Source: an uncultured Bacteroidales bacterium (GTDB lineage Bacteria > Bacteroidota > Bacteroidia > Bacteroidales > Paludibacteraceae). From it: 64,000 nt of DNA. A program made the translations under genes and the position numbers. The notes under the pieces were generated by a model. It had not been told where the DNA came from and ran no database searches. It worked only from the letters and a program-made list of their open reading frames with translations. Below, in pieces: positions 1 to 64,000 of the stretch; within the stretch, counting starts at the first letter, position 1; each line of letters opens with the position of its first letter. The stretch covers positions 1-64,000 of the forward strand of contig CALUNA010000015.1 in NCBI GenBank assembly GCA_944321895.1, written 5' to 3'.

Positions 1-14
1 CCGTTTTTTTTCCG

Positions 15-56
15 GGTCCGTTCCGACAGGTAACACTGATGGAACGGACCTTTTTT
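15..56 (+). terminator. Rho-independent terminator of an upstream gene
   Basis: A perfect 10-bp stem (15-24 GGTCCGTTCC with 41-50 GGAACGGACC) has a 16-nt loop and is followed by six T. It lies before rlmD and must end transcription of a plus-strand gene that finishes left of the window. Confidence 0.85.
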
Positions 57-114
57 CGTTTGAACACAAACAACATGCAAGGAAAAAATCATACTGTTTA
101 TTGTTTTTGAACTG

Positions 115-1545
115 ATGGCAAAAAAGAAAAAAAATCTTCCGTTACTGGAAAATATTACCATTACGGATGTGGCTGCGGAAGGGAAAGCTCTTGCGCGTGT
201 TGATAATTGTGTCGTATTCGTGCCTTTTGTGGTGCCGGGCGATGTGGTTGATTTACAGGTTCTTCGTAAGAAACATAACTACATGGAAGCCGTTCCCGTG
301 GTTTTCCATGCCTACTCGGAGCTGCGTTGTGAACCCAAATGCAGGCATTACGGTGTGTGTGGAGGATGCAAGTGGCAGATTCTGCCTTATCCGGAGCAGT
401 TGAAATATAAACAAAAACAAGTTGTGGATAATTTGACCCGCATAGCAAAGGTCGAGTTGCCTCCGGTTTCACCGATTATCGGTTCGCAAAAGGTTTATGC
501 TTACCGTAACAAACTTGAATTTACATTCAGCAACAGACGTTGGCGAACATGGAATGAAATTCATGATAATGTGCAGTTTGACACAATGAATGCACTTGGG
601 TTTCATATTCCAAATGCTTTTGACAAGGTTCTGGATATTCAGGAATGTTGGCTTCAGGATGATATTAACAATTTGTTACGCAATGAGATACGGCGCTATG
701 CTCTGGAAAATGGTTTGGATTTCTTTGATTTGCGGGCACAGACTGGTTTTCTGCGTACCATGATGGTGCGTACCAGCACGACGGGTGAACTGATGCTGAT
801 AATAGTCTTTTTCCGGGAAGAAAAGGAAGCCCGCATTGCGCTGCTGCAACATCTGGCTGATAAATTCCCGCAAATCACCTCGTTGCTTTATGTTATCAAT
901 TCCAAGGCCAACGACACCATCACAGACCAGAAAATACATGTGTTCAAGGGTAAAGACCATATTTTTGAACGTATGGAGAATTTGTCTTTCAAAATAGGAC
1001 CGAAATCTTTTTATCAGACCAATTCGGAGCAAGCCTACGAATTATATAAGGTTGCACGTAATTTTGCCGGTCTGACAGGCAAGGAGCTGGTGTTTGATTT
1101 ATACACCGGGACGGGGACAATAGCCAACTTTGTAGCCGGAAAGGCGCGTCAAGTTATCGGAATAGAATATGTTCCGGAAGCAATAGAAGATGCCAAGGTA
1201 AATGCGGAACTGAACGGAATAACCAACACCATGTTTTTTGCAGGAGACATGAAAGATATCCTGAATCAGAATTTTATTGCTACATATGGCCGTCCGGACG
1301 TAGTGATAACAGACCCGCCGCGTGCAGGTATGCATGAAGATGTCATTAAAACAATCTTGTTTGCCGAACCGGAACGCATTGTCTATGTAAGTTGTAATCC
1401 GGCCACGCAGGCACGCGACATTGCATTGCTGGATGTGAAATATGCCGTAAAAGCCATTCAGCCGGTAGATATGTTTCCGCATACGCAACATGTGGAGAAT
1501 GTGGTGCTGCTGCAAAAAAAAGGACAGGAACGGCAGCAGGTGTAG
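115..1545 (+). CDS. rlmD: 23S rRNA (uracil-5-)-methyltransferase, RlmD/RumA family
   Basis: This 476-residue protein is a class-I SAM-dependent methyltransferase of the TrmA/RumA family, which makes 5-methyluridine in 23S rRNA. A TRAM-like OB fold covers about residues 8-65. Cysteines 76, 82, 85 and probably 178 match the family's [4Fe-4S] ligands. A SAM-binding motif (DLYTGTGTIA) sits near residue 328, and VSCNPAT near residue 427 carries the catalytic cysteine. The basic start MAKKKK and full length support the chosen ATG. It lies between an upstream terminator and a convergent terminator, so it is probably monocistronic. Bacteroidota RumA homologues differ in target uridine, so RlmD versus RlmCD-like specificity is not certain. 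Confidence 0.93.
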   Translation: MAKKKKNLPLLENITITDVAAEGKALARVDNCVVFVPFVVPGDVVDLQVLRKKHNYMEAVPVVFHAYSELRCEPKCRHYGVCGGCKWQILPYPEQLKYKQKQVVDNLTRIAKVELPPVSPIIGSQKVYAYRNKLEFTFSNRRWRTWNEIHDNVQFDTMNALGFHIPNAFDKVLDIQECWLQDDINNLLRNEIRRYALENGLDFFDLRAQTGFLRTMMVRTSTTGELMLIIVFFREEKEARIALLQHLADKFPQITSLLYVINSKANDTITDQKIHVFKGKDHIFERMENLSFKIGPKSFYQTNSEQAYELYKVARNFAGLTGKELVFDLYTGTGTIANFVAGKARQVIGIEYVPEAIEDAKVNAELNGITNTMFFAGDMKDILNQNFIATYGRPDVVITDPPRAGMHEDVIKTILFAEPERIVYVSCNPATQARDIALLDVKYAVKAIQPVDMFPHTQHVENVVLLQKKGQERQQV

Positions 1546-1560
1546 AATGGCCGTATAAAA

Positions 1561-1613
1561 CAATAGCGGAAAGGGTGCGGTGGCATAATATCACCTTCAA
1601 CTTTCCGCTATTG
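1561..1613. terminator. Hairpin between convergent rlmD and the epimerase gene
   Basis: A perfect 13-bp inverted repeat (CAATAGCGGAAAG at 1561-1573 with CTTTCCGCTATTG at 1601-1613) lies between two convergent stop codons. There is no strong T-run, so it may act as a weak bidirectional terminator or mRNA 3'-end stabiliser. Confidence 0.65.
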
Positions 1614-1614
1614 A

Positions 1615-2481
1615 TCATTCAATTTTTATGAAATAACTTTTTACGAATTCCTGTCCGGGAGCGAGTTCCTGTATCCAGTCCTTGTCGGCAAACTCACCCG
1701 TATATCCGGTTCGGTCGCAACGGCCATACCATGGTTCAATGCAGACGAACGGGGCGTTTTTTCCGGGGGGCGACCACAAACCGACTACCGGTGCATCGAA
1801 TTTTACGGAAAGCCATGGCCTGCGTTTTTTGTCGTAGAGGCATACCTTATGGATTTGTCCGTTTTCGATGATGAGTGCATCTTTGTCGAAAACAGTTGTC
1901 CGGAGCGGTAACAGACCATCTGTTGTTTTCAGGGCATATTCCTGTCCGGTATCTGCGCCTCCGTTGTTGATAAGGATATAGCTGATATCGGAATTGTCAA
2001 AACCGAAGTATCCTTTTATTTCATCTTCCGGCCGGAAATCGGGATAGTTGAATGCCGGGTGGGCTCCAATCTGGAACGGCATGTTTTCATTGCCCGTGTT
2101 CCGTACTTTCCAGACAACTTCTATGGTTTTCCCGTCGAGCCTGTAACCTGTTTCAAGTTCAAACGGAAAGGGATATTTTTCCCGTGTTTCTTCGTTGTCT
2201 TTCAATACAAAGCGGGATGCATCTTTTGTTATGGAAACAACTTCGAATTCCATGTCCCGTGCAAACCCATGTTGCGACAACCGGTATTCTTTTCCTTTTA
2301 TCCGGTAGCTGTTGTTGTATACCGTACCTACAATGGGAAACAGTATCGGTGAATGCCTTTTCCAGTATCGTGGGTCAGCTTGCCAAAGGTATTCAACATT
2401 GCCGTGCATGATGCTGCACAATTCTGCTCCATGTGTATCAATCCGGATGCAAATCTGGGGATTGGATAACGTGTAAATCAT
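1615..2481 (-). CDS. Aldose 1-epimerase-like protein (galactose mutarotase superfamily, LacX-like)
   Basis: A 288-residue cytoplasmic protein of the galactose mutarotase-like fold. It probably interconverts sugar anomers or a related sugar or sugar phosphate. The conserved HGFAR block (His71), the GAHPAFNYP block (His141) and CIEPWYGRCD (Glu249, candidate catalytic base) are present. No signal peptide is seen. The open frame extends to 2523, but a TATTTTTG -7 element lies at 2521-2528 on this strand, so the ATG at 2481 (MIYTLSNPQ) is the likely start. The gene is divergent from the sulfatase. A physical role with that sulfatase in glycan use is possible but unproven. The exact sugar cannot be told from sequence. 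Confidence 0.85.
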   Translation of the reverse strand: MIYTLSNPQICIRIDTHGAELCSIMHGNVEYLWQADPRYWKRHSPILFPIVGTVYNNSYRIKGKEYRLSQHGFARDMEFEVVSITKDASRFVLKDNEETREKYPFPFELETGYRLDGKTIEVVWKVRNTGNENMPFQIGAHPAFNYPDFRPEDEIKGYFGFDNSDISYILINNGGADTGQEYALKTTDGLLPLRTTVFDKDALIIENGQIHKVCLYDKKRRPWLSVKFDAPVVGLWSPPGKNAPFVCIEPWYGRCDRTGYTGEFADKDWIQELAPGQEFVKSYFIKIE

Positions 2482-2520
2482 ATTATGACAGATATAAGGA
2501 TTTTTACGTAAACTTTCGTG

Positions 2521-2528
2521 CAAAAATA
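2521..2528 (-). promoter_or_regulatory. -7 promoter element of the epimerase gene
   Basis: Reads TATTTTTG on the minus strand, matching the Bacteroidota TAnnTTTG element. It lies 40 bp before the ATG at 2481 and rules out the longer reading frame. No equally clear element was found for the divergent sulfatase gene in 2529-2748. Confidence 0.6.
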
Positions 2529-2748
2529 GAATATTTCAGCATATTTGTTGCATGTCCGTTACTTTTTTTATACTTTCGTATTTCCACAATGTTTTCAGCA
2601 GGGCCGATGGAGTCGGATGTTATCCAGTTGTTGTTGTGGAAATATCGGATTGCAGCAGATTTGCAAGTGTTTCCGCCTGATATAAAATCGACATGATACA
2701 CGTCTTGGAGTGGGAACTAATTATTAACATATTGAAAAATAGGAATAT

Positions 2749-4311
2749 ATGAAAAACAACACATTGAAAAATACGTTTCTATGGGCTTCGTTGGCCGGTG
2801 CAGGCATGCTTCCGGCACAGGAACGGCCCAATATTATCATGTTTCTGGTGGATGATATGGGCTGGCAGGATACATCGGTGCCGTTTTATAATACCAAGAC
2901 AAAACTGAACGAACGTTACCATACGCCGAACATGGAGCGGCTGGCTGCGATGGGTGTGAAATTTACCGAGGCATACGCTTGTGCCATTTCGTCACCAACC
3001 CGGTGCAGCCTGATGTCCGGCATGAATGCCGCGCGCCACCGCGTAACCAACTGGACGTTGGATTATGACCAGAAAACGGATGCCGGAAGTGATGTGCTGC
3101 AATTGCCGGACTGGAATTACAACGGCATACAACCGGATACCGTTACGCGGGCACACGATTTGAAAAATGCGACACTGATAACCCCACTGCCGGAAATCCT
3201 GCGGCAAAACGGTTACTATACCATACATTGCGGGAAAGCACATTTTGGAGCAAAGACTACGGCGGGTGAGAATCCGGCCAATATGGGCTTTGATGTGAAC
3301 ATCGGCGGCGGAGCAAATGGCGCTCCTGGAAGCTATCTGGGAAGCCGGAATTTTGGTGCGGGGACACAGTTTGAAGTGCTCGGCCTGGAAAAATACCACG
3401 GACAGGATATTTTCCTGACGGAGGCCCTGACCTTGGAGGCTATCGAGGCCATGAAAAAACCGATAGCAGAAAGGAAACCGTTTTATCTCTACATGTCGCA
3501 TTATGCCGTGCATGCGCCGTATGATGACGATGTCCGGTTCAGCGGCAAATACCGCGGAAGACCGGATGCACAGCTCAACGCCGGATTGAACGAGAATGAA
3601 TCCAGATATGCCGCTTTGGTGGAAGGTATGGACAAGAGCCTGGGCGATATTCTGGATTTTCTGCAAGGCCAGCCGGAGGTGGCTACCAATACAATAATCC
3701 TGTTCATGTCGGACAATGGCGGGCAAGCCTTGAACAATGCACGTCAGGGGTTGGAGAACCGCGACCAGAATTATCCGGCGCGTGCGGGAAAAGGTTCTGC
3801 CTTTATGGGTGGCGTGCACGAACCAATGATGGTGTACTGGCCCGGTGTAACGGAAGCCGGAACGGAAATAAGCCAGCGTGTAATGATTGAGGATTTTTTC
3901 CCGACAATTCTGGACATGGCCGGTGTAGAAACATATCAGACCATGCAGGTTATTGATGGCATCAGTTTTGTCGATGTACTGCATGAACCGGCCGCCATCC
4001 GCGAACGTACCATCGTGTGGCATTTTCCGAATTTGTGGGGCGAAACGCAGAATAGGGAAGAGGGTTACGGCGCTTATTCTGCCATACTGAAAGGTGATTA
4101 CCATTTGATTTATCATTGGGAAACACGGCAAATACGTCTGTATAATGTCAAGAAAGATATCGGTGAGCAGAATGATATTGCCGGTGATTATCCGGAAGTA
4201 GCATCAGAGCTATCCCGGGAACTGGCCGCCTATCTGCGTTCAGTTGATGCGCAACGACCCGCATACAAGGCAACCGGCAGGCTTTGTCCTTATCCGGATG
4301 AAGACCGGTAG
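2749..4311 (+). CDS. Secreted sulfatase, formylglycine-dependent (family S1)
   Basis: A 520-residue sulfatase with an N-terminal signal peptide (residues about 1-24, cut near PAQ) and probable periplasmic or surface location. It hydrolyses a sulfate ester on a glycan or small molecule. Metal-binding Asp35-Asp36 follow the first strand (MFLVDDMGW). The maturation motif is SSPTR at 81-85, so Ser81 is the residue to be oxidised to formylglycine. This serine type needs the radical-SAM enzyme anSME, which is not visible in this window. A later MSDNGG block matches a further metal site. No SusC/SusD pair or glycoside hydrolase adjoins it, so the substrate cannot be inferred from context. It is flanked downstream by a strong terminator. 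Confidence 0.93.
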   Translation: MKNNTLKNTFLWASLAGAGMLPAQERPNIIMFLVDDMGWQDTSVPFYNTKTKLNERYHTPNMERLAAMGVKFTEAYACAISSPTRCSLMSGMNAARHRVTNWTLDYDQKTDAGSDVLQLPDWNYNGIQPDTVTRAHDLKNATLITPLPEILRQNGYYTIHCGKAHFGAKTTAGENPANMGFDVNIGGGANGAPGSYLGSRNFGAGTQFEVLGLEKYHGQDIFLTEALTLEAIEAMKKPIAERKPFYLYMSHYAVHAPYDDDVRFSGKYRGRPDAQLNAGLNENESRYAALVEGMDKSLGDILDFLQGQPEVATNTIILFMSDNGGQALNNARQGLENRDQNYPARAGKGSAFMGGVHEPMMVYWPGVTEAGTEISQRVMIEDFFPTILDMAGVETYQTMQVIDGISFVDVLHEPAAIRERTIVWHFPNLWGETQNREEGYGAYSAILKGDYHLIYHWETRQIRLYNVKKDIGEQNDIAGDYPEVASELSRELAAYLRSVDAQRPAYKATGRLCPYPDEDR

Positions 4312-4332
4312 GCCGGTTTTGGGGGACGAATG

Positions 4333-4368
4333 AAAAAGCCATGTCTTCAGTTGAAGGCATGGCTTTTT
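4333..4368. terminator. Bidirectional terminator between the sulfatase and the giant adhesin gene
   Basis: A perfect 11-bp stem (AAAAAGCCATG at 4333-4343 with CATGGCTTTTT at 4358-4368) has an inner CTTC/GAAG extension. A T-run follows the stem on both strands, which suits two convergent genes. Confidence 0.88.
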
Positions 4369-4425
4369 CCGTATTTTCAGGTCTGATGTATAATGTCTTT
4401 TTTCCAGTCTGTTTGTTTCTTTTCT

Positions 4426-7400
4426 CTATGGCACGATTGCTTTCAATGCCTTGTCCATGTCGTTTGCATAATGGATATTGAACAGGTAGAAACCTTGTTG
4501 CAGTTTGAACCATACGTGGTTTTCCGTTACGGGCAACCGCTGTATCAACATGCCGGCCGCGTTGTAGGCAGATACGTATTCACCGTCCGTGATGCCGCTG
4601 ACCAGCACTTTGCCTTCGGGATAGATGCGCACAACCGGTCCTCCGTGCAGGCCGCTGTTGGCTTCCGGGTTGAATGTGATACGGAAACGGTCGTCCAGGG
4701 TGCCGCCCTCGCTCGCGCTGAACGTATAGTCCTTGTCAAGCAGGTCGGTAGTGGTGCCGTTCAGGCGGTCTATCAATATCACGGCTTCGTATTCCTGCCG
4801 TTCCGAGCCTTCACCTATGCCGATAACGTAATTCCCCGCTTCGGGCAACAGCAATCCGATTTCCGTTTCCGCTTCTTCGTTTACGGCGGAAAGCAGCGAA
4901 TAACGGCCGCCGTTGCGGATGGCGTAGATTTGCGGCTTCCCGTTGTCGGCAAGCCATTTCACGCCGTCGCTGCCCAAGTCAAAACTGTTGCTGGCTTCCG
5001 AGGCCGGTACGGCATTGAATGAACAATAGTCTGCCGTAGCCTTGCTTGCCGTGGTTTTGGTGTAGTCCACGTAAATGGCCATGTTAAGGCTTTTTTGGAA
5101 TGGATTTCCGTTTTTACTGCCTTTGGGTTGTGCAATGCTGAACGTTTCCGTATCTTTCAGCGTTGCCGACTGGGTAAAGACAGCGCTGCCGGCGGGGACA
5201 TAGCCAGCAAGAGCAGTCATGGTATTGGTAGTGACGTAATCATTTCTTTCATAACCATAAAGCACGCGGCCGTATTCCAAGTCGCTGTAATTCATTGCGC
5301 AAAGGTAAGGCGAACCGAACAAGTTCCAGCTCATGTTCTCCTTGTGGGTGAACTTGTTTCCACCATCGCCGGGAGTCGCCCAAGGCTCGTTGAAGTTATA
5401 CTTCTGAAGCGAAATGGACTTGTCTGCACCATTCTCAGTGTAAGGTGCCGTGCTCTTGCCGTAAAAACGGAGCTTCTTCTTGTCTGTTCCGGTTGTATTG
5501 TCAAAAAGCAGGCCTTCGTACATACCGGCTTGGTCGATATCCTTATCAGTCCAAGCGGTATCAACATTAAACTTATAATCGTATTTGGCTCGTTTACTGC
5601 CGTCGTAGCGTTTCGGAGTCAGTCCGTGAAGTTCGCTCGTTGTTGAGTTGACATCAAATGGCATGGCTATCAGGTCAGCACCACCGGCTGGAATTTCGCG
5701 CTCCACGGCAAAGTTGGTCAACGAAATGTGGTTTCTGTTGCCGCGCAGGCCGGCCTGATGCTCCAGGAGCAGGAAGCCGGGGTTGAAAGCAGTGGCAGCA
5801 TCCTGATAAATACCGGTAGTTATCTTCAATTCCTTCTCTTTGCGTACATAAACCACCGACTTGCCGCGGGGATAATCATCATTGGTAACTTCAGCGTCAG
5901 CTGTTATGTTCCACGTCTCGAAGCAGCCGTTGTCCACCGTGTTGCGGATGCGCTTGTTGCCTATCAGGTCGCGTTCGTGGCCGACTTTATCAATGCACGC
6001 TTGAGTAGTTGTGTTAGTTCCTTTATCCAAATTGTCATTGTCAGTTTCCATCAACTGATACTTCCAATAGTCGCCTATAACATATTTGTTTGTATCTTGG
6101 TCTATCACGGAAGCACGGTTGTTGCCACTGCCGGCAGCACCCGTTATTGCGCCCGTCGCAGTTACATTCACGGCTTGAACCGTACTTACAGAACCTTCCA
6201 CAAATGAATTATATAATAAACCGTCTTTTGTTCCTGCGGTTACGTCTTTTTTCACAATCGAAGTTGCAAGTACACCGTTGTTAATGGTTGTAGTACCTGT
6301 AACCTCGAATCCATCGATTACGCCGTCGGCATCGATGGTTACATTTTCCAACGAAGAACGTTCCGTGGCTTCGAGCATGCCTTTGCGCTGGCTAAGAAGT
6401 TCTGCTACTATATCAGTTGTAGTTGCTTGATTGCTACGCTCATCATTCATGCTGCCGTACACCTTTATGTTGCCTAATGTAAGGTTCAGTAAACCGGTTT
6501 CGTGGTAGTTGCCATGTACGAACACATAACCCAATCCAGAATTGTTTTTGGCATACAGTCCTGCCAAATCCACGGCTCCTTGCAAGTCACCAAGTGCCGT
6601 ATCCCAGCTTTTTCCATCGGCCGTTCCCGTCAGGTCGGCTTTTACGTATATGATTTGCTGCAACGGGGCTTCATATTCGTAGGCGCCTACATCAATGTCT
6701 GTGTCAATCAATCGTTTGTTGTCGCCAAGGTCTTTTTCATCATCAAAATTAGCGATTCCCACTTGTGTTGTATAACTGTTTTCGTCTCCATTGTTCAGCA
6801 ATTTTACGCTTGGACGGAGGCTATAATCACGGCTATAAATATCTGTATTGTCCGGGTCGCGGAAATTAGGGCCCTTTTCAAGGTCGTCGTTGGCGATAGT
6901 TCCGTCTATGGACACATTGTGATTGTCTGGGTTGTTTGTTATATAGGTTGCCAGATTTTGTGTGTCATTCTTCCACGCCACCGAGTTATAAATTGCTGGC
7001 GTTCCTGTAGACGACGTATAATCCGTCTTATTATTCGCAAACGTCGCATTTACCACCGTTGTCCGGCTGTCGGCGCCGCTCAATCCTGTGCCGCCATCGG
7101 CAAACAAGGTGTTTACTAATAAAATCTCCCCTTCATTCTTATTAATGTTTAAACCATTAGCCATATTTCCACGGAAAGCCACGTTTTTCAAAGTTAGTTT
7201 TCCATTGGTTGCTGTATTGGCCGTAATGCCATTGCCTCCGTTTGTGTTTTTGTTTATAAAGGTTATTCCTTCAATCAAAACCGGTTTTGCATTGGTTTCT
7301 ACATTCAATAGGGTTTCTGTGTCATTTACATTGCTGGTGTGCGTAGTGATAATGGTAGGCTGACTAAAGTTTTGCATGCCTACGTCATTAAATGAACCTC

Positions 7401-10400
7401 GTATTTCCAATGATATACCATGTGTATCATTTGTACTCATGGACAATGTATATGGCGCACCGGCAGAAAGTTTTGATAATGAGTATTCGCCGGCTTTTAT
7501 ATATATTTTCTTCTCTCTGGTTTTTCCACCAGTCGGATTTGCCATGGATACAATAGCTCCACGTAAGTTGGATGTGGCATTATCCCAGCTGCTACCATCT
7601 CCTTTACCGCTTTCTATAGTTGCAACATAAATAATGTCAGGATGCAGTTGGTATTGATATTCGTACACACCTATATCAATAGGTTTATTCTGCTCATTGC
7701 CGTTGTCATCAAGAGGGCCGGCATAGCGAAAATAGGCAGTTCCATCGCTATTGAGCATGTATTGGTTTTTGTATGTATCAAGATCCCTAGTCCACCATCC
7801 CTCATAAGCTCCGCGGACAGTATTGTCTAAAGCTTTTACACCATCTCCGGCATCCGTCAGCACAGAAATAGCAATAGGATTCCATAGGTTGTTGGCACTG
7901 TAACCGGCAACGCCAGGCACAGTGGATGGTTTGGCAAAACGTGGTCCATCAGCTGCCATGTTTTCAGTGGAGAGTTTGATGTTGGTGGTGCTGTATTTAG
8001 ATAAATCAACGGCATCACTCGCACTATGGGTGATTGTTGTTTTGGTTTCATCTGTTTGGGGAATATTTGTACCCGTAATCTCATTACCCCACATGACAGT
8101 ATTGGTAATGGTGTTTTTGCCATTGTGATGATATATTATTGCGTTACTTTGAGCTCTGTTCCGGACAAATGTATTATTCATGAGGGATACTTCCGGTACG
8201 TATGCAGTTGAGACGCCATCTGCATAATTCGTACCAATGGCTCCTCCTTCGTCAGCAGACTCGTTATTGGCCCACAACGTGTTTACCGCGCGCAAATTAG
8301 CTGCTTTGTCAATGCCCGACACGTATGCGGCACCGCCCCTGCTCGTCAGCGTATTAGTGTTTTCGGCCACCGTCTTGTTTCCGGCCAAAATACAGCCCGA
8401 CAGGTTCAGGTCGGCATCGCGCACAAACACGGCGCCGCCACGCACTGCCGTATTGTTCAGCAGGCGGCAGCGGCTAATCGTATAAGTCACGCCATTGCTA
8501 TAAATGCCGCCGCCGCGGCCTTTCTCATCAATATTAGGAGCTACAGACAACGCGTTGTCCGTCTGCCCGTTCATTACGGTCAGGCCGTCCAAAACAACCG
8601 GATTGGCGGTCCCCGTCCCCTTGTCTGTAAACACTACATGGTAGGCTTTCTGCGCCGTGCTGGAGACATCGATCTGGCCCGAAAGGATGGTCTGGTTGGC
8701 CAGTTCCCACGGTTCCAGGATGTTGTTCTGGTTGAAGTCGGAGTAATCGCGGGCATTTAGGATGCCGGTGATGTCTCCCATACAGGTAAATGTTCCAGTA
8801 ACCCCAGGAATTGATATCAGGTCTGAACCGTCTTTTGCTGTCGAAGAAATCATTTCCGTTCCATCAAATCCTCCATAAATACTAACCCCTTGCGGCACCA
8901 CGAACGAGTAGAGTTTCTGGTCATGGTCGACAGCGGCCCCGGTCGTTCGCAGGTAAGAAGGCTTGTAGGTGCCTCCGGCTACCAGAATCTCAAACTTGGT
9001 ATCGGCATTTTTACCACCTTCCCGCATCGAACGTATATAACCCAGCGCGTCTTCCAGCGTAGAGAACGAGGTATAGAACGAACGGCCCAGATAATCGATC
9101 ATATTTTTCTCGTCTGGTAGCGTCACATTGGTAGTCGGCGACACGAAGATACGGGTGAACAATTTCTCTGGCAGAATGCCGCCCTCGTAGGCGAAGGCTC
9201 CCGCATCAAGGCGTTCGGCGCCATTAACTGTTTGAATGCGGTCGATGTCCTGCATGTCCTTTTCCGCCACGTTGAAGGAGGTTACCAATTCGGTCTGATA
9301 GTTATTCTTCACGCCGTGCTTGATAAGTAGCGAGTAGTCTTTCAGCCGGTAGTAGTCATCGGCGAAATAGAGCGATTTGTCGCTTGCGAGTTTTGTGTTT
9401 TCGAAATCAGATGGCATTTCCTGTTTCTCTACGAAACAGTCATTGAACGGGTAGAAACTGTCCTTGCCCGTATTTTTGAACACGGCAGCCAATTTGCTGT
9501 CTTCGAACTGTTGACTGACCACGCCGCTCACATTCCTGTCCGAGTTGGCCCGGTTGCCGAAAATAACGGTATTGACGTTCATCACCGCACCATCCTCCAT
9601 GTAGAGACCGCCGCCGCTAGAGGTAGCTTCGTTGTTGGCAATGGTGCACGACAGGATATGTGCCCGGGTGTTTGCAGTTACACTGGTATTGTTGGCATCG
9701 GTATTGTCCGCATAGACGCCGCCGCCAACTTCTTCGGCCGAATTTTCCAGTATGGCCGTGCCGCTCACCGTTGCGCCCGGCAACAGGTACAGTCCGCCGC
9801 CTTCAATGGCCTCACAGTTCATTACCACGCAGTTGCGCACATGCGCCCCGCTTGGCACGATGGCGCCGCCACCACGGGTGTTCGGATTGCCTGTTCCAGC
9901 CATGGAGGTGGCACTGCCGTCTTGCAGATAAAGACCGTCAATAATGGCCGGCTTCGTCAGTGCGGCTGTTCCCGGCCATGCACCGAACGTTACGGCATGA
10001 TAGCCGGTTACGTCTTGTGCGGCCGTGTTGGCTACTGCACTTAAAATCGTTTTGTATTGCTTGGGATTGCGAGTCACAAAATCTTCCGTATATCCGCCCT
10101 CCACGATGATGCCCTCGGGTACTACGTAAGTATAGCTTTGCGGGTCGTTCGGGTTACTCAGCGTGTTGGCATGGTAGATAAACGGATCTTTGTAACCGGC
10201 GATGCGTACATATACCTGTCCGTCGGTTATAGTTGTTGCTGTCGTTCCTGCTGCAGTCAAAATTTGCTGCAACTTCATGGCACAGGCGGCATTGCCTGCA
10301 GAGTTACCACTTCGCAACCCTGCTCCGTTCTGGGTCACATAATAAATATAGCTATTTGTCCCATCAGCTTCTGTGACCGTTTTATATCCTATATTGGTTT

Positions 10401-13400
10401 CATTATCGCTTTCGTATGCGCCAATATCCACCGCGCAGTCCTTGATACGGTCGGTAAAGTCAACGTCGGTTTCGGGAAGGGCGAACTCTTCCGTTCCGTT
10501 ATTCAGACACAAGGTAGAACTGCTTAAACGATAATTGTTGGTACTTTGGGCATTCGCTCCTTGCTTAAAAGGATTGGTTAACCCCGTTCCCGTTCCATAA
10601 TTACACCCAGTGAACTTGTTCTGAATATCCGCTGACAAGTCTCGGTTACTTTGTATATAACAATTGGTAGCCCCGTTAAACTTGTCCACATTAACAAAAC
10701 CTAAAGCCTCATTTGCATTGCCATAGAACAGACAGTTATACAGATGTAGATTTGCAGTTCCATAATCATCGCTGAAATACTGATGCAAGCCACCCGTTCC
10801 TGGAGAATTATTATAAGCAATGGTATTGTTATAGAAAGTGGCGGCCTCGATATAAATTCCACCGCCATGGGAACCTGCATAATTATTGGTAACCAACAAG
10901 TTATATCCTGTTCCAAGAATCATGTACATGCCACCGCCATAACAGTCGTTTGGATCACTTCCAGAACAACTATTATTTAAAACGAAGCAGTTAATGACAG
11001 AACTGTTGTCACCGTCACAGTAAATGCCGCCACCGCGGTTTCGAGCTCTGGTATCGCGTGTTGTTTGATTTGTAGTACAATAGTTTGTATTTAATGTAAC
11101 GACACAATTTCTCAGTGTGACACCTCTGAACATGCGCACACCGGCTCCGCCATCACGGTTTGCAAAGTAATCCTTATAATAACCATGGCGAATGGTGAAA
11201 CCGTCCCACACGGCTCCCTCATATTCTACATATCGAGAATCAGAATTATTGTACCGATAAGTATTGGAGTAGCTGTTTTCATCAAAGCTTGCATTTGTGA
11301 TCGGATCGTAACTTGTAGTAGACTTTGTGGGTACGCAGACATCCGGCTGGAACAAAACAGGTTTCCGGTAAACGTCTGCAGGAAGACTGCTCCATCCTGA
11401 GATCGTCGGATTGTTACCGTTCCAGGTTGTTGTTGGATTCTCTCTTACCTGAAGAATCGTCTCATATTTAGTCTTCTCCAGACTTGCGGATGCCGTATTT
11501 GCAGGAACATATTGCGACAACAAGGCTTCGCGGTCATTCTCGTTGGGAGCACCCTTATTGGGGAATCCCCCGTAAACCTCCACCTTATCGCGAATCACGA
11601 AACCTTTCCAGTCGGTATAAATTCCTCCGGCCACCCAGACCTGTACGCGTTTGGTAGCAGTGGCAGCCGCGGATGCTTTTTCTACGGCATATTGAAGACC
11701 GCTTACATACTGTTCTGTTCTATTGTTTGTAATGTTAATATCATTGGTATTATAACTATTTGCCTGAAAGAAAGTCTTGCTATGATTTGAAGTTTCTCCA
11801 TAAGGACAACTATTGTTATTATAAAGTCCGGCATATTCAGGGTATGTAGTTAAGACATCCATACAGGCAGCTGCGGCATCAGGGGCATGCATGTCATAAA
11901 CATTGTTTCCCGCAATGGCATTTTCCCAGGAGGAACCGTCCTTGTTTCCTGCACCGGTTGTCGTGACATAAATTACGCTGCCGGCCTCCGGTAACAACGC
12001 CTCATACGCCCCCAAATCCGGGATACCACCAAGATCACGACTGTTAACAGTTGTAACATCTGTTGAGAGTCCTGTTGCAACTGATACTTTATTGATAATC
12101 AAATTCCCAGCATCGGTCGAACTCGTCAGCGGCCTGAACTCGGAGTAACCACCGAGATAAGTATCGAAACCAAGTGTTGCGCCTGCCTTGTTTGTCGGGT
12201 TGGCAAAGTTCACTGCACCATTTTCACCTATAGAAGCTAAAGTAGTTTGCGTATTGTTCGAGGAATTCCCCGCCGAGAACGACGAAGCATAAAGATTATT
12301 GGTGTTCTCGGGCGCTGCACCAATATTATTCACCACCGTGACATGATTCATCGTCAGCGTTTGTGCGTTAATCACCGGCTTGTCGGCAACTGTGTTCGTG
12401 TTGTTGTTCACCACGCAGTTGTTCATGGTCAACCTGGCATCACGGGCATCGATGGCGGCACCTTCTTGTGCGGTGTGGTTCTCGAAAATGCAGTTTTGCA
12501 GTTTGACGGTTGCACCGCTCTGTGCGAGCAGGCCTGCGCCGTAGGGCAGGGGAGCTTCTCCGGCGGCATAACCGTTGATGACATGGAAGCCGTCAATAAG
12601 TACCTTTGCATCTTTTGCAACCGTAATACAATGATATATGCCATCAGCAAGGTTTTTTCCTTCATAGTTCCCGTTAATGATGGAACGGTAGAGCATCGGG
12701 GCACGGGTAACGTTGTTTGTCGGGTCTGCCGGATCGCGATGGTAACCGCCGTAAATGCGCAACTCGGCACCGCTTGCTATGGTAGGAATATCGATAGTGG
12801 CGGATTTCGGGTCAAGGTCGGCAAAGGCGTATTGCGGATACAAATTGCCTTCCAGCACATGTATTTTTAGATTGAAATTGTTAGGGAGTGTAATCTTACC
12901 GTTATTGTATGTGTTTACTTCATCTCCGTTTTTTAAACCAGCAAAAAAACTGATGGCCTCGTTGAGTGAACGGTAGGCTGTTTCCCAACTACCGCCGCCG
13001 TGCGTGGGTTCTGTGCAATTAACATCAACATATAGGATAAGTGTGTCGTTTGTCCATTCTGGGGTCAATGTCGTCGCTTCTATCCGGAATGCGCCTGTGG
13101 CTGGTTTCTGTGCAAAGAGTTTGCCTTCTATGTCTATTTCCGGTTTGAGCACTATTTCGTCCGGCAGGCTGCCGAGCACCATACCTTTTGCCCGCAGGTT
13201 GGAGCCGGTCATGGGTTTCCAGAAATAGTCAATGGATGTGGTATTGGTTGTACGGTCATATAACCATGTATTTTGTACTCCAACTGTGTTTTTAAGTGCA
13301 TTGTTATCTGCCATTTGTCCACCGGTACCGGTTGAGAAATCAGGATCAAGAATTCCATCCGTCGCGTTGTTGTTGTCTTCGGACAAAGAAACCATTTCCT

Positions 13401-15864
13401 GTTGTAATGTGCTGTTCCACACGGCATTGTTTATGCCTGATGCGGCCGTATGCAGGAAACGTACTTTATCGGCAGTCGGGTTCTGGGCATACATGGGTAT
13501 GTTCTTGCCCTGAATGATGTTGTTCCAGATAACGGAATTGACTATCAGTCCGTATTCGTTGATGTACAGTCCGCCAGTCTGCGAGGCGTTCAGGTTGGTG
13601 TTGTCTGTTGCAGTCGGGCAATTGTTGTTGGTAATGGTTGTTTGCAGGACCACACCGCCCTTGTTGCAATAAACAGCTCCGTTCAGACGGCTGGTGTTGT
13701 TGGATACAACCGATGTGGAAAGAAGCAGGTACTCGGGATGGTTTTTCCCGTCGCTCCATATCCCGGTATGGTCCAAATAAACGCCTGCACCGTTGTTGGC
13801 AGAGTTGTTGCTGACCATGGAGGCCAGTACAAGCCCTCCGTTATCCACATAAATGCCTCCACCGTTTCCATCGGCGTTGTTGTTATAGACCAATGAGTTG
13901 AGCACACGGCCGCCTGCCAGATATATGCCGCCTCCATTACCTGTGGCCGTATTTTCCGTTACAATACAGTTTTCTACATAAGCATTTCCGCCGACATAAG
14001 CACCTGCGCCCTGATTGGTTAGAAATTCTGATGTTCCAATGCCACCTTGAGCAAAACCTCCGCGTATGATAACACCATTCAGCCGGGTTATTTTTTCAAA
14101 TCCTGATTTGCCTTCTGCGGGTAATGGTGCAAACCAAACCACGTGCCGCGAGTCACTTGTCAACGTCCATTTGTTGTCGGTTGTGTTCCAGCTCAGGTTA
14201 TCGTGGTTATAATATGTCGCTTCCAGAATGGTGCGGTTGTCAAGTTCCCACGGCATAACACCTCTTGTTCGCTCTTGTCTGGCTGTTTCCGTGCCGGCGA
14301 ATCCCCCGTAAACGCTGATACCATCGCGCATGCGGAAAGAGGCCGAGTAAGAGGTTCCACTAAGTACTTGTGATTGTGGCGCGTAAGTACCGGCAGCCAC
14401 CCATACTTCACCCGGCATATTCTGTGGATTGTTGTCGGCCAGGTTGTTAATCATTTGTTGCAGGTTGCCTGAGGCGTTCGCCCAGGATGTGCCATCGCCT
14501 GTGCCTCCTTGCTTCACGTAGCGGATGCGGGTACTTGCAACCGGCTGGAATTCATGTGCGCCAATGTCTATGATGCCATTGGTGCGGGTGTTGCCCGACA
14601 TGTCTTTGTCGCCGAATGTGGCGGAGATATAAATGTTGTTGTCCCCCTTGTCGATAAGCGCGGATTGTTCCGTCAAATCCCACGACCAGAGCGGGTAGGC
14701 CGTGTTTGTCCATTGGAATTCGCGGTCATAAGTGGCACGCACCGATGGGGAAGAGAAAAACGGTGAATTGCCCTCGTTGTTGTATTGGTTTATATGAATG
14801 TTATTGTCGGTATTGTCGTTTACTGCTTCATAGAATGCGGAATTCTTGAAATTCGGTTTGTTGGTCAAATAGAGTTCCGAATTTCCCCAAATAACGGTAT
14901 TATAGACATTGTAACTGGCTACGGCCTTTGTCATGTCAATGCCGCTACCACTGTTCCGCGTTACGGTGGAGTTTATGATTTTTGCATTGGCCGAAAGGCA
15001 GGCACCGCCGTTTTCGTTGTTGAAAATGGCACAATTCACTATGGTTCCCGCACCGGCCAAGTATATTCCGCCGCCGGAATTGCTTTGTGTCGTTCGTTGT
15101 CCGGCCGCATTGTTGTACACCGCGCACTGGCTGACAAGCGATTCACCGTTATTGACATTCTTTACTGCAGTGTCCACATAAATGGCACCGCCCTGGGAGG
15201 CGTAGTTGTTGTAGAAGAAGCAGCGTTCAATGCGGTAGTTGCCGCCTCCCTTGCTATTATCACCGTATATATAAATTCCACCGCCTTTCTCATCTGTGCC
15301 GTCTGCATGGCCGCCTGCAATGGTCAAACCGTTCACTACGGTGGGCCAGGTGTTGTTGTTGCTACCCGACGAGGGATCCATGTCCAGCGAGAGCACGTGC
15401 GTGGCATTGTCCGTGCGTTTCGTATTGGCAGGATATATCAGGTTGGTGTTATCTACTATATCGTTTCCATCAATATCTCCCGATAGCACCGAACGGTATT
15501 TCAACTGGTACGGTTTTCCCAAGGTCTCGCGGTCATCGATGTTTGCTTCATCTCCTTTGAACCCGCCGTAAAGTTGCACGCCGGACTTGAGGGTGAAGCC
15601 GGTAGCTGGAGCAATATACAATTGGTTGGTATTTGTGATTTGTTCAAAGCCTTGCAGCCAGATTTGGTCACCAGCTTTGGCTGCAGTCAAAGCACTTTCG
15701 AGCGTCATGGCATTTGTCCATGATAAACCATCGCCCGTACCTTGTGCTTTCGGACTGACATAGTAAATTTTGCCTTGTGCCGTCACCGCGCCTGCCAGGC
15801 AAAGCGCGAAAAACAGCAAATATAGCCTGCAAAAATGCCGTGTATGTATGTTTGTTATGTTCAT
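4426..15864 (-). CDS. Giant secreted parallel beta-helix adhesin with T9SS-like C-terminal domain, last gene of a fimbrial operon
   Basis: A single uninterrupted frame of 3812 residues. A signal peptide (residues 1 to about 30, ending AVTAQG) is followed by about eight tandem modules. Each opens with a strand such as IYYV or IIYV, then G-x-GDGxSWxxA, and holds right-handed parallel beta-helix coils rich in Asn, Thr and the GGGIY motif. Most close with DIGAYE or a variant. Modules start near residues 30, 450, 940, 1300, 1835, 2235, 2745 and 3070. A non-helical region of about 500 residues follows. The last 70 residues (IYPEGKVLVSG, AYNAAGMLIQRL, GFYLFNI, KAIVP) resemble a type A T9SS sorting domain. 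It lies 98 bp downstream of fimbrial lipoprotein genes on the same strand. By analogy with Porphyromonas gingivalis Mfa5, a T9SS-dependent minor fimbrial protein, it may be a fimbrial tip or surface adhesin. That role is inference. Confidence 0.85.
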   Translation of the reverse strand: MNITNIHTRHFCRLYLLFFALCLAGAVTAQGKIYYVSPKAQGTGDGLSWTNAMTLESALTAAKAGDQIWLQGFEQITNTNQLYIAPATGFTLKSGVQLYGGFKGDEANIDDRETLGKPYQLKYRSVLSGDIDGNDIVDNTNLIYPANTKRTDNATHVLSLDMDPSSGSNNNTWPTVVNGLTIAGGHADGTDEKGGGIYIYGDNSKGGGNYRIERCFFYNNYASQGGAIYVDTAVKNVNNGESLVSQCAVYNNAAGQRTTQSNSGGGIYLAGAGTIVNCAIFNNENGGACLSANAKIINSTVTRNSGSGIDMTKAVASYNVYNTVIWGNSELYLTNKPNFKNSAFYEAVNDNTDNNIHINQYNNEGNSPFFSSPSVRATYDREFQWTNTAYPLWSWDLTEQSALIDKGDNNIYISATFGDKDMSGNTRTNGIIDIGAHEFQPVASTRIRYVKQGGTGDGTSWANASGNLQQMINNLADNNPQNMPGEVWVAAGTYAPQSQVLSGTSYSASFRMRDGISVYGGFAGTETARQERTRGVMPWELDNRTILEATYYNHDNLSWNTTDNKWTLTSDSRHVVWFAPLPAEGKSGFEKITRLNGVIIRGGFAQGGIGTSEFLTNQGAGAYVGGNAYVENCIVTENTATGNGGGIYLAGGRVLNSLVYNNNADGNGGGIYVDNGGLVLASMVSNNSANNGAGVYLDHTGIWSDGKNHPEYLLLSTSVVSNNTSRLNGAVYCNKGGVVLQTTITNNNCPTATDNTNLNASQTGGLYINEYGLIVNSVIWNNIIQGKNIPMYAQNPTADKVRFLHTAASGINNAVWNSTLQQEMVSLSEDNNNATDGILDPDFSTGTGGQMADNNALKNTVGVQNTWLYDRTTNTTSIDYFWKPMTGSNLRAKGMVLGSLPDEIVLKPEIDIEGKLFAQKPATGAFRIEATTLTPEWTNDTLILYVDVNCTEPTHGGGSWETAYRSLNEAISFFAGLKNGDEVNTYNNGKITLPNNFNLKIHVLEGNLYPQYAFADLDPKSATIDIPTIASGAELRIYGGYHRDPADPTNNVTRAPMLYRSIINGNYEGKNLADGIYHCITVAKDAKVLIDGFHVINGYAAGEAPLPYGAGLLAQSGATVKLQNCIFENHTAQEGAAIDARDARLTMNNCVVNNNTNTVADKPVINAQTLTMNHVTVVNNIGAAPENTNNLYASSFSAGNSSNNTQTTLASIGENGAVNFANPTNKAGATLGFDTYLGGYSEFRPLTSSTDAGNLIINKVSVATGLSTDVTTVNSRDLGGIPDLGAYEALLPEAGSVIYVTTTGAGNKDGSSWENAIAGNNVYDMHAPDAAAACMDVLTTYPEYAGLYNNNSCPYGETSNHSKTFFQANSYNTNDINITNNRTEQYVSGLQYAVEKASAAATATKRVQVWVAGGIYTDWKGFVIRDKVEVYGGFPNKGAPNENDREALLSQYVPANTASASLEKTKYETILQVRENPTTTWNGNNPTISGWSSLPADVYRKPVLFQPDVCVPTKSTTSYDPITNASFDENSYSNTYRYNNSDSRYVEYEGAVWDGFTIRHGYYKDYFANRDGGAGVRMFRGVTLRNCVVTLNTNYCTTNQTTRDTRARNRGGGIYCDGDNSSVINCFVLNNSCSGSDPNDCYGGGMYMILGTGYNLLVTNNYAGSHGGGIYIEAATFYNNTIAYNNSPGTGGLHQYFSDDYGTANLHLYNCLFYGNANEALGFVNVDKFNGATNCYIQSNRDLSADIQNKFTGCNYGTGTGLTNPFKQGANAQSTNNYRLSSSTLCLNNGTEEFALPETDVDFTDRIKDCAVDIGAYESDNETNIGYKTVTEADGTNSYIYYVTQNGAGLRSGNSAGNAACAMKLQQILTAAGTTATTITDGQVYVRIAGYKDPFIYHANTLSNPNDPQSYTYVVPEGIIVEGGYTEDFVTRNPKQYKTILSAVANTAAQDVTGYHAVTFGAWPGTAALTKPAIIDGLYLQDGSATSMAGTGNPNTRGGGAIVPSGAHVRNCVVMNCEAIEGGGLYLLPGATVSGTAILENSAEEVGGGVYADNTDANNTSVTANTRAHILSCTIANNEATSSGGGLYMEDGAVMNVNTVIFGNRANSDRNVSGVVSQQFEDSKLAAVFKNTGKDSFYPFNDCFVEKQEMPSDFENTKLASDKSLYFADDYYRLKDYSLLIKHGVKNNYQTELVTSFNVAEKDMQDIDRIQTVNGAERLDAGAFAYEGGILPEKLFTRIFVSPTTNVTLPDEKNMIDYLGRSFYTSFSTLEDALGYIRSMREGGKNADTKFEILVAGGTYKPSYLRTTGAAVDHDQKLYSFVVPQGVSIYGGFDGTEMISSTAKDGSDLISIPGVTGTFTCMGDITGILNARDYSDFNQNNILEPWELANQTILSGQIDVSSTAQKAYHVVFTDKGTGTANPVVLDGLTVMNGQTDNALSVAPNIDEKGRGGGIYSNGVTYTISRCRLLNNTAVRGGAVFVRDADLNLSGCILAGNKTVAENTNTLTSRGGAAYVSGIDKAANLRAVNTLWANNESADEGGAIGTNYADGVSTAYVPEVSLMNNTFVRNRAQSNAIIYHHNGKNTITNTVMWGNEITGTNIPQTDETKTTITHSASDAVDLSKYSTTNIKLSTENMAADGPRFAKPSTVPGVAGYSANNLWNPIAISVLTDAGDGVKALDNTVRGAYEGWWTRDLDTYKNQYMLNSDGTAYFRYAGPLDDNGNEQNKPIDIGVYEYQYQLHPDIIYVATIESGKGDGSSWDNATSNLRGAIVSMANPTGGKTREKKIYIKAGEYSLSKLSAGAPYTLSMSTNDTHGISLEIRGSFNDVGMQNFSQPTIITTHTSNVNDTETLLNVETNAKPVLIEGITFINKNTNGGNGITANTATNGKLTLKNVAFRGNMANGLNINKNEGEILLVNTLFADGGTGLSGADSRTTVVNATFANNKTDYTSSTGTPAIYNSVAWKNDTQNLATYITNNPDNHNVSIDGTIANDDLEKGPNFRDPDNTDIYSRDYSLRPSVKLLNNGDENSYTTQVGIANFDDEKDLGDNKRLIDTDIDVGAYEYEAPLQQIIYVKADLTGTADGKSWDTALGDLQGAVDLAGLYAKNNSGLGYVFVHGNYHETGLLNLTLGNIKVYGSMNDERSNQATTTDIVAELLSQRKGMLEATERSSLENVTIDADGVIDGFEVTGTTTINNGVLATSIVKKDVTAGTKDGLLYNSFVEGSVSTVQAVNVTATGAITGAAGSGNNRASVIDQDTNKYVIGDYWKYQLMETDNDNLDKGTNTTTQACIDKVGHERDLIGNKRIRNTVDNGCFETWNITADAEVTNDDYPRGKSVVYVRKEKELKITTGIYQDAATAFNPGFLLLEHQAGLRGNRNHISLTNFAVEREIPAGGADLIAMPFDVNSTTSELHGLTPKRYDGSKRAKYDYKFNVDTAWTDKDIDQAGMYEGLLFDNTTGTDKKKLRFYGKSTAPYTENGADKSISLQKYNFNEPWATPGDGGNKFTHKENMSWNLFGSPYLCAMNYSDLEYGRVLYGYERNDYVTTNTMTALAGYVPAGSAVFTQSATLKDTETFSIAQPKGSKNGNPFQKSLNMAIYVDYTKTTASKATADYCSFNAVPASEASNSFDLGSDGVKWLADNGKPQIYAIRNGGRYSLLSAVNEEAETEIGLLLPEAGNYVIGIGEGSERQEYEAVILIDRLNGTTTDLLDKDYTFSASEGGTLDDRFRITFNPEANSGLHGGPVVRIYPEGKVLVSGITDGEYVSAYNAAGMLIQRLPVTENHVWFKLQQGFYLFNIHYANDMDKALKAIVP
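5850..15780 (-). repeat. Eight divergent beta-helix modules within the giant protein
   Basis: Module openings lie near nucleotides 15770, 14510, 13000, 11940, 10340, 9140, 7600 and 6640, reading down the minus strand. Each shows a strand of the type (I/V)(R/Y)YV, a GxGDGxSW-like turn, and a VWVAAGTY- or VYGGF-like coil. The fifth and sixth have degenerate openings. The seventh and eighth are shorter, with fewer GGG coils. Repeats are clear at protein level but diverged in DNA, so I see no long identical DNA copies that would promote expansion. Confidence 0.7.
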
Positions 15865-15962
15865 TATTTTTATAGTGTAATGGTTTGGTCTGAATATTTT
15901 GTTTTTCCAACTTGCCCATGTGTTTCAAGGTCTTTATGCAATTACCTTGAATATTAAATAAA

Positions 15963-17048
15963 TTAATTCGTTATAGGTATTTCCGTTATGTCGGTTGTTC
16001 CTGTTACTCCTTTGATTGTCGTATTTATTTTATACCATGTCGCTCGTTGCAATGGATTATCAAAATTCATTTTATAACCATTGTTGTTATTACCAGTGTT
16101 TTCTATAAGATTATTGTCTTTGTCTTTAGCCGTAATATCGAATGTAATACTTGGCTTGCTTACTCCATCCGGAAATGTGTAATGATACAACCTGCCGTTG
16201 CGTTGGCTGATTGCCGAGGTGTTATAGAACGTCCATGATTTGTCTTCATTTGTTATGCCCGTTGAGAGGGTGATATCAGGGAACAAACGGCCATATTCTT
16301 TTCCATTATAATTAAATCCCATCACTTTCACATCCGTATATCCGGCTTCGTATGCATCCACGGCATCCCATTGTATGTCTATTTTTGAGGCCAAACGTGT
16401 TAAAGTCATGGTTGGCATATTTACGCCGGTTCCACCTTTGGCTATGTCATAGATAGCTGGTGTCGTACCAGTACCAGTTCCTTTGTAATAACCTGTAGCC
16501 ACGCTGACAAATTTGTCGCCTTGGTTTGTGTCGCCTTTGGCATAGTTGTTTGAAATGGTCAATGCTTCAACGTCGCCTTTTGTTTTACAAGCGTTGATAG
16601 CTTGTTCCAATGTGTCAGCAGCTTGGACTCCTGTGCTGTATGTAACCCCGTAAATATAGGCTTTGCCAATTTGTACTCTCAGTATGAGTTCTTTATACTC
16701 ATCTCCGCTTGCTACCTCAACAGTATCCAATTTATCATAATCAGTCTTGCTGATATTGTTTACAATTACCTGACTGCCTGGTACAACAGGTGTAATGTTG
16801 GAATCGTCCGTGTAAACAAACAGGATACTCATTTGGTCCCAATCGGCCGTTTCCGGCACGGCGGAACCCGGGTCTCCGAAACGCGGTTGCATTGGCGCTT
16901 GCGGGCAACTGATCAGCAACCTGATGGTATCGTATGCGACGACTTGCTCCTGCAGCGCGTCTTTGGGTTGGCACGCCATCAGGGCCGCCATGCCGGTCAG
17001 GGCAAGCAGCAGGTTTTTCATGTGCCGTATGTGCAGGGTCGTTTTCAT
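15963..17048 (-). CDS. Fimbrillin-like lipoprotein (accessory or minor fimbrial subunit)
   Basis: About 361 residues with a type II signal peptide and lipobox LMAC, so it is exported and lipidated. The body is rich in beta-strand, Thr and Asn, with the spacing seen in Bacteroidales fimbrillins, including MTLTRLASKIDIQWDA in the middle. That block resembles the end of the N-terminal domain of FimA/Mfa-type subunits. The start is uncertain: ATG at 17048, only 7 bp after the upstream stop, or ATG at 17021 (MKNLLLALTG). It sits between the Mfa2-like anchor and the giant adhesin, the position of accessory subunits (Mfa3/Mfa4 type) in fimbrial operons. It could instead be an adaptor for the giant protein. 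Confidence 0.72.
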   Translation of the reverse strand: MKTTLHIRHMKNLLLALTGMAALMACQPKDALQEQVVAYDTIRLLISCPQAPMQPRFGDPGSAVPETADWDQMSILFVYTDDSNITPVVPGSQVIVNNISKTDYDKLDTVEVASGDEYKELILRVQIGKAYIYGVTYSTGVQAADTLEQAINACKTKGDVEALTISNNYAKGDTNQGDKFVSVATGYYKGTGTGTTPAIYDIAKGGTGVNMPTMTLTRLASKIDIQWDAVDAYEAGYTDVKVMGFNYNGKEYGRLFPDITLSTGITNEDKSWTFYNTSAISQRNGRLYHYTFPDGVSKPSITFDITAKDKDNNLIENTGNNNNGYKMNFDNPLQRATWYKINTTIKGVTGTTDITEIPITN

Positions 17049-17055
17049 GCCGTGT

Positions 17056-18081
17056 TTAGATTTCAATGTCATAGTTTCCGCCAGGTTTCCAGTCAAATAT
17101 AATGCTGACGCCGATAATGCTTGAATTGCTGATGATTTCGCCGCCGTTGCCCAGATATACTTTCAGCACTTTGGCTTGTCCGGCAAGCAAGGGCTCTTTT
17201 ATGTAGAGGATATTCCGAACGTATTTCCCATCAGGTGTTTGCGTGATGACTTCCATGTGCCAGATACTGCCGGCGGCGGCTTCCTCGGCCGGTGTCTGTT
17301 TGGTGCTTCCCGCGCTTTCCCGGGATGGGAAGCATACGGCATAATATGAAATCAGTCCGCCGCCTTCGGTACGGCTGTTACGCACCACATAGTTGTTGTC
17401 AAAAATGGGTTGCCGGTCAATGCAGTTTATGCCGCAAGCCACCTGGTTCGTATAGACGGAGAGAACTTTGGCTGGCGATTCCTGCGGGTCTATGACCAGT
17501 ATGGCAATGGAGTTTTGCATGTGGAGCGGCACGTAGAATGTCTGCGAGCTGACCGGGTCGATGTCCATGTGCAGGTTGCCGGTGTAGATGGCGCTTGTCT
17601 GGCTGCTTACGGTGTCGCGGGTATCGTGCACAATGTTGTATGCCGTCCATTGGTCAGCATTCCTTTTGATAAATGCCGGCTCGTCGGCCGTGTTCGCTAC
17701 TGCTATGTGTTCATACGCGCCTGCTTGCAGGTAAAGCCTTGTTGTCAGCTCGTTGGTGTTGGTCTGGAGGCTGTCGTGCTGGATGCGCAGCCCGTCGGTC
17801 GGGTCGTAGAACGACAAGTCTATGTTGCGTGCCTTGTCGCTGATGACGCCTTGCAGGTCGCGCAGCAAGGAGTCTGCCAGCACGCTTTCCAGGCCGGTGT
17901 TCAGTACTTCCTGGATGGTCAGTTTTAAATCCATTTCCAATCTGAGCTGGAAAGTGATGTTACATTCCGAATCGCAACCCGACAGGTCTTCATCGATACA
18001 GCCATGGTATGCCGGCAAACAGGCACACAACATGCCTGCAAGCATCCAACGGCGGAATTTCAGGAAACGTGGTTTGCGCAT
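17056..18081 (-). CDS. Mfa2/FimB-family fimbrial anchor lipoprotein
   Basis: About 341 residues. The signal peptide is followed by lipobox residues YHGC (Cys28) and then IDEDLSGCD, the signature beginning of the FimB/Mfa2 family. These proteins anchor the fimbrial shaft to the outer membrane and limit its length. The body has a conserved AGAYEHIAVAN block near residue 130. The open frame extends to 18123, but ATG 18081 places the positively charged n-region (MRKPRFLKFRR) directly before the hydrophobic segment. It lies 69 bp after the fimbrillin gene and 7 bp before the next lipoprotein gene, which indicates one transcript. Confidence 0.85.
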   Translation of the reverse strand: MRKPRFLKFRRWMLAGMLCACLPAYHGCIDEDLSGCDSECNITFQLRLEMDLKLTIQEVLNTGLESVLADSLLRDLQGVISDKARNIDLSFYDPTDGLRIQHDSLQTNTNELTTRLYLQAGAYEHIAVANTADEPAFIKRNADQWTAYNIVHDTRDTVSSQTSAIYTGNLHMDIDPVSSQTFYVPLHMQNSIAILVIDPQESPAKVLSVYTNQVACGINCIDRQPIFDNNYVVRNSRTEGGGLISYYAVCFPSRESAGSTKQTPAEEAAAGSIWHMEVITQTPDGKYVRNILYIKEPLLAGQAKVLKVYLGNGGEIISNSSIIGVSIIFDWKPGGNYDIEI

Positions 18082-18150
18082 ATCGGGTTGTTTTTTATAA
18101 GTTGTGGACACCAGGCCACCCAAGGCCCGGTATCCTGATATGATTTTTTT

Positions 18151-19914
18151 TTAGTCTATCGTGACACCAAATACCAATCCGGCTTGCCAGTCCAGGTCAA
18201 CCGAAATACCCAAGCTCATTTCCGTATTGCGCAAATCGGGAATGGTTACCGATGCGCTTTTCAATGAATTGATGGTCAGGTTGGCCGTGGTTACGTAGTC
18301 TTGCATAAATACGGCTGGATCAGCTATTGGAGTGGCGGGTTGTGTTCCATTACCAGGAACCAATGTCGCTACCAGATAGAACTTGGCTCCGACAGGAACG
18401 ACGCCATTCTGGCCATAAAATGCGGCGCCGGTGTTGTTTTCCAGCTCGATAACCATGCTAACATTGTTTTGAGTAGGTCCAGTAACTTTGTTTTCCAGCA
18501 ATAAGGTGTAATTATCTCCTCCTGTGGCAGAATTTGTACCATCATTCATTGCCTTGATATTGACTTCATTGTCATAAATAATTTGGGTTTTTGTTCCATC
18601 GCTGGCAAAACTCCAGTTTACTTTTTCCGGTTGTCCGGCAATCAATATGCCCGTAACGGGGAAACCATTCGCATCAACAGTTACATTGTTATCATTCACA
18701 TCTTTTAATGTTCCGCTTGCACATTTTACCGTCGTTTTCAGGCTTGCTACGCTATACTGAATGTTGTTTGCCAAGGCTATGGCGTGTGTGGATTCACGGA
18801 CTTCATCGTACCAACCATTGGCTGCCCAATCATAGCCAGCCCAAGTCGTCGGCCAAGTCGGACTTACTGCATCCGTTGCCCATGCGGCTGTGTTGGTAAA
18901 GTAGTAAAGCGAAGCCGGGAAACAGATATTGCCGGTAGCAATGGTAGTTGAGTTAATGTCTGCGTTGTCTATATAGCTGAACGCTCCGTTCTTGAATTCA
19001 ACTTGCGCTGCACCTTGTGGCAGGTTGCAGTTTTCGGGGTAGGTGTTTGCGGTTTTATATTCTAATGTATGTATGCCATTAGTAGTTGTTATATTAAAAA
19101 CGTTCCCAATTTCACCAGTTATTAATTTTGCTATAGTTGTTTCTTGGGGCTCTGGTGTAGATGTACTGCTTGCAAAACCATACACAGCATTATACAAATC
19201 CTGCAAAGTCAGACAGATCATTTTTGCAGAACCTGCTTTAAGTTTAATATAGTTATTATATAAAACAGTCAAAGTCTTGGTCTCATTCCCAGCAGTTTCT
19301 GCATAATCTTCCCATCCAGTAGCTCCAGCAACGGCATTCAGGACATTTAGTAAGGCTTTTTGTCCATTGGTTGTAGCATCATCTGCAGCAGTTCCCGTAG
19401 TTACTTTTTCCAACGCGAAAGTGATTCCGGTAGTGCTTGTCGGTGCTGGCGTTTCATCTAAGCTGGTTTTCAATACACCTTGGGCAAATTTATCCGTAGG
19501 CGTACCAGTGCCTCCAATGCCATAAAACAGGAAATTGGTTGTGCCGACTGGAATGCTTACATCGCTGTAAATTTTCTGGTTGTTGTTTAAATCGGTATTA
19601 CCAATGGGTGCTAAATCAATAATACTTGTAAAACCATTCCCAGTTGCTTCTGTCGCATTGCGTGGCAGTAATTTAATACTATACATGCCCAGGAAATTTC
19701 CATTAGCCTGGGTGTTGGCTGCGCTCATACGCGTGCCGGTTTTCCCTACCTGCGGCAAGTTGAACGCGAACGATGTTTTTACGCTTTCGGCCGGTGCTGT
19801 TGCGCCCGGGTCATTCTGGATGACTTCGTTTTTGTCCTTGCAGCTATGGAATGCCATAGTTCCTGCGGCTAACAGGGCTATCAGGACTTGCGGTTTCAAT
19901 AAAAAGTTGTTCAT
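18151..19914 (-). CDS. Major fimbrillin candidate, FimA/Mfa1-like lipoprotein
   Basis: 587 residues with a lipoprotein signal peptide (lipobox ending at Cys25) and a KDKNE start to the mature protein. After a short linker comes a strand-like segment (SFAFNLPQVGK) and TGTRM with Arg62. In FimA/Mfa1 pilins, cleavage after an Arg at such a position releases the N-terminal strand so that subunits can polymerise by strand exchange. The rest is beta-rich and Thr/Asn-rich. As the first structural gene of the operon and its largest fimbrillin, it is the best candidate for the shaft subunit. It is longer than FimA or Mfa1 (about 350-560 residues). Confidence 0.78.
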   Translation of the reverse strand: MNNFLLKPQVLIALLAAGTMAFHSCKDKNEVIQNDPGATAPAESVKTSFAFNLPQVGKTGTRMSAANTQANGNFLGMYSIKLLPRNATEATGNGFTSIIDLAPIGNTDLNNNQKIYSDVSIPVGTTNFLFYGIGGTGTPTDKFAQGVLKTSLDETPAPTSTTGITFALEKVTTGTAADDATTNGQKALLNVLNAVAGATGWEDYAETAGNETKTLTVLYNNYIKLKAGSAKMICLTLQDLYNAVYGFASSTSTPEPQETTIAKLITGEIGNVFNITTTNGIHTLEYKTANTYPENCNLPQGAAQVEFKNGAFSYIDNADINSTTIATGNICFPASLYYFTNTAAWATDAVSPTWPTTWAGYDWAANGWYDEVRESTHAIALANNIQYSVASLKTTVKCASGTLKDVNDNNVTVDANGFPVTGILIAGQPEKVNWSFASDGTKTQIIYDNEVNIKAMNDGTNSATGGDNYTLLLENKVTGPTQNNVSMVIELENNTGAAFYGQNGVVPVGAKFYLVATLVPGNGTQPATPIADPAVFMQDYVTTANLTINSLKSASVTIPDLRNTEMSLGISVDLDWQAGLVFGVTID

Positions 19915-19971
19915 AATACAAAAAATGAGAGTGATACTTGTTGTTATTTGTTCATTTATTATTGTCTGTTT

Positions 19972-20607
19972 CTAATTTCCGATAACGTATGCAAGGGACA
20001 AGCCGACTTTGGTCGGCACAAAGCGGTTGGTTGTTTCCTTTCCCAGATGTATGCCGCACCGTTTTTTCTCGTAATAGTCGAATACGGCATGCGAAAATCC
20101 GACACCTATTTCCGCCTCGACACTCCAGTGGTCGCTCAGCACCCAGTGGTAGCCGTAGCCCACGCCGATGGCGTATTCGTTGCCCTGGCAGCGTTGTGTT
20201 TCCAGGCGCGGGAATATGCCAAACGGCAACCGCAGACCGCCCACATTGAAACGTGTGTAGGAGGCGTGTATGCCAATGAAATGCGCGCCGGCGTTCCGGT
20301 CGTCACAGTCTTTCGCATCTATCCAGCGGCACGGTGAATCGTTCACGCCGAACGGTCCGCCGAACCAAAAGCGGTATTCCGGCTGTATGCGCAAATGTTT
20401 CCATTTCACGTTGTTTTCAAAACTCCACGGATTGTATGATATTCCCACCGCCAGGGTGGACATGTTGCCGATACGGAATTCGGGTTCAATGTTCAGGGAA
20501 AGGGTTGCCCAGTTGGACAAGTCGGTCTTGATAGCCATGAACTGTGCCTTCGCCGCTGTTGTCAGGAAGCAACTTAAAATAATGAACAACCGACATTTCC
20601 GATTCAT
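19972..20607 (-). CDS. DUF3575 family protein, first gene of the fimbrial operon
   Basis: 211 residues: a signal peptide (cleavage near KAQ), then a DUF3575-type body with TDLSNWATLSLNIEPEFRI, IQPEYRFWFGG and repeated amphipathic beta-strands. This pattern suggests a small outer-membrane beta-barrel. In Bacteroidales, DUF3575 genes are repeatedly found at the head of Mfa-type fimbrial operons, though the biochemical role is not known. It is 57 bp upstream of the fimbrillin gene. The C-terminal strand ends VGLSLAYVIGN, consistent with a barrel closing strand. It is probably an envelope accessory factor for fimbriae. Confidence 0.8.
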   Translation of the reverse strand: MNRKCRLFIILSCFLTTAAKAQFMAIKTDLSNWATLSLNIEPEFRIGNMSTLAVGISYNPWSFENNVKWKHLRIQPEYRFWFGGPFGVNDSPCRWIDAKDCDDRNAGAHFIGIHASYTRFNVGGLRLPFGIFPRLETQRCQGNEYAIGVGYGYHWVLSDHWSVEAEIGVGFSHAVFDYYEKKRCGIHLGKETTNRFVPTKVGLSLAYVIGN

Positions 20608-20750
20608 AACAAGGTATGTAGTATAACAATTGTTGAATTTAAGAAAATTAAAATATCCATTTTCCTAACTCAACGGCTTATGTTAGTCCATGGTTCTGAT
20701 AAATAACATTCTGTCTTCTCTACAATGCAGAAGTATATAAGAAATCTTTG

Positions 20751-20782
20751 CAAATGTATGTTTTCTGTTTAAGATGAGCAAT
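20751..20782 (-). promoter_or_regulatory. Promoter of the fimbrial operon
   Basis: On the minus strand, TACATTTG (20751-20758) matches TAnnTTTG and is preceded 20 bp upstream by ATTG (20779-20782), a -33-like element at the usual Bacteroidota spacing. It predicts a leader of about 135 nt before the DUF3575 gene. Confidence 0.6.
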
Positions 20783-20814
20783 TGTTTTTTTTGTTTTTGT
20801 CTTTTTTATTGCTC
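20776..20814. promoter_or_regulatory. Inverted repeat overlapping the fimbrial -33 element
   Basis: GAGCAAT (20776-20782) is repeated inverted as ATTGCTC (20808-20814). The proximal arm covers the -33 box, where a DNA-binding regulator could act. The intervening DNA is nearly pure T. Confidence 0.35.
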
Positions 20815-20976
20815 TGAAAACTTTTGTTATAAAATTATATCGGATTAATTTTTCCGTATGCACGTAACCGCTGATAGCCGTATGGTGGTATAACTGTCAT
20901 TCTGTTTTTTTTATGCAAAAATAGCGGTTGTAAATTGTGTGGTGGGTGAATAATTGTCATAAAATGTGTAGAGAAG

Positions 20977-21009
20977 GTTGTTTTCCGGCTTTAAAAAGTT
21001 GTATTTTTG
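20977..21009 (+). promoter_or_regulatory. Promoter of the truncated ogt copy
   Basis: GTTG (20977-20980), then 21 bp, then TATTTTTG (21002-21009), 47 bp before the ATG at 21056. A good promoter ahead of a broken gene suggests that this is the original ogt 5' end. Confidence 0.6.
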
Positions 21010-21055
21010 CATCGTTTCCGTATTTTGCATATTTAACACTAAAAACAATTAGAGG

Positions 21056-21297
21056 ATGCATTCTCCGTGTTTGTATGAAAGTCTGGTTGGGACGCCGTTG
21101 GGCGTAATGCATGTCGGTGTGTCGGATGCAGGAGTATGTTTTCTGCATTTTGCCGGTGTGTCAGATGGTTTGCCGGCATATCCGGCTGTCATGTCTGCCG
21201 GTGCGGCTATGTGTCTGGAGGAAGTCCGTCGGCAGCTGGATGCCTATTTTGCCGGCCGCCTGCGCCGGTTCGATTTGCCCTTGGTGTGGCATGGAAC
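21056..21297 (+). pseudogene. Truncated 5' copy of ogt (methylguanine-DNA methyltransferase)
   Basis: The first about 80 residues are homologous to the intact ogt at 22614. They then stop matching after WHGT at 21297, well before the DNA-binding and PCHRI active-site region. The frame runs on to a stop at 21487 through unrelated AT-rich sequence that resembles no domain. Residues from 21143 on are essentially identical to the intact copy, while the first 29 residues are clearly diverged. The product could not repair DNA because it lacks the acceptor cysteine. It is most simply the old ogt 5' end stranded by insertion of the DUF1016 segment. Confidence 0.85.
21143..21297 (+). repeat. 155-bp direct repeat, copy 1 (in truncated ogt)
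   Basis: Matches 22701-22855 at 153 of 155 positions by eye, with differences only in CTGGATGCC versus CTGGCTGCT. The offset is constant at 1558 bp. Sequence on both sides of the repeat is not conserved to that degree. Confidence 0.92.
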
Positions 21298-21462
21298 TTG
21301 TTGCCATGCTGTGTATAAATGGATTTTTTATATTGTCAGAAAGATTGTACCTTTGGGAGGTTTTGATACAATATTAAAAAAGTATATTTCATTTTTGCTT
21401 TTCGGATATGGAGACTGGAGATGTTTCCAGAAGTCAATATCGTTTTTTATGAAAAGAATTAT

Positions 21463-21470
21463 TACTTTTG
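21463..21470 (+). promoter_or_regulatory. -7 element of the DUF1016 gene
   Basis: TACTTTTG, 25 bp before the ATG at 21496. A second candidate, TACCTTTG, lies further upstream at 21348-21355. No convincing -33 box was seen for either. Confidence 0.45.
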
Positions 21471-21495
21471 TCGTAAATAATTGGTAGTAATAGGA

Positions 21496-22542
21496 ATGGA
21501 TAATATGGATTTAAAGGGTCTTGCGGATTCAGAACTGAATCAGTTGGCGGATAATATAGCGGAACTTGTTACTAATGCCAAAAGTCGGTTGGCACAAGTA
21601 GTTAATACGACTTTGGTTGCTACATATTGGAATGTAGGCAAATACATTGTGGAATTTGAACAGCAAGGAAATGTAAAAGCAAAATATGGGACTTCTTTAT
21701 TATCCTCATTGTCAAAAATTTTGCGGCTGAAATTGGGAAAGGGTTACAGTCATCCTAACCTTAATAACATGCGTAAATTCTATCTTTTATATCCGATTTT
21801 TCAGACAGTGTCTGAAAAATTGAGTTGGTCACATATTTGCGAGCTCATTACGATAGATAATGATTTGGAAAGGAGTTTTTATGAAAAAGAATGTATAGCT
21901 GCAAATTGGAATGTCCGTTCTCTTCGTCGTCAGATGGATAGTGCTTTGTTCTTGCGCGTGGCGGCAAGTAAAGATAAAGAGGCGATACTCCAACTTGCAC
22001 AAAAGGGAGCGGTTGTTCAGCAACCGGAGGATGTTGTGAAAGAAACCTATACGCTTGAATTTCTTGGTTTGCCGGAGCAGAATCAATATAGTGAACATGA
22101 TTTGGAGCAGAAACTCATTGATAATTTACAGATTTTTTTGTTGGAGTTAGGTAAAGGATTTACATACGTAGGAAGGCAATATCCGCTAACAATCGGCAAT
22201 CGGCATTATCATATTGATTTGGTTTTTTATCATAGGATTTTGAAGTGTTTTGTCCTTATTGATTTGAAGAAAAATGCTGTCAAACATCAAGACATCGGTC
22301 AAATGAATATGTATATGGGTTATTTTGCCAAAGAAGAAAATGCTGTGGATGACAATCCGCCGATCGGTATTATTTTAAGTCGTATAAAAGATGATTTGTT
22401 GGTTGAATATGCTACGTATGGGATAGATACTCAGTTATTCGTGTCAAAATATGAACTTTATCTTCCTAATAAAGAGGAATTGAGGCGCTTGGTAGATGGT
22501 ATCATGACCGACAATGCGGTTTGTGGCAATGATAATATATGA
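21496..22542 (+). CDS. DUF1016 (YhcG-like) PD-(D/E)XK nuclease domain protein
   Basis: 348 residues. The N-terminal DUF1016_N region (about 5-150 in the longest frame) has the family's VATYWNVGKYIVEFEQ and YGTSLLSSLSKIL blocks. The C-terminal PD-(D/E)XK fold carries Asp246 in HIDLVFYH and the IDLKK motif (Asp261, Lys263), in longest-frame numbering, so the nuclease site looks intact. The frame opens at a TTG at 21481; the first ATG is 21496. DUF1016 genes are patchily distributed and often sit near restriction systems or mobile DNA. The DNA is more AT-rich than ogt on either side, and it separates two partly identical ogt segments, which indicates transfer. A role in defence or selfish maintenance is inference. 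Confidence 0.88.
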   Translation: MDNMDLKGLADSELNQLADNIAELVTNAKSRLAQVVNTTLVATYWNVGKYIVEFEQQGNVKAKYGTSLLSSLSKILRLKLGKGYSHPNLNNMRKFYLLYPIFQTVSEKLSWSHICELITIDNDLERSFYEKECIAANWNVRSLRRQMDSALFLRVAASKDKEAILQLAQKGAVVQQPEDVVKETYTLEFLGLPEQNQYSEHDLEQKLIDNLQIFLLELGKGFTYVGRQYPLTIGNRHYHIDLVFYHRILKCFVLIDLKKNAVKHQDIGQMNMYMGYFAKEENAVDDNPPIGIILSRIKDDLLVEYATYGIDTQLFVSKYELYLPNKEELRRLVDGIMTDNAVCGNDNI

Positions 22543-22613
22543 AACATGGCTGGGGGGCATGGTGTGTAATGTAAAGTTTTTGTATGTTCTTGGATATGGA
22601 AATTGCTAATCGT

Positions 22614-23123
22614 ATGGCCGGTTTGTCTTATTGCGTCCATTTTATTGATACGCCAGTTGGTTTGATGTGCGCAGGTGTTTCTGATGCGGGTTTGCATTTC
22701 CTGCATTTTGCCGGTGTGTCAGATGGTTTGCCGGCATATCCGGCTGTCATGTCTGCCGGTGCGGCTATGTGTCTGGAGGAAGTCCGTCGGCAGCTGGCTG
22801 CTTATTTTGCCGGCCGCCTGCGCCGGTTCGATTTGCCCTTGGTGTGGCATGGAACGGCATTCCAGCAAGCTGTGTGGCGCAGTCTGTTGGATGTGCCCTA
22901 TGGACGGACACGTTCTTATGCTGAACAGGCGGCTTTGCTTGGTTGTCCAAAGGCGGTGCGTGCCGTGGCCAATGCCAACCGCCTGAATCCGTGGGCGATT
23001 ATTGTGCCGTGCCATCGCATTATCGGCTCGGACGGCTCCCTGACGGGCTATGCGGGCGGATTGGAGCGCAAGCGTTTCCTGCTCGATTTGGAACGGAAAC
23101 AGGCGGGAAATAGCAGCATGTAA
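22614..23123 (+). CDS. ogt: Methylated-DNA-protein-cysteine methyltransferase
   Basis: 169 residues from ATG 22614 (MAGLSYCVHF); a longer frame from 22584 is possible. The suicide enzyme transfers the methyl group from O6-methylguanine to its own cysteine. An N-terminal ribonuclease-H-like domain is followed by the helix-turn-helix region (AFQQAVWRSLLD), the ANRLNP arginine-finger/asparagine-hinge area, and the PCHRI active site with Cys133. It is complete at its C-terminus. Its central part repeats the truncated copy at 21143-21297, while its first 30 residues differ. The intact gene is therefore probably a recombinant, or came in with the DUF1016 gene. Confidence 0.93.
   Translation: MAGLSYCVHFIDTPVGLMCAGVSDAGLHFLHFAGVSDGLPAYPAVMSAGAAMCLEEVRRQLAAYFAGRLRRFDLPLVWHGTAFQQAVWRSLLDVPYGRTRSYAEQAALLGCPKAVRAVANANRLNPWAIIVPCHRIIGSDGSLTGYAGGLERKRFLLDLERKQAGNSSM
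22701..22855 (+). repeat. 155-bp direct repeat, copy 2 (in intact ogt)
   Basis: Partner of 21143-21297. Identity ends abruptly at the same base on the right (after GGAAC) and falls to roughly two thirds on the left. Confidence 0.92.
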
Positions 23124-23197
23124 TTGGGCTCAAGTCTTTGGGACATTTCCTTGCATGTTTGCGCCGTTTTACATTTTCTTCCGTTTCCCGTCACGTC

Positions 23198-23219
23198 ATG
23201 CCGGCCTCAGAGCCGGCAT
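23198..23219. repeat. GC-rich hairpin downstream of ogt
   Basis: ATGCCGGC (23198-23205) pairs with GCCGGCAT (23212-23219) around a 6-nt loop, with no T-run. It lies between convergent ogt and the M23 gene. It resembles short extragenic palindromes more than a classical terminator. Confidence 0.45.
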
Positions 23220-23272
23220 CTTGCGGGGTGTCGCGGGGTAGTTTGTTTGTGCGTACGTACGATAATCCGCGT

Positions 23273-24241
23273 TTAGTCGAACATTTGCCCCGTATTTTCA
23301 GACAATTGCACCATGCGGTCGTATTCTTCCGGCGACAGATCCTTGAAGTAATAGTTTTGCGGATTCATTACCTTGCCGCGGAAATGCACTTCATAGTGCA
23401 GGTGCGGTCCGGTTGACTTGCCGGTGTTGCCCACCAGGGCAATGACATCGCGCCGTTTCACTTTCTGGCCGGCTCTTACAAACGATTTGTGCAAATGGCC
23501 GTACAGCGTTTCATAGCCGAATCCGTGGTCCAGAATAACGCAGTTTCCATAGCCTGATTTCCAGCCGGAGAATTTGACCGTAGCATCGCCGGTGGCATAT
23601 ACATCCGTGCCGATGGGTGCGGAAAAATCCATGCCTTCATGGAAGCGACGCGTGTGGTAAATCGGGTCTATGCGCCAGCCGTAGCCGGAAGCAGTGCGTT
23701 TCAGGTCTTTGTTCAGCACCGGCTGAATGGCAGGAATATGTTCCAGACGGGCTTCGTTCTCCTTGGCCAGCTGCACGATTTCATCGTACGATTTGGATTG
23801 CACGTACATTTGTTTTTTCAGCACGTCGGCTTTATATGTTATGTCGGCCACCAGCTGCGAGTTGGTCATTTCGGCCAGCTGGTCGTAATAGGCACTTTTG
23901 TTCACCTGTCCCAGGCGCGTGGCCAGTGGAATCGGCTCGGCCTGATAAATGACCCTGTACAGGTTGTCATCGCGTTGTTGCATGTCAGCCAGCACAAGCG
24001 ATAGCTCGTCCAGTTGTTTGTCGAGCAGGTTGTATTGGGCAAGGATTTTTTTGTTTTCCTGGATGAGCTGCCGTTCGCGTGGCGATGGGAAAAAAGTTAC
24101 CATGATGAAAAAAATGACGATGCCGCTAAACAGGCTTGACAGAAAATACAAAAGGCTGCGTTTGATTTTATAGCCTATGGTATGTTCTATCTGCTCGTAA
24201 CTGAGCGTATGCGGGTTGAACTGGAATTTTTTCTTGCTCAT
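23273..24241 (-). CDS. M23 family (LytM-type) peptidoglycan metallopeptidase
   Basis: 322 residues. A cytoplasmic N-terminus is followed by one membrane helix (about 28-52) and a coiled-coil stretch (about 55-95, and again near 120-165). The C-terminal LytM domain starts near residue 185. Zinc ligands His201, Asp205 and His282 and catalytic His249 and His280 are all present, so it should cleave peptidoglycan cross-bridges rather than act only as an activator. It is anchored facing the periplasm. The gene is divergent from alaS and has its own -7 element. A role in cell-wall remodelling or daughter-cell separation is expected from the family. Confidence 0.9.
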   Translation of the reverse strand: MSKKKFQFNPHTLSYEQIEHTIGYKIKRSLLYFLSSLFSGIVIFFIMVTFFPSPRERQLIQENKKILAQYNLLDKQLDELSLVLADMQQRDDNLYRVIYQAEPIPLATRLGQVNKSAYYDQLAEMTNSQLVADITYKADVLKKQMYVQSKSYDEIVQLAKENEARLEHIPAIQPVLNKDLKRTASGYGWRIDPIYHTRRFHEGMDFSAPIGTDVYATGDATVKFSGWKSGYGNCVILDHGFGYETLYGHLHKSFVRAGQKVKRRDVIALVGNTGKSTGPHLHYEVHFRGKVMNPQNYYFKDLSPEEYDRMVQLSENTGQMFD

Positions 24242-24290
24242 GCGGATATATTCTCTATGTTATGGCTGCTGCTTTTCTGAAAACAATGTG

Positions 24291-24298
24291 CAAAAATA
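24291..24298 (-). promoter_or_regulatory. -7 element of the M23 peptidase gene
   Basis: TATTTTTG on the minus strand, 50 bp before the start codon at 24241. Confidence 0.55.
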
Positions 24299-24363
24299 CG
24301 CTTTTTAGTTCAAAACTCCATCTTTTTTTATAATATCCCCCATGATAAGTGAGAATTTTAAGT

Positions 24364-24371
24364 TACCTTTG
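24364..24371 (+). promoter_or_regulatory. -7 element of alaS
   Basis: TACCTTTG, a full match to TAnnTTTG, 76 bp before the ATG at 24448. The longest alaS frame begins at 24349, upstream of this element, so that start is excluded if the element is used. Confidence 0.6.
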
Positions 24372-24386
24372 CACGCTGAATTTTTT

Positions 24387-24408
24387 CGCTGTCACGGACA
24401 GCGTTTTT
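24387..24408 (+). terminator. Hairpin plus T-run in the alaS leader (possible attenuator)
   Basis: CGCTGTC (24387-24393), a 3-nt loop, GACAGCG (24397-24403), then five T. It lies between the alaS promoter element and start codon, about 10 nt into the predicted transcript. It has intrinsic-terminator form but could instead be a 5' stabilising stem-loop. Confidence 0.55.
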
Positions 24409-24447
24409 CATGTGTTTTTGAAAATTGATTTGAAACTTGAAATGAAT

Positions 24448-27051
24448 ATGACTTCGCAGGAAATTCGTCAATCCTTTTTGGATTTTTTCGCTTCCAAAGG
24501 CCATAAGATAGTGCCTTCCGCTCCCATGGTAATCAAAGATGATCCGACGCTCATGTTTACCAACGCGGGCATGAACCAGTTTAAAAATATCATCTTGGGT
24601 AACGACCCGATTACGTTTTCGCGGGCGGCCGATTCACAGAAATGCCTGCGCGTGAGCGGCAAGCACAACGATTTGGAAGAGGTCGGGCATGACACCTACC
24701 ACCACACCATGTTCGAGATGCTCGGCAACTGGTCGTTCGGCGACTATTTCAAGAAAGAAGCCATCGCATTTGCGTGGGAATACCTGACTGAGGTGTTGAA
24801 GCTGGACAAAGACCGCCTGTACGTGACTGTTTTTGAAGGCTCGCCGGCCGAAGGCCTGGAACGTGACAGCGAGGCGGCCGGTTTCTGGGCGGAACATATC
24901 GCACCGGAACGCATTATCAACGGCGACAAACACGACAATTTCTGGGAAATGGGCGACACGGGACCGTGCGGCCCTTGTTCCGAAATACATATCGATTTGC
25001 GTAGCGACGAAGAACGCAACCGTATCAGCGGGAAAGATTTGGTGAACCACGACCACCCGCAGGTGATTGAAATCTGGAACCTGGTGTTCATGCAGTACAA
25101 CCGCAAGGCCGATGGCTCCCTCGAACCGCTTCCAAACAAGGTTATCGATACGGGAATGGGCTTTGAACGCCTCTGCGTGGCCATGCAGGGCAAACAGAGC
25201 AACTACGACACGGATGTTTTCCAGCCCATGTTGCGCCGCATAGGCGAAATTTGCGGTTGCACCTACGGCGAGAAGAAAGAAACCGATGTGGCCATGCGTG
25301 TGGTTGCCGACCATATACGCACCATTGCGTTTGCCATAACTGACGGCCAGTTGCCCGGAAACGCCAAGGCCGGTTACGTTATCCGACGTATCTTGCGGCG
25401 TGCCGTCCGTTACGGTTACACCTTCCTCGGACAGCGCTCGGCCTTCATGTACAAGCTGATTCCGCAATTGGTTGCCGACATGGGTACGGCCTATCCGGAA
25501 CTGAAAACACAGCAAAGCCTGATTGAAAAAGTTATCAAGGAAGAGGAAGATGCTTTCCTGCGAACGTTGGAAACGGGCATACGCTTGCTCGACAAGGTGA
25601 TGGACGACACGAAAAAAGCCGGCAAGACGGAAATTTCCGGCAAGGATGCCTTCACGCTGTACGACACTTTCGGATTCCCGCTCGATTTGACCGAGCTTAT
25701 TTTGCGCGAGAACGGTTTTACGGCCAATGCCGCCGAGTTCGATGTGGAAATGCAGAAGCAGAAGGAGCGCGCCCGCAATGCCGCTGCCGTTGAAACCGGC
25801 GACTGGGTTACGCTGAAAGAGGGTGAATGCGAATTTGTCGGATACGACAGCACCGAATGCGATACGGAAATCCTGCGTTACCGGAAAGTGAAGCAGAAAA
25901 ACCGCGAATTCTATCAGATTGTCCTGTCACGCACGCCGTTTTATGCCGAAATGGGCGGACAAGTCGGCGACAGCGGCTGGCTGGGCAATGTGGAAGTGCT
26001 GGACACCAAGCGCGAAAACAACCTTGCCGTGCATATCTGCAACGAGTTGCCGGTCGGTGCGGAAGGCGTCCTGAAAGCCAGAATCAATGTGGAAAAACGC
26101 CAGGCCACGGCCTGCAACCACTCTGCAACGCACCTGCTCCACGAAGCCTTGCGCGAGGTCCTGGGCACGCATGTGGAGCAGAAAGGCTCGTTTGTGTCGC
26201 CGGATGCGCTGCGCTTCGACTTCAGCCACTTCCAGAAAGTAACCGATGAGGAAATACGCAAGGTGGAGAAAATAGCCAACCGGAAAATCCGCGCCAACTA
26301 TGCGCTTGACGAGCACCGCAATGTGCCGATAGCCGAGGCGAAGACCATGGGTGCGATGGCGCTGTTCGGCGAAAAATACGGCGACCGCGTGCGTGTGATA
26401 CGTTTTGGCAGTTCGGTGGAACTGTGCGGCGGAACGCACGTAAAGGCAACCGGCGAGATAGGATTGGTGCGTATCGTGAACGAAAGTTCCGTGGCGGCCG
26501 GCATACGCCGTATCGAGGCGGTAACGGCCGAAGCAGCCGAAAATATGCTCTATTTGCAGCAGGATATGCTGAACGAGGCGCGCGGCATTTTCAATAATTG
26601 CCCGAACCTGGCGACAGCCATCAAAAAGGCTCTGGACGAAAACAGCGAGCTGAAAAAGCAGGTGGAAGATTTCATGCACGAGAAAGCGCAGGTGTTGCGC
26701 GATCAACTGCTGGAACGTGCCCGCATGGTGGGCGATGTCAAGGTGGTGCAGTTCCACGGCGAACTGCTGCCCGAAATGATACGTTCCATGGTGCCATACT
26801 TCCGCGGCAAATTCGCGGATGTCAAGTTCATGTTCGTGGCCGGAACCATCCATCAGGGAAAGCCGACGCTGACCGTATTCCTGAGCCAGCCCATGGTGGA
26901 CGAGGGCTACAACGCAAGCCAGATTGTCCGCGAAGCGGCCAAGGCCATACAGGGCGGTGGCGGTGGACAGCCGTTCATGGCCACGGCCGGAGGCAAAAAC
27001 GTCGATGGACTGGAAGAAGCCATAGAAAAGGTTATTGCGGCCATACATTGA
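24448..27051 (+). CDS. alaS: Alanyl-tRNA synthetase
   Basis: 867 residues from [10 protein letters not shown], the standard N-terminus of the family; ATG 24442 is two codons upstream. It charges tRNA-Ala in the cytoplasm. The class II catalytic domain covers about residues 1-240, with motif 1 ([10 protein letters not shown]) and motif 2 ([16 protein letters not shown]). It is followed by the tRNA-recognition domain, the editing domain with zinc-type motifs NHSATHLLH and CGGTH, and a C-terminal DHHA1/C-Ala domain with [14 protein letters not shown]. Length is normal and all editing residues are present. It ends at a strong terminator and has a hairpin leader suggesting regulated expression. 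Confidence 0.97.
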
Positions 27052-27070
27052 TGAAACGCTCAAGAACAGA

Positions 27071-27106
27071 AAGCCGGCTACCTGTGAAAAGGCGGCCGGC
27101 TTTTTT
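27071..27106 (+). terminator. Rho-independent terminator of alaS
   Basis: GCCGGC (27073-27078) pairs with GCCGGC (27095-27100), with AA/TT at the base, followed by six T, just after the alaS stop. Confidence 0.85.
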
Positions 27107-27164
27107 CGTGGGTTTTATTGTTTCTATAATAACAAGTATTTTGGTGAGTTAGGCGATGTCATAT

Positions 27165-27194
27165 AAAAAGAGGGATATTCTTAAAATATCCCTC
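27165..27194 (-). terminator. Terminator of the DUF3825 gene
   Basis: GAGGGATAT (27170-27178) pairs with ATATCCCTC (27186-27194). Read on the minus strand, the stem is followed by a T-run. The 138 bp between it and the stop codon at 27332 are AT-rich, with nothing else recognised. Confidence 0.7.
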
Positions 27195-27331
27195 ACTATA
27201 ATCAAACTTTAAATCTTTCTTTTAAACCTATCTTCTTTTTTTTCGTTATCAAAACTATTTTCTATTCAAACGATATTATCATCTAATTTTTTCGCAAAAG
27301 TAATTCAACTTTTTTACGCATGCAATTTTTT

Positions 27332-28075
27332 TTATACTTTTAACCATTCATCGTCTGGTTTTGCTATTAATCTTGCATTATTTATAGCCATATCTAATGT
27401 TAGGCATGTTGATGCTCTGTATACTCCATTTTCTTTTTCTATGACAAGAGCTAAATCAGCCGTGGCTTTAGATGTTAAACATAACGGCAATAGTAATTGT
27501 AATCGTCCGTCATAATATTGTGGAACCGCTGTTTTGTAATTTCGCCTAATTCTCCTTATGGCATCATTAATCGTACCTTGTAGCAATACGCCTAATTGAT
27601 ATTTGTCCATAGACTGTAATGCAGTAGGAAATCTTGTTATATTATCGTCTATAATGTGATTGACATTAGGGCGTAATTCCAATTTTGTGTCATATATTAG
27701 ATCTGCTGAGTTTTCAAAATAATTTGCGTTGTCTGGTAAACTAGTGAATTTCATTAGATCTCTATCACTTGCTTTTCTCCAACCTAAGAAAAACCATTGG
27801 ATAGAACCTGGTCTTCTGTTTTTTTGGCACAAAGCGAATATTTCTTCTTGGTAATCTGTAACTAATCCTGTATTAAAAACAGAGTAACCATTTTGTTCTA
27901 ACACTTTGTTCTCTTCATGGACTTTTATGAAAGTATGTTTAATGTAATTTTCCAAGATAGGATTTTTGCCTATAGGATTTTTCTTATAATCCCAATCTTC
28001 TTTCATTGCCATAGATTTTAATTCTTCTATGGAACCATGAAAGTCTGTAAACCATGCGTATTCAAAAAGTTTCAT
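27332..28075 (-). CDS. DUF3825 domain-containing protein, function unknown
   Basis: 247 residues with no signal peptide or membrane helix. It matches my recollection of DUF3825: an N-terminal LFEYAW segment, WDYKKNPIGKNPILENYI near residue 30-47, FNTGL at about 66, and the HIID(D)N-x-RFP block near 140. DUF3825 proteins occur with nucleotide or RNA-related and conflict-system domains, but their activity is not established. The gene has much lower GC than alaS and purT around it, its own promoter element and terminator, and no partner genes. That looks like an acquired single-gene cargo. I assign no function. Confidence 0.65.
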   Translation of the reverse strand: MKLFEYAWFTDFHGSIEELKSMAMKEDWDYKKNPIGKNPILENYIKHTFIKVHEENKVLEQNGYSVFNTGLVTDYQEEIFALCQKNRRPGSIQWFFLGWRKASDRDLMKFTSLPDNANYFENSADLIYDTKLELRPNVNHIIDDNITRFPTALQSMDKYQLGVLLQGTINDAIRRIRRNYKTAVPQYYDGRLQLLLPLCLTSKATADLALVIEKENGVYRASTCLTLDMAINNARLIAKPDDEWLKV

Positions 28076-28091
28076 AACTCAAATTTTCCAA

Positions 28092-28099
28092 CAAATATA
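28092..28099 (-). promoter_or_regulatory. -7 element of the DUF3825 gene
   Basis: TATATTTG on the minus strand, 17 bp before the start codon at 28075, in a very AT-rich stretch, so chance occurrence is plausible. Confidence 0.4.
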
Positions 28100-28225
28100 G
28101 AGAATTGATTAGTACTATAGAATTTATTTAAAATATAATTGTTTGTATAAACATAAATAAAGTTTTTTTTGCAAGTATGATGTCTAATTATTTGTATTTA
28201 TATAAAAGTGGTTTTTGATGGGACA

Positions 28226-28256
28226 TTGGAATCTCGGGGGAAATATCGTATCTTTG
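28226..28256 (+). promoter_or_regulatory. Promoter of purT-gldB
   Basis: TTGG (28226-28229), 19 bp, then TATCTTTG (28249-28256), 38 bp before the purT ATG at 28294. Confidence 0.6.
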
Positions 28257-28293
28257 TGCCGCTATATTTTCAATTTCATTCATCTAAAATTTT

Positions 28294-29484
28294 ATGGTAA
28301 AGATAGGTTCGGTTATGACATCCGTCGGCAAGAAGGCCTTGTTGTGCGGAAGCGGCGAGTTGGGAAAGGAAGTCGCCCTGGAGTTGCAGCGTTATGGTGT
28401 GGAAGTGGTTGCGTTGGACAAGTACCCCAATGCGCCGGCCATGCAGGTTGCTCATCGCAGCTATGTGCTGTCCATGCTTGACGGCAAGCGTCTGCGCGAA
28501 ATCATAGAACAGGAAAAGCCCGATCATATTATTCCGGAGGTGGAAGCCATTGCCACCGATACGCTGGTTGAACTGGAAAAGGAAGGCTACCACGTTACGC
28601 CGACCGCGCGTGCGGCTTATCTGACCATGAACCGCGAAGGCATACGCCGCCTGGCGGCCGAGACCCTGGGCTTGCGCACATCGCCCTACCGCTTTGCTTC
28701 CAACGAGGAGGAATTCCGGCAGGCCGTTGCCGAGATAGGTATGCCCTGCGTGGTCAAACCCATCATGAGCTCGTCCGGGCACGGACAGAGCGTCATTCGT
28801 TCGGCTGCCGATGTGCAACATGCGTGGCAGTATGCGCAGGAGGGCGGACGCGCCGGTGCGGGACGTGTCATTGTGGAGGGCTTCGTGAAGTTCGACTACG
28901 AAATAACGCTGCTGACCGTACGTCATTCCGGCGGTACAACCTTCCTGGCACCGATAGGACATATCCAGGTCGATGGCGACTACCGCGAGTCGTGGCAGCC
29001 GCAGGCCATGAGCGAGAAAGCCTTGCATTCCGCGCAGGACATGGCGCGCAAGATTACCGACGCCCTCGGCGGATACGGTATCTTCGGCGTGGAGATGTTC
29101 GTGTGCGGCGATGAAGTGCTTTTCAGCGAGGTTTCACCGCGCCCGCACGACACCGGCATGGTAACCATGATTTCGCAGGACCTCAGCGAGTTTGCCCTGC
29201 ATGCCCGCGCGTTGCTCGGATTGCCGGTGCCTGCCGTGCGTCTGTACGCGCCTTCGGCATCGCGCGCCGTGGTGGTGGAAGGCGACAGCGACAAGGTCGT
29301 GTTCGGCAACCTGGACAAGGTGCTGGAAGAAGAAGGCGTGCAGATACGCATTTTCGGCAAGCCCGAAGTGGTCGGGCACCGGCGCATGGGCGTCATTCTG
29401 GCCACGGCCGACACGGTGGAGGAAGCGCGTGCAAAAGCTGACCGCGCATACAGGAAACTGACCGTGGAAGTGTTGCCGCGTTAA
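28294..29484 (+). CDS. purT: Formate-dependent phosphoribosylglycinamide formyltransferase
   Basis: 396 residues. An ATP-grasp enzyme that makes formyl-GAR from GAR, formate and ATP in purine synthesis, bypassing folate-dependent PurN. The N-terminal nucleotide/GAR-binding domain has [17 protein letters not shown] near residue 16-32. The ATP-grasp core follows, with [12 protein letters not shown] near residue 153 and the metal-binding [15 protein letters not shown] block near residue 276. Length is normal for the family. It is followed 19-25 bp later by gldB and is probably co-transcribed. No other purine genes are in the window. Confidence 0.96.
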
Positions 29485-29509
29485 TCAAAAACCCGTAAAA
29501 AGCATGTTT

Positions 29510-30517
29510 ATGAAATACAGCCATTTTTTTTGTGGGCTTTTCCTGCTCCTGTGCGCCGCATCGTGCGGTAACGGATCGCGCCGTTACTTTGAGCATGACC
29601 CGGAGCCGTTGCCGGTATCCATTGGGCGGTTCGACCGGCAGTTCCTGGCCGTGGATACGGCCGACATGCGTACATCCATCCGCGGGCTGTACCGCGATTT
29701 TCCGGGCTTCATGCCCTTCTTTGTGGAGGAAGTGTTGGGCGCGCCCACGTCCGACACGGTTTATCTGGAAGAATCGTTGCGCGGCTTCTTTGCCGATACG
29801 ATGTTTGCCGAGGTGAACCGCCGCGTGCTGGAAACCTTTGCCGACGTGTCGCCGCTGGAATGCAGCATCGGGGCGGCATTCGCGCGCCTGCGCACATTCT
29901 ATCCCGATACGGAAGTTCCTGACATTTATTTTTTCGTTTCCGGCTTCAACAACTCGTTCCTGATGCTGCCCGATGCGATGGCTGTCGGTGTCGATATGTA
30001 TCTGGGCAACGATTACCCGTACTATGAGCAGGTGGTTTACAACTACATGCGCTACACCATGCGCCCCGAATGTATTCCGGTCGATGTGGTGTCGGCCTAC
30101 ATGTTCCGCCGTTTCGGCTTCGACATGGAGCAGAACCGCCTGCTGGAAAACATGATTTACCGCGGCCGGTTGATGTACGTGGTATCCGTGCTGTTCCCCG
30201 ACGAGAAACCCTCGGAGGTGATGGGCTATACGCCCGAACAATGGCAGTGGTGCGTGGACAACGAGCGCGCCATCTGGGCTACGCTGCTCGATAACCGCGA
30301 TTTGTTCAAGTCCGACGGCATGACCATGACCAAGTACCTGAACGATGCCCCGTTCACGGCACCCATATCCCAGGAATCGCCGGGACGGCTCGGCACGTGG
30401 CTGGGCTGGCGCATAACGCAAAGCTATATGGAAAACAATCCGGATGTGAGTGTGCCGGAACTGCTGGCCGAGCGCAACGCGCAGAAACTGCTGGAACAAT
30501 CCAAATACAAACCTTGA
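29510..30517 (+). CDS. gldB: GldB-family gliding-motility-type lipoprotein
   Basis: 335 residues from MKYSHFF; a start at 29504 adds two residues. The lipoprotein signal ends at Cys19 (lipobox CAASC). The mature part begins GNGSRRYFEHDPE and carries the GldB-type blocks IGRFDRQFLAVD and FVSGFNNSFLMLPDAMAVGVDMYLG (shown here only as the opening and closing words of one conserved region). In gliding flavobacteria GldB is needed for motility. In Bacteroidales, which do not glide, the protein is kept with unknown envelope function. A terminator follows 12 bp after the stop. Confidence 0.82.
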   Translation: MKYSHFFCGLFLLLCAASCGNGSRRYFEHDPEPLPVSIGRFDRQFLAVDTADMRTSIRGLYRDFPGFMPFFVEEVLGAPTSDTVYLEESLRGFFADTMFAEVNRRVLETFADVSPLECSIGAAFARLRTFYPDTEVPDIYFFVSGFNNSFLMLPDAMAVGVDMYLGNDYPYYEQVVYNYMRYTMRPECIPVDVVSAYMFRRFGFDMEQNRLLENMIYRGRLMYVVSVLFPDEKPSEVMGYTPEQWQWCVDNERAIWATLLDNRDLFKSDGMTMTKYLNDAPFTAPISQESPGRLGTWLGWRITQSYMENNPDVSVPELLAERNAQKLLEQSKYKP

Positions 30518-30529
30518 AAGAGCAGGGAA

Positions 30530-30555
30530 GGGGGACGTGGGCGTCCCCCTTTTTT
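30530..30555 (+). terminator. Terminator of purT-gldB
   Basis: GGGGGACG (30530-30537), TGGG loop, CGTCCCCC (30542-30549), then six T. The rest of the gap up to 30741 holds no clear gene. Confidence 0.9.
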
Positions 30556-30741
30556 GTACCATGCCTATACTTCCCTGGAAAGGATCCACCGGTATCCGGC
30601 TGAAGTTGTTGTACACGTATTTTTGCTCCGTCGGTTAGTGGTTGGAGCCGTCAATCAGATTTTTTTTCTGTAGTTTTGTTACGTTATCCCGCACCAAGTG
30701 GAATATACAGACGAGTTGTACGCGCTCGTTTTCGCTGGCGC

Positions 30742-31608
30742 TCAGTTGACGGACCTGATTTTGAAGCCGATGTTTCGGAGCAGGTGTATCAGGCCCTTGT
30801 CGCCGCCCAGATATACGGCGTCGAGCACAATGAAATTGCCGGGTGTTTGCAGCAACAAGGTCAGCTGGTCGGCCCATGCAATGTTTCGTGCAGCGTAAAT
30901 TTTGTAGTCGGAATAGGAAATAGTGGTCTGGTTGTCTGGCATTTGCACCTGGTAGCTTATTTCGGAGAGGTGTCCGTTCTTGTACAGGGCGAGCAGTGCT
31001 TTTGCCTGCCTGATTTCCCGTTCGGGGTATTTGACGAGGTTCAGCAACTCCTGTGCCTGCCATTCCAGTGGTTCGTGGTCGAACAGGGCGTAGATGCTTT
31101 CCTTGGTGTTGTTCAGTCCTATGATTTGCTTTCCTTGTTCGGCCGCGATGGCTTGAAAGAAAATCTCCGAGCTGCGGTTTTCATCATATCCGAGCCATGT
31201 TCTGTACAGTTCGGTTTTGTACAGTTCGGTGATGTAGGCCGGTTTGAGTCGGTCCAGTAGTTTGAGCGACATTTTGGTCGCCGTTGTCAGGGCCTGGTCT
31301 ATGCGTTCGTATTCATCTTTTGTGTAGAAGGAGTGCAGCAGTGTGGAGTCTGGTAGCAGGGCCGCCTGTGCGAGAACCTTTTGTACGTCAGCGCTGTTGA
31401 GCGCCATTTCGGTGATGACGGTAGGGCATTCGTTGAAGACCTTGAACAGTTGCGGCACGGTGTCCAGGAACGATATGTTGCAGAGCTTGTTGGTGGCGAA
31501 GATGTATGACTTTCCTTTTATTCCTTTTCCGGTGATTTGGTAGAGCAACTGTGCGTTTGCGTGGCACAGGCAGCACATTATGGCAGTAATCATCCAGAGG
31601 CGTTTCAT
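30742..31608 (-). CDS. TraB/GumN-like protein lacking the usual histidine motifs
   Basis: 288 residues with a signal peptide (cut near ANA-QL), so periplasmic or surface. The fold pattern of the TraB/GumN family (Tiki-type putative metalloproteases) is visible: an N-terminal strand YIFATNKL, the conserved Glu67 in VITEMAL, and a C-terminal strand-loop of the form (V/A)xYLGGxxGLIHLLRxxGF. The family GxxH motif is replaced by FATNK. The C-terminal GxxHLxG motif reads AVYLGG, with Tyr in place of His. The protein may therefore be catalytically dead or use a different site. It is 14 bp downstream of the TPR gene and probably the last gene of that operon. Confidence 0.72.
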   Translation of the reverse strand: MKRLWMITAIMCCLCHANAQLLYQITGKGIKGKSYIFATNKLCNISFLDTVPQLFKVFNECPTVITEMALNSADVQKVLAQAALLPDSTLLHSFYTKDEYERIDQALTTATKMSLKLLDRLKPAYITELYKTELYRTWLGYDENRSSEIFFQAIAAEQGKQIIGLNNTKESIYALFDHEPLEWQAQELLNLVKYPEREIRQAKALLALYKNGHLSEISYQVQMPDNQTTISYSDYKIYAARNIAWADQLTLLLQTPGNFIVLDAVYLGGDKGLIHLLRNIGFKIRSVN

Positions 31609-31622
31609 AATCAGGTTTTATT

Positions 31623-33695
31623 TTATTTCAGTCTTGTAATCAGGTTGTATGCCTGGTATATACCGGTTTCGCCGGCCTTGCTGAGGTCTTTGATGCCGTT
31701 GTCCACATCATCGATGAATATGCGTGTCAGCCCGCGGTTGAAGTATGCTTCCGCAAAGTCGGGGTCGGTTTCAATGGCTTTGGTGTAGTGGTTTATGGCA
31801 GCCTTGAAGTCTTTTTGCGTGCAAAGGATATTTGCTTTGTTGTACCATGCATACTGGAAGTCGGGTTGCAGTTCCGTGACCTTGTCGTAGTCGCGCATAA
31901 TCATTTCGAATTCGAACTTGTATCTGTTTTCCGCGCTTATTTGCGTGGTCCGGTCCGTTCCGAACAGCACTTTGCCCTGTTTCTGGTATTCTATTTCGCT
32001 TGCTGCGGACACATCGTTGGTGTTGCTGATATATTCCAGCAGTTTGTAGCGTATGTTCGCGCGGCAGAAGTAGGCCAGCATGAAGTCCTGTTTGAGGCTG
32101 ATGGCCTTGTTCAGGTCGTCTATGGCACTGTTGAAATCCTGTACGAGTGCAAATTCGATGGCGCGTGCGAAATAGAGGTCGGCGTTGTCCGGTTCGGCAT
32201 CTATCCGTGCGGAATAGCGGTCTATCAAATCGAAGTGGCGGCTTATCATTTCTGCCGTGAGGGATATTTCCTGGCAGGTTATTTTGATATTTGCCGGCAG
32301 GATGCCTTTTTTATTGTATGTTTCGATGGCAGGATGATAATAGTTGGTCTGCCTTATGTCGTTGGCTTTTGTGTAATAGGTCAGCACCATGTTCGGCTGA
32401 TTGACGACGTCGGCGTATTTTTTCTGTATGTTGCCTCTCAGTTCGCTGTCGAATTCGGTGTCCTCGATTGGTTCCTGCAGGTTTTGTGCCGCCCGGTTGC
32501 TGAATTCCTTGCGCCGGTCCTTGTTTCCCGGCTGGTTCTGTGCTATCTTCACATCGGTATTGATGGTGGATGCCTGCTGTTGCCGTTGCAGGTTTTCTTT
32601 GTTCTGTTCCAGCTCGTAAGCGGTTTTCCTGTATGCAAAAGCTTCTTTTGTATTTCCCAGCGACATGCAGGCCTGTGCAGCCAGGTAGTAGCCGGGCAGG
32701 AAGTATGGATAACGCCCGATCAGTTTGTCAAAGTCGTCGCGCGCCTCCTGCCAGCGTTGCAGTTGCAGGTTTACGATGCCGCGGTGGTAATAGGTTTCCA
32801 TGTTGTCCGGTTCCAGTTCGATGGCTGTGTTGAAGTCCTCCCAGGCGTTGTTATAGTCTCCCACTTCGTTACGGAGCAACCCGCGGTTATAGTAGCATTG
32901 TGCGTTTTTCGGATCGAGTTCCACGGCTTTGTCATAGTCGGCCAGCGCGCCGCGGTAATTGTGCAGCTTGTAGTATAGTACGCCGCGGTTGATATAGTCT
33001 CCCGGCCATTTGGAACCCAAGTTGATGGAGCGTGAAAGGTCTTCCAGTGCTCCCTGGGTGTCGTCCGTAGCCATTTTCAGGTAGCCGCGTGCGCTCCAGC
33101 CCACGGGGTTGCGCGGGTCGTACTTGACAACGTTGTCGAAACTTTGCATGGCTGTGACAGTGTCCTTGTTCGACAGGGAAATACGTCCTTTTTCAAAGTG
33201 CAGAATGGCCGATTTGGGCTCTTTGGTCAGCAGAAAGTCAATGTCCTGCAGGGCTTCATCGTAGCGTTCCAGGCGTTCATAGGCATCAGCCCGCAGTATC
33301 ATGTATATTTTATTTTCCGGAGCGAATCTCAGAGCCTGTGTAAAATCGTCTGCGGCTTTTTCATATTTGCCCTGTTGCAGGTACACATAGCCTCGTGTGT
33401 AGTACGCTCCGGGCAGGAACGGGTTGCGTTTCAGTGCTTCCGAGCAGTCATATTCCGCTCCGGTGTAGTCGCCGAGTTGTGTTTTCGCTATGGCGCGGTA
33501 CATGTATGGTTCAGCCAGGTAGGATTTTGTTTTGATTACCTGGTTGAAATATTGGATGGAGAGCACGTAGTCCTCAAAATAGAGCGCGTTTCGGCCTATG
33601 GCGGTTATGCGGTCCGTATTCAGTTGTGCATGGAGGCAACAACAAATGCTCCATGCACATAAGAGTAGGCTGTATTTTAGGAATTTCCTGTGCAA
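31623..33695 (-). CDS. Secreted tetratricopeptide-repeat protein
   Basis: 690 residues with a signal peptide (residues about 1-23, LHAQ). At least ten TPR units occur. The clearest are near residues 30-320 (PYMYRAIAKTQLGDY, AYYTRGYVYLQQGKY, GDYINRGVLYYKLHNY, CYYNRGLLRNEVGDY, TYYHRGIVNLQLQRW) and again after about 480 (DLYFARAIEFALVQDF, EAYFNRGLTRIFID). A Gln/Asn-rich linker separates the two arrays. It is a periplasmic or outer-membrane scaffold. It sits 20 bp downstream of a class A penicillin-binding protein, which suggests a cell-wall assembly role, but partners cannot be told from sequence. Confidence 0.85.
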   Translation of the reverse strand: MHRKFLKYSLLLCAWSICCCLHAQLNTDRITAIGRNALYFEDYVLSIQYFNQVIKTKSYLAEPYMYRAIAKTQLGDYTGAEYDCSEALKRNPFLPGAYYTRGYVYLQQGKYEKAADDFTQALRFAPENKIYMILRADAYERLERYDEALQDIDFLLTKEPKSAILHFEKGRISLSNKDTVTAMQSFDNVVKYDPRNPVGWSARGYLKMATDDTQGALEDLSRSINLGSKWPGDYINRGVLYYKLHNYRGALADYDKAVELDPKNAQCYYNRGLLRNEVGDYNNAWEDFNTAIELEPDNMETYYHRGIVNLQLQRWQEARDDFDKLIGRYPYFLPGYYLAAQACMSLGNTKEAFAYRKTAYELEQNKENLQRQQQASTINTDVKIAQNQPGNKDRRKEFSNRAAQNLQEPIEDTEFDSELRGNIQKKYADVVNQPNMVLTYYTKANDIRQTNYYHPAIETYNKKGILPANIKITCQEISLTAEMISRHFDLIDRYSARIDAEPDNADLYFARAIEFALVQDFNSAIDDLNKAISLKQDFMLAYFCRANIRYKLLEYISNTNDVSAASEIEYQKQGKVLFGTDRTTQISAENRYKFEFEMIMRDYDKVTELQPDFQYAWYNKANILCTQKDFKAAINHYTKAIETDPDFAEAYFNRGLTRIFIDDVDNGIKDLSKAGETGIYQAYNLITRLK

Positions 33696-33715
33696 TGCGT
33701 TTTGGTTTTTGGTGA

Positions 33716-36013
33716 TTATTTGCAGCCAGCATTCGGGTCAAAACTCTCCGGAACATCGAACATTTCATCGGGCGAGTAGCCTAAATCAGGGTTTGCGAGT
33801 ACTTTTTGCATGTACAGAGCCCATATGGGCAAGGCCATGGTGGCTCCTTGTCCCTGTGAGATATAGTCGAAGTGGATGTCGCGGTCTTCACCGCCTACCC
33901 ATACGCCGGAAACCAGTGATGGCGTAAAGCCAATGAACCAACCGTCGGAGTTGTTTTGCGTGGTTCCTGTTTTTCCGCCCATGGGCATGCGCAGACCGTA
34001 GCGGAAACGCACGCGGCCGCCCGTACCGCCATCGATAACTCCACGGAGCATGGAAATCATTTTGTAGGAAGTCAGCTCGCTGAAAATTTCGTGGGTTTTC
34101 GGAGTGAATGTACCAAGCAGGTTCCCGTTGTTGTCCTCTATGCGGGTAACATACAGCGGTTCAATGCGGATTCCCTTGTTCGGGAATGCCGTGTAGGCAT
34201 CTACCATTTCCTGGACCGATACGTCGCAAATGCCCAGACAGAGCGACAGCACAGGATCCAGCTGGCCTTTGATTCCGAACGAGCGCATCAGTTTTACGAG
34301 TGATTCGGGGGTATAAAGGCTCATCAGATAGGCCGAAATCCAGTTATTCGAGTTGGCCAGTCCCCATTGGAGCGTAACGGTTTCGCCCAGGCGTTTGTCG
34401 TCTGAGTTGCGCGGACTCCAGTCCTCGCCGGTAGCTGTTTTCAGTGTAATAGGCTGGTTGATGGTCGTGTCACACGGCCACATGCCTTCTTCCATGGCCA
34501 GTGTGTAAAGGAACGGCTTGACGGTGGAACCAACCTGGCGACGCCCTTTGGTGGCCATGTCATATTGGAAATATTCGAAATTAGGCCCGCCGACGTAGGC
34601 TTTTACATGGCCGCTGCCAGCATCAATGGACATGAAACCGCAACGCAGGAAATGTTTGTAGTATCTGATGGAGTCCATTGGCGACAGAATTGTGTCGACC
34701 ATGCCGTGGTAGCTGAACACTTCCATCTCGATAGGTGTGTTGAATGCCTGGTCTATCTCCGCCTCCGAGTAGCCGGCTTTTTTCATGCGGCGGTATCGGT
34801 CGGTCTGTTTTTTGTTACGGTCCAGAATGTTTTTCAGTTCGTCCTCGCTCAGGTAGCGGGTATAGGGGGCATAGGAACGTCCTTTTTTCTCCTTGAAGAA
34901 CATTGCCTGCAGTTCCTGGATATGTTCGTTCACGGCTTCTTCCGCATACTGCTGCATGCGTGAATCAATGGTAGTGTATATGCGCAGTCCATCGGTGTAT
35001 ATGTTGTATGGCGTTCCATCCGGTTTCCGGTTTTTGTTGCAGAATCCGTACAGGGGATTGTTGTTCCACTGGTCCAGGTCTTCCTGATATTGCAATTCTT
35101 CCCAGCTGTTGTAATTGCTCTTTTTCGGTTCCTTGGCCATCAGCATCAGGCGCAGGTTTTCCCGGAAATAGGGTGCGAGTCCTAACTTGTGGTCCACTTT
35201 CTGGTATTTCAATTCTATGGGTAGTTGTTTCAGGGAATCGGCCACGGCTTCTGTCAGGAAATCGGCTTTGACCATTTGTTCCAGCACGGTGTTACGGCGC
35301 AGGCGTGTCCGTTCGCGTGTAGCCTCGCGGCGGCTTGCCGGGTTATAGAGCGACGGGTTTTTGCACATGCCCACCAATGTGGCGGCTTCCTCTATTTTCA
35401 AATCGGCCGGCGTTGTGCTGAAATAGACTTGTGCGGCCGATTTGATGCCAACAGCATTGTTCAGGAAATCGAACTGGTTCAGATACATGGTCAGGATTTC
35501 CTCTTTGGTGTAGAGATGTTCCAGCTGCACGGCAATGACCCATTCAATGGGTTTCTGGATGGCGCGTGCAAAAATATTTTTGGCTCGTGGCGAGTATAAC
35601 TGTTTGGCCAGCTGTTGTGTTATGGTGCTTCCTCCTCCCGCACGGCCGAATTTCAGCAACACGCGTACCAGTGATTTTCCATCTATGCCGGAATGCTGGT
35701 AAAAGCGGATGTCTTCCGTGGCAATCAAAGCGTTTATCAGGTCGGGCGATATGTCGGAAAAATGCACGCCGACACGATTTTCCTTGTCCTGGAAATAACG
35801 TCCCAACAATTGCATGTCAGCCGAATAGACTTCGGTTGCATATTTGTTCCGCGGGTTGAGCAACTCATCCACCGGAGGCAGATAACCTAACCAGCCTTTT
35901 GTTATCATCCAGAAAACCAATACAATGCATATGATACCGAAGGTAAACAGTCCCCAAAACCACATTAGGAACTTATGTCGGAAAGACTTTTTCGTCTGTT
36001 CGTTTTTACTCAT
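33716..36013 (-). CDS. Class A penicillin-binding protein (transglycosylase/transpeptidase)
   Basis: 765 residues, a bifunctional peptidoglycan synthase of the PBP1A family. A cytoplasmic tail and one membrane helix (about 14-38) lead to a GT51 transglycosylase domain with ATEDIRFYQH (catalytic Glu100) and GGSTITQQLAKQLY. A transpeptidase domain follows, with GSTVKPF (nucleophile Ser near residue 496), the SNN triad element (LANSNNWIS) and KTGT near residue 681. All active-site motifs are intact. It has its own -7 element before the start and leads a run with the TPR and TraB-like genes. Confidence 0.94.
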   Translation of the reverse strand: MSKNEQTKKSFRHKFLMWFWGLFTFGIICIVLVFWMITKGWLGYLPPVDELLNPRNKYATEVYSADMQLLGRYFQDKENRVGVHFSDISPDLINALIATEDIRFYQHSGIDGKSLVRVLLKFGRAGGGSTITQQLAKQLYSPRAKNIFARAIQKPIEWVIAVQLEHLYTKEEILTMYLNQFDFLNNAVGIKSAAQVYFSTTPADLKIEEAATLVGMCKNPSLYNPASRREATRERTRLRRNTVLEQMVKADFLTEAVADSLKQLPIELKYQKVDHKLGLAPYFRENLRLMLMAKEPKKSNYNSWEELQYQEDLDQWNNNPLYGFCNKNRKPDGTPYNIYTDGLRIYTTIDSRMQQYAEEAVNEHIQELQAMFFKEKKGRSYAPYTRYLSEDELKNILDRNKKQTDRYRRMKKAGYSEAEIDQAFNTPIEMEVFSYHGMVDTILSPMDSIRYYKHFLRCGFMSIDAGSGHVKAYVGGPNFEYFQYDMATKGRRQVGSTVKPFLYTLAMEEGMWPCDTTINQPITLKTATGEDWSPRNSDDKRLGETVTLQWGLANSNNWISAYLMSLYTPESLVKLMRSFGIKGQLDPVLSLCLGICDVSVQEMVDAYTAFPNKGIRIEPLYVTRIEDNNGNLLGTFTPKTHEIFSELTSYKMISMLRGVIDGGTGGRVRFRYGLRMPMGGKTGTTQNNSDGWFIGFTPSLVSGVWVGGEDRDIHFDYISQGQGATMALPIWALYMQKVLANPDLGYSPDEMFDVPESFDPNAGCK

Positions 36014-36044
36014 GTCCGGAAATAGATTATCTGTGAAATGTGTG

Positions 36045-36052
36045 CAAAAGTA
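36045..36052 (-). promoter_or_regulatory. -7 element of the PBP-TPR-TraB run
   Basis: TACTTTTG on the minus strand, 31 bp before the PBP start codon and after the hemW stop. Confidence 0.55.
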
Positions 36053-36067
36053 CGAAAAAAAAGGGGT

Positions 36068-37195
36068 TTACGCATCAAGTAATTCTTCTGTAATTAAATT
36101 TAAGATTTTAATACCTTTATGCGTGGCGGCCAGATGCCCGTTTCTTATGGCCAGGCATCCGGAACGGATTTGGTTGCGGGCTTGTCTTATGCAAAAATCA
36201 CGGCGTTTTTTGCCAAAGAGCATTTCCAACCCATGCAGGTCTATGCCATCGGCCGTACGCAAGGACAGCATGACATATTCGTTGTAACGGTTTTCGGCTG
36301 ACAGCATTTCCCGTTCAAAACAAATTTCGTGCTGTTGCATGGCTTTGATGTAGCCGTCCAGCGAGTTTATGTTCCATTGGCGCGAGGTGCCGTTGAACGA
36401 ATGTGCCGCCGGTCCGATACCCAGATAGGGTGTGCCGTTCCAGTAGGCACTGTTGTGTGCGGAACGGAATCCAGGCAGCGCAAAGTTGGAAACTTCATAG
36501 TGTTCGTAGCCGGCTGTCTGCAATGTATCTGCCAGCATGTCGTACATGTTGTTCATTTGTTCGTCTTCGGCCGGTTTTATTGTCCCTGCCGCTGCTTTTT
36601 GTTGCAGGACGGTTCCTTCTTCGTATGTCAGGCCGTATGCGGATATGTGTTGCACGTGCAGTTCCAGGGCTGTTGTGAGTTCTTGTTTCCACATTTCCGT
36701 GGTTTGTTCCGGAAAGCCGTAAATCAAGTCAATGCTGATGTTTTCAAAGCCGGCTTCCTGCGCTTTTTTTACGGCTGATATGGCTTGTGCCGCATTATGC
36801 CGCCTGTTGATAAATGTCAGTATCCGGTCATTGAACGATTGGATGCCTATGCTTAGCCGGTTGATGCCTATGTCATGCAAGTTTTTCAGATATATGGTTT
36901 CCAAATCGTCTGGATTGGCTTCCAGCGTGACTTCCGGTTGTCTGGATATCTGGAAATGATTGCGAATGTATTTTATTATGCTTGACAAACAACTAATTCG
37001 CATTGCGCTTGGCGTGCCTCCGCCAAAATAAATGGTGCTTATGGTTTGGCCGTGCAAATAGTCATTACGCAGTTCCATTTCCTCTATGAGTGCGTTGGCC
37101 AAATCCTGTTGCTTGTCAATGGCGGTTGTGGAGTAGAAGTCGCAATAAATGCAGCGTGATTTGCAAATAGGAATATGGATATAAATGCCGGCCAT
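36068..37195 (-). CDS. hemW: Radical SAM heme chaperone HemW
   Basis: 375 residues. The radical-SAM cluster motif is C-x3-C-x2-C at Cys11, Cys15 and Cys18 (CKSRCIYCDF), followed by GGGTPS near residue 58. Continuation through VTLEANPDD, NRLSIGIQSFND and a C-terminal HemW domain (GIGPAAHSFNG) fits HemW, once annotated as coproporphyrinogen oxidase-like. Unlike true HemN it has the short HemW N-terminus. HemW binds heme and passes it to respiratory proteins. Its own promoter element lies 24 bp upstream, divergent from tRNA-Pro. Confidence 0.9.
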   Translation of the reverse strand: MAGIYIHIPICKSRCIYCDFYSTTAIDKQQDLANALIEEMELRNDYLHGQTISTIYFGGGTPSAMRISCLSSIIKYIRNHFQISRQPEVTLEANPDDLETIYLKNLHDIGINRLSIGIQSFNDRILTFINRRHNAAQAISAVKKAQEAGFENISIDLIYGFPEQTTEMWKQELTTALELHVQHISAYGLTYEEGTVLQQKAAAGTIKPAEDEQMNNMYDMLADTLQTAGYEHYEVSNFALPGFRSAHNSAYWNGTPYLGIGPAAHSFNGTSRQWNINSLDGYIKAMQQHEICFEREMLSAENRYNEYVMLSLRTADGIDLHGLEMLFGKKRRDFCIRQARNQIRSGCLAIRNGHLAATHKGIKILNLITEELLDA

Positions 37196-37218
37196 TTTGG
37201 TGTATCATAAAAATCATG

Positions 37219-37226
37219 CAAAAATA
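37219..37226 (-). promoter_or_regulatory. -7 element of hemW
   Basis: TATTTTTG on the minus strand, 24 bp before the hemW start. Confidence 0.5.
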
Positions 37227-37258
37227 GAAGAAAATTTTTCATACTCGAAAAAAAACAC

Positions 37259-37266
37259 TACCTTTG
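37259..37266 (+). promoter_or_regulatory. -7 element of tRNA-Pro
   Basis: TACCTTTG, ending 12 bp before the mature 5' end of the tRNA gene. Confidence 0.6.
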
Positions 37267-37278
37267 CGCCGCTTTTTG

Positions 37279-37353
37279 CGGGATGTAGCGCAGTCCGGTT
37301 AGCGCACCTGCTTTGGGAGCAGGGGGTCGAAGGTTCGAATCCTTTCATCCCGA
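37279..37353 (+). tRNA. tRNA-Pro (anticodon TGG)
   Basis: A 75-nt cloverleaf. The acceptor arms CGGGATG (37279-37285) and CATCCCG (37346-37352) pair, with discriminator A. The anticodon stem CCTGC/GCAGG (37307-37311/37319-37323) encloses TTTGGGA with anticodon TGG at 37314-37316. The T-arm GGTTCGAATCC is canonical. CCA is not encoded. Its 3' end borders an integrase remnant, so it is probably the attachment site of a former element. Confidence 0.97.
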
Positions 37354-37358
37354 CAGGA

Positions 37359-37397
37359 AAACGGTTAATTTGCTTCTTACAAGTAAGTTAACCGTTT
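37359..37397 (+). terminator. Terminator after tRNA-Pro
   Basis: AAACGGTTAA (37359-37368) pairs with TTAACCGTTT (37388-37397), followed by a T-rich tail. Confidence 0.75.
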
Positions 37398-37413
37398 CTT
37401 TATTTTCGTGGCC

Positions 37414-37431
37414 GGGACAAAACAGGGACAA
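37414..37431 (+). repeat. GGGACAA direct repeat near the tRNA, possible integrase arm site
   Basis: GGGACAA occurs at 37414-37420 and 37425-37431, one helical turn apart, just downstream of tRNA-Pro and upstream of the integrase remnant. Similar GGGACAA pairs are familiar next to tyrosine-integrase attachment sites in Bacteroidota, but that assignment here is inference. Confidence 0.35.
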
Positions 37432-37473
37432 TGTATTTTTTTAGACTTTCTTGTTTGCGGGATAGTCTAAAAA

Positions 37474-37836
37474 ATGTCCGGACAGCAAAACAACTCTTCA
37501 AATCAATTAAGCTTGCTAAAACCGTACGACATTCCTGTTTTACGCCAGGGCAAAGAAGGCTACATCAGTTTCAATACTTTCGATCCGGCCGCCGGCAAGA
37601 TGCGCCGGAAGAAAATCAAGGTAAACCACATAAAGAAGTCCGAACGCAAATTTACTCCTGAATTCAAGTTTTACAGCCTGAAGGACAACGGCATAACCAA
37701 CATGCTGCGCAAGTGCGACACGATAACGGTGCGCGACCAGGCGCGACATTCCGACATATTGATGACAGACATATACACGCCTCACGATTTGCAGGAGGCT
37801 AACGGGCTGATAAAAAACCATGATGGCGTGTTTTAG
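37474..37836 (+). pseudogene. Tyrosine integrase with a large internal deletion
   Basis: 120 residues. The N-terminal half (YDIPVLRQGKEGYISFNTFD, then GKMRRKKIKVNHIKKSERK) resembles the start of the arm-binding region of Bacteroidota phage-type integrases. The frame then jumps at about residue 56 to the very end of the catalytic domain (FKFYSLKDNGITNMLR, VRDQARHSDILMTDIYT), which includes the final His and the nucleophilic Tyr. The catalytic Arg and the HxxR motif are missing, so it cannot recombine DNA. The deletion is in frame. It marks an element once integrated at tRNA-Pro. Confidence 0.8.
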
Positions 37837-37840
37837 CGCA

Positions 37841-37870
37841 AAAAAAGGGGTGGGGCAAGCGCCCCGCCCC
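37841..37870 (-). terminator. Terminator of the hicAB operon
   Basis: GGGGTGGGGC (37847-37856), AAGC loop, GCCCCGCCCC (37861-37870). Read on the minus strand, the stem is followed by a T-run. Confidence 0.8.
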
Positions 37871-37894
37871 CGTGCGGAAGAATACATGTAATAA

Positions 37895-38305
37895 TCAAAC
37901 AAACCGCACAGTGCTCAAATCTTTTGCGAAACGCTGTATGCTTTCCTGTATTTTCTCCACGGTCTTTTGTGATGGGTGCCTCCTTCCTGTGACATAATGG
38001 CTCAGTTGCTGCTGGTTGATGCCTGTCAGCCTTGACAATCCGGCCAAGGACATGATTTTTGAATAGTAGGCCAGGAACGATGCCATGTCATATTTGAAAC
38101 AGAAGTCGGCTTCCTCGAAGTCTTTCCCCTCCGCGTCCAAACATTTTTTCATGTCGTCGTATCCGCCCATGAATGACTGCATGGCTTCTTCCACGGTGTT
38201 CCCTGTTCCTGTAACCAGGTAGTCCATGTCGTCCGCATCCATGTAGATGCTGTATGTCCCATCTCCTGCACGCTCAATGGTTGCATTTACTTTTCTTTTT
38301 TCCAT
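37895..38305 (-). CDS. HicB-like antitoxin with C-terminal helix-turn-helix
   Basis: 136 residues. The N-terminal half is a HicB-type partial RNase-H fold (VNATIERAGDGTYSIYMD, then GNTVEEAMQSFMGGYDDM). The C-terminal half is an XRE/Cro-like helix-turn-helix (SLAGLSRLTGINQQQLSHYVTGRRHPS) listed here as a region near residues 88-115. Such antitoxins block HicA and repress their own promoter. It starts 33 bp after the small HicA-like gene, the common hicA-hicB order. Palindromes upstream of hicA are likely operators. Confidence 0.85.
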   Translation of the reverse strand: MEKRKVNATIERAGDGTYSIYMDADDMDYLVTGTGNTVEEAMQSFMGGYDDMKKCLDAEGKDFEEADFCFKYDMASFLAYYSKIMSLAGLSRLTGINQQQLSHYVTGRRHPSQKTVEKIQESIQRFAKDLSTVRFV

Positions 38306-38338
38306 TGTTGTAGTATTTTAGCCGAGGCAGGCAGGGGA

Positions 38339-38521
38339 TTAAATCCCCGCCGCCTTTTTGATTTTCTTTAATGTGCCCGCTGCGACCTCTTGTGAAAGGT
38401 GGTTGCTCATTTGGAAGTATTTCCCTGTTTTCGGGCTGAACCAGAGCGGGTGCCTGCTTGTTGTTTCCCGGTGTCGTAACATCCGGCTTTTTTCACTAAC
38501 TTGATTATCATTGTATTTCAT
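38339..38521 (-). CDS. HicA-like mRNA-interferase toxin
   Basis: 60 residues. A short basic protein with SRHPLWFSPKTGKYFQMSNH followed by a GTLKKIKKAAGI tail, matching the dsRBD-like HicA fold, in which the His of the strand (here His24 in SRHP) is catalytic. The tail is the family's usual final helix. It is upstream of, and probably translationally linked to, the HicB-like antitoxin. HicA toxins cleave mRNA when not neutralised. Its small size makes homology less certain than for its partner. Confidence 0.75.
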   Translation of the reverse strand: MKYNDNQVSEKSRMLRHRETTSRHPLWFSPKTGKYFQMSNHLSQEVAAGTLKKIKKAAGI

Positions 38522-38534
38522 TGTTTGTTTGATT

Positions 38535-38611
38535 ATTACGTTACAAACGTAATGATATTAATTTTAATATCAAAATAAGAAAGCCGGAATGATATTACAT
38601 TTAATATCATT
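38535..38611. promoter_or_regulatory. Three palindromes upstream of hicA, probable HicB operators
   Basis: Palindrome 1: ATTACGTT-N3-AACGTAAT (38535-38553). Palindrome 2: TGATATTA-N4-TAATATCA (38553-38572). Palindrome 3: AATGATATTA-N4-TAATATCATT (38588-38611). The last two share the core TGATATTA-N4-TAATATCA and have centres 37 bp apart. This suits binding of a tetrameric HicB-type repressor. Confidence 0.7.
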
Positions 38612-38659
38612 TAACCAAAAGAGAGGGTTTTGCTTACTTTTCATGCCTGGCACTAAAAC

Positions 38660-38685
38660 AAAGCCCCGGCAGGTGTCGGGGCTTT
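38660..38685. terminator. Terminator of the 167-residue lipoprotein gene
   Basis: AAAGCCCCG (38660-38668) pairs with CGGGGCTTT (38677-38685). A T-rich tail is present on both strands. It lies 40 bp after the lipoprotein stop on the minus strand. Confidence 0.75.
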
Positions 38686-38724
38686 TGTCAGTCAGGCTTC
38701 ATATGTTTTTGCTTTTCCGGTTTT

Positions 38725-39228
38725 TTATCTTTCATAGTCATATATTGATTTTATCGTCCAACCCTGTTTTGTAATCCACAGGCTATCTTCTGGAATTGGG
38801 TGTATACCTTCTGGATGAAAATAAAATGTTCCCTTGCCACGCATTTTATCAGAAAAACCCATTACAGGTTTGAGGTGTTGTTGTACCATAGACTTTATTG
38901 TGATATAATTATAATTTCCAAAAGAGTCGTCCCCAACAACCATATATATATATCTGACATCGGGCATGGAATCATAATGCATAAGTTCTGGTGAATAATA
39001 ATAAAGAAATCCATTATCATAAGTTAAAAATTGTTTATAAGAATCGTCATAGGCAGAATAAAATAATTCAATGTCACGATATTGAATTGTATCGGTGGGT
39101 TTCACAGAATCGGTTGGTGTTATTGGATTCGGATTAATAACAGGTTCATCGCGTTCGCACGCACTGAACATGCTGGCACCCGCCAAACCCAATGCGAAAA
39201 TCAATGTTATTTGCTTAATGTTTTTCAT
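38725..39228 (-). CDS. Hypothetical lipoprotein
   Basis: 167 residues. The signal peptide ends in lipobox FSAC (Cys24), followed by a Pro/Thr/Asp-rich linker (about 30-48) typical of surface-exposed Bacteroidales lipoproteins. The remaining about 115 residues are rich in Tyr and Asp, and I do not recognise them. The gene is AT-rich, divergent from the XRE regulator and within the tRNA-Pro patch, so it is likely accessory. Repeats between the two genes could place it under that regulator's control. Confidence 0.65.
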   Translation of the reverse strand: MKNIKQITLIFALGLAGASMFSACERDEPVINPNPITPTDSVKPTDTIQYRDIELFYSAYDDSYKQFLTYDNGFLYYYSPELMHYDSMPDVRYIYMVVGDDSFGNYNYITIKSMVQQHLKPVMGFSDKMRGKGTFYFHPEGIHPIPEDSLWITKQGWTIKSIYDYER

Positions 39229-39285
39229 TTTTGTTGATTAATTATATTTCCACCGGCAAATAAACACTATTTTTTTTGAATAGAC

Positions 39286-39325
39286 AAATAATTTCTTTCA
39301 ATTTGAAAAATAATTTCTTTCAAAT
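39286..39325. promoter_or_regulatory. Direct and inverted repeats between the lipoprotein and XRE genes
   Basis: AAATAATTTCTTTCAA occurs at 39286-39301 and 39308-39323, 22 bp apart (two helical turns). The same DNA forms inverted repeats TTTCAA/TTGAAA (39296-39308) and ATTTGAAA/TTTCAAAT (39301-39325). It is a likely binding region for the adjacent regulator. Confidence 0.55.
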
Positions 39326-39366
39326 GGTATTATATGTGTAAGTAAATATGTGTAATTTAGCACGTT

Positions 39367-39687
39367 ATGAAAAAAGAACCGATACATATAGGCAATTTGA
39401 TTGAAAGATATATTAGACAAAACGGTATCAATGCATCGGAATTGGCGCGTAAACTTGGCATGTCCCGCCAGAATATTTACGATATATATAAACGCGATGA
39501 TTTGGGTGTAAAGGAAATTCTGTCAATTTCCAAAGCTCTGGAGCATGATTTTTTGCGTGACATTCTGGAGAATTTCGGTTATGTCGATATGGACAAATTG
39601 TTCGATGTCATGAAAAAAATGTTATGTGACAGATTGCAGGAAGAACTGTTTGCTGAAAACGGGAATCCTACTGGCGGAAATAAATAA
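39367..39687 (+). CDS. Small XRE-family helix-turn-helix regulator
   Basis: 106 residues. A Cro/C1-type helix-turn-helix spans about residues 8-60 (LIERYIRQNGINASELARKL, then SRQNIYDIYKRDDLGVKEIL). A charged, probably helical tail follows that may dimerise. There is no metal site or effector domain. It is divergent from the lipoprotein gene, with a repeat cluster in the gap, suggesting autoregulation and control of the neighbour. It is likely a remnant regulator of the element once at tRNA-Pro. Confidence 0.8.
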   Translation: MKKEPIHIGNLIERYIRQNGINASELARKLGMSRQNIYDIYKRDDLGVKEILSISKALEHDFLRDILENFGYVDMDKLFDVMKKMLCDRLQEELFAENGNPTGGNK

Positions 39688-39708
39688 TGTTTTTCATGGA
39701 GTTATATA

Positions 39709-39737
39709 AAAAAATCCGGCACAGGCCGGATTTTTTT
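39709..39737. terminator. Bidirectional terminator between the XRE gene and panB
   Basis: TCCGGC (39715-39720), ACAG loop, GCCGGA (39725-39730), flanked by A-run and T-run, so it serves both convergent genes. Confidence 0.85.
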
Positions 39738-39765
39738 ATTGTTTGTATTTCTGATAGTGTGTTTG

Positions 39766-40584
39766 TCAGTATTGTTCCTGCTCGTTCGGGAAATCGCACG
39801 ATTTCACGTCGCTGATATAGTGTTTTACTGCATTTGTCATGGTTTCGTGCATGTTGGCATAGCGGCGCAGGAAACGCGGTGAAAATCCGTTTGTCAGGCC
39901 GAGCATGTCGTGCAGCACCAGGACCTGGCCGTCTACACCGCCTCCGGCACCGATGCCGATAACGGGAATGGAAACCTCACGGGCTACTTGTTCGGCCAGT
40001 TTGGCCGGAATTTTTTCCAACACAAGTGCAAAACATCCGGCTTCCTCCAGCAGTTTGGCATCGCGGAGTAGTTTTTCGGCTTCGTTTTCTTCCTTGGCGC
40101 GTACGGTGTACGAACCGTATTTGTTGATTGACTGTGGCATAAGGCCCAAATGACCCATGATGGGTATTCCGGCGCACAAAATGCGTTTGACGGATTCAAT
40201 TATTTCTTCGCCGCCTTCCAGCTTCAGGCAGTCGCAGTGCGATTCCTTCATGATGCGTATGGCCGAGGCAAGCGCTTCTTTTGAGTTTCCCTGGTAGCTT
40301 CCGAACGGCATATCCACCACAACCAATGCGCGCTTGGTGGCGCGTACGACAGCTTTTGCCAGAAATATCATTTGGTCGAGAGTTATCGGCAGGGTGGTCG
40401 TGTTTCCGCAAACAACATTGCTGGCAGAGTCTCCAACCAGAATGACATCAATGCCGGCGCCATCTACAATGCTGGCCATTGTGTAATCGTATGATGTGAG
40501 CATGCTGATTTTCTCACCGCGGGCTTTCATTTCCTGTAACCTGTGGGTCGTTACCCTGCGGGTGTCATCACTGTGTATTGACAT
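39766..40584 (-). CDS. panB: 3-methyl-2-oxobutanoate hydroxymethyltransferase
   Basis: 272 residues, the first committed step to pantothenate (ketopantoate from 2-oxoisovalerate and methylenetetrahydrofolate). The TIM-barrel motifs [32 protein letters not shown] (metal-binding Asp), [17 protein letters not shown] and IGIGAG are in the expected order. Length matches the family. panC and panD are not adjacent. The promoter faces away from the WbpM/PglF-type gene. The window also contains coaX (60610-61338), which acts later in the same CoA pathway. Confidence 0.96.
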
Positions 40585-40637
40585 GATTTCTACGCTTTTA
40601 GTGTTTTGTTACGTTTGGATAAATTGTTAATAGGGCG

Positions 40638-40645
40638 CAAAGGTA
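40638..40645 (-). promoter_or_regulatory. -7 element of panB
   Basis: TACCTTTG on the minus strand, 53 bp before the panB start. Confidence 0.6.
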
Positions 40646-40666
40646 GGCCTAATTTTTAGCATTCAT

Positions 40667-40698
40667 GTTGTTTTTGTTATATTTTAACCTTACCTTTG
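40667..40698 (+). promoter_or_regulatory. Promoter of the polysaccharide/ABC-F run
   Basis: GTTG (40667-40670), 20 bp, then TACCTTTG (40691-40698), 27 bp before the ATG at 40726. Confidence 0.65.
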
Positions 40699-40725
40699 CA
40701 GGCGGAATATGAATAAAAAGGGGAT

Positions 40726-42687
40726 ATGAGCAAGTTTATACATCGATTGAACCAGCGTATCAAGGACAACAAATTCCTTTCCTATATAATAACCATGCAG
40801 TACCTTCCGCGTTGGACGGTATTTTTGTTGGATGTTTTTCTTGCTGTTGTAGCCTATGCCATTTCACATTACCTGTCGTTTGCGTTTCTGGATGGCAACA
40901 GCATGGGTTCGACCATTGGCTCCGCCTATCGTCTTCCGGTGTTGATTGTCGTGCAGGCGGTCGGTTTCTGGATATTCCATACCTATTCCGGCGTTTTGCG
41001 TTATTCCGGCTTCATAGATGCTTTCAAGGTTTTGTCGTCAGTTTTGTTTGCGGTTATAGTCCTGTATCTGATAAATCTGGTAGTGTGGCTTACGCAGGGA
41101 ATGCTGTTTTTCTATAATCGTGACATTGCCATTTATCTTTTTGTTGCATTCGTGTTGCTGTTTTCGTTGCGTATGTTTGTCAAGACGTTGTTCGAACTGT
41201 TTGTTGTCAGCGCCGGTTCAGCCAAACGCGTGATGATTTACGGGACCAAGTCGGCTGGTGTCGCCATTGCAAAGATGCTGCGTTCGTCGGTTGATGAGCG
41301 TTACAAGTTGGTAGGCTTTATCGATGATTCGGAAAATTATGTTTCACGTGTTATTCTGGGAGTCCGGGTTTACAAGTTGGATGGCGAACTGGTTTCGCGC
41401 ATGCAGAAACTTCGGGTTGAAAGTGTTATCGTTTCGCCAATGAAGATGCAGGAAATCAATCCGGCTGTTGATTTGGATATATTCCTGAATAACAACATCA
41501 ACATTCTGGCGGCTCCTTATGTGAGCATGTGGAAGAACGTGACGGAAAGCGAATCGCCCAAGATAAGCCAGATCAAGTCCATTCAAATAGAGGATTTGCT
41601 TGAGCGCCCGGCCATTCATATAAATTTGGAGAACCTGAATGCGTTTTTGAATGACAGCGTGGTGATGGTTACTGGTGCGGCAGGTTCCATCGGCAGCGAA
41701 CTGGTGCGGCAGGTCATTAAGTATTCGCCACGCCTGATTGTCTTGCTTGATCAGGCCGAATCTCCCCTGCATGATTTCATGCTGGATCTGCAGCATTCGT
41801 TCCCACAGCATAATTTCACATCTTGTATTGCTGATGTGCGTAACCGTAAACGGATAGATGATATCATGGACTTGTACCGGCCGGATGTGATATATCATGC
41901 AGCAGCCTACAAACATGTGCCTTTGATGGAGGATAATCCGAGTGAAAGTATCCAGGCCAATGTCATGGGTACGAAGAATATGGCAGACATGGCCGTGAAG
42001 TATGAGGTCAAACGTTTCGTCATGGTTTCTACCGACAAGGCGGTAAACCCGACCAATATTATGGGAGCTTCCAAACGTATAGCCGAAATTTACGTGCAGT
42101 CGCTGTATGATTATCTGGTGCAGAAAAACCCTGATTGCACCAAGTTCATAACAACTCGTTTCGGCAATGTGCTGGGGTCAAACGGTTCCGTAATTCCATA
42201 TTTCAAAAAACAGATAGAGCAGGGTGGTCCGGTTACCGTGACACATCCGGAAATCATACGCTACTTCATGACTATTCCTGAAGCCTGTCAATTGGTATTG
42301 GAGGCCGGTATGATGGGTGAAGGAGGAGAAATATTCATTTTTGACATGGGAAAACCGGTCAAAATCCTGGATCTTGCCAAAAAAATGATACGTCTGGCCG
42401 GCTACAAACCAGGGGTGGACATAAAAATTGCATTTACAGGACTCCGTCCGGGTGAAAAACTATACGAGGAACTACTGAACAAAAAAGAAAAAACCATGCC
42501 TACGACCAATGAGAAGATTATGGTCGCAAAAGTACAGAAATTTGACTATGAACAGGTTAAGGATGAAATAAACCTGCTGATTGATTACAGTTATCTGGGT
42601 AAGGATTTCCTGACTGTATCGCAGATGAAAAAGATAGTTCCGGAATATGTAAGTAAAAATTCTCCATACGAAAAATTGGATATTTGA
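40726..42687 (+). CDS. Membrane-bound UDP-sugar 4,6-dehydratase (WbpM/PglF/CapD family)
   Basis: 653 residues. Four N-terminal membrane helices (about 28-145) are followed by a CoA-binding-like Rossmann region (about 150-270) and the catalytic SDR domain with TGAAGSIGSE near residue 314. The usual SDR Tyr-x3-Lys is replaced by Met-x3-Lys (NIMGASKR, near residue 445), as is normal for WbpM/PglF-type UDP-GlcNAc 4,6-dehydratases. It probably makes a 4-keto-6-deoxy sugar nucleotide for capsule, O-antigen or glycoprotein glycans at the inner membrane. Its stop overlaps the next gene's start. Confidence 0.92.
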   Translation: MSKFIHRLNQRIKDNKFLSYIITMQYLPRWTVFLLDVFLAVVAYAISHYLSFAFLDGNSMGSTIGSAYRLPVLIVVQAVGFWIFHTYSGVLRYSGFIDAFKVLSSVLFAVIVLYLINLVVWLTQGMLFFYNRDIAIYLFVAFVLLFSLRMFVKTLFELFVVSAGSAKRVMIYGTKSAGVAIAKMLRSSVDERYKLVGFIDDSENYVSRVILGVRVYKLDGELVSRMQKLRVESVIVSPMKMQEINPAVDLDIFLNNNINILAAPYVSMWKNVTESESPKISQIKSIQIEDLLERPAIHINLENLNAFLNDSVVMVTGAAGSIGSELVRQVIKYSPRLIVLLDQAESPLHDFMLDLQHSFPQHNFTSCIADVRNRKRIDDIMDLYRPDVIYHAAAYKHVPLMEDNPSESIQANVMGTKNMADMAVKYEVKRFVMVSTDKAVNPTNIMGASKRIAEIYVQSLYDYLVQKNPDCTKFITTRFGNVLGSNGSVIPYFKKQIEQGGPVTVTHPEIIRYFMTIPEACQLVLEAGMMGEGGEIFIFDMGKPVKILDLAKKMIRLAGYKPGVDIKIAFTGLRPGEKLYEELLNKKEKTMPTTNEKIMVAKVQKFDYEQVKDEINLLIDYSYLGKDFLTVSQMKKIVPEYVSKNSPYEKLDI

Positions 42688-43772
42688 TGATGTCGCTGTT
42701 GAACCATTTTGTTTTTACATATCCGTTTTGTATTTGGATTTTTTCATTCATAATAGGCGGATTGTGCATGCCTATGGTGCTGAAAATAGCAAGGGCAAAG
42801 AATTTTGTCGTTAAACCGAACAAACGCATGTGCCATACCGGTGCAGTACCCAACATTGGCGGTATAGATATTTTTGTTTCGTTTATACTCACCTACCTGT
42901 TGTTCGAATACGATAATCTGCTGCATTCCCAGTATATCTTTATCGGTATCTTCCTGATTCTGGTGGTCGGATTTGTGGATGATCTGGTGGACTTGTCGCC
43001 CGGTTGGAAATTGTCAGGAGAATTGCTGGCCGGCTTGTTCATGATTGTACTTGCCGACATACGCATAACAAATCTGCATGGGCTTATGGGAATCCATGAA
43101 ATTCCGGATGCAGTCAGTTATTTGCTTTCCTTTTTCATATACATAGGTGTAATCAACGCATTGAATCTGATTGATGGTGTGGATGGGCTGGCATCCGGAC
43201 TTGGCATGGTGTATTGTCTCTTTTTTGCCGTATATTTTCAACTCATAGGCGAAATCCACTTGTCAGTTTTGGCTTACAGTCTGATAGGTTCGTTGATGGT
43301 GTTTTTCCTGTATAACGTGTTCGGACGGAGCCGGCGCAAGATTTTCATGGGTGATTCAGGTTCGTTGCTGCTGGGTTATATGATAACGTTCTTTGTGTTC
43401 CGTTTCTGTGAACTGAATGCTGTTCATCAGGGGCCGGAGCAATATCACATGTCGGCGGCACCGGCAGTGGCAATCTGCGTGTTGGCGGTTCCTCTGTTCG
43501 ATACCTTGCGGGTTATGTTTACGCGTATCAAAAAAGGAGTCTCGCCTTTTTCTGCCGATAAGAATCATATCCACCATCTGTTGTTGAGGATTGGTCTGAC
43601 CCACATCCAGGTTTCCATGATTCTGATTTCCCTGACGATATTGTTTTGCCTGTTGGGAATATTGTTGCGTAATATACCCAATGGCTGTTTGATTAGTATA
43701 GTGTTTGTTATTTGCTGCATACTTGTCTATGTCTTATGGCGAATAGTAGACAGAAAAAGTAACTCCCAATGA
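42687..43772 (+). CDS. Undecaprenyl-phosphate sugar-1-phosphate transferase (WecA/MraY family)
   Basis: 361 residues with about ten membrane helices. Family signatures are GFVDDLVDLS (near 95), NALNLIDGVDGLASG (near 155) and MGDSGSLLLGY (near 221), which form the Mg2+ and nucleotide-sugar site. It transfers a HexNAc-1-phosphate to the lipid carrier, starting a surface glycan. The cytosolic loop near IKKGVSPFSADKNHIHH matches WecA more than MraY. The frame opens with TTG at 42684, but ATG 42687 shares its A with the upstream TGA stop, so translation is probably coupled. It overlaps the ABC-F gene by four bases at the other end. Confidence 0.92.
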   Translation: MMSLLNHFVFTYPFCIWIFSFIIGGLCMPMVLKIARAKNFVVKPNKRMCHTGAVPNIGGIDIFVSFILTYLLFEYDNLLHSQYIFIGIFLILVVGFVDDLVDLSPGWKLSGELLAGLFMIVLADIRITNLHGLMGIHEIPDAVSYLLSFFIYIGVINALNLIDGVDGLASGLGMVYCLFFAVYFQLIGEIHLSVLAYSLIGSLMVFFLYNVFGRSRRKIFMGDSGSLLLGYMITFFVFRFCELNAVHQGPEQYHMSAAPAVAICVLAVPLFDTLRVMFTRIKKGVSPFSADKNHIHHLLLRIGLTHIQVSMILISLTILFCLLGILLRNIPNGCLISIVFVICCILVYVLWRIVDRKSNSQ

Positions 43773-45694
43773 TTTCCATTGAACAACTGACTGTTGAGTT
43801 TGGCTCCGTACCTCTTTTTCATGAAATATCGTTTTTAATCAATCCGAAGGACAAAATAGCCCTGGTCGGCAAGAACGGTGCAGGCAAAACGACACTCTTG
43901 AAGCTGCTTGCCGGGAAAATGCAGCCTACGCATGGGCGTATTTCCATGCCGGCGGATCTGACAGTCGGATATTTGCCGCAACACATGATTCATGCGGAGG
44001 GAACTACAGTCATGGAGGAGGCGCGCAAAGCCTTTGAACAGATTATCAGTCTGCAAAAAAAAACGGAAAGTCTGGGAGTGGAGCTGGCAGAACGGACTGA
44101 TTATGATTCGGAGGAATATCAACGCCTGATAACCCAGCTTGCCCATGACAATGAAATGCTGCAGATTCTCGGTGTCCATAATTTCGAAGGCGAAGTAGAA
44201 AAAACATTGCTCGGTCTGGGATTTCGGCGTACGGATTTTGACCGTCCCTGTTCTGAATTCAGCGGTGGCTGGCGCATGCGCATTGAGCTGGCTAAAATCC
44301 TGTTGCAGCATCCAGATGTCTTGCTGCTGGATGAACCGACCAACCATTTGGACATAGAATCCATACAATGGTTGGAAAATTTTCTGTCGAGCAGTAGCGG
44401 TGCGGTTGTCCTGGTGTCGCACGACCGCGCATTTATCGATGCCGTAACGAACCGCACGATAGAAATCTCGCTTGGGCGGATATATGACTATAATGTGAAT
44501 TATTCGCGTTATGTCGAGTTGCGCAAGGAACGGCACGAGCAGCAGGTGCGCGCTTATGAAAACCAGCAGAAAATGATAGCGGAAACGGAAGATTTCATTG
44601 AGCGTTTCCGTTACAAAGCCACAAAAGCCGTACAGGTACAAAGCCGTATCAAGCAACTGGCAAAACTGGAACGTATAGAGGTGGATTTGGAAGACAACTC
44701 GCGCCTGAACCTGAAATTCCCGCCGGCTCCGCGGTCGGGTGATTTCCCGCTGATGATAACCGATTTGTCAAAAGCCTATGGCGACCACCTAATCTTCGAA
44801 CATGTCAATATGACTGTGAAGCGCGGTGAGAAAGTCGCTTTTGTCGGCCGCAACGGTGAAGGAAAAACCACGCTGGTCAAATGTATCATGGGGCAGCTTG
44901 AATATGCCGGCAACCTGAAAGTGGGGCACAATGTCAAGATTGGATATTATGCCCAGAACCAGGCTTCGTTGCTTGATGATGAACTGACCGTTTTTGAAAC
45001 AATCGACCGCGTTGCGGTGGGCGATATACGCACGAAAATCCGAGATATCCTGGGTGCGTTCATGTTTGGCGGTGAAGCCTCCGACAAAAAAGTCAAGGTG
45101 CTCTCCGGCGGTGAGAGAAGCCGTCTGGCCATGATCCGGCTGCTGTTGGAGCCGGTTAACCTGCTGATTTTGGATGAGCCGACGAATCATTTGGACATGC
45201 GCAGCAAAGATGTTCTGAAAGCGGCTTTGCAGGATTTTGGCGGCACGGTGATTGTCGTATCGCATGACCGCGATTTTCTGGATGGTCTGGTTTCCAAGGT
45301 TTATGAGTTCGGTAACCGTCAGGTCAAGGAGCATATCGGCGGCGTGTATGATTTCCTGCGTACCAAGAAAATGGAAAATTTGCAGGAGCTGGAAATTTCC
45401 CAAGCGCCCAAAGCGGTCGTTTCCAGGCAGGAATCGGCCAACAAGATTTCATACGAAGCACGCAAGGAACAGCAACGCCAATTGCGGAAGCAGGAAAAAA
45501 TGGTCGAGGAAGCGGAAAAGCAGATTGCTTTGCTGGAAAATGAAATCGCGGAAATAGAAAACATGTTGCAAGATCCGGCAAAAGCCTGTGATGCTGAACT
45601 GTACACACGCCATAAGAAGAAGCAGCATGAACTGGAACAGAAAATGTACGAGTGGGAGATTTTGAGCGAACAACTGGAAAAAATGAAGTCATGA
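43769..45694 (+). CDS. ABC-F family ATPase
   Basis: 641 residues: two ABC ATPase domains without membrane segments. Walker A motifs are GKNGAGKTT (near 33) and GRNGEGKTT (near 360). Signature motifs are FSGGWRMR and LSGGERSR, and both sites have LDEPTNHLD. An interdomain linker (about 235-310) and a charged coiled-coil C-terminal tail (about 540-641) resemble the Uup/YheS branch. ABC-F proteins bind the ribosomal E site and rescue stalled translation. Some give antibiotic resistance, but nothing here points to that. Its start overlaps the WecA-like stop (ATGA). Confidence 0.93.
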   Translation: MISIEQLTVEFGSVPLFHEISFLINPKDKIALVGKNGAGKTTLLKLLAGKMQPTHGRISMPADLTVGYLPQHMIHAEGTTVMEEARKAFEQIISLQKKTESLGVELAERTDYDSEEYQRLITQLAHDNEMLQILGVHNFEGEVEKTLLGLGFRRTDFDRPCSEFSGGWRMRIELAKILLQHPDVLLLDEPTNHLDIESIQWLENFLSSSSGAVVLVSHDRAFIDAVTNRTIEISLGRIYDYNVNYSRYVELRKERHEQQVRAYENQQKMIAETEDFIERFRYKATKAVQVQSRIKQLAKLERIEVDLEDNSRLNLKFPPAPRSGDFPLMITDLSKAYGDHLIFEHVNMTVKRGEKVAFVGRNGEGKTTLVKCIMGQLEYAGNLKVGHNVKIGYYAQNQASLLDDELTVFETIDRVAVGDIRTKIRDILGAFMFGGEASDKKVKVLSGGERSRLAMIRLLLEPVNLLILDEPTNHLDMRSKDVLKAALQDFGGTVIVVSHDRDFLDGLVSKVYEFGNRQVKEHIGGVYDFLRTKKMENLQELEISQAPKAVVSRQESANKISYEARKEQQRQLRKQEKMVEEAEKQIALLENEIAEIENMLQDPAKACDAELYTRHKKKQHELEQKMYEWEILSEQLEKMKS

Positions 45695-46398
45695 AACTCT
45701 ACTTGATTCCGAATACTTTGGGCGACAGCCCGATAGAAAATGTGATTCCGGCATATAACCGGACGATAATTGCCGGTATCAAACATTTCATAGTGGAAGA
45801 TGTCCGCACGGCACGCCGTTTCCTGAAAAAGGTCGATGCCGACATAAATATCGATGAACTTTCATTTTATGTGCTGAATGTCCGCACAAGTCCGGAAGAA
45901 ATGCAGGCATGCCTGAAACCGCTGGAGCAAGGGTTTGATGTCGGTGTCATTTCGGAGGCGGGCTGTCCGGCCATAGCTGACCCCGGTGCCGATGTCGTGC
46001 GCATTGCCCAGCAGAAAAACTGCCAGGTGGTGCCGTTGGTCGGCCCATCATCCATCCTTCTTGCCTTAATGGCTTCCGGATTCAACGGGCAGAGTTTTGC
46101 GTTTGTCGGTTATCTTCCAATCAAGCAACCGGAACGCTCGGCAGCCTTGAAGCGCTTGGAAACAAGGTCGATGGCCGAAAACCAGTCGCAGATATTCATA
46201 GAAACGCCTTATCGGAACATGAAAATGCTTGAGGATATAATTGCTGTCTGCCAGGCGGATACAAACCTGTGTATTGCCGCTGACATTACGCTGCCGACGG
46301 AATTTATAAAAACCCGCACCCTCAGGGAGTGGAAAAAAAGTTTGCCCGACCTGAACAAACGTCCTTGTATTTTTATTTTGTACCGTTCTCCTCGCTGA
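45691..46398 (+). CDS. SAM-dependent methyltransferase, RsmI/tetrapyrrole-methylase family
   Basis: 235 residues from MKLYLIPNTLGDSPIENV, whose ATG overlaps the ABC-F stop (ATGA). The fold has the SAM-binding loop SEAGCPAIADPGADVV near residue 84-99, then VPLVGPSSILLALMASG, the typical RsmI/CobA pattern. RsmI 2'-O-methylates C1402 of 16S rRNA. Bacteroidota also keep a shorter RsmI-like paralogue of less certain target, and this protein is shorter than classical RsmI (about 285 residues), so specificity is open. Coupling to an ABC-F gene suggests a shared ribosome theme. It converges with dnaB, with stops 14 bp apart. Confidence 0.82.
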   Translation: MKLYLIPNTLGDSPIENVIPAYNRTIIAGIKHFIVEDVRTARRFLKKVDADINIDELSFYVLNVRTSPEEMQACLKPLEQGFDVGVISEAGCPAIADPGADVVRIAQQKNCQVVPLVGPSSILLALMASGFNGQSFAFVGYLPIKQPERSAALKRLETRSMAENQSQIFIETPYRNMKMLEDIIAVCQADTNLCIAADITLPTEFIKTRTLREWKKSLPDLNKRPCIFILYRSPR

Positions 46399-46412
46399 TT
46401 TTTTTTGCATTG

Positions 46413-47966
46413 TCAGAACGGTGTTTTCTCGCGGTTGGGTGTTTCGGGCAACTGGCCTCCTGTCTGCAACGGGGCAGAATCTGCATAAAAATTATTCTCC
46501 AGTTTTGTATGGTTCATTTTTGAGCCAATGGTTATGTTGTCGGTTTCTTCCGAGTCTTCTTCCAGGTTCATGAATTTGGCAAACACGTTCTTGAACCTCA
46601 GCCGGATATCGCCGGTGGCGCCGTTACGGTGTTTGGCCACAATGATTTCGGCTATGCCGATTAGCGAATTTCCTGCCTGGTCTTCGGTGATGTGGTAATA
46701 TTCCGGTCGGTGGATGAAACAAACCATGTCGGCATCCTGCTCAATGGCTCCCGACTCACGCAAGTCGCTCAGCTGCGGCCGCTTGCCTTCAATTCCGGTA
46801 CGTCCTTCCACGCCGCGGTTCAACTGCGACAAGGCGATAATCGGAATGTCAAGTTCTTTGGCCAAACCTTTCAACGAACGTGAAATCATGCTGACTTCCT
46901 GTTCGCGACTGCCGTAATTCATGCCGCTTGCGTTCATTAGTTGCAGGTAGTCGATGATGATGCATTGTATTTTATGTTCCTTGACCAATCGCCGCGCCTT
47001 GCTACGTAGTTCAAAGACCGACAGGCTCGGTGTGTCGTCCACATAAATGGGAGCACCGAATAGGTTTTTGAGCTTGTAGTCGAGTTGCGTCCATTCGTAT
47101 TCTTGCAGGTTTCCGTTTTTGATTTTTTCGCTTTCTATCTCGCAGACGTTCATAATCAGACGGTTTACCAGCTGTACGTTCGACATTTCGAGCGAGAAAA
47201 TGGCGACCGGCGTGTTGTAATCCACAGCTATGTTCTTGGCCATGGACAGTACGAAAGCCGTTTTTCCCATGGCAGGACGTGCTGCAATGATAATCAAGTC
47301 CGATTTTTGCCATCCGGAGGTAATTTTGTCCAACGCGTGGAAGCCCGTCGGGATGCCGCTCGCGCCTTGTTTGCTGTATGCGGCTTGTATGCGTGCAATA
47401 GCTTCTTCAATGACGGGGTCTATTTGTGTTACTTCGCGTTTCAGGCTGCGTTGCGAAACCTCGAACATCATGCCTTCAGCTTCCTGCATCAGGTCATCCA
47501 CGTCGATGCGCTCGTCGAATGCCTTGGTCTGGATTTCGGAAGAAACGCGTATCAGTTCGCGTGCCAGGAATTTTTGCGCGACAATGCGTGCGTGGTATTC
47601 CACGTGTGCGGCCGTAGAAACTTTGGCTGTCAGCAAGGCGATGTAATAAGGCCCGCCGATTTCGTCCAATGTGCCGTCCTTGCGCAACTGTTCCGTCACG
47701 GTGTGCATGTCAATCGGATCCTGCTTGATGGCCAGGTGCACGATGGCTTCGTATATTTTCTGGTGCGCTTCTTTGTAGAAACATTCCGGTTTCAAAATTT
47801 CGGATACGGTCAGGTAGGCGTCTTTTTCAATCATGATGGCACCTAAAACGGCTTCTTCCAATTCGATGGCTTGTGGTGGAAGTTTGCCGTATTCATTGGG
47901 TCCAATGGGAGCGTATGCTGCTTGTCTGTTTTTCCTGGAATAAGTCCTTTTTGTTTCTTCAGCCAT
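46413..47966 (-). CDS. dnaB: Replicative DNA helicase
   Basis: 517 residues. The N-terminal collar domain (about 28-130, starting EEAVLGAIMIEKDAY) leads through a linker to a RecA-like ATPase domain with Walker A ARPAMGKTAF near residue 234, Walker B IIIDYLQLM and the HRPEYY region. No intein is present. It is the hexameric helicase that opens the fork ahead of DNA polymerase III. A short C-terminal extension after EEDSEETDN is low-complexity. It is divergent from ispE, and both genes have clear -7 elements. Confidence 0.97.
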   Translation of the reverse strand: MAEETKRTYSRKNRQAAYAPIGPNEYGKLPPQAIELEEAVLGAIMIEKDAYLTVSEILKPECFYKEAHQKIYEAIVHLAIKQDPIDMHTVTEQLRKDGTLDEIGGPYYIALLTAKVSTAAHVEYHARIVAQKFLARELIRVSSEIQTKAFDERIDVDDLMQEAEGMMFEVSQRSLKREVTQIDPVIEEAIARIQAAYSKQGASGIPTGFHALDKITSGWQKSDLIIIAARPAMGKTAFVLSMAKNIAVDYNTPVAIFSLEMSNVQLVNRLIMNVCEIESEKIKNGNLQEYEWTQLDYKLKNLFGAPIYVDDTPSLSVFELRSKARRLVKEHKIQCIIIDYLQLMNASGMNYGSREQEVSMISRSLKGLAKELDIPIIALSQLNRGVEGRTGIEGKRPQLSDLRESGAIEQDADMVCFIHRPEYYHITEDQAGNSLIGIAEIIVAKHRNGATGDIRLRFKNVFAKFMNLEEDSEETDNITIGSKMNHTKLENNFYADSAPLQTGGQLPETPNREKTPF

Positions 47967-48010
47967 GTTTTGTCAATTTATTTTTTCCGTTTTTCAATTC
48001 AATGCGGCTA

Positions 48011-48018
48011 CAAAGGTA
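48011..48018 (-). promoter_or_regulatory. -7 element of dnaB
   Basis: TACCTTTG on the minus strand, 44 bp before the dnaB start. Confidence 0.6.
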
Positions 48019-48108
48019 GGGCTTTTTGCAGGCTCTTGCCAAAACAATATTTCAACAAAAAACTGTTGATAACCGTTGCCGGATGATGGCAGAGTGGGGA
48101 TAATTTCG

Positions 48109-48116
48109 TATCTTTG
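48109..48116 (+). promoter_or_regulatory. -7 element of ispE
   Basis: TATCTTTG, 21 bp before the ATG at 48138. A longer frame would start at a TTG inside this element and is therefore unlikely. Confidence 0.6.
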
Positions 48117-48137
48117 TCCACAGAAACGGAATCAGCC

Positions 48138-48962
48138 ATGCTTTTATATCCGAATGCGAAAATCAATTTGGGCCTGAATGTTGTCGGGCGGCGCGCCGAT
48201 GGCTATCATGATATAGAGACGGTTTTTTATCCCATTCCTTTGTGCGATGAGTTGGAGCTGGAGCGTGTCAATGCGCAGGACTGTCGTTTTGAGCAATCTG
48301 GAATTGTGTTGGATACGCTTCCTGAACAGAATTTGGTCGTGAAGGCATATCGCCTGTTGCAGCGCGATTATGGCTTGGACGGCGTGTCTTTCCGTTTGCG
48401 GAAAAATATCCCGTTCGGTGCAGGACTTGGCGGCGGCAGTTCGGATGCGGCATATACCCTGTGCGGTTTGAACCGTCTGTTCGGTTTGGGCTTGTCGCCC
48501 GATTGTTTGAAAAAATATGCGGCCATGCTGGGAGCGGATTGCGCCTTTTTTGTGGAGAACAAACCGGTTTATGCCGAGGGTATAGGCAATATCTTTTCGC
48601 CGCTTCCGTTGAATCTGGATGGTTGGCATCTGTTGCTGGTCAAGCCGGATATTTATGTTTCTACGGCTGATGCCTATGCTGGTGTTACGGTCGGGCGGCC
48701 GGAAATTCCGCTTGCCGATGCCATTCGGAACTTGCCGCCGGACCAGTGGAAGGATGCCGTTTTCAACGATTTTGAAAAATCCGTATTTGCCCGTTTCCCG
48801 GCCATTGCCGGTATAAAAAAACGATTGTACGATATGGGGGCGGTTTATGCTTCCATGTCTGGATCAGGTTCGTCTGTGTTCGGCTTGTTCCGGCAAAAAC
48901 CTGCCCGTATGGAATTTGATGACTGTTTTGTGTACGAATGTATGTTTTCCGTTGATAGATAG
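48138..48962 (+). CDS. ispE: 4-diphosphocytidyl-2-C-methyl-D-erythritol kinase
   Basis: 274 residues. A GHMP kinase in the MEP isoprenoid pathway that phosphorylates CDP-ME in the cytoplasm. It begins YPNAKINLGLNVVGRRADGYH, here abbreviated to its family role in substrate binding (Lys8). The ATP loop PFGAGLGGGSSDAA lies near residues 92-105, with catalytic Asp in LGADCAFF near 135, and the C-terminal motif MSGSGSSVFG is near 243-252. Complete. The following 162 bp to gyrA contain the gyrA promoter and no terminator that I can see. Confidence 0.96.
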   Translation: MLLYPNAKINLGLNVVGRRADGYHDIETVFYPIPLCDELELERVNAQDCRFEQSGIVLDTLPEQNLVVKAYRLLQRDYGLDGVSFRLRKNIPFGAGLGGGSSDAAYTLCGLNRLFGLGLSPDCLKKYAAMLGADCAFFVENKPVYAEGIGNIFSPLPLNLDGWHLLLVKPDIYVSTADAYAGVTVGRPEIPLADAIRNLPPDQWKDAVFNDFEKSVFARFPAIAGIKKRLYDMGAVYASMSGSGSSVFGLFRQKPARMEFDDCFVYECMFSVDR

Positions 48963-49058
48963 GGATTTCTGTAGAATGTCCGGATTGTGTCTTTTCCTGA
49001 TGACATGCCTTTTTATGGCGTTTTTGTTGAAAACTTCCTCTAAAAAGCAAACTTTACA

Positions 49059-49090
49059 TTTGTTCGGGTGCGGAAAAAGTATTATCTTAG
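49059..49090 (+). promoter_or_regulatory. Promoter of gyrA
   Basis: TTTG (49059-49062), 20 bp, then TATCTTAG (49083-49090), one mismatch from TAnnTTTG, 34 bp before the ATG. Confidence 0.5.
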
Positions 49091-49124
49091 CATGTTTTTT
49101 TGAAAGAAATAAATTTATATTTAA

Positions 49125-51680
49125 ATGGTTGAGAACGATAGAATTATAAAGGTGAATATCGATGAGGAAATGAAATCGTCCTACATTGATTATTCCATGT
49201 CGGTAATTGTGTCGCGTGCGCTTCCTGATGTTCGGGATGGTTTTAAGCCGGTACATCGTCGTGTCCTTTTCGGAATGAACGAACTGGGCAATACGTTCGA
49301 TAAGCCGACTAAAAAGTGTGCGCGTATTGTTGGTGAGGTAATGGGTAAGTATCATCCGCATGGCGATTCGTCCATTTACGGAACTTTGGTGCGTCTGGCA
49401 CAGCCCTGGGCAATGCGTTATCCGTTGGTGGATGGTCAGGGAAACTTCGGTTCGGTCGATGGTGATAGCCCTGCTGCCATGCGTTATACGGAGGCGCGTC
49501 TGGCCCGTCTTGCCGAAGAAATGTTGCGCGACATAGAGAAAGACACGGTCGATATGCAACTGAACTTCGATGATACCTTGCGCGAGCCGGTCGTTTTGCC
49601 GACACGAATACCGAACTTGCTGATGAACGGTTCGTCCGGTATTGCCGTCGGCATGGCAACAAACATGGCACCGCATAATTTGCGTGAAGTAGCTGATGGC
49701 ATCGTTGCATATATAGACAATCCGGAACTGGAAATATCGGAACTGATGAAATATATCAAGGCTCCCGATTTTCCGACCGGAGGAACCATTTACGGATATG
49801 CCGGTGTCAAGGAAGCCTTTGAAACGGGGCGCGGACGTATCGTAGTCCGCTCCAAAGTGGAGATAGAAACCGAACCGAACGGACGTGAACGTCTGGTTGT
49901 CTGCGAACTGCCATATCAGGTCATCAAATCGGATTTGGTTAAGAACATAGCCGCTTTGGTGAACGAAAAGAAAATTGACGGTATTTCAGATATATCCGAC
50001 CAGTCAAAACGCGATGTGCGCATCGTAATCGATATTAAGAAAGATGCCAATGCGAGCGTAGTGTTGAACAAACTGTACAAATACACTGCCTTGCAGTCAT
50101 CTTTCAGCGTCAATAACATTGCGTTGGTACATGGCCGTCCGCGCCTGCTGAATCTGAAAGATCTGGTACGTTATTTTGTGGAACATCGTCTGGATGTCGT
50201 AACCCGCCGCAGCCAGTTTGAACTGAAAGAGGCTGAAAAACGCGCCCATATTTTGGAAGGTCTGATTATCGCCGTTGACAATATTGACGAGGTTATCCGT
50301 CTTATCAGGGAATCCCGCACGGTTGAAGAATCGCGTGCACGCCTGATGGAACGTTTCAACCTGTCAGAGCTTCAGGCACGTGCCATTGTTGAAATGCGTT
50401 TGCGCCAATTGACGGGACTGGCCATCGACGACCTGCGGGCAGAATATGCCGAAGTCTTGAAAACTATCGAATGGCTGAAGGAAGTGCTGGCAAAAGTGGA
50501 ACTTCGCATGAACATCATCAAGGAGGAAATGCTGGAAATCAAGGAAAAATATGGTGATGAACGTAAGACGGACATTGTTTATGCTTCGGAAGAGTTCAAT
50601 CCGGAAGATTTCTATGCAGACGATGAAATGATCATAACCATTTCACACATGGGTTATATCAAACGTACGGCTTTGACTGAATTCCGCGCACAAGGCCGTG
50701 GCGGAGTGGGAAGCAAGGGCGGCGATACGCGCGATGATGATTTTATTGAATATATCTATCCGGCGTCCATGCACAATACAATGCTGTTCTTCACCCAAAA
50801 AGGGCGTTGCTATTGGCTTAAGGTGTATGAAATACCGGAAGGTTCCAAAAACTCAAAAGGCCGTGCCATTCAGAATTTGCTGAACATTGATTCGGACGAC
50901 AAGGTGAACGCATTCATTCGCGTGAAGGGCTTGAATGACAAGGAATATATCGAGTCCCATTATCTGATATTTGCAACCAAGCAGGGAATCATCAAGAAAA
51001 CATCGTTGGAAGCCTACTCGCGTCCGCGCCAGAATGGCGTAAATGCCATTATTATCCGTGAGGACGACCAGGTAATCCAGGTGCGTCTGACGGATGGTGA
51101 TTCGGAAATCATCATGGCCAACAGAAACGGTCGCGCCATCCGTTTCCACGAATCCAAGGTACGCCCAATGGGACGTATGTCCACCGGTGTACGGGGAATG
51201 CAACTGGACGAAGACGGACAGGATGAAGTAGTCGGCATGATTTGCATAGACAAGAAGGCTGCTGCTGACAGCACGATAATGGTTGTTTCGCAGCAAGGCT
51301 ACGGCAAACGTACCAGATTGGATGATGAAGATGGTGAACCGGTTTATCGCGTGACGAATCGCGGAGGAAAAGGAGTGAAGACGCTGAATATCACGGATAA
51401 AACGGGTAAACTGGTTGCCATTAAGAGTGTTACGGATGATAACGACTTGATGATTATCAACAAATCAGGTGTTGCCATCCGTTTGAAAGTAGCCAATATA
51501 CGTGTTATGGGACGTGCCACGCAGGGTGTCCGGCTCATCAATCTGGAAAAACGCAACGATGAAATAGCATCAGTATGCAAAGTTGCATCAGAGTCGGTTG
51601 ATGACATGGGAGAGTCTGTCGTTTCCCACCAGGATATGGCGGATGAAGATATAATGGAACAAACTCCAAAGCAAGAATAA
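49125..51680 (+). CDS. gyrA: DNA gyrase subunit A
   Basis: 851 residues. The breakage-reunion domain has catalytic Tyr121 (AAMRYTEARL) and the quinolone pocket HGDSSIYGT, with Ser82 equivalent to E. coli Ser83 and Gly86 at the E. coli Asp87 position. A coiled coil is followed by a C-terminal beta-pinwheel (from about 500) with the GyrA-box-type sequence QGRGGVGS. The acidic tail (DDMGESV, EEDIMEQTPKQE-like) is typical. With GyrB, encoded elsewhere, it introduces negative supercoils. The presence of a GyrA box favours gyrase over topoisomerase IV ParC. Confidence 0.96.
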   Translation: MVENDRIIKVNIDEEMKSSYIDYSMSVIVSRALPDVRDGFKPVHRRVLFGMNELGNTFDKPTKKCARIVGEVMGKYHPHGDSSIYGTLVRLAQPWAMRYPLVDGQGNFGSVDGDSPAAMRYTEARLARLAEEMLRDIEKDTVDMQLNFDDTLREPVVLPTRIPNLLMNGSSGIAVGMATNMAPHNLREVADGIVAYIDNPELEISELMKYIKAPDFPTGGTIYGYAGVKEAFETGRGRIVVRSKVEIETEPNGRERLVVCELPYQVIKSDLVKNIAALVNEKKIDGISDISDQSKRDVRIVIDIKKDANASVVLNKLYKYTALQSSFSVNNIALVHGRPRLLNLKDLVRYFVEHRLDVVTRRSQFELKEAEKRAHILEGLIIAVDNIDEVIRLIRESRTVEESRARLMERFNLSELQARAIVEMRLRQLTGLAIDDLRAEYAEVLKTIEWLKEVLAKVELRMNIIKEEMLEIKEKYGDERKTDIVYASEEFNPEDFYADDEMIITISHMGYIKRTALTEFRAQGRGGVGSKGGDTRDDDFIEYIYPASMHNTMLFFTQKGRCYWLKVYEIPEGSKNSKGRAIQNLLNIDSDDKVNAFIRVKGLNDKEYIESHYLIFATKQGIIKKTSLEAYSRPRQNGVNAIIIREDDQVIQVRLTDGDSEIIMANRNGRAIRFHESKVRPMGRMSTGVRGMQLDEDGQDEVVGMICIDKKAAADSTIMVVSQQGYGKRTRLDDEDGEPVYRVTNRGGKGVKTLNITDKTGKLVAIKSVTDDNDLMIINKSGVAIRLKVANIRVMGRATQGVRLINLEKRNDEIASVCKVASESVDDMGESVVSHQDMADEDIMEQTPKQE

Positions 51681-51702
51681 TCACAACTAAAAAACAGATT
51701 TT

Positions 51703-52935
51703 ATGAAAAAAGCAATTGTATTATTATCGATTGTGCTTGTGAGTGGCGCTGTGTTCGCCCAGAAAGCAAATGTTTCAAAAGCAAAAAACAAGGCTTTGTC
51801 AACAGAAAGCCCTGATTTTGCCGGTGCGCGGGAGGCTATTAAATTAGCATTGGAAGACCCGACTACCAAAGACTTGGCAAATACATGGTATGTAGCCGGT
51901 CTGATTGGTTATAAAGAATGCGAATCTTTGTATTTTCAGCTCCAAATGGGACAAAAAATAGATGATACCGCTAAAGGAGAGGCCGTAATGGAGTCTGTCA
52001 ATTATTTTGTGGTTGCCGACAGTCTCGGACAGATTCCGAACGAAAAAGGAAAAATCAACACGCGTATCAGAAAAGACATTATGCCCAAAATGTTGGAATA
52101 TTACCAACAGCAGCATTTGGTCATGTATGGTGTATACTTGTTTGAACAAAAGAACTATGCACGTGCATACGATGCTTTCAAAATGCATCTTTCCATTCCG
52201 GACATGCCAATGTTCCAGGACGAAAAGGAACAGGCCAAAATGCCCCGCGATACAGTCTATTCCCAATATAAATACTATACTGCCCTGGCAGCAAGCAATG
52301 CCGGACTGAACAAGGAAGCAATTGCAATATACAAGGATCTGACGGATGAAGACTGTGAGCCGGTAACGGTTTATCAATTGCTGTATCAGGAATACTTCAA
52401 TCTGAAAGACACTGTAAATTATGTAAATACACTGAAAGAAGCTTTCCAGAAATTCCCGACGGAACCTTGGTTCTTGCAGAACCTGATTAATCACTTTATT
52501 TTTACAGGTCAGACAGAAGAATCATTGGTTTACTTGCGTAATGCCATAGAAAGGGAACCTAATGTGGCACAATATCACTATGTAAAGGGTAATGTGGATG
52601 AAACCTTGGGCAATGTGGAAGATGCAAAGGTGGATTTTCAGAAAGCTATTGAACTGGAGCCGACCATGGCAGATGCCTATGCAGGAATGGGACGTGTATA
52701 CTTCAATGTAGCCGTGAATATGTTGGATGAAGCCAGCAGCCTGCAGGACCAGGCACAATATGAACAGGAGCTGCAGAAAGCCCAGGACATATTCAAGCAA
52801 TCGTTGCCTTATTTTCAGAAAGCCGCAGAACTGAATCCGGATGATACCGACTATAAAATGACATTGCGCACATTATATTATCGTTTGGGCATGGATGCAG
52901 AATATGAGGCTATCAACAAGGAACTGAATATGTAG
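51703..52935 (+). CDS. Exported tetratricopeptide-repeat protein
   Basis: 410 residues. A signal peptide (about 1-20, VFAQ) precedes an alpha-helical repeat body. Recognisable TPRs occur near 195-260 (YYTALAASNAGLNKEAIAIY) and 285-380 (AQYHYVKGNVDETLGNVEDA, ADAYAGMGRVYFNVAVNM). The protein is probably periplasmic. It follows gyrA by 22 bp and a terminator lies after it, so it likely shares the gyrA transcript, a neighbour pair without an obvious functional link. No enzymatic motif is seen. Confidence 0.82.
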   Translation: MKKAIVLLSIVLVSGAVFAQKANVSKAKNKALSTESPDFAGAREAIKLALEDPTTKDLANTWYVAGLIGYKECESLYFQLQMGQKIDDTAKGEAVMESVNYFVVADSLGQIPNEKGKINTRIRKDIMPKMLEYYQQQHLVMYGVYLFEQKNYARAYDAFKMHLSIPDMPMFQDEKEQAKMPRDTVYSQYKYYTALAASNAGLNKEAIAIYKDLTDEDCEPVTVYQLLYQEYFNLKDTVNYVNTLKEAFQKFPTEPWFLQNLINHFIFTGQTEESLVYLRNAIEREPNVAQYHYVKGNVDETLGNVEDAKVDFQKAIELEPTMADAYAGMGRVYFNVAVNMLDEASSLQDQAQYEQELQKAQDIFKQSLPYFQKAAELNPDDTDYKMTLRTLYYRLGMDAEYEAINKELNM

Positions 52936-52956
52936 TATTTATAAGAAAAGCAATGG

Positions 52957-52984
52957 AAAAAGGCCGGAAACCCCGGCCTTTTTT
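52957..52984 (+). terminator. Terminator of gyrA-TPR
   Basis: AAAAAGGCCGG (52957-52967) pairs with CCGGCC (52973-52978), which is followed by six T. Confidence 0.88.
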
Positions 52985-53099
52985 CATATCCGTAAAGTTA
53001 ATTCCGACTGTCATTTTGTCAGGTTTCCTTGTTCTGGTGTATATTTTGAAGAAGCGCGCCGCGGAAAAATAAAAAAGAAAAAGAAAGGAGAACAATAAT

Positions 53100-55688
53100 A
53101 TGAACTTTAACAATTTTACTATCAAAGCACAGGAAGCCGTACAAGGTGCGGTGAATATTGTACAGGCCAAGGGGCAACAGGCCATTGAGCCGGTGCATTT
53201 GATGAAAGGTGTTCTGGACGTCGGTGAGAATGTAACCAACTTTATTTTCAGCAAGCTGGAAATACAGCCCAATGTTATCAGGAACACGGTTGAGAAAATG
53301 ATAGACAATTTGCCGAAGGTGTCGGGAGGTGAACCTTATCTGAGCCGTGAGTCGAATGCTGTCTTGCAACGTGCCATAGATGCTTCCAAGAAAGATGGCG
53401 ATGAATATGTTTCGGTAGAATACTTGTTGCTTGCCTTGTTTCTGGAAAACAGCAATGTGTCCCAAATGCTGAAAGATGCAGGAATGACAGAAAAGGAACT
53501 TCGTGCCGCCATTGCCGAATTGCGGAAAGGCAGTAAGGTAAAGGAGCAAACGGCTGAAGATACCTATCAGGCATTGGAAAAATATGCAATCAATCTGAAT
53601 GAACGTGCGCGGAATGGCAAATTGGATCCTGTTATCGGGCGTGATGAAGAAATCAGGCGTGTGTTGCAGATTTTGAGCCGAAGGACCAAAAACAATCCTA
53701 TCCTGATTGGTGAGCCGGGTACCGGTAAAACGGCCATTGCAGAAGGTCTGGCACATCGTATTGTACGTGGTGATGTACCGGAAAATCTGAAAACCAAACA
53801 GATTTACAGCCTGGACATGGGAGCATTGATTGCCGGTGCAAAATACAAGGGCGAGTTTGAGGAGCGTTTAAAATCGGTAGTGAACGAAGTGATGAAATCA
53901 GAAGGTGAAATCATTTTGTTCATTGATGAAATCCATACTTTGGTCGGGGCCGGAAAAGGCGAGGGAGCAATGGATGCAGCCAATATCCTGAAACCGGCTT
54001 TGGCACGTGGAGAGTTGCGCGCAATCGGTGCGACAACCCTGGATGAATACCAAAAGTATTTTGAAAAGGACAAAGCCTTGGAACGTCGTTTCCAGACTGT
54101 TATGGTCGATGAACCGGATGAAGCCAGCACAATATCCATTTTGCGTGGTCTGAAAGAGCGCTACGAAAACCACCACAAGGTACGTATTAAAGATGATGCA
54201 ATCATTGCAGCAGTCGAACTTTCAAGCCGTTACATTACAGACCGTTTCTTGCCGGACAAGGCAATTGACCTGATGGATGAGGCTGCCGCCAAACTGCGTC
54301 TGGAAGTGGACAGCGTTCCGGAAGAGCTGGATGTCGTTGAGCGTAATATCAAACAGCTGGAAATTGAACGTGAGGCTATTAAACGTGAAAACGATACGCA
54401 TAAACTCGAATCCTTGAACAAGGAAATAGCTGACCTGAAAGAAGAAAGCAAGAAAATGCGTGCACAATGGAGCAGCGAAAAAGCATTGATAGACAAAATC
54501 CAGCAGAGCAAGATTGAAATAGAGCAGCTGAAATACGAAGCGGATCGTGCCGAGCGTGAAGGTGACTACGGCCGTGTTGCCGAAATTCGTTATGGCAAGA
54601 TAAAAGATGCCGAGCGTACCATAGCTGAAAGCAAAGACAAGTTGCGTGAAATGCAACATGGCAATGCCATGATCAAGGAAGAGGTCGATGCGGATGATAT
54701 AGCGGAAATCGTTAGCCGGTGGACTGGCATTCCCGTAACGAAGATGATGCAAAGCGAAAAGGACAAGTTGCTGCATCTGGAAGAAGAACTGCACAAACGT
54801 GTGATTGGACAGGATGAAGCCATCTCCGCCATAGCGGATGCAGTGCGCAGAAGCCGTGCCGGTCTGCAAGACCCCAAACGGCCTATCGGTTCCTTTATCT
54901 TTCTGGGTACTACCGGTGTAGGTAAAACGGAACTGGCCAAGGCCTTGGCTGAGTATCTGTTCGATGATGAGAACATGATGACACGTATCGACATGAGCGA
55001 GTATCAGGAAAAATTCAGCGCTACGCGTTTGATCGGTGCACCTCCGGGATATGTGGGATATGATGAAGGCGGACAATTGACGGAAGCCATCAGGCGCAAA
55101 CCCTACAGCGTTGTCCTGTTCGATGAAATTGAAAAGGCGCATCCGGATGTGTTCAACATTCTGCTGCAGGTGCTGGACGATGGGCGTCTGACCGATAACA
55201 AAGGCCGTACGGTCAACTTTAAGAACACCATCATTATCATGACCAGTAATCTGGGCTCGCAGCTGATCCGGGAAAATTTTGAGAAAATGACTGATTCCAA
55301 CCGTGAGCAAGTAATCGAGCAGACCAAACAGCAGGTATTTGAACTGTTGAAACAGACCATCAGGCCAGAATTTCTGAACCGTATTGATGAGTTGATCATG
55401 TTTACGCCGCTTAGCGAGTCAGAAATAGAACAGATTGTCGGGTTACAGCTGGGAAGTGTCCAGAAACAGTTGAAGCAGAATGGCGTAACATTGGAAGTCA
55501 CTCCTGCGGCCTTGAAATGGATAGCCAGAGTGGGTTACGACCCGCAGTTTGGTGCCCGGCCGGTAAAACGTGTTATTCAGCATTATGTGTTGAACGAGTT
55601 GAGCAAGCTGATTATCGGCCAGCAGGTAGATTCCGCCAAACCAATTGTTGTGGATATGGTTGGTGACGAGTTGAAAATGACCAATTGA
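53100..55688 (+). CDS. clpB: ATP-dependent disaggregase ClpB
   Basis: 862 residues. The N-terminal Clp-N repeat domain (about 1-145) is followed by AAA-1 with GEPGTGKT near residue 202 and a long coiled-coil middle domain (about 400-520). The middle domain distinguishes ClpB from ClpA and ClpC. AAA-2 has GTTGVGKT near residue 601 and an arginine-finger region. The Clp C-terminal domain ends near KMTN. No ClpP-binding IGF/L loop was noticed. It works with DnaK to dissolve aggregates after heat stress. The 5' region has a near-miss -7 element (TATATTTTG near 53039) and no recognisable CIRCE or HrcA site. Confidence 0.97.
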
Positions 55689-55710
55689 TTTTTCACGTGT
55701 TGTAATAATG

Positions 55711-55745
55711 ATGCCGGCAACGTTTAATGCGTTGCCGGCATTTTT
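55711..55745 (+). terminator. Terminator of clpB
   Basis: A perfect 12-bp stem, ATGCCGGCAACG (55711-55722) with CGTTGCCGGCAT (55730-55741), a 7-nt loop and a T-run. Confidence 0.92.
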
Positions 55746-55811
55746 ATGTAATCCAATCTTTTTGGGAAAAGGAAGAATGGCTAATACCATGTTCTTTGTT
55801 TTCCTGATAGC

Positions 55812-55847
55812 AAAAACCGCCGGCTGAATTTCGGCCGACGGTTTTTT
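55812..55847. terminator. Terminator of fabG (bidirectional)
   Basis: AAAAACCG at the left pairs with CGGTTTTT at the right through a GC-rich stem with one mismatch and one wobble. It lies just past the fabG stop on the minus strand and backs up the clpB terminator on the plus strand. Confidence 0.75.
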
Positions 55848-55867
55848 ATCTGATATATCAATATCTT

Positions 55868-56614
55868 TTAGCAGTTCATGCCACCGCAACAGTGGATAAC
55901 CTGACCGGAAACATACGACGACAGGTCGGAGGCAAGGAATAGTGCTACTTTGGCAACCTCGTCAGGTGAGCCGCCACGGCGTAGCGGAATGGTGTCTGTC
56001 CATTTGGCACGCTGCTCATCAGACAAGGCATGTGTCATCTCAGTCTCAATGAATCCGGGTGCAATGGCGTTGGCTCGTATGCCCCTTGAACCAAGTTCTT
56101 TGGCTATTGATTTTGCCAGACCAATCATGCCGGCCTTGGAAGCCGAGTAGTTGGCTTGTCCGGCGTTGCCGCTTACGCCGACAACGGAACTCATGTTGAT
56201 AATGCTACCTGATTTCTGGCGCATCATAACAGGAGTGCAGGCATGAATGAAGTTGAATGCGGATTTCAGGTTTACATTCATTACGGCATCCCACTGTGCT
56301 TCGCTCATACGCATCATCAGACCATCTTTGGTTATGCCGGCATTGTTGACCAGTATGTCGATGGTTCCGAATTCTTTCTGAATCTCGGTTACGACCGTGT
56401 GTGTTTCTTCAAAATTGGCAGCATTGGAAGCATAGCCTTTGGCTTTTACTCCATAAGCGGCGATTTCCTTTTCGGTAGCCAGGGCATTCTCATCGATAAC
56501 AAGATCAGTGAATGCAATGTTGCAACCTTCGGCTGCAAAACGCAATGCAATGGCCTTGCCTATGCCGCGGGCGGCACCGGTAATAATAGCAGTCTTTCCT
56601 TCAAGTAATTTCAT
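55868..56614 (-). CDS. fabG: 3-oxoacyl-[acyl-carrier-protein] reductase
   Basis: 248 residues from MKLLEGKTAIITG. An SDR enzyme that reduces 3-oxoacyl-ACP with NADPH in fatty-acid elongation. Rossmann motif TGAARGIG is at 12-19, NNAG at 90-93, and the catalytic set is Ser143, Tyr156 and Lys160. The C-terminus (GGMNC) is typical. The frame could begin at 56674, but that extension lacks homology. The remaining fatty-acid genes are elsewhere. It has its own promoter element, divergent from the peroxiredoxin gene. Confidence 0.93.
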   Translation of the reverse strand: MKLLEGKTAIITGAARGIGKAIALRFAAEGCNIAFTDLVIDENALATEKEIAAYGVKAKGYASNAANFEETHTVVTEIQKEFGTIDILVNNAGITKDGLMMRMSEAQWDAVMNVNLKSAFNFIHACTPVMMRQKSGSIINMSSVVGVSGNAGQANYSASKAGMIGLAKSIAKELGSRGIRANAIAPGFIETEMTHALSDEQRAKWTDTIPLRRGGSPDEVAKVALFLASDLSSYVSGQVIHCCGGMNC

Positions 56615-56687
56615 AAAAGTATGTATTAAAGTTGAACGGTTCTTTTTGCCATACCATATTTTGTAATATGGCAACTATTCTGTGGCA

Positions 56688-56695
56688 CAAAAGTA
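56688..56695 (-). promoter_or_regulatory. -7 element of fabG
   Basis: TACTTTTG on the minus strand, 73 bp before the fabG ATG. Confidence 0.5.
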
Positions 56696-56770
56696 CTATT
56701 TTTTGATGGCATGCTAAAATTTTGTGGAAAAACATCTAACTTTATGCGCAGAATTTTTAAACATGCATTT

Positions 56771-57235
56771 ATGAAAACAGGTGATAAGATTCCGGATGTT
56801 TTGGGAAAAGATGAAAACGGTATGTTGCTCCGGCGCAGTGATTTTGCCGGCAAAAAGTTGATTGTCTATTTTTATCCGAAGGATAATACCTCCGGTTGTA
56901 CGGCACAGGCATGCAGTCTGCGTGATGCTTACGATGAAATCCGGCGTTTAGGATACGATGTGGTAGGTGTAAGTGTGGACAGTCAGGTGTCGCATCAGAA
57001 ATTTATCCGAAAGAACGGTTTGCCTTTTCATTTGGTGTCGGATGACGCCAAGGAGCTGGTACTGCTGTTTGGCGTATGGGGAGAAAAAAGCATGTACGGC
57101 AGGAAATATATGGGAACCATGCGTACAACTTTTGTGGTGGATGAGAATGGCATCATAACCCATGTGTTGGATTCAAAAACGGTAAAGACGGCTACTCACG
57201 CCCAACAGTTGCTTGCTTTAATTGCTGCCGGGTAG
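56771..57235 (+). CDS. bcp: Thioredoxin-dependent peroxiredoxin, Bcp/PrxQ type
   Basis: 154 residues from MKTGDKIPDV; a longer frame from 56711 is unlikely. It reduces hydrogen peroxide and organic peroxides in the cytoplasm. The peroxidatic Cys43 lies in TSGCTAQACS and the resolving Cys48 is five residues on, the PrxQ arrangement. The partner region FHLVSDDAKELVLLFGVW is intact. Its last 44 bp overlap the 3' end of the convergent lptC gene with no terminator between them, so the transcripts overlap antisense. Regulation by OxyR is possible, but no site is visible. Confidence 0.92.
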   Translation: MKTGDKIPDVLGKDENGMLLRRSDFAGKKLIVYFYPKDNTSGCTAQACSLRDAYDEIRRLGYDVVGVSVDSQVSHQKFIRKNGLPFHLVSDDAKELVLLFGVWGEKSMYGRKYMGTMRTTFVVDENGIITHVLDSKTVKTATHAQQLLALIAAG

Positions 57236-57938
57236 GGGATGTGGAAACGGATTCCGGCTTGTTTGCAGTGGGGACGGCATCGGGTTCCTGTCCGGATGGA
57301 CTGCCGTTTGATGACCTGGTTACGATAGGTTGCCGGTTGCCGGCGGGAACACTGTCGTTTGTTTCTTCCTTCACGGGGAATATTCCCTGGGGTTTCCGTA
57401 TGGTATAGTTGGTCATACTCTGATTTGACTCGAAGCCGAGCCCCCAGATGATGGATGTCGCACGTGTTATGGTGATCAGACTGTCGGAATATATGCGTTC
57501 TGCCTTTTGGTCCCAGAACAATTGCTCGGTTTCGAACATTTCGCCTTGCAGATTTATGGCAACCACATTTCCTGTCAGCTCCCATATTTGCGGATTCTCC
57601 AGGAATTTGGCATAATCGCTTTCTATGCTTGCGTCTACGTTCAGGTCTGTGTCGAAATTTTCCAGGATAATTCCGCTTGGAAAATCCCAATAAGGCTCTT
57701 CCGCCTTATCGTATATCAGCCATTCCTTTGTTGATATGCGATATCTGGTTATTCCGGAATCGGAAATAACAGTTGTCACCTGCGTTGCATCCAGACGTGG
57801 AATGGAAGTGCGGTCTTCCACTGCGTCTATGGTGTCTGCTTCCTGTTTTCTGTTGCATGCAATAAAAAGAAACATTATGGCCGTAAGTACTACAGCCATA
57901 ATGTTTCTGCTTATATGTTGCCGGTTTGTTAACGACAT
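57192..57938 (-). CDS. lptC: LPS export protein LptC
   Basis: About 248 residues from ATG 57938; the frame can open at 57959. The lipobox FIAC (Cys28) gives a lipoprotein-type N-terminus. The LptC beta-jellyroll region spans about 50-175 (ISTKEWLIYDKAEEPYWDFP, then WELTGNVVAIN and FETEQLFWDQKAERIYSDS as family strands). A Ser/Pro/Thr-rich, low-complexity tail of about 55 residues follows. That tail is encoded partly by DNA overlapping bcp. LptC passes lipopolysaccharide from LptBFG to LptA. It starts 6 bp after the TPR gene stop, as the last gene of the hisG operon. Confidence 0.85.
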   Translation of the reverse strand: MSLTNRQHISRNIMAVVLTAIMFLFIACNRKQEADTIDAVEDRTSIPRLDATQVTTVISDSGITRYRISTKEWLIYDKAEEPYWDFPSGIILENFDTDLNVDASIESDYAKFLENPQIWELTGNVVAINLQGEMFETEQLFWDQKAERIYSDSLITITRATSIIWGLGFESNQSMTNYTIRKPQGIFPVKEETNDSVPAGNRQPIVTRSSNGSPSGQEPDAVPTANKPESVSTSPTRQQLKQATVGRE

Positions 57939-59320
57939 ATTGTCTGCTGTCCGATCCATCCGCCTACGGTAAACGGCTGGCCATCCTGCAATTCTGGTTG
58001 GAAGAATATCTCCTCGGTAGTCGGGAAATACTTGGAATATGTAGCAATCATTTCGTTGGCATCAGCTTCGCAACTTGGGTCAACTTGTTTTGCTTTCCTG
58101 AACTCGTCTACAGCAACCCAGAACACGGTTTTGTTTAGCACGGGGTTGTCATAGGGCTTTGATTGTGCATATAACATTCCGATAAGAAGGTAAGGTTTGC
58201 CCTGGTCGGGATTGAATTCCAGTGATTTACGTGCATTGGTCCGTGCCGCACTGAAATTCTTCAGATCGTTTCCGTATACTTGGGCAATTTTGAAATACTG
58301 CTCGGCTTTTTCCATATCGTCGGTTGATAGCTTGATGGATTCTTCGTAATATGCGATGGCTTGTGCGAAATCATTACGCAGGTACGACATCTCGGCGCAA
58401 CCGTTGGCCGATTCTGATGACGGGGATATCTTGTGCGCTTTTTCCGATGCAGCAAAGTAAACCTCTGATTTTGTGCAGCCGGTACGTTTGTAGAATGCAA
58501 TAATGCGGTTCAGAAAATCCAAGTCATTGCTGGCGGCAACTTCGTTGTTGTAGATGTTATCCAATATTCCACAATCGGCAACACCGCTTTGTACGAACAA
58601 CGCATCCAGACCGATTTTGATTTGTCCGGCCATTTCGGCATAGCGATTGGTTTCATCTTTGGCTATAACATCCAGATATTCTGTTGCTTTCAGGTAGTCA
58701 TTGATGAATTTCTCTCCATGTTCGGGTCTGACTTTGTAGATATTTGATGACAGAACCACGAATTGTTGCAGGACTCCTACTTCTGATTCGGCTTTCATTC
58801 CATTGACGGATTTTTCCAGCCATTGGTAGGCATTTTCCTTGAGGCTGTCTTCAGGGAAGTATGTAATATAGTCCAGTGCTTTCACTCCCAGTATCCAGCT
58901 TGTCGGGTATTTCGGGTCATCACCAAAATACTTGATGCGTTGGTCATACATCTTCATCAGGCGTTTTCTGAGGATATCGCGTTCGGCCGGATCCGTGGTC
59001 TGGCTCAGTTGCCAATGTAGAATATTGCGTCCCTGCGAATAGATGGCTTTGTTGCCGTTTGGGCATTCGTTGAATGCGGCCAGCCACGGTTCTACTGCAT
59101 CGGCATATTGCTTGTTTTTGGCGGATTCGTTGAACAGGCTGATGTTGATCAGACATTCTTCTGTGATTTCAGGAACACTTTCCTCTTCGGCAACCGTTTC
59201 CTCTACGGTTGTGGTTGTTTGTTCGGTTTCTGCTTTTCTGTCTTTCTTTGATGCTTTTTGTGCCAGGCAGTTCGTGCTTAGAAAAGCAGTGCAGATTGTA
59301 ATTACAAGTAATGTTTTCAT
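57929..59320 (-). CDS. Tetratricopeptide-repeat protein, conserved with lptC
   Basis: 463 residues. A signal peptide (about 1-21) is followed by a low-complexity Lys/Thr/Glu stretch (24-52), then TPR-like helices. Clear units lie near 300-390 (GCAEMSYLRNDFAQAIAYYE, KAEQYFKIAQVYGNDLKNF, GKPYLLIGMLYAQSKPY). It is probably periplasmic. Its C-terminus (GGWIGQQTICR) is not part of a repeat. It sits between an outer-membrane protein gene and lptC, so an envelope-assembly role is reasonable. No catalytic motif is present. Confidence 0.83.
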   Translation of the reverse strand: MKTLLVITICTAFLSTNCLAQKASKKDRKAETEQTTTTVEETVAEEESVPEITEECLINISLFNESAKNKQYADAVEPWLAAFNECPNGNKAIYSQGRNILHWQLSQTTDPAERDILRKRLMKMYDQRIKYFGDDPKYPTSWILGVKALDYITYFPEDSLKENAYQWLEKSVNGMKAESEVGVLQQFVVLSSNIYKVRPEHGEKFINDYLKATEYLDVIAKDETNRYAEMAGQIKIGLDALFVQSGVADCGILDNIYNNEVAASNDLDFLNRIIAFYKRTGCTKSEVYFAASEKAHKISPSSESANGCAEMSYLRNDFAQAIAYYEESIKLSTDDMEKAEQYFKIAQVYGNDLKNFSAARTNARKSLEFNPDQGKPYLLIGMLYAQSKPYDNPVLNKTVFWVAVDEFRKAKQVDPSCEADANEMIATYSKYFPTTEEIFFQPELQDGQPFTVGGWIGQQTICR

Positions 59321-59354
59321 AAAATATATGATTAGAAAGAAACAATAAATATGA

Positions 59355-60617
59355 TTATAATTTACGTTTAAAGAACCAGTTCTCGTTTACGCTGGTGCTG
59401 ATGGTGAACTTAAAGTAATCTTCACGCAACGATACGGTAGAACCGACTTTGCCATATTCAAATGTTGCATTAATGACGGAATTTGAGTTCCGCAGTGGAA
59501 ATCCGACTCCAATGGCGGCTCCAATGTTATTTGAAAAAAAGTCCTTTTGCACGCCTGTAATGTATGAGTTGGATATGTTTATTCCAGCCCGGAAAGCCAT
59601 CCTGTCTATGTATTTTTGCCCCATGGGATTATGTCTGTATTCTGCGCCCAATGCAAATTTCATGCGATTCTGCAAACTGTCCGTCTTTCCGAAGTATTTG
59701 GCACTGGCCCAGTCCTGAAAATTGTAGTCGGCACTGATTACCAAACGGTTGTCGTATGTGTATTGTATTCCGACTCCATAACACATAGGCAAGTCAAAAC
59801 CATCTGATGAAATATTCGTCGTGTCGTTTGTGTTTGTCTCTATTTGCAGGAAAGTTCCGTTTAGCTTTGATTTGTTCTCAAAAGTAGCTCCTAACACAAT
59901 GTTGTGTTTTTTGGCAAATGTATGATATGCCTGAATACCGTATCTGAAACGAAAATCGCTTACGTCGATGTAATTTCTTTGCAATACGGTAGCATACGTG
60001 CTTGATGTAAAACTGAGGCTTCTCATATTTTCCACTTTTCCGAACATGTAATAGGCATTGGCGCCGATTGAAACATGTTTGAACAATTCAAAGGACAATC
60101 CCATATATACCTGGCTGATACCTCCTTCTCCATAATAGTTCTTGGTCCAGTATGCATGTGTCGGATTTCCGTTTACATCCGTTTGCCCCGTTATCACCAG
60201 AGAGTCCGATTCCGTCAAATCGTATCCTACTGATGAATATGGCAACAATCCTGCACTGAAGCCGATCCATTTGCCAATGGGAAATTGCATGGTTATGTAT
60301 TCCAGATTCCCGTTGAATGTATTGCGATGCCCTGCCTGGTCGGTAAGCCTGGACGTCAATATGCTTGCTCCCACATCAAACATGAAGGTCATGGAATCAA
60401 CTGCCGTATAAGATGCCGGGTTTGCAGAGTTGATGCTTTTATTTGACCTTGTGGCGGTGGAAACGCCTCCCATTGCTCTTTGTTCTCCATTTGCGTTGTT
60501 GCTGATATCACCATATCCGAAACGTGTGTATGGCGAATTCGTGTTGTTCTGGGAACTGGCATGTTGATATACCGTACACACAAATAAAACGAACAGCGTT
60601 ATCCTGAGTTTATGCAT
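59355..60617 (-). CDS. Outer-membrane beta-barrel protein (FadL/OmpP1-like)
   Basis: 420 residues. The signal peptide ends near ASSQ. The start of the mature protein (NSPYTRFGYGDISNN, then MGGVSTATRSNKSINSANPAS) is the conserved beginning of Bacteroidota FadL-like porins. About fourteen amphipathic strands follow, and the C-terminus ends ENWFFKRKL. The ligand is unknown. The same fold is used by PorV of type IX secretion, but I see no specific PorV signature. Its first eight bases overlap the end of coaX, so translation is coupled. Confidence 0.8.
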   Translation of the reverse strand: MHKLRITLFVLFVCTVYQHASSQNNTNSPYTRFGYGDISNNANGEQRAMGGVSTATRSNKSINSANPASYTAVDSMTFMFDVGASILTSRLTDQAGHRNTFNGNLEYITMQFPIGKWIGFSAGLLPYSSVGYDLTESDSLVITGQTDVNGNPTHAYWTKNYYGEGGISQVYMGLSFELFKHVSIGANAYYMFGKVENMRSLSFTSSTYATVLQRNYIDVSDFRFRYGIQAYHTFAKKHNIVLGATFENKSKLNGTFLQIETNTNDTTNISSDGFDLPMCYGVGIQYTYDNRLVISADYNFQDWASAKYFGKTDSLQNRMKFALGAEYRHNPMGQKYIDRMAFRAGINISNSYITGVQKDFFSNNIGAAIGVGFPLRNSNSVINATFEYGKVGSTVSLREDYFKFTISTSVNENWFFKRKL

Positions 60618-61338
60618 TGTATTCCAATATTCGGTTCAGGCCAATTAGTACCAAAAATATTTCTACAAAGGTCGTAATTTTTAACCGGTTATGAAAGTAA
60701 TAAAGGTTTCCTCCTGTTAAAAAAGTCAAAACATCTGAGTATGAGCGGTGTAGCTGTTCATAATAGCTTTCAATTTCAAAAACGATTCCGTTCATTACAC
60801 CGCTTGCAATGGCTTCTTCCGTGTTTTGTCCGATCAGTTGCCAGTCAGTGTGCTCTTTGATGTTGATCAGCGGCAATTGTTTGGTGTAGTCATGCAAGGC
60901 TTTGAGGCGCATTTTTACGCCGGGAGCGATATTTCCACCGACATACTGGTTTTGTGCATTTACGATATCATATGTTATGGCGGAGCCAATGTCGATAATC
61001 AGCAGATTTCTGTTTGGCTGCAGGAAGTTGGCACCGACAGCAGCAGCCAACCGGTCGTTTCCCAGGGAGGTTGGAGTCTTGTACAGGTTGTCTATTGGCA
61101 GAGGAACCGTATGGTCAAGGTGGATGAATTTCTTGACGTGCTGCCGTATAAATGACTCATGGGCGGCATTTGCATCCACAACGCTTGACAGGATGCAGCT
61201 TTCTATCGCATGGTCTCTGAACAAGGCAATCAGGTCTTCCGTGGCAAAGTTCTTATATAACTTGTTGTCAATGAGCCTGTTCTTGTCGAAAATGCCGATT
61301 TTTGTGCATGAATTTCCTTGATCAATGCATAAGTTCAT
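60610..61338 (-). CDS. coaX: Type III pantothenate kinase
   Basis: 242 residues. ASKHA-fold kinase phosphorylating pantothenate, the first step of CoA synthesis. It has the N-terminal phosphate loop CIDQGNSCTKIG, the FIHLDHTVPLPIDNLYKTPTSLGNDRLAA pantothenate site (near 70-99, cited in part) and DIGSAITYDIV near residue 116. Full length. Its start is one base from the hisG stop and its end overlaps the outer-membrane protein gene, which fixes one operon. Type III enzymes are insensitive to CoA feedback. Confidence 0.93.
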   Translation of the reverse strand: MNLCIDQGNSCTKIGIFDKNRLIDNKLYKNFATEDLIALFRDHAIESCILSSVVDANAAHESFIRQHVKKFIHLDHTVPLPIDNLYKTPTSLGNDRLAAAVGANFLQPNRNLLIIDIGSAITYDIVNAQNQYVGGNIAPGVKMRLKALHDYTKQLPLINIKEHTDWQLIGQNTEEAIASGVMNGIVFEIESYYEQLHRSYSDVLTFLTGGNLYYFHNRLKITTFVEIFLVLIGLNRILEYNA

Positions 61339-61339
61339 G

Positions 61340-62191
61340 TTACAATATCATTTTTTCTATGGGGACGACTAAAATACCTTCTGCGCCCAAAGATTTCAAT
61401 TTTCCAATAACTTCCCAAAAACGTTGTTCGTCGATGACTGCATGCAGCGAACTCCAGCCTTCTTTTGCCAATGGCATTATGGATGGACTGCGCATTCCAG
61501 GCAAAACTTCTATGATTTGCTGCAGGTTGGCCGTCGGAATGTTCATCAGGACATATTTCTTGCCTTCTGCCAGTTGCACAGCATTGAAGCGGAACAGCAA
61601 TTCGTCCAGAATGGCTCTTTTCTCGGCTGAAAGCTGTGGATTGGCAATCAGGATGGCTTCCGATTGCATGACAACTTCTACTTCTTTCAGCTGGTTGGTA
61701 ACCAACGTGCTTCCAGAACTGACAATGTCAAAGATAGCATCTGAAAGACCTATGCCGGGAGATATCTCCACCGACCCGGTGATTACGTGGATATCGGCAT
61801 TTATTTGGTGTGCCTGCAAAAAGTCTTTCAGAATTTTAGGATATGAAGTTGCTATTGTCTTGCCATTGAACCATTCCAGGCCAGGGTAGTTTTCCGATTT
61901 CGGAATGGCCAAGGAGAGGCGGCATTTGCTGAATCCCAGTTTTTTGATTATTCTGGCCGGTTCTCCTTTTTCTACAAATTCATTTTCACCCACAATGCCT
62001 ATGTCGGCAGCGCCATTGGCAACGGATGGTGGAATGTCGTCATCGCGTAGAAACAGCATTTCGGCCGGAAAATTGCGTGCTGCGACCAAAAGCATGCGGT
62101 TGCCTTTGTCCAGCTTAATGCCGGCTTCTGCAATTAATGACATGGTTTCATCGTATAGCCTTCCCTTGGTTTGTACTGCAATGCGTAGCAT
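61340..62191 (-). CDS. hisG: ATP phosphoribosyltransferase, long form
   Basis: 283 residues, the first enzyme of histidine synthesis. Two periplasmic-binding-like lobes (about 1-205) carry QTKGRLYDE, GIVGENEFVE and the PRPP loop near SDAIFDIVSSGSTL. An ACT-like regulatory domain (about 206-283) makes it the self-sufficient long form that needs no HisZ and is inhibited by histidine. No other his gene is present. It instead heads a run with coaX and envelope genes, an uncommon context. The promoter element lies 26 bp upstream. Confidence 0.95.
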   Translation of the reverse strand: MLRIAVQTKGRLYDETMSLIAEAGIKLDKGNRMLLVAARNFPAEMLFLRDDDIPPSVANGAADIGIVGENEFVEKGEPARIIKKLGFSKCRLSLAIPKSENYPGLEWFNGKTIATSYPKILKDFLQAHQINADIHVITGSVEISPGIGLSDAIFDIVSSGSTLVTNQLKEVEVVMQSEAILIANPQLSAEKRAILDELLFRFNAVQLAEGKKYVLMNIPTANLQQIIEVLPGMRSPSIMPLAKEGWSSLHAVIDEQRFWEVIGKLKSLGAEGILVVPIEKMIL

Positions 62192-62216
62192 GTGATTGTG
62201 CGTTAAATTTCGGGCG

Positions 62217-62224
62217 CAAAGGTA
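62217..62224 (-). promoter_or_regulatory. -7 element of the hisG-coaX-OMP-TPR-lptC operon
   Basis: TACCTTTG on the minus strand, 26 bp before the hisG start. I see no his-leader peptide or attenuator. Confidence 0.6.
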
Positions 62225-62322
62225 AGTTTTTTTGTTTGTTGGCAGAATAGATTGGCAAAAAAATCTGTTTTAGACATGATTTTAACGGGAAAATGTCTCG
62301 GGCCATGGCTGGCAATCGGCAC

Positions 62323-62359
62323 AAAAAAAACTGTCCGATCTTGTGAACCGGACAGTTTT
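62323..62359 (-). terminator. Terminator of the small lipoprotein gene
   Basis: AAAACTGTCCG (62327-62337) pairs with CGGACAGTTTT (62349-62359). On the minus strand it is followed by eight T. Confidence 0.88.
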
Positions 62360-62378
62360 CTGTATTGCAAAAGATTTA

Positions 62379-62567
62379 TTATTCTGCAACGGGAGCTTCT
62401 GCAGTTGCAACGGAATCAACGGCAACGGAATCAACGGTAACGGTTTCTTCAACTACAACTTCTTCAACAACGGCCGGTGCTTCTTCAGTAGCTTCGTTGT
62501 TGTTGGCTTTCTGGCCACATGCAGCAAATGCAAATGCAACGGCAGCAAACAAAAATACTTTTTTCAT
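62379..62567 (-). CDS. Very small acidic lipoprotein
   Basis: 62 residues. A lipoprotein signal (lipobox AFAAC, Cys17) leads to a mature part of only 46 residues, composed mostly of Glu, Val, Ala and Thr. It includes VDSVAVDSVAT, encoded by short tandem repeats. The clear promoter element, terminator and signal peptide argue that this is a real gene. Small acidic lipoproteins of this kind are common in Bacteroidales, with no known function. It might be a surface charge or spacer protein, but nothing in the sequence shows that. Confidence 0.75.
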   Translation of the reverse strand: MKKVFLFAAVAFAFAACGQKANNNEATEEAPAVVEEVVVEETVTVDSVAVDSVATAEAPVAE

Positions 62568-62614
62568 TTCGTTTTAATTTTAAAAAATTGAACAATTTGG
62601 TTTTAAAAACGCCG

Positions 62615-62622
62615 CAAAGATA
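62615..62622 (-). promoter_or_regulatory. -7 element of the small lipoprotein gene
   Basis: TATCTTTG on the minus strand, 48 bp before the ATG at 62567. Confidence 0.6.
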
Positions 62623-62698
62623 CACTTTTTTTCTTTAAGTTGTTATCAAAACATAAGTTTTTCCTGATTTTTTTATTGGTTACTTGTTTTTTCCCGTA

Positions 62699-64000
62699 TC
62701 AGTCCTTGAAACCGGTCGTGTAAAGGTAACGTTTGATGCTCTTTTTGGGCGTTTTTTCAAATTCGTGCGGGTATAATTTGATTTTTGAGATGTTTTCGTA
62801 TGCAGCAACCATGCTGTTCAGTGTCTTTCTGTTTTCTTCCATCATCTCTTGCAGTTGCGACTGGTTGAGGTGTTCGGCATCTACGGCTTCGTAATCCGGA
62901 CATACCAATGCAATGAGCTTGCCTTCATGTTGCATGACCAGGCTTTCCATGACGTAGGGCAGGTTGTTCAGGCGTGCCTCTATTTCTTCCGGATAAATAT
63001 TTTGTCCGTTTGCGCCGAGAATCATGGTTTTGTTGCGGCCACGAATAAAGATATTCTTGTTTTCATCGATTGTGCCCAGATCGCCGGTACGTAACCAGCC
63101 GTCTTCTGTGAAAATGGCTTTGGTGGCATCCGGATTTTTGTAGTAGCCGGACATTACGTTTTCGCCGCGTACCAGAATTTCACCGATGCCATCGGCATCC
63201 GGATGGTCTATTTTGGCTTCCATGTTGTATAAGACCTTGCCGGTGGAGAATGGAACAAATTCCTGCCATGGAGCATAGGATATCAACGGGGCACATTCCG
63301 TCATGCCGTAGCCCACTGTGAACGGGAACTTGATTTTGTGGAAAAAGTCTTCCACTTCGGCGTTCAGGGGTGCACCACCGACAACGATTTCTACAAATTC
63401 CCCTCCAAATGCATCTATCAGCTTTTTCCTGATTTGGTTCAGAACTTGTTGGTCCAGGAACGGAATGCTCAATACCCAGCGCATGGAAGGTTTTGCCAAT
63501 AGTGGCAGTATCTGTTTTTTGTATATCTTTTCTATAATCAGCGGCACGCAAAAAATAACATGCGGACGGATTTCCGAGAACGCTTTCAGCAGGATTTTGG
63601 CCGATGGCGTCTTCCCGATGAAATGGGTGTGACCGCCGGCGCACACGGAAGTCAGAAAGTCGAACGCACAGCCGTAGGCGTGTGCAAGAGGCAGGAATGC
63701 GACAACGCGATCTCCGCGTCTCACCAGGTTGGTCGTAAAGCCAAAGGTTACATTACCGGCAAGTGCATTCCCGCTTGTCATGACGCCCTTGCTGAATCCG
63801 GTGGTACCGGATGTGTAATTGATGGACACGATTTCCGTATTGGGCTTGTCTATGTAACGGACACAGTCCGGATAGAATCCATCGCTGTATTTTTCGGCAA
63901 ATATCTTTTCTATGTTTGGAAGTGAGATCTGCTCTAAGGTGAATTGCGGTTCTTCTGCTTGTTCTTCAGCCGTTTCATGCTCGTTCTCAACGGGAATCTT
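62699..64000 (-). CDS. AMP-binding acyl-CoA synthetase-like enzyme, 5' end outside the window
   Basis: The reading frame stays open to the last base, so the true start lies beyond 64000 and the gene is partial. The visible 433 residues contain the AMP/ATP loop YTSGTTGFSKGV, GYGMTECAPLISY, DGWLRTGDLG, the hinge RGRNKTMILGANGQNIYPEEIEARL (quoted in part) and the C-terminal catalytic lysine in PKKSIKRYLY. These are ANL-superfamily motifs of long-chain fatty-acid-CoA ligases, which usually have about 550-600 residues. An in-frame GTG at 63829 is an internal Val (EIVSINY), not a start. An acyl-ACP synthetase role is an alternative. Confidence 0.9.
   Translation of the reverse strand, partial: KIPVENEHETAEEQAEEPQFTLEQISLPNIEKIFAEKYSDGFYPDCVRYIDKPNTEIVSINYTSGTTGFSKGVMTSGNALAGNVTFGFTTNLVRRGDRVVAFLPLAHAYGCAFDFLTSVCAGGHTHFIGKTPSAKILLKAFSEIRPHVIFCVPLIIEKIYKKQILPLLAKPSMRWVLSIPFLDQQVLNQIRKKLIDAFGGEFVEIVVGGAPLNAEVEDFFHKIKFPFTVGYGMTECAPLISYAPWQEFVPFSTGKVLYNMEAKIDHPDADGIGEILVRGENVMSGYYKNPDATKAIFTEDGWLRTGDLGTIDENKNIFIRGRNKTMILGANGQNIYPEEIEARLNNLPYVMESLVMQHEGKLIALVCPDYEAVDAEHLNQSQLQEMMEENRKTLNSMVAAYENISKIKLYPHEFEKTPKKSIKRYLYTTGFKD

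Follow-up and report, generated by a model that had tools for sequence, protein, structure and literature searches.

Type V pili are a main adhesive structure of Bacteroidota, and their ligand-binding end has been characterised in few species. The window analysed here, a whole stretch of 64,000 nucleotides from an uncultured bacterium of the Paludibacteraceae (contig CALUNA010000015.1), contains a type V (FimA/Mfa-type) fimbrial operon whose last gene encodes a giant protein. This raises the question of what the giant is, and whether it is part of the pilus. The reading that we favour, with somewhat more confidence than doubt, is that it would be a modular beta-helix adhesin, exported by the T9SS and joined to the fimbria via the fimbrillin encoded upstream of it, where it would form a distal fibre that reaches the ligand.

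We checked the open reading frames of the locus. As seen from Table 1, the minus strand carries five genes in the order DUF3575, FimA-like, Mfa2-like, fimbrillin-like lipoprotein and giant. The intergenic gaps are 57, 69, 7 and 98 bp, taking the first ATG as the start of the two frames that open with TTG (18081 for the Mfa2-like gene, listed with a TTG start at 18123, and 17048 for the last fimbrillin-like gene). Between 3000 and 24000 on the minus strand, a pattern scan for promoters of the Bacteroidota -33/-7 type gave a single non-coding match, which precedes the DUF3575 start by 144 bp; the sole other match in this range lies within the shaft gene. In the gap between the last fimbrillin and giant genes (15865-15962), the promoter and hairpin scans found no promoter-like site and no minus-strand terminator-like hairpin. 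The collinear order on one strand, the gaps of 7-98 bp and the promoter only at the head, all claimed in the preliminary description, are confirmed by these scans, and the separate promoter and terminator in the last gap, which it had regarded as evidence against its reading, did not turn up. From their spacing, the five genes are probably co-transcribed. The strong hairpin that follows the giant gene is common to the 3′ ends of this gene and of a convergent sulfatase gene (2749-4311). The divergent neighbour at the other side of the operon (21481-22542) encodes a PDDEXK nuclease of the YhcG/DUF1016 type, which may be mobile or related to defence, and short 15-bp tandem repeats lie further away in the window, at 31199-31236 and 62407-62443.

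Table 1. Features of the fimbrial operon and of the giant protein (positions in the window).
Feature	Position	Strand	Basis
Promoter-like site TTG-N20-TACATTTG	20751-20781	-	Bacteroidota -33/-7 type, pattern scan
DUF3575 outer-membrane-like protein, 211 aa	19972-20607	-	PF12099, E 2.7e-55
FimA/Mfa1-like major fimbrillin (shaft), 587-aa lipoprotein, Cys25	18151-19914	-	predicted fold
Mfa2/FimB-like anchor lipoprotein, 341 aa from ATG	17056-18081	-	PF08842 in 17/29 same-position homologues
Last fimbrillin-like lipoprotein (Mfa3/Mfa4/FimC position), 361 aa from ATG	15963-17048	-	homologues, linkage
Giant surface protein, 3812 aa	4426-15864	-	PF13229, E 6.4e-8; NF041518, E 4e-15
Type I signal peptide, giant residues 1-30, ...GAVTA/Q	15775-15864	-	sequence
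About eight serial right-handed beta-helix modules	5917-15768	-	motif scan; Pfam Beta_helix and PMP repeats
Conserved non-helix region, residues 3317-3743 (400-500 residues)	4636-5916	-	about 26% alignment in other giants
T9SS type A CTD-like C-terminus, residues 3744-3812	4426-4635	-	alignment of orthologue C-termini
Terminator-like hairpin, 17 pairs, nearly palindromic	4332-4369	.	3′ of giant, before convergent sulfatase gene

Pfam recognised none of the window's own 587-aa, Mfa2-like and last fimbrillin-like proteins, and the assignments of these middle genes rest on their homologues and, for the 587-aa protein, also on its predicted fold. None of the 43 homologues of the 587-aa protein gave a fimbrillin match in Pfam. 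Its AlphaFold2 model built with these homologues had a pLDDT of 81 and a pTM of 0.82 (pLDDT was 35 with three sequences). Compared with structures by VIA-align, the model matched 26 Bacteroidales fimbrillin/adhesin entries with Z of 6.8-12.3, including the FimA2 prepilin (6jzj, 11.1), Mfa2 (10.5), Mfa3 (10.2) and Mfa1 (5nf2, 9.9), and unrelated rows reached at most 5.8; the best Foldseek matches were Bacteroidales fimbrillins and adhesins too. The shaft protein is predicted to have the two-beta-sandwich fold of type V fimbrillins, with a helical insertion (residues about 177-287, modelled with good confidence) between strands of this fold. The predicted fold and the presence of PF08842 in the anchor homologues support the earlier claim that this is a FimA/Mfa fimbrial operon. 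All three proteins, shaft, anchor and last fimbrillin, carry a lipobox-like cysteine, which in the shaft is invariant in the alignment. Profile searches of solved structures with these three proteins gave nothing significant, the DUF1812 protein 3gf8 being a weak match (E 0.2) to the anchor profile only.

In type V pilins a strand is removed, after which the subunits polymerise by donor-strand exchange (PMC7835359). The shaft protein of the window has a cleavage-like site, R62-M63, and its homologues have at this place, following the predicted strand 44-52, Arg (32/43) or Lys (6/43) and then Met in 41 of 43. Such a basic residue and near-invariant methionine are as would be expected for trypsin-like maturation of a type V pilin. 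At the head of the operon, many relatives have a longer DUF3575 protein of 460-640 aa, and the one that was scanned (L080) adds an OmpA-like match. Two related loci (L038, 14153-15580; L040, 13211-14392) have an extra DUF3868/OmpA/TPR-like gene between the DUF3575 and shaft genes, which is absent from the window operon.

We then analysed the giant itself. PF13229 matched it above its cut-off in two stretches, and NF041518 is a choice-of-anchor Q match. A motif scan placed the heads of its modules at residues 33, 447, 944, 1297, 1840, about 2245, 2744 and 3071, each module opening with YV-x-G-D-G-x-SW or a relic of it and most closing with D-x-G-A-Y-E. The giant thus reads as a chain of beta-helix modules, spanning residues about 33-3316, rather than as one continuous helix. 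The preliminary description had implied a single right-handed beta-helix at the end of the operon; the terminal place and the beta-helix profiles stand, and the single helix gives way to about eight modules and other regions. A right-handed beta-helix has 22-25 residues and 0.48 nm per coil, and we estimate from this general geometry that the approximately 3280 modular residues, if stacked end to end, would extend for roughly 60-70 nm. Intact orthologues of the giant are about 3500-5160 aa long. The giants compared, from other genera of the family, align collinearly from window residue 447 to the C-terminus, the first window module being without a collinear counterpart. This collinearity makes them orthologues, as opposed to beta-helix proteins that just resemble each other. 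In one genome (G009; L039 4581-6750) the giant is split into frames of 4163 and 637 aa, by a frameshift or an assembly error.

The giant has a signal peptide, as T9SS type A cargo does, and a C-terminus that resembles the sorting domain (CTD) of such cargo, and differs from it as the last gene of a fimbrial operon and by its beta-helix modules. TIGR04183 matched 16 of 42 C-termini of orthologous giants, with the copies of two genomes (G009 and G026) above the cut-off; the window giant's own CTD matched neither TIGR04183 nor Pfam, though it aligned with the orthologue C-termini. The window genome encodes SprA (SprA_N, E 2.6e-193, in a 2486-aa frame) and has more than 50 TIGR04183 matches above cut-off, a high density of type A CTDs for 2.63 Mb. 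SprA was also found in all eight giant-bearing named genomes tested and in 338 of 358 genomes of the family, and because it is so common there, presence versus absence of T9SS is useless as a contrast. The CTD-like C-termini, the signal peptide and the T9SS in the genome indicate that the giant is probably T9SS cargo.

We analysed how widely the giant and its neighbourhood are distributed. A profile of the giant's middle region, searched against 358 family genomes of 33 genera, found it in 58 genomes of 7 genera. Three other genera of the family carry the giant together with an Mfa2-like gene, and in two genomes (G009, G010) the genes are adjacent, in order and on one strand. The gene order was the same in all 17 family loci that had enough upstream DNA and the start of the giant, although in two of these (L093, L094) the shaft profile did not recognise the protein at the shaft position; an eighteenth locus (L095), cut by a contig end, is consistent with this order. 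The one other genome of the window's genus (G001) gave no match to the giant or to the Mfa2-like protein, nor could an empty site be identified there, the best matches of two flanking genes being distant only. A scan of named genomes found 76 loci with the giant. Its hosts, many of them rumen bacteria, include Paraprevotella xylaniphila YIT 11841, Segatella copri iA622, and Prevotella and Paludibacteraceae genomes. We counted linkage in the 66 named loci that had 1 kb or more of DNA preceding the giant and were found via the giant profile alone. In 63 of them the gene immediately before the giant is the last fimbrillin-like gene, and the Mfa2-like gene is also there in 55. The three exceptions are two distant beta-helix proteins (L170, L172) and a fragmented giant (L148). 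The linkage has been kept across at least two families, as it occurs in no fewer than seven genera of this family as well as in Bacteroidaceae-type genomes. A search for such loci ending in beta-helix giants had been proposed along with the initial observation, as had the view that unlinked neighbours in relatives would speak against it; the search run here, from the giant's profile, found fimbrillin and giant kept together.

The partner of the giant appears to be the last fimbrillin. This lipoprotein has an invariant Cys42 and a DPG motif in the alignment; two of its homologues match PF08842 and two match PF13149 weakly. Its gene is separated from that of the giant mostly by less than 100 bp and often by 1-20 bp, and in several species the two overlap by 4-14 bp. 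The divergence of the two proteins correlates (Spearman 0.80), a correlation that shared ancestry alone can give. In addition, there is a second locus type (L113, L117, L133, L138, L152, L153, L160, L165), where the usual shaft and anchor are missing and, in the loci examined, other fimbrillin-like lipoproteins take their place, and PF13149 (Mfa_like_1) was found in three of the four replacement lipoproteins scanned, from L113 and L153. The last fimbrillin remains paired with the giant in all eight. A pairing that persists when shaft and anchor are exchanged suggests a direct partnership, in which the last fimbrillin is probably what connects the giant to the pilus.

In Porphyromonas gingivalis, the last protein of the mfa1 operon, Mfa5, is large, T9SS-dependent and located at the fimbrial tip with Mfa3 and Mfa4 (PMC7835359). 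Both operons have a shaft gene, an anchor gene and accessory fimbrillin genes, followed by a gene for an exceptionally large protein, which uses the T9SS route in P. gingivalis (PMC7835359) and probably does so here. However, the window operon has a DUF3575 head gene and a helical insertion in its shaft subunit, and Mfa5 is a 1228-aa protein with vWF and Ig-like domains, whereas the giant has beta-helix modules and, in a domain search of the whole protein and of six pieces, gave no VWA match. As regards gene position and export route, the giant is most likely the counterpart of Mfa5, yet it is a different protein. The preliminary description had contrasted it with Mfa5, which it called a vWA-type, T9SS-secreted tip protein; the contrast holds for architecture and size but probably not for export, given the CTD-like end, the TIGR04183 matches of orthologues and the T9SS of the genome.

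Other Bacteroidales loci have a similar beginning. The BT4227-BT4236 region of Bacteroides thetaiotaomicron has DUF3575 and DUF3868 genes near an Mfa1-type fimbrillin gene (PMC10434189), and the description used for this comparison mentions no giant beta-helix protein. The DUF3575-DUF3868-FimA-Mfa2 loci of other families (e.g. L190, L200, L201) have head, shaft and anchor in the order seen here. Many such loci end in lipoproteins of 1000-1100 aa, one with a weak Fib_succ_major match, and in L201 the last protein (5443-11133) has 1896 aa and matches Por_Secre_tail (the T9SS tail) weakly, with no other clear domain. As the last proteins differ, the terminal slot appears exchangeable, the beta-helix giant being one widespread version. 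Our search of open-access papers found no description of beta-helix proteins with fimbriae, in agreement with the earlier remark that the architecture looked undescribed. The locus looks like a conserved and seemingly undescribed form of an already known type of bacterial pilus.

We propose that the shaft, anchor and accessory fimbrillin would be made as lipoproteins and reach the cell surface, where a trypsin-like cleavage (R62-M63 in the shaft) would strip their N-terminal strand and allow polymerisation by donor-strand exchange. The giant would cross the outer membrane via SprA/Sov and be attached to the fimbria by the fimbrillin encoded just upstream, to serve as a long distal fibre to ligands, a role like that of P. 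gingivalis Mfa5 with Mfa3/Mfa4. By this analogy the giant would sit at the tip and act in adhesion to a glycan or host ligand. Whether such loci make up a subclass of type V pili, conserved among Bacteroidota of gut and rumen, with a T9SS-exported serial beta-helix terminal fibre, a dedicated adaptor fimbrillin and a slot exchangeable between vWA (Mfa5), lipoprotein and beta-helix proteins, we regard as evenly balanced. In such a subclass one filament would be built by two export routes.

The giant could instead be a T9SS surface adhesin in its own right, attached to polysaccharide after cleavage of its CTD and merely co-regulated with the fimbria. T9SS cargo is commonly fixed to surface polysaccharide once the CTD is removed (PMC9477747), conservation of the giant, at up to 64%, exceeds that of the pilus subunits (39-42% at best), and the giant pairs with unrelated shaft types. 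Against this reading, the giant almost invariably lies next to one fimbrillin-like gene, at a short distance or overlapping it, and the two proteins co-vary, even if shared ancestry alone can give this. Moreover, Mfa5 also has a CTD and sits at the fimbrial tip (PMC7835359). We consider an independent adhesin possible but rather unlikely.

The fimbria might also bear a degradative complex, the modules being enzymes of the pectate-lyase type or processing other polysaccharides. Many polysaccharide lyases and hydrolases are right-handed beta-helices, and many hosts of the giant live in the rumen; however, neither the whole giant nor its pieces matched any lyase or hydrolase family, the matches being to generic Beta_helix, PMP repeat and choice-of-anchor Q profiles only, which makes this explanation improbable. 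That the giant is an unrelated neighbour of ordinary fimbriae by chance is barely conceivable, as the adjacency is kept in 63/66 loci, in several genera and at least two families, and we rejected it. The reading that we prefer remains a fimbria carrying the giant via the last fimbrillin. If it is true, type V pili have a second, widespread type of terminal protein, carried by Paludibacteraceae of the rumen, Prevotella, Segatella copri and Paraprevotella xylaniphila. The attachment of T9SS cargo to a lipoprotein-derived pilus, unsolved for Mfa5, could be tested in gut commensals; gene disruption is established in the related Paraprevotella clara (PMC9477747).

The giant of the window is 57-64% identical, in the N-terminal part compared, to copies in genomes labelled Prevotella, Bacteroides and Paraprevotella and to one copy of its own family (L105), and most copies of the family are about 28% identical to it. 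From this pattern, lateral transfer of the giant seems likely.
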